Assembly: GCA_030710605.1 (NCBI GenBank)
Contig: CP092879.1
Location: 42,401,578-42,465,577, forward strand
DNA length: 64,000 nucleotides
From: Cordylochernes scorpioides
Taxonomy: Eukaryota > Arthropoda > Arachnida > Pseudoscorpiones > Chernetidae
Direction of reading: 5' to 3'
Each line of letters starts with the position of its first letter. The first letter of the stretch is position 1. This document shows, piece by piece, positions 1 through 64,000 of the stretch. The notes under the pieces were generated by a model. It ran no database searches. It was not told the DNA's origin and was given only the letters and a program-made list of their open reading frames with translations. The translations under genes and the position numbers were made by a program.

Positions 1-817
1 AACGTAAGTCTGGTAGTAGGTTCATCCGTTTTTAAAAACCTCTTCTATATATATATACTTATGGACAAAACTTAAGAAAGTTATTCTTTTCTCTCCCATT
101 CTCTCTCTTGGCCTTCCTTCCATACTTCAGTATTACCATTCAGAGTATCGGTTAAGAGATGCCTAACATGCCCGCTCCCTTTCACATAACCAAATATTAA
201 AGAATATATCACCCCCTATTCTATCTTTTTTAGGACCTCTCTAATATTTTATTGTCAGTCCAAGGTAATCTCTCGTAGCACTCGGCCCCCCCCCCGAAGT
301 TGATCCACTTTGCCGCAGTGGGGGGGCCCGAGTCCGACTTCCAAGTCGTTCCGCCAAGAGATCAACACCACAGAGGTCCGTACGTCTGACCTCACGGACA
401 ATACAGCAGCTACTGGACATGCCTCTCAAATTTTAATGACCGATATGTCCTCACTTCTTTTTTCTAGATTTAATTCATTTTGTCTCCTCTCTAATTGTAA
501 ATACGCTGCTGTATCACCTCATAAGCATAAATAAATAAATGTAGCACTCGGCGTGATCACCACATCTTGAAAAATTTGTCAATTCTGTATTTCTAAGATT
601 CTGTTCCACGGAGGTATATATACACACAATCCAAATAAAGCCTTTGGTAAAATATTAAAAGTACAAAATCGTGAGGCAAAAGGTTTCATGTAAGACTTTT
701 ATTCATCTGAGATTTTAAAAAAGCATTTCTGCTTTTCTACACGAGTAAAAATGAAGAGCAGAAATAACTCGGAAGCTCGGCCAAATAAAAACCTCACAAG
801 AAATGCTTCGTCTCACG

Positions 818-1045
818 AATTATTACACACATACAGCTTTATGAAGACCACCGGTCTTATATAGATTCACCACAGGAAGGAAGCATAGATGGAGCTCCTA
901 TACTCCAGGTTTGCACAGATCCCAACAGCCTCCAGGTCCAGTGGCCATAGAATCCACCGTGCATAGGTTAGCTTATCACTGAAAAGACGAATATGAAATC
1001 ATCCGCGTTTAATCTTCGCTTTCCTTATCCAAATGGACCAAATTA
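818..1045 (-). repeat. Dispersed repeat family R-A, copy 1
   Basis: About 230 bp that recurs at 13,270-13,520 (plus), 43,915-44,130 (minus) and, as a tail fragment, at 59,130-59,222 (plus). Shared landmarks in family orientation are the block CCATTTGGATGAGAAGAGCG, a block around ACCTGGAGGCTGTTGGG, the block GCTTCCTTCCTGTGG, and an end reading AATAAAGCTGTATGTGTGT followed by TA or TG microsatellite. The polyadenylation-like AATAAAG just before the terminal microsatellite suggests the 3' end of a retroposed element, either a SINE or a LINE tail. No coding content was recognised. Confidence 0.6.
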
Positions 1046-1679
1046 TACTTTTAATATAATAAATACTACTCCAGGCCATTAATCAATTTATGATTTTAAT
1101 AAAATACTTTTTAAACAACAAGTATTTGGCGTAAAAGAAATCAATTTGAAAAATACAAATATATATTCAGTACATTTGTTTATACCGTATACAGAGAACA
1201 AGATAAAGCCTTTCTCTATGATATATATATTATTTTTCTTCACCAGAAGAAAATATTAAGAAATAAACTGTTGTTACAATTTGGTGTTCGCCTCAAGTAA
1301 AATCCGTCTCTAATTGTGTCTGGTTTTGCCAGCTCAGCACCAAACTTGGGACTAAGTAAGCAAAAATAGACTTTGCGTGATACCGATTTAATTGTCAACC
1401 ACGGATTGATATGGAGACCTACTTCTGATTACTTATTGATCTTCTTTTGACCTATTTGATAGTTTTGAAATGATTTTTTCTGACCTGTTTTTATGAAAAA
1501 AACATTGATGTTATCGGGTAATATATTTAATCATTTATTTTTACTAGAGATGCAAATGATTTTTAACTCGACCCAGAGAGAGCAATATACCTGTATAAAA
1601 GACTTGAATAGTATCATTGTTATCAACATTGCTAATTAACTTATTTTCTATTTGAAATACAAAGTATAGAGATATAGAG

Positions 1680-1945
1680 ATTGAAACATACTTTATTGAC
1701 TTCCAGTCAACATCAAAACAAAGTTACAACAAAATTACAGCTATCAGCATTATAATAAAATATATACATGAAATCAGATTCGAGGCCTTCCCCGAGGGAC
1801 GTCTATATTACATCAAGGGCTACAAGCTGCCCTGAGTCCTGATAGGCGCTTGGCCATAATGGAGTTGTTGTCCCCAACATGCTCAATTGCCATGTTGAGG
1901 TAGTCGCACAGAATGGTTTTCTGGCGAGAGAGATTGAGTTTGAAA
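1680..1945 (-). other. Possible retroelement or transcript 3' end, unassigned
   Basis: Read on the minus strand, a short open stretch encodes a hydrophilic peptide containing DYLNMAIEHVGDNNSIMAKR and stops near 1820. A T-rich untranslated-like stretch follows, with an AATAAAG signal near 1695. The layout of coding end, spacer and poly(A) signal resembles the 3' end of a retroelement or processed pseudogene. I do not recognise the peptide. Confidence 0.3.
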
Positions 1946-2254
1946 CATTTTTATTAAAAGGTTCATATAAGATTATATAGGGTTATATACAGGATAAATA
2001 TATATATGAATAAATAAGATGATATAATAATGAATATATGAATAAAAATATATACAAATGTATAAAATAATTTATAAATTTACATATATATAAATATATA
2101 CAAGTCGTCATTGGTGACGCCCACCGCGGGAAAGACTCCGCCACCGGTGGACTGCGAGAGTTCTTTCCCACAGAGTGGGCAGGTCTAGGTGTTGGCTGGC
2201 GTTACCCACCTCAAGACCAATATGGTACTTGCAGATGGTAGCCTTCGACACACT

Positions 2255-2274
2255 GGGGGGGGGGGGGGGGGGGG
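2255..2274 (+). repeat. Poly-G run of 20
   Basis: Twenty consecutive G residues, an outlier in an AT-rich region. Such a run can form G-quadruplexes and its length is error-prone in sequencing. No element boundary is evident on either side. Confidence 0.9.
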
Positions 2275-2639
2275 TTAACCTCATTACCTCGGGAGAGAGT
2301 TAGAGTTTTACAAATCTATGTGTAGATGATGAAAATATTGAAAGATCATGACTTGTTAGTGAGGTAGCCTCAGAACTCTTTCGTCAATTTAATCAAACAT
2401 CAATCCACAACTAGTGTATTGAAAAATAAACTTACTTCTTGAAGTATTAATGATTTTTTAAAATCCAAATAGTATTGAGCGGTCTGAAGATTATAAAAGC
2501 CGCAAATGAGTTTGCCAATGATTAGCTAAACCCTCCCAATATATTTTTTCTCTTTCTCGGTTAAAACAGTAGAGGTATGAACTTGAAAAGGTTTAGCAGT
2601 TTAGTAATTAGGGATGATTACCGTAGAGGCAAATAGGCT

Positions 2640-3200
2640 GTGGTAGTTTTGTCTTGTCCATGGAGAAGATCAGATCGGTCCGTACACCCTGATCACAATA
2701 CCGGCCAACTGAGGTGCCTTGTCCGTATGGATGTCCACTTCTGGATTGATGACTGCCATATAGAGGGCTGCAAGGATGGTCGGGCAGCTGTATATATGGT
2801 CCGGAGTGAGTTGGGTGTTGTGGCAGTTATTGCAGTTCCTGTAGAATCTAGTTATGTCTGGGTTTATCATCATTCCTTTAAAATGTCCTGTTCTGATTCT
2901 AGAAATTGTTTCCTTTAATTCTCTTTTAATGTTGCAGTTGCATATGGGCTGAGGTATTTAGGTTTTTGTAATGAGTTTTGCTATTGTATTTGCGTCTTTG
3001 TTATTGAACTAGTTTCCAGTGCCTGTTTTCATCCTTCCTTCGCGCGCCATCAGTCTGTTCATTGCCCTCTATTAAGAAGCTTATATGAATGTGTCTACAT
3101 GTTGTTTATGTCATTGAGACACTGTCAACAAAACGTAAGAGAAATTGTTTTGATTTAAAAGGAAGTGGGTAGCCGACCTTATGGTGAAGGTACTATAAAC
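2640..3200 (-). pseudogene. LINE 3' fragment (family D): RNase H end and C-terminal zinc motif
   Basis: On the minus strand, broken reading frames give the RNase H-like motif IEGNEQTD (about 3050-3070), then a C-terminal region with NCNNCHN and LTPDHIYSCP (about 2790-2870), then a stop. The order RNase H, cysteine-rich tail, stop is that of I-type non-LTR retrotransposons. Other copies of this 3' end lie at 3950-4235 (minus), 21,735-22,165 (plus) and 62,660-62,850 (plus). The copy is 5'-truncated and frameshifted, so it is non-functional. The clade is inferred from domain order only. Confidence 0.65.
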
Positions 3201-3450
3201 ATTTCTTACTTCACATCGACCGATAATGATAAGTTCATCGTTCTCTTTCTCAGCTTAATTCTTCCATCCACTGGATGGCTTTCCGATTGATATTTTTTAA
3301 ATTACTCTCCATGTGACTTTTTATTTATCAAATTGTTGTTTTATCGTTGGAGACTATGTAAATATGTGGACGAAATTTTTCAATTATGTTATTTGAAGTT
3401 TTTTTAATTATCTTATTCTACATGTGGTTCGAAAATGGTAATTATGGATG

Positions 3451-3640
3451 GGGAGTAGTAGTTAGTGCCTGTTTTTTAATGAAAGGGTACTAAATGTCTA
3501 TACATGTAGAAAGCTCAGTTCGACTTATACACTTATAAGTGTGCCAAAGTCTCCTTTTGCTACTTTCACTCACTGGTGAGGTTTCAATTTTCCAAGAATC
3601 GAATGCCATTGGAGAATTTTTCGGCAACCTTTATCTGCAT
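3451..3640 (-). repeat. SINE family S1 fragment
   Basis: Body of the S1 SINE without its tRNA-like head. Landmarks shared with the full copies at 31,097-31,384 and 37,512-37,806 include CTACACATGT, AGTTCGACTT, the GTGCCAAAG block and CACTGGTGAGG. It is diverged from the full copies. Confidence 0.6.
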
Positions 3641-3724
3641 AATCAGGATATTTTCCTTAATTATGAATTAATATATATCTCTATAAACATAAATTTATTA
3701 GTAATTTTACTTATTTAAGTATGT

Positions 3725-3905
3725 CATGATCATCATGGTGGGTAATAAGAGACTGTTTTTATTGTAAGTACACCACATGTCTACACATTTAAAAATCAGT
3801 TCGAATTTTGCACTTACAAGTGTAAAGAGTACCATTTGTTACTTGAACTCAATGGTGAGGTTGAAATTTTCTAAGAAACGGAGGTCATTGGAGCAAATTT
3901 AATTT
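3725..3905 (-). repeat. SINE family S1 fragment
   Basis: A second diverged S1 body shortly downstream of the first, with the ACCACATGTCTACACAT and ACTCAATGGTGAGG landmarks. It abuts another copy of the family D LINE tail. The sequence from 3010 to 4235 therefore reads as LINE tail, S1, S1, LINE tail, which suggests a local duplication. Confidence 0.6.
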
Positions 3906-3949
3906 AATCAGAAAACAGTGTCCTATTCGGGATTCGTTTTCGTATGGTG

Positions 3950-4235
3950 TCTGTCGAAAAGTCTGAAGACGAAAATAATGGGCTGGGGTATTTTGGCTTT
4001 TGTGATGATATTTGCTATTGCATTTGCGTCTTTCATTGTTATTAAACTGGTTTCCAGTGCCTGTTTCGTCCTTCATTAGCTAGGCCATCAGTCTGTTCAT
4101 TGCCCTCTATTAGGAATTTTATTTTAATGTGTCTAGCATGTTGTTTATTTTATTAAGACACTGTCAACAAAATGTGAGAGAAATAGTTTTGATTTAAAAG
4201 GAAGTGGTTTGACGACCTTATGGTGAGATATTGTG
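3950..4235 (-). pseudogene. LINE 3' fragment (family D), second copy
   Basis: Closely matches 2970-3200, sharing the blocks around CCATCAGTCTGTTCATTGCC, GACACTGTCAACAAAA and TTTTGATTTAAAAGGAAGTG. Only the RNase H end and the adjoining spacer remain. It is probably a local duplicate of the 2640-3200 fragment, because the same SINE bodies lie between the two. Confidence 0.6.
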
Positions 4236-4737
4236 GTATTTCATATTTACAATTCAATTGACAACATAAGATCATCTTGTTTAAAGAAACACTATATACA
4301 ACAACCGAAAAGCTTTATTAAGATATTTTAGTCTTATACAGATTCTCCGAGTAGAAATGTTGGATACATGCTGGAATATCAGTAATTGTACCAGTAATTA
4401 TCAATTTAATTATTATTAATTTTAAAACTAATCATATTTGATGGTAATAGGAGATTTATAATCAGGAAAGCTTAATTAAGACAATCAATCTAATAAATAT
4501 ATTAATCTGGGTCAATTGGAGGAAAAGGAACACCATATATATTATTCAAACGCAATCGCTAAACATAAAAATAAACAATTCCTATTTGCTTATCGAATAA
4601 TACTAAGGTTTGTAATTAATGTGATGCCATTATAAATCCTAAAATAATACAGAAAAAAGAAAAGTATTTGAATATCGTACTATATTCTTCTTTGCTATCA
4701 CTGATTTCAAATATTTATAAATTCAATTTCTGGAGTC

Positions 4738-5215
4738 TGTTGACGAGTGGTGTAAAAACGTTAATTTTCGAAATCCACTACCCGAAATCGAATCCGCATT
4801 GAGCACTTTTTTTAATTAAAAGAATTACTTCATTGGGGCCCTTGATTCTTGCAAAAGTCTGAACCCACCAGTGAGATCAAGTAACTAAATGGGGTTCTCT
4901 GGCATCCTTGAAAGTGCAAAAGTCGAACTGCTTTTCACATCTTGAAGATAGAGGTTGCCTGGACAGCATTCATTGTTCTTGAAGTAAAAGACACTTCTGC
5001 CTGTTGAGCTCTTTTTTTCTGAATAAAATAATTTGTTTTAATGGTGCGCTCTATTCTTGCAAAGGTCTGAACCCACCAGTGAGTGCAAGTAACCAAACTA
5101 GGTACTCTGACAACCTTGTAAGTGCAATTTCGAACTGCTTTTCACATCTTGAAGATAGTGTTGCTTGGACGGTATTCATTGTTCTTGAAGTAAGAGACAC
5201 TTCGGACAGTTGAGT
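4738..5215 (+). repeat. SINE family S1 with tRNA-like head and duplicated body
   Basis: Plus-strand S1. A degenerate tRNA-like head at 4738-4800 (A-box-like GACGAGTGG, B-box-like AATCGAATCC) leads into the S1 body at about 4850-5000. The body is repeated at 5045-5215, sharing GAACCCACCAGTGAG, GAACTGCTTTTCACATC and TTCATTGTTCTTGAAGTAA. The body duplication looks like a local tandem event. Confidence 0.6.
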
Positions 5216-5521
5216 CTTACTATTGGCCGAAGTGCTTTCCTCATGTTTAGACATGCACGCTTGCAGTAAAACGGTTGCTAACTATCTACAAAAATTACCA
5301 TAGCATGTATGTATTGACTCATCCATTGATGAGCTTTACTCTTTCCCGACAGACACCATCAAAAGTCTCAAGCTTTACAAGTTTGACACCCTAATATGAT
5401 TGAGCGAAGATAAGAAAGAAGAAGACGACCATAACATGTATCGCATGTAAAAATGATAATTAGAAAATATATATATTTAGAAAGAGTTTGATGTAACGAT
5501 GTTCTGTGTGTGGGTCAACAG

Positions 5522-5648
5522 AAGAACCTGGTTGTCGTGCTGAGCCTCCCTGTCCACCGAGCTGCCACTGTGCTGAGGGGGTGGTAGATTGCAGGGACCG
5601 GGGACTGACCTCATTGCCGGACCATGTCCCCGAGACTACAACCGAGCT
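5522..5648 (+). CDS. slit: slit exon: cysteine-rich N-cap (LRRNT) of the second LRR domain
   Basis: A 127-nt exon between acceptor CAACAG (ending 5521) and donor GTAAGT (from 5649). The first 2 nt finish a codon and the last 2 nt open a Leu codon completed by the exon at 31,523. It reads EPGCRAEPPCPPSCHC, then AEGVVDCRDRGLTSLPDHVP, then ETTTEL. The cysteine pattern C-x3-C-x-C-x6-C is the classic LRR N-terminal cap, and the VDCR..GLT..P..P sequence is that of Slit domain 2. Slit is a secreted Robo ligand for axon and cell guidance, and its D2 domain carries the Robo-binding face. The following exons continue directly into the LRRs expected for Slit D2, which makes the call firm. Confidence 0.92.
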
Positions 5649-6639
5649 GTAAGTTATCTATCTACCTTGTTTTATAATAGTATTATGATACAAGTGATTA
5701 TACAAATACAGCATCAGCCTATTTATGAGAAAAAAAAAAGATGCCAAATACATTAGGAAAGATACTGCAAAAAAGAAAACCACACACAAAAATGGAGTTA
5801 AATTTAAATGAAAAAATATAACAAACACTTACAAAAATAAAATAATAATAAAAGTAACAATTGAATCAGAAATACGAAATATATATTAGAAATTAGTTAA
5901 AGGTAATAATACAAAAGAACGTGTTTTTGAAGACAAAAAATCTATGATTGCAAAATCGAACAAATTAAAAATAAATAAATCTATTAATATTTGGAAAATA
6001 AAAATAAAACGGTGATGGGAAGCAAAAAATAATGAAAAATTTGGTATATAGATGGCTATTTATAGTTAAGTATCTTTGGAGGAGATAGCTTCAAACTTTA
6101 TAACTGTTAACTCTGTTAGCCTATTATCTATATAGATGTGTGATTCCTTCGTTACCATAACAGATATAATAAATCTCGGGATATCGTTCAATCAACACAC
6201 ATCATCCACCATGTACATATATTTTCAAAAAATTGCTTTTCAAACAGAAATAATTTATTTGTCTCTCAATATATCATAAGTATTTAAAATATTTAAATAA
6301 TAATGTGTATATAAAAATAGTATTAATTATCAATTTTTAAAGTGATAATCCTGTTGAAGGACTGACAAGTACGAAAGCTTGAAAATAAAAAGATATACAA
6401 GAAACTTAGTTCTGGAAACTTCATTTTATAAGAGATAATTTATGTCTGTAATTTTTCAAATATAATTGCACCGTAGAATTCTTAATATTGACACTTATAT
6501 AAATTGAATAGCCAACTATCAAGATTCAACGGTTTGGAAATCACTCGCAATCTCCGACCAGTTTGATATATATTCTCCTTATTTACGTAGGGGAAAATTA
6601 TCCAACGAAAATACTAATTAGACTTAACTGATTTAATAA

Positions 6640-7735
6640 ATTTCTAAATATTTGAAAATATGTATACTTAGTTATTCAGTACTGTTTGTGCTAAATAAGG
6701 AATTCAAAGTCGAATCATTCAAATTGAAGTCCTTTGTATCTTACACAACTCAGCAAAGAGACAGTATCTCTAACAAATCAGAAATCTTCAGAACTGAATG
6801 TAATACCAAATTCCCCTGTGGCTATCTATTTTTTATACTCAGTTATTCAGTGATTTTTGTGCTAAAAGAGGAAATCAGTGTCGAATAATCCAATTTGAAG
6901 TTATAAATCAGAATCTGATAGAAGCTCTGTGTATCTTACACAGCTCAGCTAAGAGACAGCAGTTCTAACAAACCAGCATCATTCAGAAACAGCATTCAAA
7001 TTGAAGTTATATATCTGAATCTGATATAGAATCCCTGTGTGTTTTACACAGCAAAGATATATCAGCTCTAAAAACCTAGCATTCTTCAGAACTGAATGTA
7101 AAACCAAATTTCCTTGTGGCTATATATTCCTTGATTTAAGTTATTCAGTGATATCTGTGCTAAATGAGGAATTCAGTGACGAATCATTCAATTTGAAGTT
7201 TAATAACAGAATCTGAAAGAAGCCCTGTGTATATTATACAGCTCAGCAAAGAGACAGCAGCTCTAACAAACCATCATTCTTTAGAAACAGCATTCAAATT
7301 GAAGTTATATATCTGAATCTGATATAGAATCCCTGTGTTTCTTACACAGCAAAGAGATTTCAGCTCGAAAAATACTAGCATTCTTCAGAACTGAATGTAA
7401 CACCAAATTCTCCTGTGGCTATCTATTTCTTGATACATAGTTATTCAGTGATGTCTGTGCTAAATGAGGAATTCAGTGTCGAATCATTCAATTTGAAGTT
7501 ATATAGCAGAATCTCTGATAGAATCCTTGTCTTACACAACTCAGCAAAAAGAGCAGCAGTTCTAACAAACCAGCATTCTTCAGAACCAGCATTCAAATTG
7601 AACTTATATCTGAATCTAATACAGAATCCCTGTGTATCTTACAAAGGGACAGCAGCTATAACAAACCAACAATCTTCAGAACTGAATGTAACACCAAATT
7701 CCTCTGTGGCGATCTATTTCTTGATATAATCCACC
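6640..7735 (+). repeat. Tandem repeat, about 300-bp period, roughly 3.5 copies
   Basis: The landmark TTATTCAGTGAT recurs at about 6842, 7142 and 7441, giving a 300-bp period. Each unit contains two related halves: one around CAGCTCAGC and GAGACAGCAG, the other around TTCAAATTGAAGTTATAT and GAATCCCTGTGT. This points to an older shorter repeat that was then amplified as a dimer. Short open frames across the array are incidental. Confidence 0.8.
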
Positions 7736-8230
7736 GAGTGAAGCCTCGGAATACAAAATTCCATGGCCGTGATTGGAAGCATTTGACTGGCAGAGAATAT
7801 TCCATCCCTCTCTTTGCTGAATTTTGATGGGGATTCAGTCACGACAATTTTATTCCTTTCGTAGTTTCTTTAAAACGAATATTTCACTGAGAATCTTTTC
7901 TCTCTATGTTTTTATATATTCATAAAAAATATTAATTTCTTATATTTTCAATTTAACATTGTTTTTTCAGTTTTATATATATTTCATGAACAATAAATAA
8001 ACATGTTTGTTTTAATCAAATTACATGTTTTATAAAGGTGTTGCTTCTACTGCTTCCTGGACCTCCGAACAGATTTTCCTGAAGACTTTCATATAGTTGG
8101 TCATATTTTTCCATATTACAATTTCAGTAGTACAATTGAACACACAGTTCAACATAAAAATTAGCCTATGTCCTCTATATTCCAGATTAAATCGACTTCT
8201 ATTTCAGAATTATTCAGAATCTATCTACAC

Positions 8231-8430
8231 CAGGGGTCGGCAATCTGTACCTCGATAACCACAGGCGAATCTTTGGATATTAAGCTGCGTGTAGTACTCG
8301 CATAAATAAAACCTTTATGCGATTACTATTTATTTTTATCAAGAAAATAATTTGTGGCTCTTTGAAAAACTTTTAATTTTTGTGAATTGTTATGTTTGAC
8401 TCTCCCGACTCAAAAGGTTAACGACCCCTG
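8231..8430. mobile_element. hAT-type MITE, copy 1
   Basis: 200 bp bounded by CAGGGGTCGGCAA at the left and a matching inverted end GACCCCTG at the right. The CAGGGG terminus is typical of hAT elements. The interior contains GCTGCG and CTCTTTG blocks shared with the copies at 8447-8660 and 35,192-35,378. The flanking 8-mers (ATCTACAC and GTTTAGAC) match at only 5 of 8 positions, so the target duplication has decayed or the true ends differ slightly. There is no coding capacity; it would depend on an hAT transposase in trans. Confidence 0.75.
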
Positions 8431-8446
8431 GTTTAGACCTTTAGAC

Positions 8447-8660
8447 CAAGGGTAGGAAACATTTAGAGTCGGAAGAGAAAAAAATACAATTTGAAAAAAA
8501 AAAAAAACAAAGTTTTCATATATAGAGCCAAAATGTGTTTCTTGCCAACAATAAATAGTACTCACATAAATAATATTTGCGTATGGAACTATATAAAGAG
8601 CCGCAGCTTCACATCCAAAGAGCCGCATGTGGCTCGCGAGCCGCAGTTTGCCGACTCCTG
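8447..8660. mobile_element. hAT-type MITE, copy 2 (opposite orientation)
   Basis: Starts CAAGGGTAGGAAAC and ends GTTTGCCGACTCCTG, the same family as 8231-8430 but inverted. The interior block GAGCCGCATGTGGCTCGCGAG is the family's GC-rich landmark in complement. It lies 16 bp from copy 1, so the two hATs form a head-to-head pair. A poly-A run of 13 near 8496 is inside it. Confidence 0.7.
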
Positions 8661-8879
8661 ATCAAGGCGTTCGAGAGTGATAAAAGGACAACTATCCACT
8701 CTTACATTCATCATATACAAGGATGTATATGGATGAATTGGAATCTTCTATTACACAAACTCAATGTTTCTGCCAATTTTTATATAAATAGGATTATTGT
8801 TTCTGTGCGGATCTTTGCTACCACTTTTTTTTTTTTTATACAATATTATTTTGAAAAATAGTACAAAAATGAAATTGTA

Positions 8880-9243
8880 AAGAATTCAGGTGGATAAATT
8901 AAGATGAAAAAGGCATCTCCTAGTCGTGCAACTAAATTTTCTGATACATTTCGCTATCTGTCAGAATGAATATCAACTAATCATTGATTTACAATTATTC
9001 CAGAATTAGCCAAATACCATTTCTTGGTTAATAAAGAAAGGCTAACCCCGTTTACGCCTTGATAAGTACCGACATTAAGCTTGAAACGCATACATGGTTA
9101 GCTTGATTATTAAAGAAATTGTATTTGGCTAATTCTGTAATTAAAAATCAACGAATAGTTGATATTTATTTAGATAGATGGCGTAAGCCATCAGAAACCT
9201 TTAGTAGCGCCATCAGGAGAGAGATGTCTTTTTTTCTTAATAT
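8880..9243. mobile_element. Palindromic MITE (diverged relative of the 23.5-24.6 kb family)
   Basis: A long imperfect inverted repeat. The left arm contains AAAAAGGCATCTCCT, ATCAACTAATCATTGATTT and AGCCAAATACCATTTCTT; the right arm contains their complements, ending at about 9243. The ATCAACTAATCATTGATTTA block is shared with the MITE at 24,195-24,576, which links the families. Nothing is coded. Confidence 0.65.
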
Positions 9244-9579
9244 AATTTTATTTCAGACAAATAAAGATTGAAATAAAAATAAAATATATGTTGAAAATAT
9301 TGAAACATGACCTCAAATCAAACAAAATTTACAACATATTTCCATATTTAAAAGATTTTATCCCCTATTTCCTATGGCGTGCCATTAAAAATACATTAGA
9401 AATGATAGTAACCATATCAATGGTTAGATATAGTATCTAATTATTTTCAATAGAAAACCCCCCATATGTGTGGAGAAAAGGAATAGCAATATGCCTAATT
9501 ATAGTCTATCCATCATTTTATTCATTTATTTGGTATTGATTAATGCACAAATAATAGAAGAATTATTTTTAGAAACCAA

Positions 9580-10265
9580 ATCTATTGTTGCATCTCTTTT
9601 TACCCCCTTTTTTCTATATTTTTTATAGATTGAAGATATAAAATGTAAACTACGAATTGACATTCTGTTTTGATTATATAAAAGGGCGTACCTGGATCTG
9701 TAAAGAAAAAACAAAACAATTTTTTTCTCTAAATATTTCGAGAGATTGCTCCCTCTTTATCAATTTATTGTCCTTTTTCTCTAAATATTTCGAGAATTTC
9801 GAGTTTTTTTTTTCACAGATCCAGGTATGCCCTTTTATATAATCTTAATTGATGGATCGCCTTTTGACTCAAACTATTCTGTTTGAGTTAGAATTTAGAT
9901 TTGTATATCACGTTTCAATTGCAGGTATAACAAAATTGATATTTCTTTCTTTAATGACACAATTGGTGGTGAATACAATGTGGGGATTATATATTAATAT
10001 ATAATGTATATTAGAGCATTAGCTCTCAGTCGCTTTTGTGATGGAACATTTTTCCATCTCTTCTTTTTTACCTTTTCTTGGTATCTTTTTATAGATTAAA
10101 GATAAAAAAGGAAACTGCCAATTGACAGTCAGAATTTAGATTTTCTATTGCAGGTATAACAATATAAATATTTTTCTTTAATGACACAATTGATGGTGAA
10201 TACAATGTGGAGATTAGAGATTAATATATAGGTTATACTAGAGCAATTGCATTTAGTTGCAAGAT
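9580..10265 (+). repeat. Tandem duplication of about 230 bp, first unit split by a MITE
   Basis: Unit 2 (about 10,040-10,265) aligns to two pieces of unit 1 (9580-9670 and 9885-10,030). Shared landmarks are TTTTTATAGATT, AATTGACA, AGAATTTAGATTT, GCAGGTATAACAA and GACACAATTG followed by GGTGAATACAATGTGG. The gap in unit 1 corresponds to the palindromic element at 9675-9844 and its flank, so that element arrived after, or independently of, the duplication. Confidence 0.65.
9675..9844. mobile_element. Palindromic MITE (family P), copy 1
   Basis: The arms TTATATAAAAGGGCGTACC and its near-complement at 9816-9844 enclose T-rich spacer DNA. The core CCTGGATCTGT(A)AAGAAA is shared with copies at about 22,945-23,068 and 38,590-38,700. 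All three are flanked on one side by a block reading GCCTTTTGACTCAA or its complement, so the mobile unit may extend past the palindrome. Confidence 0.65.
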
Positions 10266-13040
10266 TGGCGGTGGTTCCCGACGAATTCCAGGATAACCTA
10301 AAATTTCTCCAAGTTATATATTTTCAAACAAACAAACAAACATTAGATGAAGCTACTTAAATAACAACAAAAATAGTTGAGTATATGGACAAGCGACATG
10401 TCTGAACGTTCAAACTAGATTAGTTGAGTTTGATGACAAATTCCATCATAACCTAAAACTTCTCCAAGTTATATCTTTTCAAACAAACACAGCATGAAAC
10501 TACATAAACAACAACACAGTAACAATACAATAGAGATAATAGTTGAGAATAATATATATAAGCACATGTCTGAACGTCCAAACAAGATTGGCGGAGTTTC
10601 CTGACAAATTACAGTATAACTTAGAACTTTTCTAAGGTATATATTTTTAAACAAACACAGGGTGAAACTACTTAAACCGCAAACACAACAATAAAATAGA
10701 GAAAAAAATTGAGGACATGGACAAATCACATGTCTGAACGTCAAAACAAGATTAACAGAAGGCGGAGGTATCAGACAAATTCCAGTATAACTTAGAACTT
10801 CTCTAAGTTATATATTTTTAAACAAACAAACAGAGGGTGAAGCTACTTAAACAACAACAAAAATAGAGATAAGAGTTGAGGACAATATTGCCACATGTCT
10901 GAACGTCCAACCCAGATTAACCGAGGTTCCTGACAAATTCCAGTATAACCCAGAATTTCTCTAAGTTATATATTTTTAAACAAACAAACAGAGGGTGAAG
11001 CTACTTAAACAACAACAAAAATAGAGATAAGAGTTGAGGACAAGATTGCCACATGTCTGAACGTCCAACCCAGATTAACCGAGGTTCCTGACAAATTCCA
11101 GTATAACCTAGAATTTCTCTAAATTATATATTTTTAAACAAACAAACAGAGGGTGAAGCTACTTAAACAACAACAAAAATAGAGATAAGAGTTGAGGACA
11201 AGAGTGTCATATGTCTGAACGTCCAAACCATATTAGTTGAGTTTCCTGATAAATTCCAGGATAACCTAGAACGTCTCCAAGTTATATATTTTTAAACAAA
11301 CAAACACAGAGTGAAACTACTTAAACAACAACAACATTAAAATAAAGATAAAATTTGAGGACGTGGACAAATCACATGTCTGAACGTTCAAACAAGATTA
11401 GCAGAAGGCGGAGGTATCAGACAAATTCCAGGATAACCTAAAACTTCTCTAAGTTATATCTTTTTAAACAAACAAACAAACATAGGGTGAGGCTACACAA
11501 ACAACAACAAAAATAGAGATAAGAGTTGAGGACAAGATTGCCACATGTCTGAACGTCCAAACTAGATTAACCGAGATTCCTAAACAAATTCCAGTATAAC
11601 CTAGAACTTCTCTAAGTTATATCTTTTTAAACAAAAAGCAGAGGGTGAAGCTACTTAAACAACAACAAAAATAGAGATAAGAGTTGAGGACAAGAGGGCC
11701 ACATGGTCTGAACGTCCAAACTAGATTAACCGAGATTCCTAAACAAATTACAGTATAACTTAGAACTTCTCTAAGTTATATCTTTTTAAACAAACAAGCA
11801 GAGGGTGAAGCTACTTAAACAACAACAAAAATAGAGATAAGAGTTGAGGACAAGAGGGCCACATGGTCTGAACGTCCAAACTAGATTAACCGAGATTCCT
11901 AAACAAATTACAGTATAACTTAGAACTTCTCTAAGTTATATATTTTTAAACAAACAAACAGAGGGTGAAGCTACTTAAACAACAACAAAAATAGAGATAA
12001 GAGTTGAGGACAATATTGCCACATGTCTGAACGTCCAACCCAGATTAACCGAGGTTCCTGACAAATTCCAGTATAACCTAGAATTTCTCTAAGTTATATA
12101 TTTTTAAACAAACAAACAGAGGGTGAAGCTACTTAAACAACAACAAAAATAGAGATAAGAGTTGAGGACAAGAGTGTCACATGTCTGAACGTCCAACCCA
12201 GATTAACCGAGGTTCCTGACAAATTCCAGTATAACCTAGAATTTCTCTAAATTATATATTTTTAAACAAACAAACAGAGGGTGAAGCTACTTAAACAACA
12301 ACAAAAATAGAGATAAGAGTTGAGGACAAGAGTGTCACATGTCTGAACGTCCAAACCATATTAGTTGAGTTTCCTGATAAATTCCAGGATAACCTAGAAC
12401 GTCTCCAAGTTATATATTTTTAAACAAACAAACACAGGGTGAAACTACTTAAACAACAACAACATTAAAATAAAGATAAAATTTGAGGACGTGGACAAAT
12501 CACATGTCTTAACGTTCAAACAAGATTAGCAGAAGGCGGAGGTGTCAGACAAATTCCAGGATAACCTAAAACTTCTCTAAGTTATATCTTTTTAAGCAAA
12601 CAAACAAACATAGGGTGAGGCTACTTAAACAACAACAAAAATAGAGATAAGAGTGGAGGACAAGATTGCCACATGTCTGAACGTCCAAACTAGATTAACC
12701 GAGATTCCTAAACAAATTCCAGTATAACCTAGAACTTCTCTAAGTTATATCTTTTTAAACAAACAAGCAGAGGGTGAAGCTACTTAAACAACAACAAAAA
12801 TAGAGATAAGAGTTGAGGACAAGAGGGCCACATGTCTGAACGTCCAAACTAGATTAACCGAGATTCCTAAACAAATTACAGTATAACTTAGAACTTCTCT
12901 AAGTTATATATTTTTAAACAAACAAGCAGAGAGTGAAGCTACTTAAACAACAACAAAAATAGAGATAAGAGTTGAGGACAAGAGGGCCACATGTCTGAAC
13001 GTCCAAACCAGATTAACCGAGGTTCCTGACAAATTCCAGC
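10264..13040 (+). repeat. Satellite array, about 163-bp monomer, about 17 copies, with 7-monomer higher-order repeat
   Basis: The landmark CACATGTCTGAACGT recurs every 158-168 bp from about 10,396 to 12,988 (17 occurrences, two written ACATGGTCTG). Each monomer carries TCTCTAAGTTATAT, TTTTTAAACAAACAAACA, GTGAAGCTACTTAAACAACAAC and ATAGAGATAAGAGTTGAGGA. Variant monomers repeat with an offset of 1127-1128 bp: GACAATATTGCCACATG at 10,877 and 12,004; CCATATTAGTTGAG near 11,223 and 12,350; AGCAGAAGGCGGAGG near 11,393 and 12,521. This is a higher-order repeat of seven monomers inside a gene intron. Confidence 0.9.
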
Positions 13041-13520
13041 GGAGATAAACGCCCCAATGTTTACCGAATAGCGCGGCGAGTGGGCTGTTAGATAAGTCCA
13101 CGGCCATTAGTCTGCCTGCCTGTCACCCTGACAGCGCTCACAACAATGGCTTCCGCTATTGGGCTTCTCTCTGATTTTTATAATTTATTGATTATTACTT
13201 TTTGGTTTATATTTTCTTTGATTTGTATAAATTCTACAAGGCCGCAGTCACCGTTCGGAGGAGATAAATAGAATCGCTCTATGTCGTGACCCATTTGGAT
13301 GAGAAGAGCGAAGACTAAAACGCGGCTGATTCCACACTCACCTATTCAGATATATGCTAACCTATACACGGTGGAATCTATGGCACTGAACATGCGTCGA
13401 ACCTGGAGGCTGTTGGGTTCTGTGCTGCCTTGAGTATAGAAGCTTCATCTATGCTTCCTTCCTGTGGCGAATCTGTATAAAACCGATGGTAATAACAAAG
13501 CTGTATGTGTGTATATATTA
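13041..13520 (+). repeat. Dispersed repeat family R-A, longest copy
   Basis: Begins where the satellite ends (GCGGAGATAAACGCC) and runs to AAAGCTGTATGTGTGTATAT. The 3' half (13,270-13,520) is the part shared with 818-1045 and 43,915-44,130. The 5' half (13,041-13,270), which includes GGCGAGTGGGCTGTTAG, is seen only here. The AATAAAG-like signal plus microsatellite tail suggests a retroposed 3' end on the plus strand. Confidence 0.55.
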
Positions 13521-14154
13521 TTACTTCAGGGGTAAATCTGTCCTAAGACTGATGTTTCTTTCTCAATCATAGCCAATGGTGCTAAGACAATGCCATGTTT
13601 ATTTATTCAATTCAAAGAAGATTTTCATGGTGAAAATAATGCGGTGGTTTTTAGCCTCCCTTCTACATCTATATGTCATTACTCTCCTTTAATTTAGGAT
13701 AGAGTTAAAGACGTTTGTCCTATTCTGGCTCTAGTATGCTGCCCGCGTGACGGCGCTATATGATAGGATTGCTATACCCTATCCTTATATTCATTATAAA
13801 TTTAGACTTTACCAGTCATTATATATAAAGGCAATTCGCGCTGAAAAAACGCTTCCCTAAGCGAGAATTATATTTTATTTATACTTTTTAATAGTTTTCA
13901 TGAAAAAGGCTCGAGATTGAATATTTAGTAGCGTGTTATAAAGGTACAAAGAGACCGTGATTGTGCATGTTAAATGCTGGAGTTCAGAGAAGCGCGCGTG
14001 GAGAATTCACATAGGCCACTTATCCTAAGGACCACCAAGGATCCAAGAGCTACTCAAGTACTTAGGATGATGGAGAACAACAGGGAGCCACTTAGGGGCC
14101 CCCTGTAGGGATGAGAAGGCTGACTTAGGGGATCTCCAAACATGGCGGTGTGTC

Positions 14155-14905
14155 ATGGCGGTCTCCTGGATGTTGTGGATATTCTCTTGTATCCATTTAT
14201 TTTACGCTATTGTCGAGTTATTTATTGATAATAATTGCTCAATTTATTACAATAGTAAGAATATTATCTCCCTTCTCACAGACTATATTGAATCTAAAAT
14301 AATTAAATATGATCTGGCTCAATTTTCTATAGAGGACCAAAATGCTTTTAGACCACATGCTCCAAGTATAATTAGATTATTTTTAAGTGCAAAAATGAAT
14401 GAATTATTTGTAAAAACAAATCAAACATTTCAAAGCTTTTTCCCTTTTTTTCATTCCATAATTTTTCTGTTCTAACTTTTATAATACCCAGTTTACAACG
14501 AACCACGGAAAGTTTAAGGGTTTTTTTAGCAGCAATTGGAGCGGTTGAGGACTCTAGCTGTCACTGTGGCAAGGAAACCCAGGACTCGAGACACCTACTG
14601 CTGGAATGCCCACTCTATCGCTAGACAACAAACAGTAAAAAATGCTGTATATCTATATGAATTTGTAAATACTAGATATAATTGTCACAAATTTAACCAT
14701 TTTTGTAAATATATTCATGATTGTCTTTCTAACCTGAAATATTCAGGTTTCCAATATATCTTATTGTTTTTTTTTTATTATTATTATCAATTTAATTTTT
14801 TGTATAATATGTTTATAACTGCTGCTGCTTAAGAATGCAAATCGACGCAATTATACCTAGTCGGGATATCGCGTTTTGTGTGTTGAAATGAAATAAAATA
14901 AATGA
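14155..14905 (+). pseudogene. Degenerate Jockey-type LINE 3' end
   Basis: A plus-strand fragment with a peptide ending KTNQTFQSFFP (to about 14,450), then a frameshifted cysteine/histidine-rich tail (around HCGKE and LLLECP, 14,560-14,620), then a stop. The KxNQTFQSFFP motif and the Cys-rich tail are shared with the better-preserved Jockey-like LINE at 47,212-49,975 (ORF end near 49,750-49,960). A 3' UTR follows, ending in an AAATGAAATAAAATAAATG A-rich tail at 14,885-14,905. It lies just before the LTR element insertion. Confidence 0.65.
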
Positions 14906-14994
14906 AGAGCAAGTGTGTTGCACTTATAAGAAGTTGAAGAAAATAGAATTTGTCTTAATTCAACTTCTTTTAACCTGTACTAAATGATTATATA

Positions 14995-15755
14995 TGTGAT
15001 ATCTTGGGACCTCTGGGACCAGTGTTACCTGATGCTAGACGAACCTCGATGTCAACTCTACCGTGCAGTCGTGGTGGAAGGCGACACAGCTGGGCCAAAG
15101 GTGAAATAAACAAACAGAGATTCCACTAAAAGCGTCTGACGTCAAGAAGGAATGGGATGAGGAGAGAGAGACTTTAGAGCAAGTGTTACCGTTGGGAGCC
15201 AAGCGAAGACTGGCAATTCTAGGTCCTTGGTTTAACACCACGACCTTGCTTCTTTCTGATTGGCTGACCTATTTAGGTGATTCTTTCCTAATTGGTGGGA
15301 CTTTTTCACGTGGCCGTAGGCTATTGGTTGACCTACTTAGGTGATGTCTTCTGGCGGCTTTCTTTGATAGAAAATCCGTCCTGTCTTGGCCCGGAAATTG
15401 GGCGTCACTCTTAGATTTTATGGTTTCCTCGATATCAGATACGCCCTGTCCTGTCAGGAAGTATTGACTTGTAAATTATTTATAGTTGGGCTGGTTTTAA
15501 GCCTCTTTTGCTAGGCCTTGCTTCGACTTCTGTCCTAAACCTGATTTGTTTTAACCTTAACTTTCTCCTGTCTCTCTCCATTCCTTCTATCTGTACAGTT
15601 GCAATACTTTATTAGGTTCTTACGCGGTACAGATTGATGTTAGTTGAGGTTTTCTATGTGCAGTACATAAGAAGTTATATACAGTCATGGGGTGGAACAT
15701 GTGGTAGTGGATATTTAGACTATTTACAACAATTCCATGGTCTTAAATCATCACA
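14995..15755 (-). repeat. LTR of the 14,995-20,425 element (left copy)
   Basis: 761 bp starting TGTGATATCTTGGGACC and ending TTAAATCATCACA. It appears identical to 19,665-20,425 along its whole length by eye (constant offset of 4670 bp, no difference noticed). This implies a recent insertion, since both LTRs are copied from one template at integration. Confidence 0.9.
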
Positions 15756-18700
15756 GATGGCCCCGGATGTGAGAGGGTTCATATGGAGGGATTTAAGAGA
15801 GCGGAATAGGAAGACTGTTATTAAGGAAGTAATTTTTTAAAAATTAATTAAAGTGAGTTGGTGTATAACATGGGGTTGATTTCTGTATATCCATAAGAGA
15901 TAATAAAGCATAAACAACTAATATTAAACATACAAGTAAAAATAAGAATATGAATAAAATATTTAATAGAGAACATATAATGATGATAGGTAAAAATATA
16001 AATGATAGGATGGGAAAATCATGATCTCTTCGTGATGGGCGTTAGAAAGGGTTGAGGGGTTAGTTATTACTTGGTTGAGGCAATGTCACTTTGACTCAAG
16101 TCCCAAACCATTTAATGTGCACGGCGCGGAAAACCTAGGCCATGTTTCACATGTAAATTTAAGGACCTAATAAAGTTACAGTACCACAATCGGAAAGTAA
16201 GATAAGGGTGATTGTTATGGGTTTTATTAATTAGTCGTTAAGACGTACGCATGCAGGATAAAGAGGGCGAAGATCAGTGACCAGAAATCAAAGTTTTAAT
16301 TAGAGTCGTCAGGGGCTTAGCGAGAAAAAGAGTAAAAAATAATAAAAAAAAATGTGCCAGCGTGTGGCATGAGAGTGCCCTGGAATAAAAAAAAATACAA
16401 TTTGCACGTATCCAAGCCAGAAGTTGGGATAAGGTAAGTCTGGGGGACGGTGTGTCAAGATTGTTAATTACGAAATCAAAGTAGGTCAAGTCTAGCCTGT
16501 GAAGGAGTTAAAAGTTCCTGCGGAAAAGGGTTAGTATTTATTAAGAAGTAACCTTTAAAGTGGTTGTTTAAGAGGTTATTGAAGATTGCCCTGTTTTTAG
16601 ATCATGATTTTTAGTTTGATTATAAAAGAATATATCATTGAGATATGAAATTGCGAAATTAAGGCTTTGCATATAGCGTTAAAGGATTTGAAAAATCGAA
16701 AATAGAATTGCGAAGTTAAATGCAAAGTAATCTTAAAAAAAATAAAAATAGTGATGATATGATACAAAGATTTACACACTACAGCAGTATATAAGGGGTA
16801 ATAGAAAGTGAAAATATTAAATGAAAAAAAAAAAATAATGAGCAATAATATACTCGATAGCATTGACATGGTAGCGGAAGGTGAAACAATGTAAATAATA
16901 TCTAATTTATAAAGTGAGAAAAAATATAAAATGATAAATGCAAATTAGTGATATAAACATGAAATATAAACTTGAGATTATTAGATACGAAAGATTAAAT
17001 ATAAAGTTGATTATAGAATAGAGTCATAAAGCAAAAGTAAATAAGTTTTGGTAAAGAAAAATAAAATAAAATGACACTAATCTAAACTGATTGGTGAGGT
17101 AAATAAAAACAATTATAAGAGCTATATAATGATTATATAAAGGATATTAAAATGAAAAATTTTAAAAAAATGTTCATCGAGAAGGAAGAGCAAGTAAGAT
17201 TATATATAGAAATTATATATCGTGAAAGAATGGAAAGTTGTAGGCCAAACGTAATGTACCTGTTTTTTTTTTTTTTTTTTAGGATGGGTAGAGAGAGCTT
17301 TAAATTGTCCTCGATTGATATCTTTGGTCTTGTTGGCCTAAGTTGTTCTAACTTATCGAATTTGTTTAAAGTTTGATGCGACTCGTGGATCACATTGTTT
17401 CTAACTGTGAAACTTACTGAGTCCTAATGTTGTCGATTTTTTGTTTAAACTTATGTGTGTGTGTGTGATTTTTGTAGGTAAAGTGTTGTCTTTGGCACGC
17501 ACTAATATTTAATTTAATAGGTGGCGAAAGTTCATTAGAGAACACGGGGTGGCGACGGATGTAACAAGATGTCGGCTGTTTGTTTGCTCGGGGGGGCGAG
17601 GGGGAGCGAAGCTATTTTTAATGCGATTCCGGATGTAGGTCAGAGGGGAGCGAGGGGGCTTGCTTTCTTTCAACTTATTGGAAGTTAATTCAAACTACGT
17701 TCGGAGATATTATTTCTATAATTGTAAACACAAAAGCGTTTTGATTTGTCACGTTTGGTGATAAGCGTTATGGGATTGATATAGGGAGATACAGAGGTTG
17801 AATTATTCCGTGTGTTCAAGCATTTGTTAGATTTGTGTTTGTATTTCGAAAATTCGGATATTGTATCTGTTGATATTAAATCGACTGGTTGTTGTGTTTC
17901 GATATTTTGTGGACTTAGTAAAAATGTTATTCATGGATATCGGGTTAGAATTGAATGAAATTGCGACTATCTACGTGGACAATGTGTGGTTAAATAAATG
18001 TGTCACAGGCGTGTTGAAGGCGTCTTTGGCCTGAAAATTGAAAGAGTTTAGTGGTATAGCGCTGTGACACGAAGCGAAAAAATTGTAAATGAAAAGGTAT
18101 CACGTGAAGTCTTTGTTTTGTACAAAATCTAACCTGTTACACTAAGAATAACAAATTTACTAAAGTCATGGTTGTTGGTTGTACGAACATATCGATAATT
18201 TTTATATTGTTAGTGGATATGACACGTTTAATGTGAGAAAAAAAAAAGATTGTGTGTGTTTAGTAGGGCGACGTGATGCAGCTTGTGTAGCTCGAAATTG
18301 GATTTGGGTGTTAAGTCGCGCATTAAAAATTGTCGTCAATTGGAAAAAGTGATGTGAGAGGGTGTTGTTTATTTTGTTGAGAGTGATTTGTCGATATTTA
18401 ACTATGCATGTAAAAGGAAGGAGTGTAGTTATGTGGGAAGTTAACGATTGGAATAGTTTTGGAAGGCTGTGACTTAGGTTATTTCTGTCTAAAGCTATGA
18501 AAGAAAAGGACATAGGGGCGTTGAAAATGGGATTAGGAACATTACAATAAGATTAAATAAGAATGTTGGAGTTCACCACGTGTGAGCAACCTGTTCCAGG
18601 AGGGAAAAATTTAGTAAATGGGACAGTTTTATTAACCTGTCCATGGGACACGTGTTGCTTGCACGAAGTGAATTGGTAAAAGGTAGTAGGTAGAGGCACA

Positions 18701-19199
18701 TTATCTTGATACAGGAGTATCTGAGAACAGTTTATAATTAGTAGAAATCGTTTTAGAGAATGAAGGAATAAAATGACAAAAGGCAAAGGTGTATCGATTA
18801 TATGGAATTTTAGATTCCGCGTTATGTTACTTATTTTTAAGATCCAAAAGATATAATCTATGGTGAAAATATTGTTAGCTATGGCATTAATAGTTAAGTT
18901 AAATGGATGGACAGGTATTTTTCTTTTACAAACTGATTTCTATTATTTTAAAAGTATTCTGCCTAATTATAGCGATAGATGCTCTTGTATCAAGTAGTAG
19001 AGGTAGGTTTACATTATGGGACAGTTCAGCTCGAACGAACAATTGTTCAACAAGAATTATAGAAGTAGGAACCTACTGTGGTGCTGTCTTGTATGTCGGG
19101 ACAGTCCTGGTCTTGTGTCATGGTTGGAGGGTCTTTGGGACAGTCGGAGTTCATTGTCTGCGCTGGGCTCGTGGTTTAGAGAAGGTCGGGGGAGCAGGT
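15756..19199. other. Non-coding interior of the LTR element
   Basis: About 3.4 kb with no recognisable gag, protease, reverse transcriptase or integrase. The plus strand is visibly poor in C and rich in A, G and T over most of the span (for example 16,900-17,140 and 17,760-18,560), unlike the surrounding introns. G-rich patches occur at 17,580-17,670. Such a long non-coding core between intact LTRs is the layout of a LARD, mobilised by proteins supplied in trans. Confidence 0.6.
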
Positions 19200-19583
19200 A
19201 ACATACGCTCGCGTGTTGATAACTCGGAGGGGCGCTTGCAGGAGGTTTGCTGGCTTTTTCAGTCTTGTAGAGTATTGTAGTTGGGCCCGATCTGCTTGGG
19301 CGTCGTAGTTGGTGAAGAAGCTCTGCGCCTCGTACGAACCATCGTAGCGATTCCACCTCTCGCGATGTCCGGTCACGGCAGAAAGCTGATGTCGCGTCGT
19401 CGTCAACCTCCCCAAGACATCTGACACCGGCGGCGGGGGTGTGACGTCTTCCTGACTGGGGACAATTTCCTGCGTCCTACCGAGGGTGGTTACTTTCTTC
19501 GGAAAAGTGGGGCTTCCGCCACTTTCGGAGTCGGGATCGGTCTTCATGGGTTCCTTTGACTCCTCCTCTCTTCCCTGTTCCAT
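19200..19583 (-). pseudogene. Gag-like fragment inside the LTR element
   Basis: An open minus-strand frame of about 128 codons beginning MEQGREEESK, 82 nt inside the right LTR. The N-terminal half is acidic and proline-rich. The second half contains WNRYDGSYEAQSFFTNYDAQ and a TRLKKPANLLQ segment, which resembles the start of a Gypsy-type Gag matrix/capsid region (a globular domain with W/F-Y-D-G near its start). The frame then runs into sequence with no further Gag character. The identification rests on pattern only; a chance ORF is possible but less likely given its position behind an LTR. Confidence 0.45.
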
Positions 19584-19664
19584 CTTTCTGTACAGACAGT
19601 GGTCTATTTGCTTACTTGTACCTTGGCGTTCACTATCCTGTCGACTCTTCGTTACGGGGGAGTC

Positions 19665-20425
19665 TGTGATATCTTGGGACCTCTGGGACCAGTGTTACCT
19701 GATGCTAGACGAACCTCGATGTCAACTCTACCGTGCAGTCGTGGTGGAAGGCGACACAGCTGGGCCAAAGGTGAAATAAACAAACAGAGATTCCACTAAA
19801 AGCGTCTGACGTCAAGAAGGAATGGGATGAGGAGAGAGAGACTTTAGAGCAAGTGTTACCGTTGGGAGCCAAGCGAAGACTGGCAATTCTAGGTCCTTGG
19901 TTTAACACCACGACCTTGCTTCTTTCTGATTGGCTGACCTATTTAGGTGATTCTTTCCTAATTGGTGGGACTTTTTCACGTGGCCGTAGGCTATTGGTTG
20001 ACCTACTTAGGTGATGTCTTCTGGCGGCTTTCTTTGATAGAAAATCCGTCCTGTCTTGGCCCGGAAATTGGGCGTCACTCTTAGATTTTATGGTTTCCTC
20101 GATATCAGATACGCCCTGTCCTGTCAGGAAGTATTGACTTGTAAATTATTTATAGTTGGGCTGGTTTTAAGCCTCTTTTGCTAGGCCTTGCTTCGACTTC
20201 TGTCCTAAACCTGATTTGTTTTAACCTTAACTTTCTCCTGTCTCTCTCCATTCCTTCTATCTGTACAGTTGCAATACTTTATTAGGTTCTTACGCGGTAC
20301 AGATTGATGTTAGTTGAGGTTTTCTATGTGCAGTACATAAGAAGTTATATACAGTCATGGGGTGGAACATGTGGTAGTGGATATTTAGACTATTTACAAC
20401 AATTCCATGGTCTTAAATCATCACA
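19665..20425 (-). repeat. LTR of the 14,995-20,425 element (right copy)
   Basis: 761 bp, indistinguishable by eye from the left copy. It is followed by TATA (20,426-20,429), which duplicates the four bases before the left LTR. If the element is in minus orientation this is the 5' LTR. Confidence 0.9.
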
Positions 20426-20429
20426 TATA

Positions 20430-20800
20430 TTAACTGTAAAACGTCTACATAAAATATTTAAGTTTAAATTTTTACTTTCCAACTATTTGATTTATAAGAT
20501 AAACTGACATTTATGTTGAGTTTCGTGATATCCTACCAGTTTATTCTGGGTATACAACCTTTTATTCCTCCTTATAGAATTTGGCTCAAAAATAAAATTT
20601 GTCTCAAATTAACTTCTTTTAACCTGCAAATGATTATATTGACAATATATTGGCTGGTATAGTCTAAAGTATAGTTAAGTTAAATATTTTACCTTCCAAC
20701 TATTGGTTTATACAAAAGACTAAGGTTCATGTCAAGTTTTGTGATATCCTACCAGTTTCTTCTGGTTGTGCAACTTTTTATTCCTCTTAATGTATTTACT
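20430..20800 (+). repeat. Tandem repeat (period about 200 bp) that hosted the LTR element
   Basis: Units share TTTGTGATATCCTACCAGTTT (about 20,524 and 20,736), CTTTCCAACTATT and TAACTTCTTTTAACCTG. The same last block also occurs at 14,960-14,980, just left of the LTR element. The element thus inserted into a pre-existing tandem repeat, and the two flanks are parts of the same array. Confidence 0.65.
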
Positions 20801-20852
20801 TATGCAATTATGTTTATACTAATATAATTCAAGAGTTAAAAACCTTGAAGAG

Positions 20853-21079
20853 ATGTACACTTATCGATGAAACTTTAAAAAGTGGAAAATATTCGATGTC
20901 ACAAGTTGTATGTTTTTTTTTTTGTGAAAAAGACAGAGGCAATTTTATTCACACTTTGTTATTTCGTGCTTTTCAACAAAGGTAACTGTGTATCAAATAT
21001 CCCTCAGAGATATTGTCTGAATCCTGATATACGCGTACATGCTAAAAGGTAAAACTTCCTTAAGTTTTGTTCATGAGTG
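20853..21079. mobile_element. Tc1/mariner-type MITE, copy 1
   Basis: The ends read TACACTTATCGATGAAACTT at the left and, inverted, TACACTCATGAACAAAACTT at the right, an imperfect terminal inverted repeat beginning TACAC. The interior (AGACAGAGGCAATTTTATTC, ATATCCCTCAGAGATATTG) matches the copy at 38,143-38,329. It is non-coding. Exact ends are uncertain by a few bases. Confidence 0.55.
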
Positions 21080-21734
21080 TATATAGTGTGAAATATAAAC
21101 ACGTTTATACTATATACGTTTATATAATTTGAATGAGTTAGAAACATAAGATATGTTTTGGTAAAATGGTAAAAAACGTGTTAACTAAATACACAAAACT
21201 TAAAACATTTCTGGAGCTTAGTGAAAAATTTTCTAATAAATTTCTCGTGGCGACGCCATTAAAAGCACATTAAAATAGATTAGAGTCATATAGTAGCTTA
21301 TCTGGTTATCAATAGATTGTATAATGATAAAATTCCATGTTCTAGGACGTTATATTATATGAGACATTTTTATTATAATTTTTGTTTTAATTTATAATTA
21401 TTATGTGTTATATGTGTGAATATATTTTTCAACATTACACAATAACAAAAGCCTTTTATAACGAAATTTTGTTTTATACAGACTCCAGTTCAGGAAAGAA
21501 AAATCACTCAGTATCTTTAATAATTTTTATTTTTGTATTCTATTTTAATAGTATTTATGTTAGTTATAAGACTGCTAGACTGTGTAGATATTTCAATATT
21601 TTATAAGTTGAATGAACTGAAAAAGAAGAAACAATCTTAACATATTTTTAATTTATTTAAAATTCCCAAACCTTTTTTATTGCTTTCAGAGTTTATTATA
21701 CTCAATATATTACTCCTTAACAAGAGGGAAAGAC

Positions 21735-22165
21735 AAAAAAAGGGAAATATGCGACATAAACACTGAGAGAAGAATTACGAAAACAATAACAAGACTCGGA
21801 ATGAAACATTACAAAGGAATAACAATACATCCAGATGGCACAAGAACCTACAGGACATGTAACAACTGTCTTGGTGTGGAACTAACACCCACCCACATAT
21901 TCTCATGCCCAACAATGGCCGCAGCCTTGCAGAAATTGGCATGGATCCAGAAGGGCAGCTTTACACACCCAAGATAGAGAACATTGCTGTGATAGAGATG
22001 CATGGAAACATCTGAGGCTCTTCATTGGACACGACAACAACAACAGAAAATTGACATGGACCCAGAACAGCAGCTTTACACACCCAGATAGAGAACATTG
22101 CTGTGATAGAGATGCATGGAGACATCTGAGCTCTTCATTGAACACGACAACAACAACAAGGGCTT
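21735..22165 (+). pseudogene. LINE 3' fragment (family D), plus-strand copy
   Basis: Broken plus-strand frames encode GMKHYKGITIHPDGTRTYR, CNNCLGVELTPTHIFSCP and TMAAALQKLAW, the same C-terminal Cys-His region as the fragment at 2640-3200. A roughly 100-bp segment is tandemly repeated here (21,940-22,040 and 22,055-22,150: AGCTTTACACACCCA, AACATTGCTGTGATAGAGATGC). Each repeat ends in ACGACAACAACAAC, which is probably the LINE's own 3' terminal simple repeat. Confidence 0.65.
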
Positions 22166-22944
22166 GCCTGAAATCTTCGTTTAATCAACTAAATAAAAAT
22201 AATTGCAGCGTTTTTTTATGCCTTTTTTTGTCATTTGTAAGAAATACTTTACTTACACTTACCAAACATTAGTGAAACTTTTTTTCATATCGTTTTCAAT
22301 AACAACTTATTATTGATTTATATATACAATTTACTATAGAGTTGTGGATATATCTACGATAAAATCTATAATTAAATATTTATCTAAAAAATAATAATTT
22401 TGAGAAAAGATGAAGTAAATTAAAAGAAGATGAAGGTTTATTCGATAGATTTTAATTAAGATTTTAAAAGAGATCGGTTAATTTATTATTTATACCAGAA
22501 ATTGATAACAATATTATAGAACTCTACATGAATGATGCTTCGAGAAATTTTAATTAAAGCCCCTAACGAATTTTAAGATAACCATTATTTTCTCACACGC
22601 TTCCTCCTTTTCGAGAGAGAGAATTAGAAAATATATAATTAGCCTTCTTTAATTCTCTAAAATATTCGAAAAAGGTTAAATTTTAAGTATATTCAGAATA
22701 AAGAAATTGATAGGAAGACTAGAACAGAATAGACGTAACTTTTTATTCTTTAAAACTCTTTTTAAACAATAATTTTGTGCTTCAAATAAGTTCTTTTCTT
22801 ACCTCTACTCAACGTATTGGATACCCTATCACCTTTACAAAGCGAAGTCTGGAATACTGGCCTAATTTTGAACAATAGAACATGGTTGATTCTATACTAT
22901 ACTTAATATAAAAAAAACTATTTTCTCTCCAATTACTAAATGAT

Positions 22945-23068
22945 TTGAGTCAAAAGGTGTTCCATTCAATATCTTTATATGAAAAAGACCGTACCTGGAT
23001 CTGTGAAAAGAAAGATTGTCTTTTATTTTTTCTTTCACAGATTCAGGTAGGCTCCTTTGTTACATAAA
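22945..23068. mobile_element. Palindromic MITE (family P), copy 2
   Basis: The inverted arms CCGTACCTGGATCTGTGAAA and TTTCACAGATTCAGGTAGG enclose a short T-rich centre. The flank GAGTCAAAAGG lies on the left instead of the right, so this copy is inverted relative to 9675-9844. Confidence 0.6.
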
Positions 23069-23572
23069 ATTATTGTTTTATAATTTTTAAACGTGTTTTA
23101 ACGTATTTACATTTATTTGGCGATGTTCCTTTACCCCGATTAATCAAGAAATAACTAGGACTGGTGATAGGCTGGATGAAGCATAGCCTGCACCTCGCTA
23201 ACGAGAGCCAACAGCCCGTAATGCGTACGTGTTGTGGGATTTTTCTTCAGAGATAAAAGGTTACCTCCTTTTTTTTATCTGCCCAACCCTCCAATACCAA
23301 AGATTCCTGACGTTGACCCTCCTTAGGATCATCAACCTTAGTCCAGCATTCCTAGAGAATCTCCCAAAGAATAAATCATCATGGCGTCACCTCATGAATC
23401 GGACTTTCACTGACATTGTAAATAAAACCAAAGAAGACATAAGTCATAAGGACAGTCCGGGTAGTTGGCGACTTTTTCACGCTCTAGGAACTGGGATTAC
23501 TAAATAAATAACATATATTAAATAGTTGGGCAGGATTTCTTCAGTTTAAAAAATCAATGTTATATATATATA

Positions 23573-23850
23573 TTAAAAATGAAGAAGGCATTTCCTGACC
23601 ACGAGCACATGTGCTTTTTAGATGGCAGAGCGCCATCTGGTGGAGCAAAAATAAACTAAACGTTTATTTAACTTGCTACGTGATATTTGGCCAACCCAAT
23701 TTCTTGATAAATTAAGAAAAGCCATCCACGAACGCGTTTCGCGCTGTTGGCGCTCGTCAGCGTGGAGTAGGCTGTAACCACTGCGACCAAAAATATTTTT
23801 GGTCCCAGAGGCTTCTTGAGAAATCGAGATGTGGGTATTTAAGGCCAAAT
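23573..23850. mobile_element. TA-flanked palindromic MITE (family E), copy 1, right arm lost
   Basis: The left arm contains GAAGGCATTTCCTGACCACG, AGATGGCAGAGCGCCATCTGG and ATTTGGCCAACCCAATTTC. The GC-rich core (CCATCCACGAACGCGTTTCG, GCGCTCGTCAGCGTGGAGTA) is shared with 24,195-24,576. After the core the expected inverted right arm is replaced by unrelated sequence from about 23,835. Confidence 0.65.
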
Positions 23851-23919
23851 TTGCGTAAATATGCTCAACACATTAAAAACAATAGAAAAAATAAAAGATA
23901 AGTGGGTCAGGTGTTGATA

Positions 23920-24123
23920 TTAAAAATAAAGAAGGCATTTCCTGACCACGAGCACATGTGCTTTTTAGATGGCCTTTATCAAGAAATTGGGTTGGCCAAA
24001 TATCACGGAGCAAGTTAAAAAAACGTTTAGTTTATTTTTGCTCCACTAGATGGCGCTCTGCCATCTAAAAAGCACATGTGCTCGTGGTCAGGAAATACCT
24101 TCTTTATCTTTAATATTAACACC
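23920..24123. mobile_element. TA-flanked palindromic MITE (family E), core-deleted copy
   Basis: 204 bp between TA at 23,918-23,919 and TA at 24,124-24,125. The two arms are near-perfect inverted complements and the GC-rich core present in the other copies is missing. The flanks outside the TA (AGATAAGTGGGTCAGGTGTTG at the left, its complement at the right) are also inverted repeats, so the palindrome extends from about 23,896 to 24,142. Confidence 0.7.
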
Positions 24124-24194
24124 TGACCCACTTATCTTATATATATATGAAAAAACAAGAGGAAAAATAATAATAATAAGGTCATGTGTTGATA

Positions 24195-24576
24195 TTGAAA
24201 ATAAAAAAGGCATATCTGACCAGGAGCACATGTGCTTTACAGAGGCAGAGCGCCATCTGGTAGAACAGAAATCAACTAATCATTGATTTAGCCTCTTCCC
24301 TGATATTTAGCCAACCCAATTTCTTGATAAATCAAGAAAAGCCATCCACGAACGCGTTTCGCGCTGTTGGCGCTCGTCAGCGTGGAGTAGGCTGTACCAC
24401 TGCGACCAAAAAGATTTTTGGTCCCAGTGGCTTCTTGAGAAACCAAGAAATGGGTTGGCCAAATATCAGGGAACAGGCTAAATCAAAGATTAGTTGATTT
24501 CTGTTCCACCAGATGGCGCTCTGCCTTATGGAAATCACATGTGTTCCTGGTCAGGATATGCCTTTTTTATTTTTAA
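24195..24576. mobile_element. TA-flanked palindromic MITE (family E), most complete copy
   Basis: 382 bp starting TTGAAAATAAAAAAGGCATA and ending in the inverted complement TTTTTTATTTTTAA, flanked by TA on both sides. Long terminal inverted repeats (about 120 bp, including AGAGCGCCATCTGGT and ATTTAGCCAACCCAATTTC) surround a GC-rich core with GCGTTTCGCGCTG. The TA duplication and structure fit a Tc1/mariner-superfamily MITE. No ORF fits a transposase. Confidence 0.75.
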
Positions 24577-24944
24577 TAAATACTCGTATATATGTTTATA
24601 TATATGTTAAAACATAACTATTGGAGTAACTATGTTTTAAATTCTCAATTATACTTTGCCAGAATATTTATAAACCTATACACAGATTTCATTTCTTATA
24701 CCTTATATATATGGTATATTCAACAAAGATGCATATATTGGATTTATAAATATTTTATATATATGCTGATTAGTATATTTATCTTGCTTCTTCTCTGTTC
24801 TTTTATGTAAAATGTTGAAATTGTAGTCAAAATGAAGTTCTTTCTGACATCCTTGCGTTTCTCATTGAACAATTCAGTGTCTGACATTTTATGGAAGATG
24901 CTGAGTAGAATAGATAAACTGAAAGAATCGCTAAAGAATGTTGA

Positions 24945-25181
24945 CTATGGTTGGTGTGGATTCAATTTTGTAGCGATGGACTCCAAGATTCCTCAGCTTT
25001 GTCCAAGCTAAAGACTTCCCATTAAGCTAATGCCAGTATCTATAGACGCTATGATAACTTCACGTACAATTGGAGTACTTTAATCTACTGGAGAAGAGCT
25101 ATAAAGACGTAAAGAAAATTCTTCACAGACAAACGTCAGATCCATCTAAGAATCAACAAGATTTGAAAACTATGAGTAACA
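24945..25181 (+). repeat. Direct repeat unit, left of the BEL element
   Basis: About 240 bp (TTGACTATGGTTGGTGTGG ... AAACTATGAGTAACAA) repeated with moderate divergence at 28,428-28,670. Upstream (24,830-25,010) a plus-strand open stretch begins MKFFLTSLRFSLNN and could be a gene fragment, but I do not recognise it. 24,577-24,830 is AT-rich with nothing recognised. The BEL element sits exactly at the end of this unit. Confidence 0.65.
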
Positions 25182-25186
25182 AGTAT

Positions 25187-25546
25187 TGTTCGGTACACTT
25201 TTTGAATGGTACACTATGACAGGTTCGTTTGGTATTGAAAGAATGATTCAATTAATCATCCTTGATATTTTAAATTTTATTCAGGATAAATATAGATATA
25301 AATATTATGTTACAAATTAATTTTAGTAATTAAAGAAGTTAAAAAATGTTCGATTGAAAAGGATGGATTGGGAAGGAAGTCAGTCCGTGTTGGCCGTCAG
25401 AATTCGAAGGGTCCACTCCCGTGCTTCCCACGTGACCGCCGCCGCCGCGCATGCGCGCCGACCGTGACGTCGCCACCGTCCGTGGCGGGTGGTGTTGGTT
25501 GAAAACTGTTCTTCTCTTCGTCGCGCGGGCGTGCCTTTCACTAACA
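25187..25546 (-). repeat. 3' LTR of the BEL/Pao element
   Basis: 360 bp, TGTTCGGTAC...CACTAACA as written on the plus strand. It contains a GC-rich block (GTGACCGCCGCCGCCGCGCA) unlike the AT-rich surroundings. It differs from the other LTR by one base in a C run near 25,430, with no other difference noticed. Confidence 0.9.
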
Positions 25547-25572
25547 TTCCTCCCACCAATTTAATTGATAAA

Positions 25573-28020
25573 TTAAATTCTAATACTATATATTTTTTTT
25601 CTTTTTCTGTTGAAGGGTGTGACGACTGCCTTTCTCAGTTCACTATTGACTTCTTCGATTGACTCCTTTTCTGCAGACTGTGTCCAAAATTGTTCTTCTT
25701 TCTTAAGCCTAACTGGTCTCTCCCACCATCTAGTAGTAATCAATTGCGAGATTGAAGCTCCACGTGAGGGGATGTCTGCAGGATTTTCTTTACCAGGAAC
25801 GTGCCTCCAATCATTTATGCTTGAATTTTGTCGAATCTTCTTTACTCTTCCTGCGACAAACACTGACCAGTTCATATCACGTTTAATCCCTGCTAAAGCA
25901 GTAGTAGATTCAAGTTTCTTCTCCGAAATTAGCTTGTAATTAGGGAGTGGTGGTTGTTCTCCTATCCAAGGTAAATTGACAGAATATCGACCATCTTCAT
26001 TCTGTTTCACTGTTTGGTTGAAATGTTCCAACGCTGCAACTGACAACTCTTCTTTGCTCTTTTCCTTCATGGGTTCCATGATACTGATAACATCTAATCT
26101 CCGAAGATCTTGTATTGTTGCATCACGGACTAAGCATGACAGAACTGATGATTGAGATTTAGTTGTTTGAACATTTTCCAAAACCTTTCCACTAACAGTC
26201 CAGCCCAGCTTCGTTTCGAGAGCGACTGGACCAGATTCCAATTCTATTTTCTTTCCTGTTAGTAGCTTGGCGTATACGTCTGCTCCTAGTAGTAGTTCAA
26301 TCTCCGTGTTCGACCTATAGACATCCAAGTCAATTCCCTTTGATCGAAGTTCCGTCATCCATTCGGTAGGTTGAGCGGAAGGCATTGCACTACAAATCGT
26401 TGAGTAGTCTTGTACTTCAAAATTGCAGTTGTACTTGGAGTCCACATCAGAAATGTAGATTCGATACCGCTTGTGCTGCTGTGGTCTCGATTTCACTCCA
26501 CCAAATAGTAAGTGTACAACTTCCTTTTTCCCGAGCATAGTGAGTCCAACTTCGGAAGCAGTTTGTTCCAATACATATGAGTTCTGGGATCCACTATCTA
26601 ACATTGCTCGAACAACTTTTGATTTATTTTCGCCATCAATCTTTACCATGATTGTTTGAAGTAAGACATCTTGGCACCGAACTTGATTCGACATGTCCAC
26701 GGATGCATTTATGTTCTTACTTCTCTCTTCAATCCCATCAGATTTTTGGCTGCCTTTTGAAACTGGACATAAGATTGCCCTGTGTTTTTTACTACAGATG
26801 ACACATTTCACTACGTTTCTGCAATACTTGGAAAAGTGTCCGGGCTTCAAGCAAGAATAACAACACTGTTTCTCTTGAATTATTTTCCTTCTTTCTTCAA
26901 GAGACATTGACATGGCTTTACAGCATTGTTCACTCAAATGTTTTTCATCACAAAATACACATTTATAAGCGTTATTTGACTTCCCATCAGCAACTACCAG
27001 ACTTGCAGCGGTGGCGACAGATGTCTTCGGCTTGGGCGGCTTATCTCGATTAAATTGTGATGGATACGAACTCGAAAACGGTTGACGAGCCAAACGCATT
27101 CTTTCACTTCCCTCAACTTCGTGTTTTAGGAATTCCATAAGCTCCTCCAGGAGGGCTTCACTTGAATTATGCTTTCCATCTTCATCAGGCTTGTGATGAT
27201 GACGAGTCCTTTCCCACGCGACGAAGAGATCTTCAGGTAAAGCTGATTCCACCATGGGGTACAGAATAGCAGCGCATTTATCTGTTGTGACTCCTAAAGA
27301 CCCCAACGCTCGTAGTTGTGATGATAACCGAACGTATACAGTCGAAAAAGATGTCGTGTTCCTTCCATGAGCATTTTCCAAAATGATAGCAATCAAATCC
27401 CTTACGTACACTTCCACCAACATGTCTTCACGGCCAAAACGTTCCTTAAGAGTGCTGATGGCAAGTGGATAATTTGCCGCTGAGTTTGGAAAGGATGAAA
27501 CTATTTCCTCCGACACCGATCCCTTTATCATGCAATTTTGTAGGTATTGGAACTTGACACAGGCCGAAATGGAGTCATCATCGTGGACGCTTTGAAAGGC
27601 TGACCAGAACTGCAGCCACTCCCGTGCTTCTCCTCCAAATTTCGGTAGTTCCAACTTCGGAAGTCGATGAAGATTTGACTTTCCTTCGTTCCCCCCGGAA
27701 ACTATTGATTCTCGGTCTACTGTTGGTTTTGCTAGTAATTGTTCCATTTTTTGCAAAACGCCTTCAGACCTTCCAAATAGATTCGCTTGAACGATATCGA
27801 CATCTTCAATTTCTTCATCTTCTCTATCCGCCTTTATCAGTTGTTCGATGAGACAATCACTGGCAATTAAGAACCTGTCTTTACATCTGAGGAGCTTTGG
27901 TCGTAGAGACATCAACATTTCTAGGCTTGGTTCTTGGTTTCCAAGTTCGCCATCTGCTTCTGCAATAACACTTTCCAAAGTCCTCTTTTTCGTCTCACAA
28001 GCTTTCTTGAGTTTGTCCAT
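25573..28020 (-). pseudogene. BEL/Pao Gag-protease frame fused in frame to a late pol segment
   Basis: An uninterrupted 815-codon minus-strand frame. I place the start at the ATG at 28,020, just after the primer-binding site; an upstream in-frame ATG at 28,113 lies inside the LTR. Residues 1-345 are BEL-type Gag, with LPKLELPKFGGEAREWLQFW near 120. Three Cys-His knuckles follow (CVFCDEKHLSEQC, CYSCLKPGHFSKYC, CVICSKKHRAILC) at about 350-420. The aspartic protease active site is near 477 (AMLDSGSQNSYV). Near residue 715 the sequence jumps from pre-RT linker to a segment that normally follows RNase H (WRHVPGKENPADIPSRG), removing the polymerase. The frame stays open across the junction. Confidence 0.85.
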
Positions 28021-28048
28021 CTTAAATCCTGGCAAGGGCTCGCCACAA

Positions 28049-28409
28049 TGTTCGGTACACTTTTTGAATGGTACACTATGACAGGTTCGTTTGGTATTGA
28101 AAGAATGATTCAATTAATCATCCTTGATATTTTAAATTTTATTCAGGATAAATATAGATATAAATATTATGTTACAAATTAATTTTAGTAATTAAAGAAG
28201 TTAAAAAATGTTCGATTGAAAAGGATGGATTGGGAAGGAAGTCAGTCCGTGTTGGCCGTCAGAATTCGAAGGGTCCACTCCCGTGCTTCCCCACGTGACC
28301 GCCGCCGCCGCGCATGCGCGCCGACCGTGACGTCGCCACCGTCCGTGGCGGGTGGTGTTGGTTGAAAACTGTTCTTCTCTTCGTCGCGCGGGCGTGCCTT
28401 TCACTAACA
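28049..28409 (-). repeat. 5' LTR of the BEL/Pao element
   Basis: 361 bp, one base longer than the 3' LTR (CCCC instead of CCC near 28,291). It is followed on the right by the target duplication AGTAT. The element's transcript would start in this copy and run leftwards. Confidence 0.9.
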
Positions 28410-28427
28410 AGTATAATAGGAAAATAT

Positions 28428-28670
28428 TGACTATGGTTGGTGTGGATTCAATTTTGTAGCGATTGACTCCAGGATTCCTCAGCTATTCCCAAGCTAAAGA
28501 CTTCCCATTAAGATGATGCCAGTACCTATTGACGCTAAGTTTACTTCCAGTACAATTGAAGCACTTTAATCTACTGGAGACAAGCTATAAAGTAGTCAAG
28601 AAAATTCTTGACAGAAATACGTCAGATCCATCTCAGAATCAACAAGATTTGTAAACTATGAGTAACAATT
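28428..28670 (+). repeat. Direct repeat unit, right of the BEL element
   Basis: Second copy of the unit at 24,945-25,181, with the same order of blocks (GTGTGGATTCAATTTTGTAGCG, AAAGACTTCCCATTAAG, ACGTCAGATCCATCT). Only about 14 bp separate the LTR from this unit, so the BEL element inserted at the junction of what was a tandem duplication. Confidence 0.65.
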
Positions 28671-28908
28671 ATCATGGGAAAGATGCAATGTGGCAGAGTA
28701 TTCAAAATTTGTACAGGGATTAATTTCTTTTTAAATATATGTTTTTCAGAAATTTCACTTCGTTGCCTAACTAATCTCTTTTGTGAAACAAATGATATTG
28801 TTTTATTTTAATCATAATATATTGCTTCGATGTCCAGACATTTGACTTTCCTTATTTTTTCGTTAGAATAATTAATACTTGCTATAACCATAAAATATTT
28901 CTTCAAAT

Positions 28909-29143
28909 TAAAGATACTTCGGCCAGTAAATATTTTTTATTATCTCGACGTTTCGACAAAAATCTTTTGTCCTCGTCAGGAGCGAACAAAATTAAAATAT
29001 TTGGCAGAGCGTTAAAAATTTATAATAATTTTTAACGCGTTGAAAAATGTTTTAATTTTTGTTCGCTCCTGACCAGGACATAAGATTTTTGTTGAAACGT
29101 CGACATAATAAAAATATTTACTTGTCGAAGTATCTTTTATTTG
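28909..29143. mobile_element. Palindromic MITE
   Basis: Long inverted arms centred near 29,026: AAAGATACTTCG, TCGACGTTTCGAC and GTTCGCTCCTGA on both sides in complement. The centre is an AT-rich palindrome (TTAAAAATT-AT-AATTTTTAA). No coding potential and no relative elsewhere in the window. Confidence 0.65.
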
Positions 29144-30366
29144 AAAAACTATGAATGCCGGCCAGGCAGCCTCTATCTTTACTATAAACATAAAAATGTG
29201 ACTGTAACTGGAAAATATTTTCAAAATGTTTAACAATCTCTTAATTTGACAGTGTATGGTTAGAAAGCTACTGAAGAATAACGCTTTTAAGACTCGTTAT
29301 ATAGTTTTATTTATTTATTATAGAATCAGACGCGATATCCCCACAAGGGATGCTTACGTCAAGAAACAACACTAAACTTGATACTATATTACATAAACAA
29401 TTGAATAATTACAAGGTTTGAGTAGAGTTTAAAGAAGAAAATAAAGGAAAGGACATTAAAATCATGCTTGAATTTGGCAATTACGTTTTTTTTTAACCAA
29501 GAGAGAAAATCATAGATATATATTTTTTTTCAATGAATGGTGAGGCTTAATTTGTACAAAATATATATAAAAGCAAATATGGCTTTTTTCTTTCTCAAAC
29601 TTTTATAAACTCCATATCAAATCTTCATTCTTTAACATGACTTAGGAGAGAGATTTTCTGTATAAGTTGAAATGAATATCAAATATTTCTTTAAATATTT
29701 ATTTTTATGTGTAAATTATTTAAATTTAATAAAAATATACAACAAAATTATTTAGGAGATATAATAATAATTTAAAATATTATTTTCAGAATATTAAAAA
29801 AAATTAGAAGATAATTCACAAATATAAAAACAGTACACTCTCCAAACCTATCTATAGGTCCTATAAAAAAAATTAAGTTAGGAAAAAAAAAACATATTCT
29901 GAGAATTTTCCACTGAAATAAATTCGGCAACACTGAGGTTATAAGATTTATCTGTGATCCCAGTGTTGCCATTTATTTTAAATTGGATTGGGAGAATAAA
30001 CAAAAGGTATTGAAATAATGTATTCCCTTTGGCGGTGGGTAGAAAATTGCATTTTAATGATTGGCATAAACTTTTCTCAGGAATTTTCTTATAAAGTTTC
30101 GTTTTATTAAATCTATAGAGAAATATGGTAATTATCCTTTTCAAATATTTTATATTGCATATTAATTTCAATAGAGATCTGCCTATTTATGAATTTTTGA
30201 ATAAAAAAAGAGTATTTTATGATAGAAAAATATGCATAAATGTATGTTTGACAAAAAGAGAATATTATATGGGTGTATTCACACATATATTTCCTTAACG
30301 TAATAAACATATATTATCAAAGATCAATATATATTTGACATAGAATATATATATATATATATATAT

Positions 30367-30496
30367 ATCAAAAACAAAAGAGGCATATCCTGACCAGGAT
30401 CACATTAGTTTTTCTAGGTGGCAGAACGCCATCTAGTGGAGCAAAAATAAACGAAACGTGTTTTTAACTTGCTCCGTGATATTTGGCCAACCCAAA
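30367..30496. mobile_element. Half copy of MITE family E
   Basis: Contains GAGGCATATCCTGACCAGG, GGCAGAACGCCATCTAGTGG and GATATTTGGCCAACCCAA, which is the left arm of the family E MITEs. It stops at the TA used by the pogo-type MITE at 30,499. The right arm is not found after that MITE, so this is a truncated copy. A (TA)n run (30,344-30,368) lies on its left. Confidence 0.6.
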
Positions 30497-30498
30497 TA

Positions 30499-30676
30499 CA
30501 GTTAAACATGTCTATAGCGCCTCCCTTTGGGACTCACCAAAATAGGGTGCTATAGAGAGGGGGGTGCTATAGACAGGTCACTTTTAATGTAAATCTCATC
30601 GTGCTACGTATTTAAAATCGGGCGCTATAGAGAGGTAGGCGCTATTTAGAGGTTGCGCTATAGACAGGTTTAACTG
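30499..30676. mobile_element. pogo/Tigger-type MITE, copy 1
   Basis: 178 bp flanked by TA, with terminal inverted repeats beginning CAGTTAAAC and ending GTTTAACTG. Internal repeated GCGCTATAGA(C/G)AGG motifs occur. The CAGT(T)AAACC terminus with TA duplication is typical of pogo/Tigger elements. It matches the copy at 60,921-61,084 over its whole length. Confidence 0.8.
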
Positions 30677-31096
30677 TATATATATAAATATATATATATA
30701 ATACAAAAGAGATTGAATATGTGAGAAATATATGTTAATATGTTGTTGTAGAATTTTATTAGGTTGTTCAAGGATACATGAGTATTGTTATGATATTGTT
30801 ATGCAGTCGTGGAAAAGATATTAATAAAATAAAGGTTTAATCACAATCTACTTTAATTGGTCTGATGTGCATAATTAAGGATGAAATATCCGATTTGAGG
30901 CGTAAAGAAGAAAAAAAAATTAGGTATTTACAAATGCACAAAAAGATCTGAGCCGGCCAACGGGAAACAACAACAATGGGTTTTATATAGGGAAAACCGC
31001 GACGTCTGGCGGTCGACTTTACAAGTATTTTGTTCTAGAAATTATAATTTTTAAATTGAATAATTTTTATATAACATATATATATATATTGCTTAT

Positions 31097-31384
31097 GCCT
31101 AGTACACGTGGTACAGGCCATGGTAATCATGGTGGGTAGAAATAGACGACTGCTTTTACTGTAAGTTCACCACATGTCTACACATGTGAAAAGCAGTTCG
31201 ACTTTGCACTTACAAATTTGCCAGAGCCCCGTTTGGTTACTTGCACTCGCTGGTGGGGTTGGAAATTTGCAAGAATCGGTCTCCATCAGAGCATTCTTTT
31301 AGAAAAAAGTGACCAATGCGGGAATCGAACCCGGGTCGTAGTGGTCGAAAACCAACGGTTTAGACCATCCTTCCACCGACACCC
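31097..31384 (-). repeat. SINE family S1, full-length copy
   Basis: On the minus strand the element begins with a tRNA-like head (31,310-31,384): A-box region GGTGGAAGGATGGTCTAAAC and B box GGTTCGATTCCC, typical RNA polymerase III promoter elements. A body follows (AACCCCACCAGCGAGTGCAAG, TCGAACTGCTTTTCACATGTG) and a 3' end reading CCACGTGTACTAGGC. The head is clearly tRNA-derived, but the D and anticodon arms are too degenerate for me to name the isotype. It ends 139 bp upstream of a slit exon. Confidence 0.8.
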
Positions 31385-31522
31385 ATATATTATATATTAG
31401 AATATTCAATTTGTAGAAGCAGTATCTAGACAAGGAGACAATAGAGTTAATTATAATAGTTAAGAAGTGTGATATATTAATACTTTAATGAAGCTAACTA
31501 CCTGACCTGTGTTTGTTTACAG

Positions 31523-31594
31523 ACGACTCGAACAGAACCAAATAACCAAAGTCCCTTCCAAAGCTTTCTCCATCTACAAAGCCCTAAGAAGGAT
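31523..31594 (+). CDS. slit: slit exon: first LRR of domain 2
   Basis: Exactly 72 nt between acceptor TTTACAG and donor GTGAGT. With the two bases from the previous exon it encodes a Leu and then RLEQNQITKVPSKAFSIYKA LRR, closing in the first two bases of an Ile codon. The L-x-x-N-x-I-x-x-V-x-x-x-x-F pattern is one LRR. The RLEQN.IT start and LRRI end are diagnostic for the first repeat of Slit D2. A polypyrimidine-poor but T-rich stretch (GTTTGTTTAC) precedes the acceptor. Confidence 0.93.
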
Positions 31595-32116
31595 GTGAGT
31601 GTTATTTACTATTGGTCTACTCTTATATATAATTTTTATATTTTAATTCATGGGTAGAATTTCTCACAGTTATAGCTACAGTTCATGTTTTTATATGCAT
31701 CGAAATCTAATAAAGATTATTATCTGATTTTACACTTTGAGAAAATCAATAAGGAATCTAGGGATATGGTTCTTTTTACAATTCTTTTACTTCTCAAGCT
31801 TTCGTGCTAACATGCCCTTCAACACGGAGACCTAGAAGTACTACTTATCATTCAGAATATGTTACCCCAAAAGCTCGAGAGATAAAATATTTTTAAAAGA
31901 AACCTGCCTCCTTTTTGATTTTGTCAAAATATAAATATAATTTTTACAAGCTTTTCTAAGAATTTTGATCACTTAGAAAGTTTTCTACTGCCTTCTTCTA
32001 TATTCTAATCTAATAATTTCAATTTGTATGTATTTTATATTCTAATTATATGAAACAATATATAAAAAAATAAAAATTGATGATAAATATAAAATTACGA
32101 AACTATTAATAGACAT

Positions 32117-32260
32117 GTATGATTATTTAAAAAAATTAAACAATATCTACTGTCCTTACTGCAATGGAAAAATTATTGGAAGGGCCTTTTTTTCCATTTT
32201 TTCATTGCAGTAAGGGTAGTAGATATTGTTTAATTTATTAAAATTAATCATAGGAGTCTA
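32117..32260. mobile_element. Palindromic MITE
   Basis: Inverted arms ATTAAACAATATCTACTGTCC and its near-complement (GTAGTAGATATTGTTTAATTT) surround a 40-bp centre with CTTACTGCAATG on both sides. The arm block CTTACTGCAATGAT-AAA relates it to the repeats at 35,812-36,626 and 63,440-63,545. Confidence 0.6.
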
Positions 32261-33261
32261 TAATAGTTTCGAATTTTCATAACAGATGGCGCGCAAATGC
32301 ATCATAATATTATATAAATATGTTTATAAATAGGGTAAAATAGCAGAAGATTGTTTCGAATTTCCCGCGACTATTTTTTTAGCCTTACCACACACTAACC
32401 AAAATGGCGGCTAACAATTTCCAATAAAGAGAGAGAGGAGAGCGCTATTGTTTATGGCTTTGATCGTGTTGGAATCCTTGGGCCATTCAGGGGAAAATTA
32501 TTGCCCCAAGCTCTTCTTCTAAGAATCACAAATCTAAATCTATAAAATGGCAGCATAAACGTGGGTTTCCAAAAATGTGAATAAATGTTTCTATTCTTGC
32601 GCCTTTTTCCTTTATTTAAATGGGAAGACCAAATATTAAACATAAAACACCCATTGAAAGAGAAGGCTAGCCAATTTATAGCTTGGAATTGTGGCGTTAT
32701 TGTGTGTGTTTTAGACGCCTATTCACCTTTTGTATAGATGGGTTTCTTCGTAAAACTTTACCATTATTTCGACTTTATATTCAAAACTGAATAAATCTCT
32801 CCTTATTTTCTGATGCCTTTTCTTTTTAAAATTTAAAAGTCTTTAAAAAACATTTTGCCTTAGGTAATGAAATAAATTAGCAAAGTCAATTAAAAGTTTT
32901 TCGTAGTTTTTGTATTTGTTAATTAGTTTTATTTATCAGGGTTAAAATAAAGAAAGGATCGTTTAGCAAATAAAATGTTCAATTCCCGAAGACAATTATT
33001 TCGGTGATCTTCCATTACCGAGTTTATATAGGATAATGATTGTAGAAGTTTCACAATTTACTGTTCATGATAAAATTGTGAAAAAAGTCGATGTTTTATT
33101 AAGCCCGTTGAAGAGCGATTAACGCTTGAAAGCTAGCGTTTTTAAATAAAAAGAAACTCATTGTGAGAAAATATTTTGTAATTTTAAAACGATTTACTGT
33201 AATAAGCGACCTTTTTGAAATAAAATCACTTTTTTATAATACAATATAATATGGCTATGTT

Positions 33262-33515
33262 TATAAAGCGAAGTTTTATCACAAATGTTTCTTTTTACAG
33301 AACGAAAAATCGTATTTTAATTATTTAAGGAGAAATAAAGACTATTCCTATCCTTAGGGATGAAGTATGAAAGGATGAATTGTGAGGAGTAATGATAAAC
33401 GGAAAAATAAAAGTGTCCAGGGATGAGAAATGTTATTTCTCCTTCAAAAATTAAAATTACGATTTTTCGTTCTGTAAAAAGAAACATTTTCGGTAAAACT
33501 TGTTAAACGTCGTTC
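33262..33515. mobile_element. Palindromic MITE
   Basis: The inner arms are strong: TGTTTCTTTTTACAGAACG (from 33,286), with the complement CGTTCTGTAAAAAGAAACA ending at 33,489, and a second paired block AGGAGAAATAA / TTATTTCTCCT. Outer arms (GAAGTTTTATC, AAAACTT) are weaker. It is non-coding. Confidence 0.6.
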
Positions 33516-35191
33516 TATAAAATCACCTTCTTCACTACCATTTTAGTAAATTTGTACATTTCTCTATTCAGTTTTCATATAAATATCATAAAGCAGAGTC
33601 TTAGGGAAAATATCTCACAAAAAGAAAGTCAAAACATATATATAAAACAACGAACTTCTCCTACCCATAATTATGTAAACATTTGGTGTATTTTTACTTT
33701 TTTTGTATAACGAATCATTATATGGAAAAATCTAATAAAAATAAGATGTTGTTGAAAAAATTTATGAAGTCGTAGAGGAAGAGGAAGAACCTTTATTACC
33801 TGAAGGTATAAAACTATAAAAGAAGGACAAAAGATCAAACTATATTTTCCTCAGCAGCTCACGCCGACCCGCCCCATTCACCTAACCGCTAGCCAACATA
33901 AACAATCCAACAAGGCTGCGCTATATAGGCAGATATGTCAATTTGCAAAGACATCACTAAAACTATGCAAATCACAAGAGTATTCTATCGTAGAAATATT
34001 CCGGAATTGTAATTTTCAAAGGATGTATAAAAGTTACAATTCAACTTATGACAAAAGATGTTGACAAAACAAGTAAAAATGTGAAATGTAAAGAAAAGAC
34101 TTCATTAGCGCACCATCTCCCAACAATATATATATTGAGAGATTACATTTTTATAACTAAAATCTCTTGTTTATATAGGTTTTATATTTAAAATAAATTA
34201 TGAAAATATATGTGTGAAAAAGTGAAAGTTGTATAAGCTTATGATTTTTCTTTGTTTTAAAAATGAATAGATGTTGGTTCCATATGCTTGAATTGGATAT
34301 TACACCTTAGTTCTATATATTTTATTGCTTAAAAAGGAACACAACAAAACAAAAAAGAAACTACAATTGCAAATGATTTGATAACTAACTAAGAAAAAAA
34401 AAATCCAAAAAATGATTATGATAAAAAATTGAATATGTCTGCCAGAAAAATGCTTCTATGAATTAAAAAATAATAATAATTACAAAATTAACATATAAAC
34501 TTCAAACAATATATATGAATTAAATATGCTATATAACATTAATATAATTCTCTATGAGAATCTAGGTTCAAGCATGCAATAAATATATAATAATGTATAA
34601 CATAAATATATATGGATAATTAGCATGCTGAAGATGATAAAAAATGTAAAATGAATAATTTAAAAAAATACAAGTTCATTATATCAGATGTTTTCTTATT
34701 TTCAAACAAAAAAAAAGTCTATTTAAATAATAAGAAAAAAAAAGTGTAACAAAACAAAATGAGAAAATAAACAATTTTCAAACTAGACTTCAAAATAAAT
34801 AAGATGCAATTGAAAGAATTTGATTCCTTTAACAAGAACGAGAATCATTAAAATTATTTCATAGAATTATTTCCTTTGGCAGGAAATCGTGTGAGAATAA
34901 ATTTTATTCGTCTTAATTCTTAAGTTAGGCTTCAAAAATGGCGCCAAAATTGTCTTCAGGCGCGTGTTTTGTTTTTCTGTTGAAAAAAAGTATTTGTTAT
35001 TGTTTAATTCCCATTTTATTCTTCTATTGTTTTCAATTTTAATTCAATTTAATCTGTTATATAATTAATATTCTAAACATAAATAGATAAATTATTTTCT
35101 ACGAATTGATAATAATGTTTTATGAAAGAAATATTCAAATGATATTTATTCAAGTATAAAGTTACATTGTTTTCTCTATTTTTGTATAGAG

Positions 35192-35378
35192 CAGGGGTCG
35201 AAAAACCGCGACTCTTTGGATGTGAAGCTGCGGCTTTTTATATAGTTCCATACTTAAATATTATGTATGCGAGTACTATTTATTGTTGGCAAGAAACAAT
35301 CTGTGGCTCTTTAAAAACTTTGAAATTTTGTAAATTGCAATTTTTGACTCTTTCGACTCAAAAGTTTGCCGACCCCTG
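35192..35378. mobile_element. hAT-type MITE, copy 3, with perfect target duplication
   Basis: 187 bp from CAGGGGTCGAAAAACC to TTTGCCGACCCCTG, flanked on both sides by the identical 8-mer GTATAGAG (35,184-35,191 and 35,379-35,386). The 8-bp duplication plus CAGGGG termini establish an hAT-superfamily element. Its interior blocks TTTGGATGTGAAGCTGCGGC and TTGTGGCTC match the copies near 8.2-8.7 kb. Confidence 0.9.
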
Positions 35379-35811
35379 GTATAGAGTTATCATACGAATT
35401 TAATGAATTCAATATATGGATATAAAAAGGCACATTCCCATAATAAATTATAAAATTGTATATTAAACTATTATATAACCATTTTTCAATAATACTAATA
35501 ATACTAAAATCAATAGTAAAACCTCTCACGAAACACTTCCTAAAACCATGATAACTCCATGTTCCATCCTAAAGCTGCTACTTCAATGAAGATTGGAATA
35601 GTTCAGTTCAAGTCCTTTTCGATATTCACTAAAGTGGTGGTTATCAGATGGGTCTCTAAAGAGAGATTTTTCTGTTTTATAATTGAGATCATTTTTACAT
35701 CACCTTTTTATTCTGTTCTATAGTTGTATCCTGTCACATATGCGACTATGAAAAAATTCGTTATATCTAAGCCGAAAAACTCTACATAAATTTGTTTATA
35801 TATTTACCTTA

Positions 35812-36626
35812 ATAAAATTTGTAACAAATAAATTTACTGGTAATGTGTTTCTTTTCAATAATATCATAAAATATTATTTCTACAGACTTTACTGCAATGA
35901 TAAAAGTTATTGAATGAGAGGGCTTGGCTTATCAGTAGTGAACCCTCTCAGCGGTATCTCCAAATTAATCTATAGACTGCTCTACTATTGTATTGGATTG
36001 GTTTGGGATATGACCTGAATTTTCTATGGAAGGCAGCTTAGGGGTGTTTAGTGAACTATGTTCATAAGCTTATAGGTCTGTAGAGGTACATACATATTTT
36101 TTCAATGTATTGCATCGAGCAAAGCTCTTCTACAAATATGGTTTCATAACAAATATATATTAGTAAATTAAATTTATAAAATCAATTGCCGTCTATTGAT
36201 AAAATTTGTAACAAATTAATTTACTGGCAATATGTTTCCTTTCAATAATATCATCAAATATTATCTCTACATACCTTACTGCAATGATAAAAGGTATTGC
36301 ATGAGAAGACTTGGCTCAGCAGTAGTGAACCCTCTCAACGGTTTCGTCAAATTAATCTCCAGACCGCTCTATTATTGTATTGTCGCTGGTTCAAAATCAC
36401 TTTATTAGGTACCGCTCAACAAGAGCAACCTAGTTTATGATAATTGAAACAGTAAATAATATGTGAAGTTATTCACATATTAAACAAAATGTTAACGCGG
36501 GATTCAATCCCGGTTCATGACTGTCGGGAATCGAGGGTGTTACCCACTCGTCCACCGACTTTTATTTTATTATTGTATTGTATTGGTTTGGGATATACCC
36601 TGAATTTTCTATTGAAGGCAGCTTAA
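35812..36626 (+). repeat. Tandem pair of about 240-bp repeats, second unit split by a SINE
   Basis: Unit 1 (35,812-36,048) and unit 2 (36,198-36,382 plus 36,568-36,626) share TTTGTAACAAAT, CTTTACTGCAATGATAAAAG-type blocks, GTGAACCCTCTCA-CGGT and GGTTTGGGATAT...CTGAATTTTCTAT...GGCAGCTTA. Unit 2 is interrupted by the SINE at 36,383-36,567. A diverged related segment lies at 39,663-39,790 (GGCTCATCAGTGGCGAACCC), and weaker ones at about 61,875-61,975 and 63,440-63,545. It is a dispersed family of unknown class. Confidence 0.65.
36383..36567 (-). repeat. tRNA-derived SINE (family S2) with 13-bp target duplication
   Basis: 185 bp inserted into a repeat unit and flanked by the identical 13-mer TATTATTGTATTG (36,370-36,382 and 36,568-36,580). 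On the minus strand it starts with a tRNA-like head (GTCGGTGGACGAGTGGGTAA A-box region; CGGGATTGAATCCCGC B-box arm, 36,488-36,560). It ends AATAAAGTGATTTTGAACC near 36,383. The Ser/Leu-like GGACGAGTGGGTAAC start is suggestive, but there is no complete cloverleaf, so it is not a functional tRNA gene. Part of the same SINE lies in the LINE frame at 47,711-47,829. Confidence 0.85.
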
Positions 36627-37511
36627 GATTTTGTACTTTTAATGAAAATTTTACCTTCTTAAGATAAAGAACCTTTCAGTAAGGAATTTCTTCCTCACTC
36701 CCATACTACTCTAGAGTGCATAAATTAATATAAACGATATGATATTATGCAAATATTGTGTAAATCAAGTTTTATCATTATAGCGATAACCTGCGTTCCT
36801 AACAATATCGATTTATATGGAAAATAAATAAAAGAGAAAGCAATAGTTCTAAAAAAACACAAGTTTTAAAGTTTGGTAATCCACTAACATGTTTGCAAAC
36901 CAATAACCTAAGTGGTGTTAAGAGTTTTAAAGTGTTTGTCAACAGATTAATATTGTTTTTGTAACGCTGAAATATCTTTTAAAAACGTGGATTGTTCTTG
37001 TTGAAATTTTTAACCAAGTTTTATAGAGAACGTTAAAATTATGGATTTATTTTAACGATATCAAAGATATATTTCCACCCAAATATGTTTTTTCTTGTCT
37101 TCTTCTTTCCATAATGGACTCATCTTAAAGCTTCCTTCATATAAAACACTCCTTTTCATTCGGTAAAGTAAAATTATCTGCAATACATATATAATAAGTA
37201 AAACTGAATTCGAGGGTGTGTTCTGTCTTTATTGTATATTCATCTCAAGCTTTCGGGTATTACAAAGCCTTCTACAGGAGTATATGATGGTTTACTCTTG
37301 AAGAAGGGTTTGTGATACCTGAAGCTTGGCATGAATATACAATTAATGACAATTCAAGATGTGTCGCTATAGGTATCATCTCAATATTGATTTGAAATCA
37401 GTTCAAATTGATCCTGTCCTTGACTGGAGGAGGACTATCTCAAGATGGAGGAGCCTCCCTTCTTGAGAACAGTTCTTTATATTTTATCACCAAATGTTTT
37501 TTTTTCTTTTC

Positions 37512-37806
37512 TTATTCCTAGTACACGTGGTACAGGCCTTGATAATCAGGTGGGTAGAAGTAGGCGACTGCTTTTACTGTAAGTGCACTACATGTCTACA
37601 CATGTGAAAAGCAGTTCGACTTTGCACTTAAAAATGTGCCAAAGACCCGTTTGGTTACTTGCACTCGCTGGTGAGGTTAGACTTTTGCAAGAATTGGGGG
37701 CCATTGTAGCATTTTTTTAATCAGAAAAAAAGTGCCCAATGCAAGAATCGAACTCAGCTCGTAGCGGTCGAAAAGCAACGGTTCAGACCATCCTTCCACC
37801 GACCTC
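37512..37806 (-). repeat. SINE family S1, second full-length copy
   Basis: Collinear with 31,097-31,384: the 3' end CCTAGTACACGTGGTACAGG (plus-strand view) at 37,517, the body, and the tRNA-like head at 37,735-37,806 with a degraded B box (AATCGAACTC). The copy is diverged mainly in the head. Confidence 0.8.
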
Positions 37807-38142
37807 CATTGTAAATAATATCATTTTCTTTGTTTAATTTTCATTAATATTTATAACAATTGACTGAGTGTCAATAAATTATTTTGAATTGTCAAATATA
37901 CAATAAAGCAAGAACTCACTTTTGGAAGCCTTTTTGATGATTATTTAAACTCATTACAATGGATATGATCTTATTGCATTTTTCACAACTAAAGCTTCTA
38001 CCCTTCTAGTAATTTTAGTCTAGTATTTATATATATATCTACCATTGGAACCAGTATAATCTGTGAATCATAATAGGAGATAGTCAAGGTAGAGCTAAGA
38101 TCTCTTTGGTTATGACAAATATAGGGTAGATGTAGCTTAAGT

Positions 38143-38329
38143 ACATTCATGGACAATACTTAAGGAAGTGGAAAGTTTTTTTTTAAGGAGACAGAGGAAA
38201 TTTTGTTCACACTTGGTTATCTCGTGTATCAAAAAATCAATGTGTATCAAATATCTTTCAGATTTATTGTTTGAATCACGATATATATGCTAAAAGGTAC
38301 AACCTCCTCGAGTTTTGCTCATCAGTGTA
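38143..38329. mobile_element. Tc1/mariner-type MITE, copy 2
   Basis: 187 bp with ends TACATTCATGGACAATACTT and, inverted, TACACTGATGAGCAAAACTC. The interior (GACAGAGGAAATTTTGTTCA, TGTGTATCAAATATC) matches 20,853-21,079. It is non-coding. Confidence 0.6.
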
Positions 38330-38589
38330 TCATTAGACGCGCTCGTTAAAATTTTAGAGCAAAGAAAATCTTTTGAATAAAAACAATAGGTGTCGTTGAG
38401 CGAAGCGTGTTTTTAATTGTTGGATAAGACCCAAGTTTTCAAACATATCAGCTAAAATGTCTCATTCCTTTAACACCGGTAGAAGAGCATTATGTTCAAA
38501 CGCATGCGTTCACCAATAGAATAAACACTTCCCACAACGATCTACTGTCTTTTAAAAGAAATATCGCAGGACTATAACGAGTATGTTTA

Positions 38590-38700
38590 TATAGCTGGAT
38601 CTGTAAAGAAAAAATAACAAAACAATTTTTCTTTACCTATCCAGGTACGCCCTTTTATATAAACATATTTGATGGTCGCCTTTTGACTCAAGCCATAAAG
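38590..38700. mobile_element. Palindromic MITE (family P), copy 3
   Basis: The left arm GCTGGATCTGTAAAGAAAAA and the right arm TTTCTTTACCTATCCAGGTACG are followed by TTTATATAAACATATTTGATGGTCGCC and a GCCTTTTGACTCAA block, as in copy 1. The left end is truncated compared with copy 1. Confidence 0.55.
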
Positions 38701-39804
38701 AGTATGTTACGTTTTCGTACAAGCTTCAAACTCGCTCTTTTTCAACAGGCGCCTCTCTAATCATTATAAGTATGATTCCTTAGGTCAAGCTAACCTTGTA
38801 CATAAGAAAGATATTCCATATGAACATATGTAACTTTACAATAAAAACAAGTTGTATATCTCTAGACTTTTTATACCAGCAAACTATAAAAAGAGAATAT
38901 GTATTTATTTCCATCGTTGTATTTATCCGTATAGAAAAGAGGAATCCGCCCCCTGGGCCCTTTTCCAGCTAAGTAAATTGGGCGGCACGCCCGAAGATAA
39001 AAAGCTTTCTCAGCTGTCAAAAGTTTCCACAAATAGTTTAAGTAGCAATAAAATTTGATTCTAAGCAGATAGGTCAATTCATCTTCTGCCTGCTGATAAG
39101 ATGCCTGGTCGATGTTTTCGTTACCCTGGTAACCTCAGCATTTGGGATAGAAATCTACAAGATTGTCCCAAAAGTTCGTAAACACTTGCAAAAAAAATTG
39201 AAATACCAATATTAGTCACCATAATATTATTCGACGTTATGTATAATGTATTTGTATTATATATTATTATGTATTATCCGTAATAATATTATTCGCAAAG
39301 TAATAAGAAAAACAACGTTTTAAGAAAAACACGAACTTTTGGGAAAACCTTATATCTTCAGCATTAGTAGGTATCTTTAACATTGAAAACTTTGTATAGA
39401 ATAAATAATTTATAATATAGTCTTTATTTGATATTTGATGATGTATTTGACTCTTCAGAACAGATAGTTGACTCACCAAAAAATACATTACCCGCCCAAA
39501 AACATGGATACATTTGGTCTTTTCCAAAGGTAACCGTAATTGAAAGTCGTTCAATGGAGGGATCGCTAATTAGGGTTTTACTGAATATTTTAAACAGATA
39601 AACATAGCTCCCTCTGTATCTTGAAATTATATAGCAAATGAAAACACTTAAACGCGAAAATGTTTATTTCACACATATATCAAACTTCTATTGTCCATAC
39701 TTCGATGAAAATATATTGGGAGGGATTGGCTCATCAGTGGCGAACCCTCCAAGCGGTTTCACCAATTTAATCTACCAGTCCTTTTCTTTAGAGCTCTAAT
39801 ACTA

Positions 39805-41116
39805 CAAGGTGGGATCAATAAAAAAGGTGAATTATAATTTATTTTAAAAAATAAGAACGATATTAAAAATTAGGACTTGATTTATTCAAAATAATCACCT
39901 TGGCTTTCTATACATCGTCTCCATCGTTCTGGCAACTTGTAAATACCCTCTTTATAGGCTTTCTTAGGAAGAGTGTGAAAAAATCTTGCACCACTTTCTG
40001 GACATCTTCATCCGAGTCAAATCGTTTTCCCTTTAACTCCTTCTTTAGTAGTCCAAAAAGGAAATAGTCAGAGGGGGCTAGGTCTGGACTATATGCAGGA
40101 TGTGTGTTCTAAAACTTCAAAACCTAATTTAATGATTGTAGATACAGTTTTACATGATGTATGCGGCCTTGTATTATCATGAAGGAAGAGAACACCTTCA
40201 CTAAGCTTCCCTCTTCTTTTGTTTCTTAATCCGGGCTTTAGCTTATTTACAAAAATGTCACAATAAAGGTCGCTGTTCATACGCTGCCTTGAGGATAAAA
40301 AATCAAGACAGATTGGTCCATCAACATCCCAAAAAATTGTGTTAACAAAACTTTACCGGCCGAATTTTTGAGGCCTTTTTTTGGTCTTGGAGAGTCGCCT
40401 CGTTTCCATTCCATAGATGCACGTTTTGTCGAAGGATCATAATGATAACACCAACTCTCATCTCCAGTTACAATTTGGTCAAGGAAATTATCACCTTCCT
40501 CTTCATACCGCTTTAACAGAGCCTTTGAAACCCGAAAACGGTTAAGTTTTGGTCCTAATTAAGGAAATGTGGAATCCATCTGCAGCATATTTTTCTAAAT
40601 TGCAATTTTTCTTTTATAATGGTGTGCACAGTTCCATAGATTATATTCAAATTGTCGGCTATGGTAAAAATGGATATTTTCTATCCTCCAAAATTGAGTT
40701 TTCAACCGCATTTATCGTGCTTGGCGTCGCTGTAACACTTGGTCGTCCAGGTCGCTCAATATCGGTACATGTAATTCGTCCATTTTTGAACTCGTTAACC
40801 CATTTATTAATGTTTTTTGAGACAAACAAGACTCACCATAGATAATTTTCATTCTTTGGCATATTTGAGATGTTTGAATGCCTTCTGCATTCAAGAAACG
40901 AATAACTGCACGTTGTTCAAGCGTGGTGCAATCTTTCAAGGGAGCTTCCATTTTAGTTTATTTATAAGTCTCTCCTCGCGCGTGGGAAAAAAGAACAGAA
41001 CACCTTAAATAGTCTCTCGATGTTATATTTTAATATTCTGTGGTTTAAATTATATTTGCTTTTTTTTTAATTTTTAAGAAATAAGATAATTCACCTTATT
41101 TATTGATCCCCCCTTG
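39805..41116 (-). mobile_element. mariner element, full length but decayed
   Basis: 1312 bp flanked by TA (39,803-39,804 and 41,117-41,118). The terminal inverted repeats are CAAGGTGGGATCAATAAA at one end and the near-complement TTTATTGATCCCCCCTTG at the other. Size, TA duplication and transposase content are those of a canonical mariner. It is a separate family from the element at 59,225-60,534 and from the inverted pair at 44.8-59.1 kb. Confidence 0.9.
39990..40951 (-). pseudogene. mariner transposase, disrupted
   Basis: On the minus strand the N-terminus starts at 40,951 (MEAPLKDCTTLEQRAVIRFL), a mariner helix-turn-helix region. The first catalytic motif VTGDESWCYHYDPS lies near 40,440-40,490. 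The second, LHDNTRPHTS, is near 40,150-40,180. The third, SPDLAPSDYFLF, is near 40,040-40,090, consistent with a DD34D mariner. The frame is broken by stops and frameshifts, including one between the second and third motifs, so no active enzyme is made. Confidence 0.85.
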
Positions 41117-41875
41117 TATATTGGATCATTCTGCTTTTATATGCTACACTGAAGGGTGGAATCTCAGAAATGGTATTTGAGAAAATTCTCTATGGACATA
41201 AACTTCTAGGACAGTAGAATTACATTTAACATTTGCATTGAGCAATGCTCTACCGCAATTTTTAAATTTGTTTATTGATTTTTGAACAACTATTGGATGT
41301 TTTGAGAAAAATCAGACATAACCCGGGTTCCCGGAGTGCCGAATACTGAACACACATTACCTTGACTATTTAATTCTGATTCTACTTATAGAGTCTGTAC
41401 TTGAAGGTGACGGTTGTTAACGAAACTATGGAAATTTTGTTTCTGTAATAGCAGAAATTTCACAAATATTTTATAAAATAATCCCTTGAATCAATATTAA
41501 AATAAGAACATTAAGCCTCTAGGGAAAAGTTTCTTTTCATAATTTATATTTATATTTTGCATATTCCTGAATTTCATACTTTTGGATATGAAAGCTAATT
41601 CTTCTTGGGTTAAGGTAGCTTTTGACAGGTTGTCTATTTTATTGAGGTTATTGTTTCTGTTTAGATTTGGATTATCAACTTTTAGTGCCCAAATATTCCA
41701 GGTTTTTATTCTGTCTTCTCTCTATTTCTGTTCTTACTTTCGTGATTTCAGACTTTAGGAAAAATAAAATTGAAGAAATTTTTCCCTGGAGTCTTAATGT
41801 TCTTATTTTAACAAATATTTTAGCTTCCATCATATCTCTTACGCTTATAGCCATTTAGGGAACATAATATGAATA

Positions 41876-41975
41876 NNNNNNNNNNNNNNNNNNNNNNNNN
41901 NNNNNNNNNNNNNNNNNNNNNNNNNNNNNNNNNNNNNNNNNNNNNNNNNNNNNNNNNNNNNNNNNNNNNNNNNNN
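41876..41975. other. Assembly gap (100 N)
   Basis: Exactly 100 consecutive N, the usual placeholder for a gap of unknown length. Sequence on the two sides may not be contiguous. It lies in slit intron B. Confidence 0.99.
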
Positions 41976-42426
41976 ATTTCTGTTCCCTGAGTAGCAAACG
42001 TGAAAACTTCCTAGAAACTACCAAACATTCCCGGAATATACTTAGACCGAAGCAATATCAATTGACCTATATAAAATTGTTCCATAATCATATTTCAAGA
42101 TTATTTTATTTGGATCTTTGCCCAAACTCACCCAATGAAATATAACCTATCCGAAAATATATTTTCCCAATCTTATGACTTCTTAGAGACCTTAAATCAA
42201 CGCGTATTTGATATAAATCAAATTATTTCCACTTCTTGATTGATTGTTCCCAAGCATAAATTCTCGAGCTGACCATTAATTGACTTTTCTCCCAACAAAC
42301 ACTTTCTGATGCCATTAGGTTTAAAACTTTCTCCCATTAGTTTATTTTCATAGAAACCCTATTTATTCCGGCATTGTAGAGAGCATTAATTTATATTTTA
42401 GAAATGAAAAACACTGATTCAAAATA

Positions 42427-42560
42427 CAGTGAAACCTCTCATGGGCGACTTATCTGATACGCGACAACCTCCATGAGAGACCACCCTTTTTTACCATTTG
42501 TAAAAAAGATGTTTATACCTGATCTAATGAATTGAATCATTGAGAGACCAACTCCAGGAA
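42427..42560. mobile_element. pogo/Tigger-like MITE end, partial
   Basis: Preceded by TA and beginning CAGTGAAACCTCTCATGGGC, with repeated GAGAGACCA motifs further in. The terminus resembles pogo/Tigger ends (CAGT..AACC). I find no matching right terminus, so the extent is approximate. Confidence 0.4.
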
Positions 42561-43676
42561 AACATGAAGTATCTATGTTTTCAGATGTACTTCAATGGTA
42601 TATTCTATTGAATATAGTCACAGTAAATAAAGAGTATATTCTATTGAATAGTTATTGAATAGTGTTGAAGATATTACATATAAAAAGACAAAATAAATGT
42701 TTTTTCCTTATTGTATTTTGACAAATTCAGATGAATTTTTCTGAAATTTCTTGTTAGTGAATGATAACATGATACAAATGTTTTAATAACTGTTGCGATA
42801 GAAATTAAGGGAAACTTTCTACAATTGGATTTTCACTGATTACTCCAAAGTTTCTGCCATGAGAGCTTTCACTTCAAAAAGAATCAGAATGCATTCAGAA
42901 ATCTTATTCAATTCTGTAATATATATTTTTTTTCTTTAATTTTCCTGAAAATTGAGAGAGTTGTCTATGCTTCAATCAGGTTCATCTTCTCTGGATTTAG
43001 TGGTCTGAAGCCGGGACTTTAATCTTAAATCTTCATATAGTATACATGAGACCATTGCCACCAGCAACAGAAACCCTGTTCGAACGTCTTCGTCCATCTC
43101 ACATGCCCTCTCTCAAAATGATTCAAATACCCATATGTTTGCCATATTATCGATTTAGAGGCATTTATACGAATCCTAGACAATGCTATGAAATTCTTTA
43201 CAGTAGTGCTGACACCCGTAGAGCACTAAAAGATATTTGAAAATGGTCCATCAAGCATTCACATTGCCCCATCAATCCCTTTCTAGTGGCTGGAATACAT
43301 ATCATACATTTTTACATATCTCTAAGTAGATATTCTATGCAAATATCATTAACCTAGAGAACGAATATTCCTTTAATGTGCTGTTCGCGGATAAAATGTT
43401 CGGTCAGTGTTTATATTTCTAACCTAGTTAATTTCTACCAACCTGAAAATTTCGGATTATTTGTAATACTAACCTTTTGTGATAACTCCTGATTGTGCAA
43501 TTGGAAGTTGCTGACGACCATCTATGATTAGTGAATATTCATAACAGATATCGCAGTCAAACAGCAAATTTCAATTGCACAATCAAGAAAGACCTTTTTC
43601 TCTCCATTTAACCACCTGATACCAGTACAATTTAAATTTAGTACTATTTTTTTCATGTTGATTTGGTGTGTTTCAG

Positions 43677-43748
43677 AGATCTGAGCAATAATGAAATCTC
43701 CTATATTGCTGGGGATGCTTTCTCTGGCCTCAAATTCCTCACCTCTTT
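43677..43748 (+). CDS. slit: slit exon: second LRR of domain 2
   Basis: 72 nt between TTTCAG and GTAAGT. With the shared bases it encodes I, then DLSNNEISYIAGDAFSGLKF, then LTSL, opening the next Leu codon. The L-x-x-N-x-I-x-x-I-x-x-x-A-F pattern is one 24-residue LRR. The DLSNN.IS..A.DA..GL signature matches the second repeat of Slit D2. Entry and exit phase are both 2, like its neighbours. Confidence 0.94.
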
Positions 43749-43914
43749 GTAAGTACTCAGTCGGCCTTGCTGCACTTTTCAATAGAACGCGCATTCGCCT
43801 AGGAGATTATACTCCAAGTTTTAGCTAGTATGTAGTATTATAAGGACTTCATATCAGAAAAAGTATGAAGTAGTTTCGTATCTAATTCGCAATTATTTTC
43901 GGCTCAGTATGAAT

Positions 43915-44130
43915 AGCACACACACATACAGCTTTATTAAGACCACAGATTCACACAGGAAGGAAGCATAGATGGAACTCTTATACTCCAGGTAGCGCAG
44001 AGCCCAACAGCCTCCAGGTCTGACGCATGTCCAATGGCCACACCGTGCATAAGTATCACTTTTTAGCGTATCACTGAAAAGGCGAGTGCGGAATCAGTCG
44101 CGTTTTAGTCTTCGCTTTTCTCATCCACAG
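43915..44130 (-). repeat. Dispersed repeat family R-A, copy 3
   Basis: Shares ACACATACAGCTTTATTAAGA, CAGGAAGGAAGCATAGATGG, CAGCCTCCAGGT and TCTTCGCTTTTCTCATCC with 818-1045 and, inverted, with 13,270-13,520. It begins 166 bp after a slit exon. Confidence 0.65.
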
Positions 44131-44803
44131 TATGAAAGAGCATTAAAGTAAGTTAGCCACACATATCAGAAAATTCATGAAATTATTTTTCAACAAAAAA
44201 ATAGTATTGTATCTTCTACCACTTATTTGTGTGACGTTGTAGCAAAAATCAATATAAGTGTGTTTCTGAATAAATGCTACTAATTATAAATACATAAATG
44301 ATATAATTCATATAATTAATAGTATCTGTGTACAAACAAGCACCTCTACGTATATTTAATTAAAATTAATTATACTATTATACAATTCAATTATCTACGC
44401 TTAGCGCACGTTGGAGTGAATTAAATTATACAATATATAGCGGGTGTTTATACATACACTATACAGAGGGCTCAGAGACTCTATAATTTATATAACCCTC
44501 TGGTACTCCTTAGCTAGCTCATTTCATATCTCTAATTGGATCCATTAACTATATATTCTATTTATCTCTATATTACCACTTGGATATTATATTCAGGGGA
44601 TTTTCCTTCACTATATATAATAATATGCAAATATTAAATGGAGTTACTACATATATATATTTATTTATGAGTGGCGTTGAGTTTGTTGTTTACATAAATA
44701 TGTTGTAATACCTTGAAAAAGGTTGGAGTTTAGCCACACAACTGAAATATTGGCAAATAAATTATATTTTGATCCAATATATGCTTTTTTAATTGATTAT
44801 ATA

Positions 44804-47135
44804 CAGGGTGATCCAAAAGTCCCGCACAACTTTAAAAATTAATAACTCCGCGAATATTTGCGCTAGAGCAATGCGGTAAACACCATTGTGTTCAGAATGC
44901 AATGGGATTTTTTATGGCAAATATTGAAAATTTCGAAATTGATTTTAGTTACAATTTCATTCCCTAGATGGCGCTGTACCAGAATCAGAAATTAAGCGGC
45001 CAAATTGTTTGATTAATTGAAAAATATAACTGATCGACACGTATTTTTCCTTTTTATATACCAGGAAAGAATCCTAATAATATCAAATCGTTAATTAATA
45101 AAGCACCATTTCGCCAAAAGTTAGAAGAAATGGTTAACGATTTTTAAATACAATCTGAGATATGTAAATTAGGTATATGCAAATTAAAACATGTAGCAAA
45201 AAATATTTATATTTTTGATAGAGTTTTGTCAAATATATTGAATGTTTGAAAAACATAGCTGAATTCAATACACGATTTTTTGAAATGTTAATATAGTACC
45301 AAAAATTATGATGGTACTACTAATAGGATTTCTTGCTATAAGGAATGTGTAATTTCTTGAATAATTGGCGACACTCGACTATTTAACTGGAAATTTGTCA
45401 TGATCCAACAAATGAAATATAGATGGGAGTGACAAAATACATTTGTCGTACTTTATTCCAAATATCCTATGGGCTTGTCAAATGTTATCATTGTTTATTA
45501 TACTGTACACGATTTTTAAAAATGTATCCCCTCAAAAATAAATATAATTTTTAAATCAACCATTTGCGTTGAAAAACGTGGTAGTAAATCATTTTGTACT
45601 ATTTTTTTTTGCCCAAAATTTCTAAAGGTGGGGGGTTACAGAGAATATTCCTTATGCTATTTCTTTTAATGAGCGAAAAGCGATAAATTAAACATAAGGG
45701 GTAAAATTGTGTGTACCAGTGTTATTCGAGAAGTTATAACACTTTGGTCTGCACGACATAATATAAGATGTGAGCAAATGACAAACAAACAAAAATTACT
45801 GTTCACAAATAAAAAAGAGACAAGATATGAGGACAGAATTTATTTACCCATAACCCAACACAAAGAGCTTCAAAATATTGGTAGATAATATAATACATGG
45901 CAGCTTATATAACACATGAGGTAACTTGTCTCTTGGAGGCCTTGTCTCTTGTATTAGATCACAATCCTTGCTCAATGTGGCGCCCTTCATTCTCAAACAC
46001 CGCCTGCAGACGATAGATAACATATTGCACAGCATCAAATAACATATCTGTTGAAATTGATGAAACGCGTGCCGCCTGATAGAAGCCTTCAACATGTGGT
46101 CAATGTGGTAGGCCGGCATCGATAAACACGCGACTTAATGTACCCCTATAGCCAAAAATCGCAAGGCGTCAAGTCTGGTGATCTTGAAGGCCACTGGTGT
46201 ATAAAGTGGCGACTTATCACACGATCTTCACCGAACGTATCCTTCAGCAATTGTTTGGCACCGCGGGAGATATGAGGAGGTCCTCCATCTTGCATGAATG
46301 TTATTTCGCTCAGTGCTTGTCTGTCCTGCAATATGGGGATAACCTTTTCTCTCAAAAGTTGAAAATAACGTTCACCAGTTACAGAAAGGGTTTTAAAAGT
46401 TCTTCCATTTATTTCTTCAAAGAAAAATGGCCCAATAATAAAAGAATAAGTGAACCCACACCAAACTGTAACTCTGGGCTGATGAAGTGGCATTTCTGTA
46501 AAAATCCTAGGGTTTTCTGTTGCCCAAATGCGGCTGTTTTGAGTGTTGACTTCTCCATTTAGAGAAAAGTGAGCTTCATCTGTCCACAGAACATTCGACA
46601 GCCAGTTTTCATCAATATCAATTTGCCGGAAAACCCATGCAGCAAATTCTTGACGCTTCTCAAAATCGCCGACTTTTAGCTCGTGAAATCTTTGAATTTT
46701 GTACGGGTATTTTTTAAGAAAAATTCTTAGAGCTCTCCAAACTGTTCCATACGAAATCCCCGTTTGTCGAGAAACTTGTCGAGCACTTACTTCTCCATAC
46801 GTGGATAACGTTTCAATAGCTTCAACATTCTGCGAAACCGTAACAGCCACTGACTTGCGTGTCGATGGTCTTCCACTCCGAGGTTTTGCTTCCAGAGATC
46901 CAGTCTTCTCAAAATATTTTATCATTCTCCTTAGAGAGTAGCAACTCATGGGTCCTTTACCTCTTCGAATACCTTTAAATTTACGAAACGCTCGTAAAGC
47001 TTCAGTGGAAGATTCTGAATTGCAATAATAAAATTTCACCAAGAGTGATTTATGCTGTAGTGACGGCATCCCAGAGTAAAATAAATGATCGGGGATAGTT
47101 GAATTTTTCAAATGAATTAAAATAAACATAATCGA
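44804..47135 (-). mobile_element. Mariner-like element, left inverted copy (5' end missing)
   Basis: From the outward terminus CAGGGTGATCC at 44,804, about 1 kb of non-coding DNA (44,804-45,900) precedes a transposase gene read towards the terminus (45,905-47,069). Similarity to the right copy fades at about 47,130. A non-coding 3' region of 1 kb is long for a mariner, whose whole length is usually near 1.3 kb. Confidence 0.8.
45905..47069 (-). pseudogene. Mariner-like transposase, left copy, one nonsense change plus frameshift
   Basis: The start is taken at the ATG at 47,069 (MPSLQHKSLLVKFYYCNSE). Helix-turn-helix regions include LRRMIKYFEKTGSLEAKPRS and VSRQTGISYGTVWRALR. Catalytic motifs are LWTDEAHFSLNGE, FMQDGGPPHISRG and RSPDLTPCDFWL. 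I count 42 residues between the second and third Asp, longer than the 34 of classical mariners. A TAG at about 46,146-46,148 replaces a Trp codon present in the right copy, directly after the third catalytic motif, and a frameshift follows. The C-terminal segment (KASIRRHAFHQFQQICYL) continues in another frame to about 45,905. Confidence 0.85.
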
Positions 47136-47211
47136 TATATGGCTTCTGAAGCCAACTGTGCGGACGTGTTTGGCATCGCTTGTCTCGTACCGCGAATGGG
47201 ATTTAACTCTG

Positions 47212-47609
47212 CATATCACAATATAGTATTAAAAGTAACTCCTAAAGTTTACCAAATTTTAAGAAAAATGGGTAATGAGATATACACCGATTTTGAGCGA
47301 TGTTCTACACAAGACAGAATATTTGTAAGACAATGCCAAAATTGTTTTGAATTTAATCCGAACCATAAAACAAAAGACTGCCAAAACATTAAAATATGTA
47401 AAATATGCGGTGTACAGGGTAGCCACAACTGTATTGAAGCGCCAAATTGTCACAATTTCTCTAAGCACCCTAAATTTAAAAACCTTTCTACAAACCATAA
47501 ATCAAATTCAAGTGAATGCCCGATTTACAAATCGCAAATAGACAAAATTATCCAAAGGACACAATATTCACAAATATACGAGGGAAATGATGTAGCAAAT
47601 ACAATTTAA
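47212..47609 (+). pseudogene. LINE C ORF1 (Gag-like) C-terminal part
   Basis: Open frame with VTPKVYQILRKMGNEIYTDF, then zinc-knuckle-like motifs CQNCFEFNPNHKTKDC and CKICGVQGSHNC, then a third C-x-H segment. This is the nucleic-acid-binding ORF1 end typical of Jockey-like LINEs. The N-terminal half is missing; the residues from the start of the open frame at 47,139 to about 47,210 look unrelated and are probably read-through from flanking DNA. Confidence 0.7.
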
Positions 47610-47710
47610 AGCATTAATCTTAAATAGATTAATATCCTATATGATTGAAAATGTGAGATGTATTCAACAAAATGTAAGAAAAAGTTTTACTGCGATAAGT
47701 AAACTACAGG

Positions 47711-47829
47711 CCAGCACTAGAGATGACCCACCTGACAAGGACGAGTGGGTAACACCCTCGTTTCCAGACAGTCATGAACCGGGATCGAATCCCGCGTTAA
47801 CATTTTGTTTGATATGTGAATATCCTTCA
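47711..47829 (+). repeat. S2 SINE segment embedded in the LINE C endonuclease frame
   Basis: Matches the SINE at 36,383-36,567 from the tRNA-like head into the body: ACGAGTGGGTAACACCCTCG, CAGTCATGAACCGGGAT, CGAATCCCGCGTTAAC and ATTTTGTTTGATATGTGAA. It lies between two conserved endonuclease motifs that are normally closer together. The reading frame passes straight through without a stop, adding about 40 residues (…DDPPDKDEWVTPSFPDS…). I see no flanking duplication. Confidence 0.75.
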
Positions 47830-49094
47830 CCTGACATTCTTTTGATTCAAGAACCATATGTTTTACATGAAAATGTTATTTATGATATGGACTCTCAAAT
47901 TATATGTTCGAATAAAACTGGGGAAAAATATACGACAACTATAATTTTAAATAAAAATATAAAGTTCAGCAAAGAGGAAAAATTCACAAATTATTTTTGT
48001 ACAACAATATCTATTTCTACAGTTAAAGCAAAATTAATTATTTCTAATTTATACATTCATCCGAATACTTATAAACCTGTTCATCAAACATTCATTAGAG
48101 ATCTGCTCAAAACGTATATAAATCAACCTGTAATCCTTTGCGGTGATTTTAATTCAAGACATACTATATGGTTTGACAATGTTATAAACTCTAATGGATA
48201 TAGATTACAACCTATTATAGACGAATGTAACCTCTTTATACATAACCTGAAAAAACACCCACGTGCCGCGGAGAGTAAGTATAATTGATCTCACAATCTC
48301 GAATAAACACTCACTAAGTTTAATAAACAACTGGCATACCTCTGATTTGACTAATATTTCCGACCATTTTGCTGTTAAATTTTATATCAGGTTAAAGAAT
48401 GGTCATTTATTCAATAATCAAATTTCCACTTTGAAAAAAATGCGAATTGGACAAATTTTTCTAATAACATATCATTACAAGATACAAAAAACTGGGAATT
48501 GATATAAGCAGAGTGAAAGATGAGGAAGACATTGATGGGATAGTGAACGCACTCATGAATTTATTGAGAGAAGCAGCATATAAATCTTCGAAGGTTAAAT
48601 CCCCCATTAATAAACAAGTTTCCAGAATTGACTGGTGGACTAATGAACAGGAAATAATAAAAAATCATTTTCATTATATTAGAAACTAGTATTATCGTCA
48701 TAAAACAATCAGTTACAATACATTTAAGTTGGCAAGAAACAAATACACCAATGCAACTGGCGAAACGTTATTGAAGAAAATTACACAGATAATCCATTTG
48801 GTAATGCTTATAAGTTCTTCAATAAATTAAGATCCTCAAATGTAAAGAATGGAATTCCCATAATTGACAATTCACCAGAATATCTAAAAGAGCAAACAAT
48901 GACCATATTAATGGACGATTTAATTCCTGAAGACGATCCTAATTTGGACAATTTTCAACAACAAATAATTAGAAATTTTAAGCCACGAATGAATAATCCA
49001 AGCATAATTATTATCGAAGTAGAAGAAATAATGAATATCATTTCTAATTCTGATGTTTAAAAAGCTCCAGGTTTAGACAACATAAGTAACAATA

Positions 49095-49344
49095 TTGTAG
49101 CGTAGAAATCAAGCCTTGAAATATCCTAAGATATAAAATAATTTATTGATGACGTCACAACGACGAGTCGACAATTATTAACAAGTCAGCAAAACTATCT
49201 ACAGCTAGGGAATCTTAAGCAAGCAAGCAAAGAAATATTTTAAAGATGATTTCACAAATACAGAGTAATATATTTTTTTATAATCTGTTGAGTATTTTCA
49301 TTGAATTATATTAAATTAAATAATAAAATATTTCTTCGCCACAA
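49095..49344. mobile_element. TA-flanked MITE inserted in LINE C
   Basis: 250 bp with terminal inverted repeats TTGTAGCGTAGAAAT and ATTTCTTCGCCACAA (two mismatches), flanked by TA at 49,093-49,094 and 49,345-49,346. Leaving it out restores the LINE reading frame across the junction (GLDNISNN followed by MIKCAYPK), which confirms both boundaries. It belongs to the Tc1/mariner or another TA-duplicating group and has no coding capacity. Confidence 0.85.
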
Positions 49345-52300
49345 TATGATCAAATGTGCTTACCCAAAAATTAAGCATATGTTATGCAAACTATTTAATA
49401 AATGTATTCAAAAAGGGGTATTATCCGGAAAAATGGAAAATAGCAGCTCTAAAGATAATTCCTAAACCACATAAATCTAATTTAGAATCAACAAAAAGTT
49501 ATCGACCTATCTCATTGATTTCAAATCTTTCAAAAATTTTCGAAAAAAATATGAAAAATCGAATTTATGAATTTATGATAGTAATAATCTTTTGAGCTCC
49601 AGATAACATGGATTTGTCAAATAAAAATCAACGACAACGTGCTTATCGTGATTTATCGATCGAGGATCAACAGCGATACGACTTGAATATTCCAGATATA
49701 ATTGAAAATTTGATTAAATATAAAATTACACTATTGAAGAAAAATACTAACCAAACATTTCAAAGTTTCTTTCCCGCTAATATTCCGAATTATTTTCGGG
49801 CAAATTTCCACAACTCTCAATTTATTACAAATCACGGAAATTTTAGAAGATTTTTAAAATTCATCAAAGCAGTGCAGGATTCAAGATGCTTCTGTGAATG
49901 TGAGGAACAAATTTCTATTCATCTGCTGCTAAATTGCCCCGTCTTCCAAGAATATATAGAGAGAAATAAGGATAACCCAGGCCCCTGGAGCGCAAGAAAC
50001 GCCAACTGCCCGGGCTGTCAAGCTAACTAGTAGAAACAAGTTACTCTAGATTATATTTATATAGAGCCAATTGCAGAGCCGAACCAGCTGGTCAGGAAGT
50101 TCCATGCCTGCAGAGAACACGGGAGTCCAGCCAACGAGACTGGGTCGAAGGAGGTCTTCCCAAGCAGCAGAGCTGTCTTCATTCTGTGTTGCATGAAAGC
50201 AGGGCATCTGAATAGAATGTGGTCCACAGTCTGTTGTTCCTCCATACAATGTGGGCAAGATGGGTCTTCCCCAGGACGCCAGAGAACCAAGTCTGCCCGA
50301 ACATGGCCATGTCCTGTAAGTAAGGTGGTGGTGACTTCTCCAGGACAGACCTTAGGGAGGAATTGGAGCAGCCGGTCTGGAGTATGGGCTATTCTCCTCA
50401 GGTGTCTGTTGTAGTGGTCCTGGCAATAAACCTCCGTCCATGCGTCTAGGGCTGCCGCGCGTGAGTGGTTACGGGCCAGGCTTCTAGGCAGAATGGAAAA
50501 TGATGGCTCTAAGATCAAAACGGCCGCGTTCTTAGCAGCTCTGTCTGCTCTTTCCTTTCCGTCGATGCCGCAGTGTCCCGGCACCCAACACAGATTTACG
50601 TTTTGGTTGGTGTTCAGTACGAGAATAATCTTAGCTACTAATGTCGATCGAACTGGACCTGACGTACATATGGCTGACAGAGCTGAACTGCAGTCCGACG
50701 CGATAGTGATCGCATTTCTTGCATAACCTTCCTTCACCAGGCGGACCGCCCAGCGGATTGCCAGAAGTTCAGCCTGGAAGGCTGTGCAGTCGGGATGGAG
50801 CCGTAAGAGAACGGGCTGCTGATCTTCTGATGAGGGAACAATTGTAGCGCCCACCCCAGCCTCATTTTTTGATCTGTCTGTGAATATTATAGGTGTTGTT
50901 ATCTCCTCGATGTTTAGACTGAAAGACAATTGACGTCTATCTGGAGGGTATGGCAAAGAAGCAGGGCCTGGTCTCTCTAGATTCAAAATTTCCTTCATTG
51001 ATTTCCTTCAGGAACGCCGTACGAGACCTAACAATAATATCGAAAGGAGGGCTGCCGGTTATGGAGATGGCTGAGACTGTAGGTGTGTAAGGACCTCCTC
51101 TCAGTACACGTTTCGCAAAATTGCAGTGAAGGCTCCTAAGTTGCCTAATGCCTTCGCTGGAGAGAGCACGGCCTCCCCATGCTGACGCTCCGTCCAGCTG
51201 AAAAGAAGATTCCAAATTTACCCTGTATGGTGTGGGTGAGTCGTGGGATTATTGATCTGCATCTACGTGTGATCTTGCGTAGGTGGGCGACAAATCCGCG
51301 GGTCTGGTAAAACTCCACTTCTAAGATTGTGACGGTCTTCTTGATGTTTAAAGGTTGACCAAGGACTCTAAGCCCTGTCTCGGAGTTGGGGTGGACAATA
51401 CGCCATTGGAACAGGCAAGCTTGAGTCTTAATGGGGTTTATATTAAGACCATTTATCGTGCACCAAGATGTCAACCTCTCCAAGAAGGTGTTAGTGGCAG
51501 AGACCGGCAGGCGACTACGAACCTGAGTCATAAGGGTGAAGTCGTCCGCGTAAGCTATTAATCGGCTATCTATGATGGAGGGAAGGGTGAAGATGGTCCG
51601 AGCAACTATGTTCCACAGGAAAGGACTTAGCGCTGAACCCTGGGGAGTGCCGAGTTGGGAGGACGTACATTCTGTTGCTGTCCAAGCTGAGTAAGAAACC
51701 GTCCGGTCTTCCAAAAGCTTTTTACTAAACAGGTAATAGACTCTGAACAATTTAGACGTTCAAGATTTTGTTTGATTGCCTGCCTCCAAAAAGTGTCGAA
51801 GGCCTTACTGATGTCCGAGCTGATGACAAGAGTTTTCCTCCAGTGAGCTTGTCTTTCTTCAATTAATTGAGTGATACTCGCCAGTGCATCTTCCGCTGAA
51901 CGACCATTTACGGTACCCAATACGGTTTTGTATTGATCTTCAAAGAACCATCCATGACGATCCGCGAGCCTCTGAAGTCGGGCCAGGATACATCTCTCAA
52001 ATACTTTGGCCATAGTGTTCAATAAAGTAATAGGTCTGTATTTCTCCAGCTGACTGGTGGCTGAATTGGAGGATTTAGACAGAAGTATGAGGCGGCCTTC
52101 TTTCCATTGACGGGGGAAGTGGCCCCTACGAAGGCATTTGGTGAACAATTCGGCCAGCAGGAATTGCAAGGAAGGGCCGTCCAGGTCTAGGCATTTTGAA
52201 CCAAGACCGTCAGGGCCCGGGGCTTTCCTTTTTCCACAGCGATGAATGGCTCGCAAAACTTCCCAGGGTTTGAATTCAGGTTCGTCTGAGTGAGCAGAAA

Positions 52301-52796
52301 TTGCATTCCTTTGCGGGTGAGGTCTGGTGTCAGGTAGGAAAAAGTGATTTAACATGGTCTGGAAAGTCTCATGAGGATTGTAAAGAGAGCCGTTATCATG
52401 TTTGAGAAGTGGCGGACCTCGGGGGGAGCCGCGGCCCCGGGCGATAAATCGATGTATGTCACTCCAGTATGCGGATGAAACCTCCTTGCAGAGATTAAAC
52501 CAGTATTTACTTTTAGCTTTCCGTATAGCCGCCTTCAGTCGATTATGGCACGCTCGGTATAAACCGCGGAAGAAATTTCTAATAGAACACCGGACTTTCT
52601 GACTATAACGGCGGAGGGAGATAAACAACCTTCTGATCCGACTCAGTTCGGGGGTCCACCACGGCTTTGACGGTCTTGTAGTATTGGAGCGTCTCCCCAT
52701 GGAAGAGTCACAAGCTGATTGCAGGATGGAAGTCAGAAGGAGGACCACGCTGTCAATATCTTCTGGGCTAGAGGCCTCGTTTAATAAGGTAGTTAC

Positions 52797-54699
52797 ACCA
52801 TCAAATTATAGGGGCATTGCCCTTATAAGCAACTTGTCAAAACATTTTACATCCATTTTAAAAAATAGACTAAGTAATTGGATTGAAAATAGAAAACTCA
52901 TAGCGGAAAACCAGGCAGGATTCAGAAAGGGCTACTCGTGCAAAGACCATATCTTCACGCTTACGTCACTAATTCAAATGACATTAAACCGCAAAAGGAG
53001 AAAACTTTACACATTCTTTGTTGATCTTAAAAAGCGTTTGATACAGTTCCACATCTACTATTATGGAGAAAGCTTGCGCTTGTTGGTTTAAGTGGGCGAT
53101 TTATCAAACTTATACAGAACTGTATAAAGAATCTAAAGTTTTACGAAGGAGCCTCTTTTATAAAAGAGGCTCCTTCGTAAAACTTTAGATTCGTTATACA
53201 ATTATACTTTTTATACGGAGTTTACCTGTAGAAACAGAACTACTATGCTCAAATGATGGCAGCGGTCAGATGGAGCGGCTCTTTTACAGAATTTATCAAA
53301 ATACAATCAGGTGTTCTTCAGGGTGAACCTCTTTCACCGTATTTATTTATTATTTTCAATAACAATCTGGTTGCTACGCTGGATGATTCTGACCTGCCAG
53401 GTATATACTTACCGGGCCATGGAACTATACACCTGCTCCTGTTCGCGGATGATATAGTCTTCCGTGGTGAATACAAGATAAATATCCAAATAAAGATTAA
53501 TTTAATAAAAAATATTTTGAGGAAAATAGTTTAACTCTGAACCAATTCCAGTCTAAAATCGTAGCGTTTCGAAATGGAGGCCGCTTGGCTAGATCTGACG
53601 TTTGGTTTTGGGGCCAACAACCTTTGACAGTTACCTCAAAATATACGTATCTTGGCTACCCCTTAACAATCAAGAATCCAACTCCTTACGTGGCGCAGCA
53701 CTTTAAAAGCAAAGCATTGATTGCTACAAACGCAGTATGGAGAATACTATCTAAGTCAAGAACCATATCGTTCGGAGCAGTGATGAAATTACTTGACTCC
53801 ATAGTTTTATCCACGTTATTATACTCGGCCCCACTGTGGGCGACGAATCAGATAGGAGTTGTAAACCAGATCCAGGATATTTTTCTTACGGCGATTTCTT
53901 GACCTTCGCAAATTTACACCCCGGGCTATATCTTACGAACAGAAACCGAAAGGATGTCCCTTGAATTAAACATTACGAAATTGATTCTAAAGTTCTAGAT
54001 ACGGATTTTAAAAATGGACAGGACAAGATTACCTTATGTTTGCTTGTTCCAGCTCTAGGAAGTTTCAATTTTGGGAAAAGCGGGAAACAACTTTATTTAT
54101 AACCTGAATAACATCATTGACTCTTGGGGTTTTTCTTTTCTTAAGAACTGTGAAGATTATATGGTTTTGCGAGGAGAAATGCCTAGAATAGTTCAAACCA
54201 CAGTGGACCAGCTACTCCAATTTGACCGAGCTAAGATACAAAACTCAACTCATTGTATTCACTATCAATCTCTAAGTAGCTCCTTTATGACGGAGGACTA
54301 CTTACTATCAAACCTCTCTTTGAAAATAGCCCGTCAAAGGATTCTATGGCTATTTTCCCCCGAGGATATCACGGGATTTTGGAACAGCGACCCTTTAAAT
54401 TTCTACTTCTGCAATGCTGGCATCCAAAAAATTTGGTTCATTACCTATTCCATTGCCCATTCCTACAGGAAAAGAGACTGGAAATTCGCGAAATTTCGGG
54501 GCTAACTCACTATAATGAACAACATGTATATACAATTTTTACTACTCTCCAGCTGGATAAAACATTTGTTTATAAATATTTAAAATTTTTCAAGGCGATT
54601 GACAAAATGGGGGAAGAAGTGCTCAACTCCCCAGACAACGGCTGTTTGCTCCACCTCCCCTCTAAATTGCTTTTCCTCCTCACTCATGTACATATATAA
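52797..54699 (+). pseudogene. LINE B reverse transcriptase, truncated and frameshifted
   Basis: Begins in RT motif 1 (GIALISNLSKHFTSILKNRL) and continues ENQAGFRKGYSCKDHIF and LYTFFVDLKK, then is interrupted by a palindrome at 53,121-53,200. The catalytic region resumes with VLQGEPLSPYLFIIF and LLLFADDIVF (about 53,305-53,465). A C-terminal region without RNase H follows (YTYLGYPLTIKNP; Cys/His-rich end around FLFHCPFLQEKR near 54,440-54,480). Frameshifts occur at about 53,035, 53,535, 53,900 and 54,470. I cannot assign the clade; lack of RNase H and the GTT tail separate it from LINE A. Confidence 0.8.
53121..53200. repeat. Near-perfect palindrome with 40-nt arms and no loop
   Basis: Centred between 53,160 and 53,161. 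The first 32 bases outward pair perfectly, then one mismatch, then seven more pairs. The arm contains AAAGTTTTACGAAGGAGCCT. It lies inside LINE B and duplicates coding sequence in inverted form, breaking the reverse transcriptase. It may come from a fold-back or template switch during reverse transcription, or from an assembly or cloning artefact. Confidence 0.95.
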
Positions 54700-55484
54700 C
54701 CTCTTAGGGGGATCCCCTTGTAAGACAATAGTGTATTAATAAAGGTTTTTGTTGTTGTTGTTGTAATAAGGTAGTTACCTGGTGGAGAGAAGAGTTGAGG
54801 AAGGATTTAAAGGTCTGTTCTTTACATGAGGATTCAACCCAGGAGCAGTTTGTCTCGTTATTGACCATGTCTAGGAATGTAGTCCAGATAGGTATATGGT
54901 CAGTGAAGGCCATCTCATCTAATAAACCTCTAGTGACATGGATAGCCAGTGAGCTGGATGCCAGAGTTACATCTATAGAAGAAGATAAAGGCCCATTTGA
55001 CCAGGTCGAGTCCACAGGAGGTCCCAAGAAATGAAGATCATTGAAGCTGGCGAACTTTTCAAGATTAGCACCCCTGAAGTCCAACCTCGCACCGATGCCC
55101 CAGGTAGGAGAGTGGGCGTTAGTGTCCATACCCAGGATCACTGGAAGAGAGGCCCGTCTTATCGTATCTTCCAGAAGAGGGATGAAATCATCGGCAGCTC
55201 TAAGGCCGTGCCAGTAGGCCGAGTGCACCACGATGATGCTCTGCTCTAGACATATGGCTATGGAGGCTATGGCGGTGTCTGGGGAGGTTAGAGGGATGGG
55301 ATGAAGGTTGCTAAGTGCCACAATTCCCGAGGGGATGTAGGCGCCTGGGACAAAAAAAATGCCTGAAACCCACGTGTGGGCCAGAAGAAGTTAGTTGAGA
55401 GTTCTTGCAGGAGCACGATGTCGGCCTGTGTCGAATTTGCCAAATTTGCAATTTCAATAATGACAGTTGGTGATTTTCTAGCTT

Positions 55485-56659
55485 TCACCTGCAGGACACG
55501 CAATGGCCTAGACATTGTTTCTTGTTCGGGCTGTTATCTCTTTTACAAAGGGACAGATAGATAATGTGGCAAAGTGGTTGATGGGAGCTCCAGATTTTTT
55601 TTCTGCAGCGGCAGCAACGGCTTTGGCTTGGCTCGACCGAGCATCGGATGCCTTCATGCTCTGCAGAGCCGCAGCGATAGCAGATTGGATGGGCAGCTGG
55701 ACAGGCAGAAGCGCGGTGGCCGAAGTCACAGCAACGGAAGCATTGCTTTAAAGTATGACTGCGCTCATACCTGTGCACTAGACCCGCCACAGGAATACGT
55801 CCATGTTGACCGAGGATTTCGGCGACTTGGTTGTCCACTTCGATGAACACTGTACTAGTGCTGTGTGCCGCATTATTCGATCGATGGACTACCCTGATTT
55901 CACGCTTTTCCAGGAGTGACTGCACGGAGTGGTTGGAGCGGAAGCTCTCGCATATCTCGTCGTCCCGCACCTCCCCGTCCACTCTGAAGAGGCAGTATCT
56001 TGGTAGGATAACCGGGCACTCGGGGCAGCTTAGGCCCGTTGGCAGGGAGGTCAGCCCAGTGGCCAGCTACTTTGCCATTTGGGTTGTTTTGGGGTGGAAA
56101 ACCACCTCGCCGCTGGTGTTGATGGACGCCACCACGTGTTTTGATGACACTAGGGAAGGATGAATCTTTTGAATTTCCCTCAAAAATTCCCTTGGGTTGC
56201 TTTGGGGTTAGCCGACCTGACGACGACATGCGATTCGAAGGAAGGAGCCAGATTCACAAATGTGGATTTCGCTTTGGGTTTCGGAGGTGCAGGCTTTACC
56301 GGCTTGTCTTTCTCTGCCACTACCGAGGCGAAAGAGGTGGAGGGAATCGGGACGTTGGCTGTGGGATTGGGTTTTCCTAGACTGGCTCCCTTGAAGGCGT
56401 CCTTAAGAAGAAGTTCTGCCTCTTGGACGAGAGTCAGTATCAGTCCTTTGGTGGCCATCTGTATTTTTTCGGGGGAGTCCAGGCTGGTGTCGGCAATGAT
56501 CGCTTCGAAGGTTTGGCACTCAAAGTTGAACAAGTTCGCCGTGCTGTTGAATTTAAATTGGTAATGGGAAGACGGGAGGAGGTCTTCGTCCTCAGAACGC
56601 GGCCGCTTGTTGGCCTGCTGACTTCCTCCACCACCGCCATCATACTGGTTCAGCTCCAT
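55485..56659 (-). pseudogene. LINE A ORF1 (Gag-like) with three zinc knuckles
   Basis: Starts at 56,659 (MELNQYDGGGGGSQQANKRP), with a charged N-terminal region and a P/K-rich linker (KPVKPAPPKPKAKSTF). One frameshift occurs near 56,190. The C-terminal half (55,485-55,982) has the knuckles CFRCCDFGHRASAC, CYRCGSAEHEGIRC and CCRCRKK. This is the ORF1 architecture of I/R1-group LINEs, an RNA-binding protein that packages the element's RNA. The end overlaps the ORF2 start at 55,515. Confidence 0.8.
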
Positions 56660-56799
56660 AAATAAAAACTATCAAAAAACAAATCTACTCCAAAGAGAGT
56701 AAAAAAGGCAGACCAGACAAAGAACATTATTCCGTTAACGAGATGAGGTGTGTATGGTTATTGGTTCGGCCAACAACAAATATCCAATTTATATACACA

Positions 56800-59109
56800 T
56801 ATATTTTTACATAATGAGGTTTTGAAAAATGCAAATAATCTTCATCTATTTACATGCACAACAATTTATTTTACCATCACTACAGCATAAATCACTCTTG
56901 GTGAAATTTTTTTATTGCAATTCAGAATCTGCCACCGAAGCTTTACAAGCGTTTCGTACCTTTAAAGGTATTCGAAGCGGTAAAGGACCCATGAGTTGCT
57001 ACTTTCTAAGGCGAATGATAAAAACTTTGGAGAAGACTGGATCTCTGGAAGCAAAATCTCGGAGTGGAAGACCATCGACATGCAAGTCAGGGGTTGCTAC
57101 GGTTTCGCAGAATGTTGAAGCTATTGAAACGTTATCCACGTATGGAGAAGTAAGTGCTCGACAAACGGGGATTTGGTATGGAACAGTTTGGAGAGCACTA
57201 AGAATTTTTCTTAAAAAATACCCGTAAAAAAATTCAAAGACTTCACGAGCTAAAAGTCGGCGATTTTGAGAAGCGTCAAGAATTCGCTTCATGGGTTCTC
57301 CGGCAAATTAATATTGATGAAAACTGGCTGTTGAATGTTCTGTGGACAGATGAAGCTCAATTTACTCTGAACGGAGAAGTTAACACTCAAAACAGCCGCA
57401 TTTGGGCAACAGAAAACCCTAGGAATTTTACAGAAATGTCACTTCATCAGCCCAGAGTTATAGTTTGGTGTGGGTTCACTTCTTCTTTTATTATTGGGCC
57501 ATTTTTCTTTGAAGAAATAAATGGAAGAACTTTTAAAACCGTTTCTGTAACTGGTGAACGTTATGTTCAACTTTTGAGAGAAAAGGTTATCCCCATATTG
57601 CAGGACAGACAAGCACTGAGCGAAATAACATTCATGCAAGATGGAGGACCTCCTCATATCTCCCGCGGTGCCAAACAATTGCTGAAGGATACGTTCGGTG
57701 AAGATCGTGTGATAAGTCGCCACTTTATACACCAGTGGCCTTCAAGATCACCAGACTTGACGCCTTGCGATTTTTGGATATGGGGGTACATTAAGTCGCG
57801 TGTTTATCGATGCCGGCCTACCACATTGGCCATGTTGAAGGCTTCTTTCAGGCGGCACGCGTTTCATCAATTTCAACAGATATGTTATTTGATGCTGTGC
57901 AATATGTCATCTATCGTCTGCAGGCGGTGTTTGAGAATGAAGGTCGCCACATTGAACAAGGATTCTGACCTAATACAAGAGAGAAGGCAGTTACCTCATG
58001 TGTTATAAAAGCTTCCATGTATTATATTATCTACCAATGTTTTGCAGCTCTTTGTGTTGGGTTATGGGTAAATAAATTCTGTCCTCATATCTTGTCTCTT
58101 TTTTATTTGTGAAAAGTAATTTTTGTTTGTTTGTCATTTGCTCACATCTTATATTATGTCGTGCAGACCAAAGGGTTATAACTTCTCGAATAACACTGTA
58201 CACACAATTTTACCCCTTATGTTTAATTTATCGCTTTTCGCTCATTAAAAGAAATAGCATAAGGAATATTCTCTGTAACACCCCACCTTTAGAAATTTTG
58301 GGCAAAAAAATAATACAAAATGATTTTACTACCACGTTTTTCAACGCAAATGGTTGATTTAAAAATTATATTTATTTGAGGGGATACATTTTTAAAAATC
58401 GTGTACAGTATAATAAACAATGATAACATTTGACAAGCCCATAGGATATTTGGAATAAAGTACGACAAATGTATTTTGTCACTCCCATCTATATTTCATT
58501 TGTTGGATCACATGACAAATTTCCAGTTAAATAGTCGAGTGTCGCCAATTATTCAAGAAATTACACATTCCTTATAGCAAGAAATCCTATTAGTAGTACC
58601 ATCATAATTTTTGGTACTATATTAACATTTCAAAAAATCGTGTATTGAATTCAGCTATGTTTTTCAAACATTCAATATGTTTGACAAAACTCTATCAAAA
58701 ATATAAATATATTTTGCTACATGTTTTAATTTGCATATACCTATTTTACATATCTCAGATTGTATTTAAAAATCGTTAACCATTTCTTCTAACTTTTGGC
58801 GAAATGGTGCTTTATTAATTAACGATTTGATATTATTAGGATTCTTTCCTGGTATATAAAAAGGAAAAATACGTGTCGATCAGTTATACTTTTCAATTAA
58901 TCAAACAATTTGGCCGCTTAATTTCTGATTCTGGTACAGCGCCATCTAGGGAATGAAATTGTAACTAAAATCAATTTCGAAATTTTCAATATTTGCCATA
59001 AAAAATCCCATTGCATTCTGAACACAATGGTGTTTACCGCATTGCTCTAGCGCAAATATTCGCGGAGTTATTAATTTTTAAAGTTGTGCGGGACTTTTGG
59101 ATCACCCTG
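56800..59109 (+). mobile_element. Mariner-like element, right inverted copy (5' end missing)
   Basis: Same layout as the left copy but on the plus strand: the transposase gene (56,870-58,008), about 1.1 kb of non-coding DNA, then the outward terminus ending at 59,109. Nearly all of it is the reverse complement of 44,804-47,130 with scattered differences. No CAGGGTGATCC terminus is found near 56,700-56,870. Confidence 0.8.
56870..58008 (+). pseudogene. Mariner-like transposase, right copy, stop plus frameshift
   Basis: Collinear with the left copy. LQHKSLLVKFFYCNSESATE opens the conserved part. The frame breaks near 57,225, where a Tyr codon has become TAA and one base is added in an A run. 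It resumes at 57,331 with VLWTDEAQFTLNGE, FMQDGGPPHISRG and RSPDLTPCDFWIWGYIKSRV and ends at 58,008. The part lost in the left copy after CDFW is intact here. The two copies therefore carry different disabling changes. Confidence 0.85.
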
Positions 59110-59129
59110 TATATATTTATATTAAAAAT

Positions 59130-59222
59130 AACAGGATCTCCATCTATGCTACCTTTCTTCCTGTGGTGAATCTGTGTAAGACTGGTGGTCATAATAAAGC
59201 TTTGTGTGTGTGTGTGTATATA
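59130..59222 (+). repeat. Dispersed repeat family R-A, 3' tail fragment
   Basis: Contains CATCTATGCTACCTTTCTTCCTGTGG and AATAAAGCTTTGTGTGTGTG and ends in a TG/TA microsatellite. It is wedged between the inverted-pair terminus and the next mariner, so three element ends lie within 120 bp. Confidence 0.6.
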
Positions 59223-59224
59223 TA

Positions 59225-60534
59225 CAAGGTATGTCCCATAAGTTCCCGGACTGGGTCCATAAAAAAATAAATAAATGAAAAATGTAAATGAATTTGACTG
59301 TTTATTATAGAAAAAATATCTGGCTACACGGTGGTACCAATATCGAGTCGGTACTTGCGCGCGCGCCAAGGTTATTCTAATTTATTTAAAGGTCACACCT
59401 AGCGCTGCGGCGATTTTACGATGGAACAAAAATTGAAGCAGAGGATTTGCATAGAATATTGTGTGAAACTTCAAATATCAGCAACCGAAACTTTTGAAAT
59501 GCTTAATAAAGCATTCCCCAATGACGCCCCAAAGAGAACAACTGTTTTTGAATGGCATTCTAGATTTAAAGCTGGCAGAATTTCCATTGAAGATGATCCT
59601 CGTCAAGGACGCCCAAAATTTCAAAGGACTGATGAAAATGTGCAAAAAATCACCAATTTGATAAAAGAAAATCCTCGAACCACTTTGCTGGAGCTAGAGC
59701 AAGACACAGGTATCTCTAAAACAACGATTGGAAGGATCGTAACCGAAGATTTGAAGCTCAAAAAGACTCCTGCAAAATTCATCCCAAGATTCCTCACCAA
59801 TGAGCAAAAACTGTGTCGGCTTGCAACCTGTGAGGACATGATGGAAATGACAAGAACGGATCCAGAATGGAAAGACAAGATAATCACAGGCGACGAGACA
59901 TGGGTCTATGGCTATGACCCTGAAACCAAACCTCAATCTGCCAAGTGGAGAGGTTAGGGTAGGCCTAGACCCAAAAAATCCAGAAACAAGGTGTTGCTGG
60001 TCGCTTTTTCGGATAACAAGGGCATTGTTCATCACGAGTATCTTCCTGCAGGCCAAACAGTTATTAAGGAAATGTATTTGGGCATTCTTCGCCGTCTAAG
60101 GGAAGCGATTCGAAAAAAAAGGCCAGAAAAATGGACTAATGGTGGCTGGATCCTACACCATGACAATGCTCGCCCTCACACAGCGCACTTGATGACTAGC
60201 TTTTTGGCGAAAAACGGGACACAAATCCTACTTCAACCACTCTATTTCCCAGACATCGCACCAAATGACTTTTTCCTGTTCCCCAAACTTAAAGCAGTTC
60301 TAAAAGGAAGACATTTTGACACCAGGGATGACATAATAGAAAAATCGCCGTTAGCATTGAAGAGCATTCCAAAAGAGGCTTATAAAAACTGTTTCGACAA
60401 TTGGGAGAAACGATGGCGCTGGTGCGTTGAAGCAAGGGGGGATTACTTTGAAAAGTTAAAAAAAAAAAAAATTTTTAAAATCTTACCTTTATTTTTGTAT
60501 GGACCCAGTCCGGGAACTTATGGGACATACCTTG
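59225..60534 (+). mobile_element. mariner element, nearly intact
   Basis: 1310 bp flanked by TA, with terminal inverted repeats beginning CAAGGTATGTCCCATAAG at the left and its exact complement at the right (at least 30 bp matching). It carries a single transposase gene. It is the best-preserved DNA transposon in the window and belongs to a different family from the other mariners here. Confidence 0.92.
59421..60470 (+). pseudogene. mariner transposase (DD34D) with one in-frame stop
   Basis: About 350 codons starting MEQKLKQRICIEYCVKLQIS. The HTH region includes TTVFEWHSRFKAGRISIEDD and GISKTTIGRIV. Catalytic motifs are ITGDETWVYGYDPE, LHHDNARPHTAHL and FPDIAPNDFFLF, with 34 residues between the second and third Asp, as in true mariners. 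The frame is interrupted by one TAG at 59,955-59,957 in the WRG-GRPRPKKS linker. The C-terminus runs into an A13 run (about 60,460) and the normal stop appears lost, so the enzyme is not functional as it stands. Confidence 0.9.
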
Positions 60535-60920
60535 TATATATAATAAATTAATGTTTTTTTTTTATTGATTAAGAGTTTTTATTTATCCAATATTTCGATG
60601 GACCAATCTTCCATCTTTTACTATGTTTTAATAACTTTTAATGACCATATGGATGCATATTATCCACATTTGTTGACGAAGATCCCTCACGGCTCATCCA
60701 TTGACCTTTCGGTAGCTTTTTCTTGATTCCTTCTAGCCAGCTCATTGTTGGTCTTCCTCTCTTCTTTCTTCCTTCATTTTCCCAACATCAATACATATAT
60801 AATAGGAAAAATATAGCCGGATATCATTGCTAAGAAGAGACCTAAGTTAAAATCAAAGAGTTTCTTTATTTTTCGCTTTTGCTTTTGGTCTTCTTTGCAA
60901 TACATATACAATTTTATATA

Positions 60921-61084
60921 CAGTTAAACCTGTCTGTAGCGCCCTATCTTGGTACTCACCGAAATAGGGTACTATAGAAAGGGGGTGATATAGACAGGTC
61001 ACTTTTAATCTAAACGTATTTAAAATCGGGTACTATAGAGAATAAGGCGCTATTTAGAGGGGGCGCTATAAACAGGTTTAACTG
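60921..61084. mobile_element. pogo/Tigger-type MITE, copy 2
   Basis: 164 bp flanked by TA, CAGTTAAACCTGTCTGTAGCG to GTTTAACTG. Collinear with 30,499-30,676 but lacking a short internal segment (ATCTCATCGTGCTACG). It ends 74 bp before a slit exon. Confidence 0.8.
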
Positions 61085-61158
61085 TATTTCATTGTGTTAG
61101 TTCTGTATGAGTTTAAAAGTTCTATTGACTTATTTAGACATGTATGTTGATATTCCAG

Positions 61159-61230
61159 GGTCCTGTATGGCAACAAGATCACAGAATTGCCAATGGGAAT
61201 CTTCAGGGGCCTCAACTCTCTCCAGCTTCT
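61159..61230 (+). CDS. slit: slit exon: third LRR of domain 2
   Basis: 72 nt between ATATTCCAG and GTAAGT. It encodes (L)VLYGNKITELPMGIFRGLNS LQLL, ending with the first two bases of a Leu codon. VLYGNKI..LP.G.F.GL.SL.LL is strongly diagnostic of Slit D2, part of the concave LRR face involved in Robo binding. Being 72 nt and phase 2 on both sides, skipping any single LRR exon would keep the frame. The next LRR exon lies beyond the window. Confidence 0.95.
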
Positions 61231-62659
61231 GTAAGTAGCCATTATTTCTTTCCTTACATCCTAGGTTCATACATTCATTCTGACTTATAAGACACATCGG
61301 TCATCCCTCCAGCTGCTATATTGAAACCTACAACCCTCGGCAGGTATGAGGAACTAACACTCCTATAGGAACAGCTAAAGAGAAACTAACTACTAAAAAC
61401 TAGTTCGAACTGGTGTAACTATTTGAATTATAAATTGAATACACGAGGTAACGAATCCAATTCCAAATAAAGGATTTAGAGATTCCTGTTATAAAAACGT
61501 TATTTTAAAGTTAAAACTAAACAAATATATTAGCCTTCATTCAAAAATATATATATAATAGTTCAAATTTTTCAAAACAAGCTAACAAGGTCAAATTCAA
61601 ATAAGTAAATTATATTTTACGTTACAGTAACAGCGTTGTTACCAGCTTCAGACAATAGTACTGAATATTATTTCATGTAATAATAGGAATAATTCTATAG
61701 TTACAATTGAACAATCAAGATACAAATACGGTTATCATCGCGAGGTTTCAACAATGAGGTGTCATAAAGTTTCTATTCCAGTAAATATAAGGAATTAGAT
61801 ATCAATCTGAATGTTGTTACTGAAACTACTTAGCGTAAATTTCTTCCTTTTGCACAAAAGAATGCTTATTACTTTCCTTACTGTAATTAAAATTGATGGT
61901 TCATCAATGGTGAAACCTACCAAAGATTCAGCCAGTTTCCATACTCTACTGTGGGAGCGATAACTACTGAAGTAACATATCTATATACAATCCTAACCCA
62001 AGAGCTATGCGAAAAATGGTAACGATAATAATATTTTAAGCCGAATTTGCGTAGGTCCATCTTAGCATAGAGGTTTTAGAACGAGAATATTTATTTTCGC
62101 ACATTTCAGTACAACGGTCTGGTTAAAATTCAAAGAAATCAATTGACAAATGGTATCTATCCTGAGAACGTTCCCAAATTTACTAAAACATTACTTTTCT
62201 CAGGTCGTAGAATTCTCCATGTTTGCCGAAATGTTTGTGAAAGCCATCGTATGTAAGATTTATAATCTTGTGTAGCGTCTATAGAGATCCTTTAGGGTTT
62301 ATAAAAAGGTCTAGTGGATCAATTTTCAGAATTTGTCGAATGATAATCGTCGGAATTTCTCTCTTAATACTTCCAATGCAGTCAGTGTTGTGGAAAACGA
62401 TGAATTTTTATTTTTCATTTTATAATATATTTTTATGAATTAATCAATAAGGCACGATATTAGATATTTTCACCTATTACAGAGAAGGCATAGAAACAAC
62501 AAACAAATTGAAACTTAGAATTAAATATTTACAAATTTACATGTATTAATCGACAGAGTTCATAAAATGTATATAGACAAAATTGCTGATATAAGAGAGA
62601 GATAAATCATTTAGATCTAGAAACAATCGATGTCTCATTTCTGTAAAGGGATTACTGTA

Positions 62660-62850
62660 TGTAATGATACTGAAGTCACACCAAACTGACTCCGGACCAT
62701 ATATACAGTTGCCAGGCCATCCTTGCAGCCCTCTATATGGCAGACATCAATTCAGGAGAGGACATCCATACGAACAAGGCACCTTTGTTGGCCGGTATTG
62801 TGATCAGGGTGCATGGACCGATCTGATCTGCTCCATGGACAAGACACCAC
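62660..62850 (+). pseudogene. LINE 3' fragment (family D), plus-strand copy
   Basis: In one plus frame the sequence gives KLTPDHIYSC, then LAALYMADINSGEDIHTNKA and a GIVIRVHGPI end with a stop, nearly the same peptide end as 2640-2870 on the minus strand. The nucleotide match runs from GACTCCGGACCATATATACAG to CTCCATGGACAAGACA. Only the extreme C-terminus is kept. Confidence 0.65.
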
Positions 62851-63798
62851 CACCACTGAAGTCACAAAGCGGTCAAAAGCGGTCAGCCAACATACACGTA
62901 AATATGGGCCGCAATCTAATCTTCGCAGGTAAACATACCGTCATAAAAGAAATGCCACGAATACGTGCTTCAGATACCCAACAGTTGAGCCATAAGCACC
63001 TACAAGACTCAGATTAATTCAAATATAAATAACATCAAAATATAGACCCAAAATTAATTATATTCAAATAAAACTCACATTTACTTTGAGTGTAGGGGAT
63101 GTGTAATTAAGTTTGGGGAACAAGGTATTGTTCCAAGGTTGGCTAAACGATGAAGGCGGAATGCCAAGTGGAAAGGTAGGCAGATAACTGATATTTGATG
63201 ATTAGAACTTCTCGGTTTAATTAAATACCATACCTGAATAGAATAGTACGTCTTAGTTCGAAGGAAGCTTGCTCATAATATAGCAATCCTAGCAATTATC
63301 AACCGATTACTATTATATTGCATCGTATAAACCTTATTGATTCAGTTATAGTATTCGAATTTGTTATACGAATATTCCTATACATGGAGAATACATTATA
63401 ATGATCGTTTATAACTATCTTAAAAGCTGATTGCCTAAAATTATCATTATCCTTACAATAATGATAAAATATATTGAATGAGAGGGCCGTATCTTTGCAG
63501 TAAGGTATGTAGAGATAATAATTGATGATATTAAAGAAAAACATTGCCGAAAAATAATTGTTACAAATTTTAACTCAACTATAATTATCCAGATCACATA
63601 CAAACATGGTTATCATCACCCAATCAAATAGATTGTAAGATTATTTTTTATTAGGTAAAAATTATTTTTGACTGAATTCAGATAAGTTCATAGAAAAAAA
63701 ACCTTGTAAAATATAATTTGACACCATGTTAAACTACATTTTATGAATACCAAAAATTTAAATCGAGTTTTTGAGGTAGAAATATCAACTTGTATGAT

Positions 63799-63802
<4 letters not shown>

Positions 63803-63834
<32 letters not shown>
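63803..63834. repeat. (TA)n microsatellite
   Basis: About 16 uninterrupted TA units. A similar shorter run is at 30,344-30,368. Confidence 0.95.
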
Positions 63835-63836
<2 letters not shown>

Positions 63837-64000
63837 TTATCGGAATAATAAAATAATTATAAATCCAATATATGCCTATTTTCTGAATATATATTTTATT
63901 ATTATGAATAAAGAGATTTCTGTTGTATTTTGGAATTAGAATGATATATAGAATTATTATTTGTTGCTTGATTTTGGTATACATGAGTATTGTTACGATA

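Follow-up and report, generated by a model that had tools for sequence, protein, structure and literature searches.

We propose that positions 44804-59109 of the window (the whole stretch of Cordylochernes scorpioides DNA that we analyzed, 64,000 nucleotides) are one LINE-laden transposon of the Tc1/mariner type. Judging from the sequence, it is very likely that this transposon has multiplied by means of its two outer mariner ends and carries dead LINEs with it. The unit is present at several hundred places in the genome. A composite transposon that moves LINE cargo was one of three readings in the original prediction, and it is supported by arm-cargo junctions that recur and travel together and by TA-flanked ends.

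The 14.3-kb unit has exact CAGGGTGATCC termini at 44804-44814 (+ strand) and 59099-59109 (- strand). This sequence occurs twice in the window, at the unit ends only (0.02 occurrences are expected by chance). The two arms (44804-47066 versus 59109-56874) are 95.8% identical across 2,267 alignment columns, which together with the exact termini confirms that two mariner-like copies face outward with TA-flanked termini. A LINE cluster is enclosed between them, as had also been proposed. The features of the unit are:

44802..44803, no strand: TA target dinucleotide, left; TA before CAGGGTGATCC, also in 20 of 20 sampled copies
44804..47066, + strand: left arm, the 3' half of a long-TIR mariner; 95.8% to right arm, and genome matches
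46149..47072, - strand: left-arm transposase, window copy; open for 307 aa from Met, DUF4817 at 8.2e-7
47063..47137, - strand: mariner 5' remnant upstream of the transposase start; by alignment, unit 2260-2334 corresponds to 577-501 of an 11-kb element
47138..50030, + strand: LINE_A remnant, limits approximate; ORFs, Exo_endo_phos_2 at 1.9e-10
50033..50078, no strand: LINE_A/LINE_B joint, 3' end to 3' end; a recurrent 46-mer
50060..56668, - strand: LINE_B remnant, with LINE_C inside; RVT_1 at 4e-14, RNase_H at 5.1e-9
52609..54699, + strand: LINE_C fragment inside LINE_B, with approximate limits; ORFs, RVT_1
56761..56863, no strand: 103-bp segment from LINE_B to the right arm; matches stretches that adjoin a Gypsy-like insert in the 11-kb element
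56874..59109, - strand: right arm, the 3' half of another mariner, whose transposase is dead; alignment to left arm
59110..59111, no strand: TA target dinucleotide, right; sampled copies and empty paralogues of another copy

An assembly gap of 100 bases (41876-41975) lies outside the unit. As for the slit context, motif scans pointed to one segment, which was verified as an LRRNT domain.

The enclosed 9.8 kb contains the remnants of three or more LINEs. Of the seven cargo ORFs that we scanned against Pfam, five encode a domain of an endonuclease, a reverse transcriptase, or RNase H, and the two gag-like ORFs had no match. LINE_A comprises a zinc-knuckle-like ORF, an endonuclease, and a partial reverse transcriptase; its first ORF has no Pfam match and the zinc knuckle is our own reading. 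LINE_B, which is inverted relative to LINE_A, has gag-like ORFs, an ORF that we read as the endonuclease region, a reverse transcriptase, and RNase H. The RVT_1 match in LINE_C (4.4e-7 at 53232-53531) is barely above the cut-off. LINE_A's 5' end lies head-to-head with the left-arm transposase, and LINE_B's 5' end is toward the right-arm transposase. In three LINE-mariner fusions (LINE_A, LINE_B, and the LINE of an 11-kb branch of the family), the 5' end of the LINE is at most about 200 bp from the transposase start, and the LINE is oriented with its 5' end directed away from the transposase.

One result that would have counted against the original prediction was the lack of a second occurrence of any arm-cargo junction, and this refutation failed by a wide margin. 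Allowing up to 3 mismatches, the left junction occurs 467 times genome-wide, the right junction 461 times, and the central 46-mer that joins LINE_A to LINE_B 544 times; a 39-mer from the LINE_B reverse transcriptase occurs 476 times. (Reversed-pattern controls gave 0 in all four cases.) Among the exact matches listed, 80 of 95 left junctions have a convergent right partner, where the control gave one same-strand pair, and 15 of the 95 left junctions, like 20 of 100 on the right, are without a partner. Because the junctions recur together, an inverted duplication and two unrelated insertions, the other readings that had been offered, are both ruled out as descriptions of the present state, although two insertions may describe the founder, as two fused LINE-interrupted mariners.

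The spacing of the 80 listed pairs is 9.6-9.7 kb in 27 cases, 4,370 bp in 7, about 6,130 bp in 6, and about 3,008 bp in 4. Two of the 4.37-kb deletion derivatives have common breakpoints and are 99.6% identical; deleted forms that share their breakpoints have multiplied as well. In three other copies, the unit is 98.0-98.6% identical to ours (10 kb of each was compared). In the window and in 8 of 20 copies sampled elsewhere, both ends were seen at a distance of 14.2-14.3 kb, each next to a TA; in the other 12, the 701-bp stretch that was examined did not contain the right end. Adjacent pairs among the first 100 exact termini comprise 42 that are convergent within 20 kb, 4 divergent, and 2 on the same strand. 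Only 1.5 convergent pairs would be expected by chance (the maximum was 6 in 2,000 random trials), so we reject chance pairing of the termini.

The left arm has an outer TIR of about 416 bp, then about 0.7 kb of non-coding sequence, and then the transposase gene on the - strand; in each arm this gene begins near the inner end. Both unit ends are 3' ends of a long-TIR mariner. Both arms lack the mariner 5' terminus and are not complete elements, and with the inner ends gone, neither arm should move by itself. The arms had been described as broken at about the same inner point, which is incorrect: by alignment, the left arm retains some 75 bp ahead of the transposase start, in a remnant that stops about where LINE_A starts, whereas in our reading the right arm has about 10 bp left there and has lost about 10 bp that include the start codon. 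The mismatches between the arms are uneven (7 across the 988 outer columns, 53 across the 1,243 inner ones), and the outer 1.4 kb appear to have exchanged sequence between arms within single copies. The apparently unequal ages of the arms would be due to this conversion of their outer parts.

We suggest that the founder arose when two nearby, inverted, LINE-interrupted mariners fused and both 5' ends were lost. Alternatively, one arm could have been duplicated in inverted orientation by fold-back repair at the long TIRs, as strand invasion could be primed by the TIRs of the parent family, which measure about 435 bp at either end. We consider this origin unlikely: the fusion point of LINE_A lies about 75 bp before the transposase start but that of the right-arm cargo about 10-20 bp before it, and 21 sites in the inner arms that differ between them are fixed in 7 of 7 copies.

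It is highly improbable that the 14.3-kb block owes its spread to recombination, as a segmental duplication, instead of to its mariner ends. The block is large and the identity is high, but identity ends at the TA/CAGGG boundary in the 30 loci shown. The 198-bp flanks of these loci match each other in 4 locus pairs only, at 82-89% identity; these matches are shared repeat families, so not all of the flanks are unique DNA. The 40 scored genome matches to the left arm (97-100% identity, with the window copy among them) are spread over 19 of 24 contigs, and a paralogous empty site exists. This empty site, which the original prediction had called for, was found for one copy (L027/L059), which lies in a repeat: its joined flanks match empty paralogues that are contiguous across the TA, at 87-94% identity in the first 52 of 84 matches, several of which are tandem neighbors and hence are not independent. 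The genome-wide search covered L027 only. When we compared nine joined-flank constructs to the fetched sequences, L027 had three spanning matches, L026 had one weak match to its own locus, and seven of the nine had no spanning match. Mobility driven by the LINEs, with the mariner arms as passengers of retrotransposition, is scarcely credible: LINE_A does adjoin the transposase in the left-arm loci fetched, but the unit begins and ends in a mariner TIR flanked by TA, for which reason we reject it, and LINE_B is inverted relative to LINE_A and split by LINE_C.

The window copy is not autonomous, because its left transposase ends at 307 aa. An intact frame of 368 aa is present in 20 of the 30 top-ranked left-arm loci, and the window copy is not among these. 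The right-arm transposase is dead in all seven right arms examined (no intact frame in 7), with a 12-bp deletion and a 1-bp frameshifting insertion in 7 of 7 and loss of the start in 6 of 7. The intact left-arm protein is similar to the Sleeping Beauty transposase (phmmer, 2e-9). In our reading D304 aligns with a glutamate of Sleeping Beauty, which we take to be a catalytic residue, and 42 residues separate D304 from the second D (D261). The transposase is under weak constraint: among intact left-arm frames, compared in 190 pairs, dN averages 0.0057 and dS 0.0093, and dN/dS is 0.70-0.90 against 7 dead relatives.

Transposase from the left arm of intact copies probably recognizes the two outer ends and would insert the entire 14.3-kb unit at TA. 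The 11-kb branch, like the broken copy in the window, may be mobilized in trans, and copy number could have been raised by cut-and-paste transposition with gap repair or by replication timing. If the transposase moves the whole unit, then its dead LINEs are passengers that get copied along with it, and these mariner-borne LINEs are class I elements copied by a class II transposon.

The wider family has 15,131 termini in the genome. (A pattern that was unfit for the terminus gave 38 matches, versus 17 for its control; these loci were not counted as family members.) The 11-kb branch carries a LINE and a broken transposase; the 11-kb element is bounded by TIRs of about 435 bp and contains a Gypsy-like insert. 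Uninterrupted mariner 5' regions gave 133 matches with exact anchors. Full-length mariner copies had been sought, and we did find cargo-free copies (L074 and L076) that are 2.80 kb long and whose inverted ends measure about 420-445 bp, but the five of the 133 that we fetched, these two included, had no open transposase (the longest run from the start position was 150 aa). In so small a sample, an intact cargo-free copy may have been missed. These five differ from each other by 9-16% in the longer alignments. The cargo-free elements of about 2.8 kb are old.

The unit belongs with Tc1/mariner, as TA is at both ends in all 8 copies with both ends seen, as well as in the window, and its DDE/D transposase is related to known members. 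The aphid LTIR-like DD40-41D elements (Apismar5; Lsra) are described, in the portion of PMC5490172 that we cite, as having TIRs of 460-466 bp, a length of 2.3-2.4 kb, and a transposase of 351-370 aa with a third D. By that published description, our family is similar in its long inverted ends (420-445 bp and 435 bp are near 460), its cargo-free relatives of about 2.80 kb, and the 368-aa composite transposase with a third D; it differs in its LINE cargo and in having 42 instead of 40-41 residues between the second and third D. In bacterial composite transposons, as outlined in part of PMC9587614, two copies of an element bracket unrelated DNA and one or both supply the transposase. Here too, unrelated DNA lies between two copies of one element, and the assembly would move by its outer ends; unlike in the bacterial case, the inner ends (the 5' termini) are gone from both arms, so the flanking elements are not complete and self-mobile. 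The same part of PMC9587614 presents KolobokP as a eukaryotic DNA transposon that resembles a composite and has long copies at its termini, but those repeats are direct rather than inverted, the superfamily is another, and the transposase is internal. Medea M1 of Tribolium castaneum is associated with a 21-kb composite Tc1-group element with foreign DNA, according to the relevant section of PMC3144190. Our unit is likewise a large Tc1-group composite that carries foreign DNA; that section describes an insertion linked to a drive phenotype, whereas our unit exists in several hundred copies, carries LINEs, and has families of offspring with internal deletions. Composite Tc1 elements are thus already known, and the unit is a new, highly amplified form. 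We found no precedent for mariners with LINE cargo in the literature searched, with most subscription journals lying outside it.

The unit points to a DNA transposon that multiplies immobile retrotransposons to hundreds of copies. Its relatives together may fill about 3% of the genome (our estimate takes the 15,131 termini as about 7,500 elements, each some 11 kb long). The unit also offers a natural data set on the upper size of a mariner that is still mobile, on sequence exchange between long inverted arms, and on a transposase that outlives its original element. It is doubtful, but conceivable, that the mariner was kept alive by promoter capture when a LINE inserted upstream of its transposase, and that the LINE-driven composite then took over from its cargo-free ancestor as the autonomous lineage and now acts in trans to drive large relatives by the thousands. 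If so, class I and class II elements would be mutually dependent in this genome.

Earlier inspection had suggested a unit of two near-identical, inverted mariner arms, each with a terminus at its outer end, that bracket LINE cargo (44804-59109), and this arrangement was borne out. When we compared the window with itself, the two arms were the highest-scoring inverted pair, and the CAGGGTGATCC terminus occurs in the window only at 44804-44814 (+) and 59099-59109 (-). The arms (positions 1-2263 and 14306-12071 of the unit) align at 95.8% identity, with mismatches at 7 of 988 columns in the outer part versus 53 of 1,243 in the inner part.

Parts of the unit (LINEs from ORFs and domain scan)
44804-47066, + strand: left mariner arm
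Between the arms, + strand: LINE_A
Between the arms, - strand: LINE_B
Between the arms, + strand: LINE_C fragment, nested in LINE_B
56874-59109, - strand: right mariner arm

Both arms contain a transposase gene that points outward. Five of the seven cargo ORFs that we scanned against Pfam have endonuclease, reverse transcriptase, or RNase H domains; the other two are gag-like and had no Pfam match. Directly outside the right end, an open frame (59403-59957) with a Mos1 transposase HTH domain (HTH_48, 1.8e-9) belongs to a different mariner. Elsewhere in the window, 764-bp direct repeats (14995-15758 and 19665-20428; 99.9% identical, starts 4.7 kb apart) are LTR-like, suggesting a very young retrotransposon, and another LTR-like pair (361 bp; 25187-25546 and 28049-28409; 99.7% identical) is neighboured by 250-bp repeats at 89%. 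Tandem repeats of about 160 bp each form a 2.8-kb array (10260-13039). An LRR N-terminal domain at 5497-5649 on the + strand (LRRNT, 3.6e-10) presumably resembles Slit; simple motif scans recognised no further Slit exons.

The unit recurs across the genome. Among the best-scoring candidates, the left arm has at least 40 matches at 97-100% identity (counting the window's own) on 19 of 24 contigs. At 30 left-arm loci, the sequence continues past the supposed inner breakpoint into the start of LINE_A, whose first 15 bases are exact in 28 (L013 and L018 have small changes). The flanks beyond TA|CAGGG are unlike each other across these loci, except for four pairs that match at 82-89% owing to their place in shared repeat families. 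On other contigs, three stretches of 10 kb align with the window's unit at 98.0-98.6% over the left arm, LINE_A, LINE_B, and LINE_C, and one of them lacks 53560-55132. For 20 copies, we took 701 bp at the expected place of the right end: it was present in eight, 14.2-14.3 kb from the left end and with TA on both sides, and was not found within that stretch in the other 12.

Second occurrences of the arm-cargo junctions were abundant, with 467 left and 461 right junctions genome-wide, along with 544 copies of the central LINE_A/LINE_B joint and 476 of a 39-mer from the LINE_B reverse transcriptase (pattern searches with up to 3 mismatches; reversed-pattern controls gave 0). At this level of similarity, LINE_B and the composite are roughly equal in copy number, and LINE_B in this genome is therefore probably mostly composite cargo. 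We then paired junctions, using 100 exact ones of each kind among the matches listed. A convergent right junction lay within 40 kb of 80 of the 95 in-range left junctions (same-strand control: 1), which leaves 15 left junctions without a partner, as were 20 of the 100 right junctions.

Junction spacing classes (80 pairs, among the matches listed)
9.6-9.7 kb: 27 pairs
4,369-4,372 bp: 7 pairs
6,127-6,149 bp: 6 pairs
2,991-3,011 bp: 4 pairs

The remaining spacings reach 22 kb. A single deletion (48361|53903) is common to two members of the 4,370-bp class, one on contig C1 and one on C2, whose identity to each other is 99.6%; deleted forms have thus moved since their deletion. The search for an empty site gave a unit-free counterpart for one copy (L027/L059, one of nine flank pairs compared). 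Its joined flanks align with repeats in the window that do not contain the unit, and among 84 genome-wide matches, the first 52 cross the TA (query bases 85-86) at 87-94% identity. Several of these matches are tandem neighbours, and the site is paralogous, not allelic.

Both arms are 3' halves of a 2.8-kb element, and the full-length, cargo-free copies that had been sought do exist: L076 is complete at 2.80 kb with TA at both ends, and L074 has the same length but a mutated left end. The arms had been thought to break off at about the same inner point, but the points differ: the left arm meets LINE_A about 75 bp upstream of its transposase start, and the right arm meets its cargo about 10-20 bp upstream of its own. 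LINE_A and LINE_B are joined 3' end to 3' end. The simplest history would be a founder made from two neighbouring, inverted, LINE-interrupted mariners, joined by deletion of both 5' ends; the rival is that the composite was born by inverted duplication of one arm.

Seven copies (the window's and six others) had both arms read. At 10 variable sites, all at alignment positions 191-1384, the left and right arms show a matching pattern in each copy; five of these mark a sublineage of the window's copy and L010, and five a single copy. At 21 sites, all at position 1738 or beyond, left and right differ in all seven copies. Ten further differences (positions 1071-1253) are fixed in six of the seven, and at all ten the right arm of L027 has the left-arm state, an apparent conversion tract. 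At many other sites only one arm is variable, and the outer 330 bp of nine copies behaved similarly. If the arms of a composite undergo gene conversion, more so near the ends, that would account for arms that look young outside and old inside. Alternatively, the sharing between near-identical arms might be an assembly or polishing artefact.

The wider family is large: with TA included, the 37-base terminus has 15,131 occurrences (up to 3 mismatches; control 0). Among the first 100 exact termini listed, adjacent pairs were convergent in 42 cases (5.4-18.3 kb long; 1.5 expected from random placement), divergent in 4, and same-strand in 2. By the junctions listed, 9 of the 42 are of the window's type, 11 are of a second type, and 22 stay unassigned. 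The second type, whose junction occurs 2,612 times in the genome, is exemplified by L062+L063 (11,027 bp), which has a single transposase arm and, opposite it, a short end with a TIR of about 435 bp; its positions 577-501 correspond to 2260-2334 of the unit. A LINE (Exo_endo_phos_2, 5.3e-19), flanked by 11-bp direct repeats, abuts the transposase ATG in L062, so the transposase frame extends back into the LINE. The element also has an integrase fragment (rve, 3.3e-6, short of Pfam's cut-off), and an RT_RNaseH domain is present in its relative L065 (5.2e-25); both point to Gypsy-like remains. A 103-bp segment beside the unit's right arm (56761-56863) also adjoins the Gypsy-like insert in these 11-kb elements, and is either an LTR remnant or mariner sequence. 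The transposase of this type looks broken: with its first 120 amino acids as query, 149 of 150 matches had open frames of at most 202 amino acids (one had 344), and three sequenced members share indels.

The unit works like a composite transposon but lacks one feature that defines the term, since its flanking elements are not each complete. Among known systems, Tribolium Medea has a composite Tc1 element of 21 kb (PMC3144190), and a term search of the main text of a review of giant eukaryotic transposons found neither "mariner" nor "Tc1" (PMC6431247). The unit resembles the long-TIR DD40-41D mariners of aphids as described in PMC5490172. However, the presumed acidic residues of its transposase are D164, D261, and D304, with 42 residues between the last two, and we do not place the unit in that group.

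The left-arm transposase contains a DUF4817 helix-turn-helix (1.3e-7) and is similar to Sleeping Beauty transposase (2e-9). In the window's copy it ends at 307 amino acids, but 20 of the 30 loci closest in sequence to the window's arm (its own included) have an open 368-amino-acid frame. The 128 best matches in a protein search were 96-100% identical, some with one or two internal stops, and the commonest open frame was 421 amino acids from stop to stop. In contrast, all seven right arms that we read share a 12-bp deletion and a 1-bp insertion in the gene, and six have lost the start codon (the seventh, L069, is unreadable there in that alignment). Given these common lesions, no more than one transposase gene can have been functional even in the founder. 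The dN/dS of an intact left arm against seven dead relatives was 0.70-0.90, and among the 20 intact frames the mean dN was 0.0057 and the mean dS 0.0093, which is weak evidence for selective constraint. There are 133 uninterrupted mariner 5' regions (exact anchors), and none of the five such copies that we fetched has an open transposase. A further intact lineage may exist elsewhere in the genome; in our sample, ranked by likeness to the window's arm, the intact transposase frames lie in the 14.3-kb composite.
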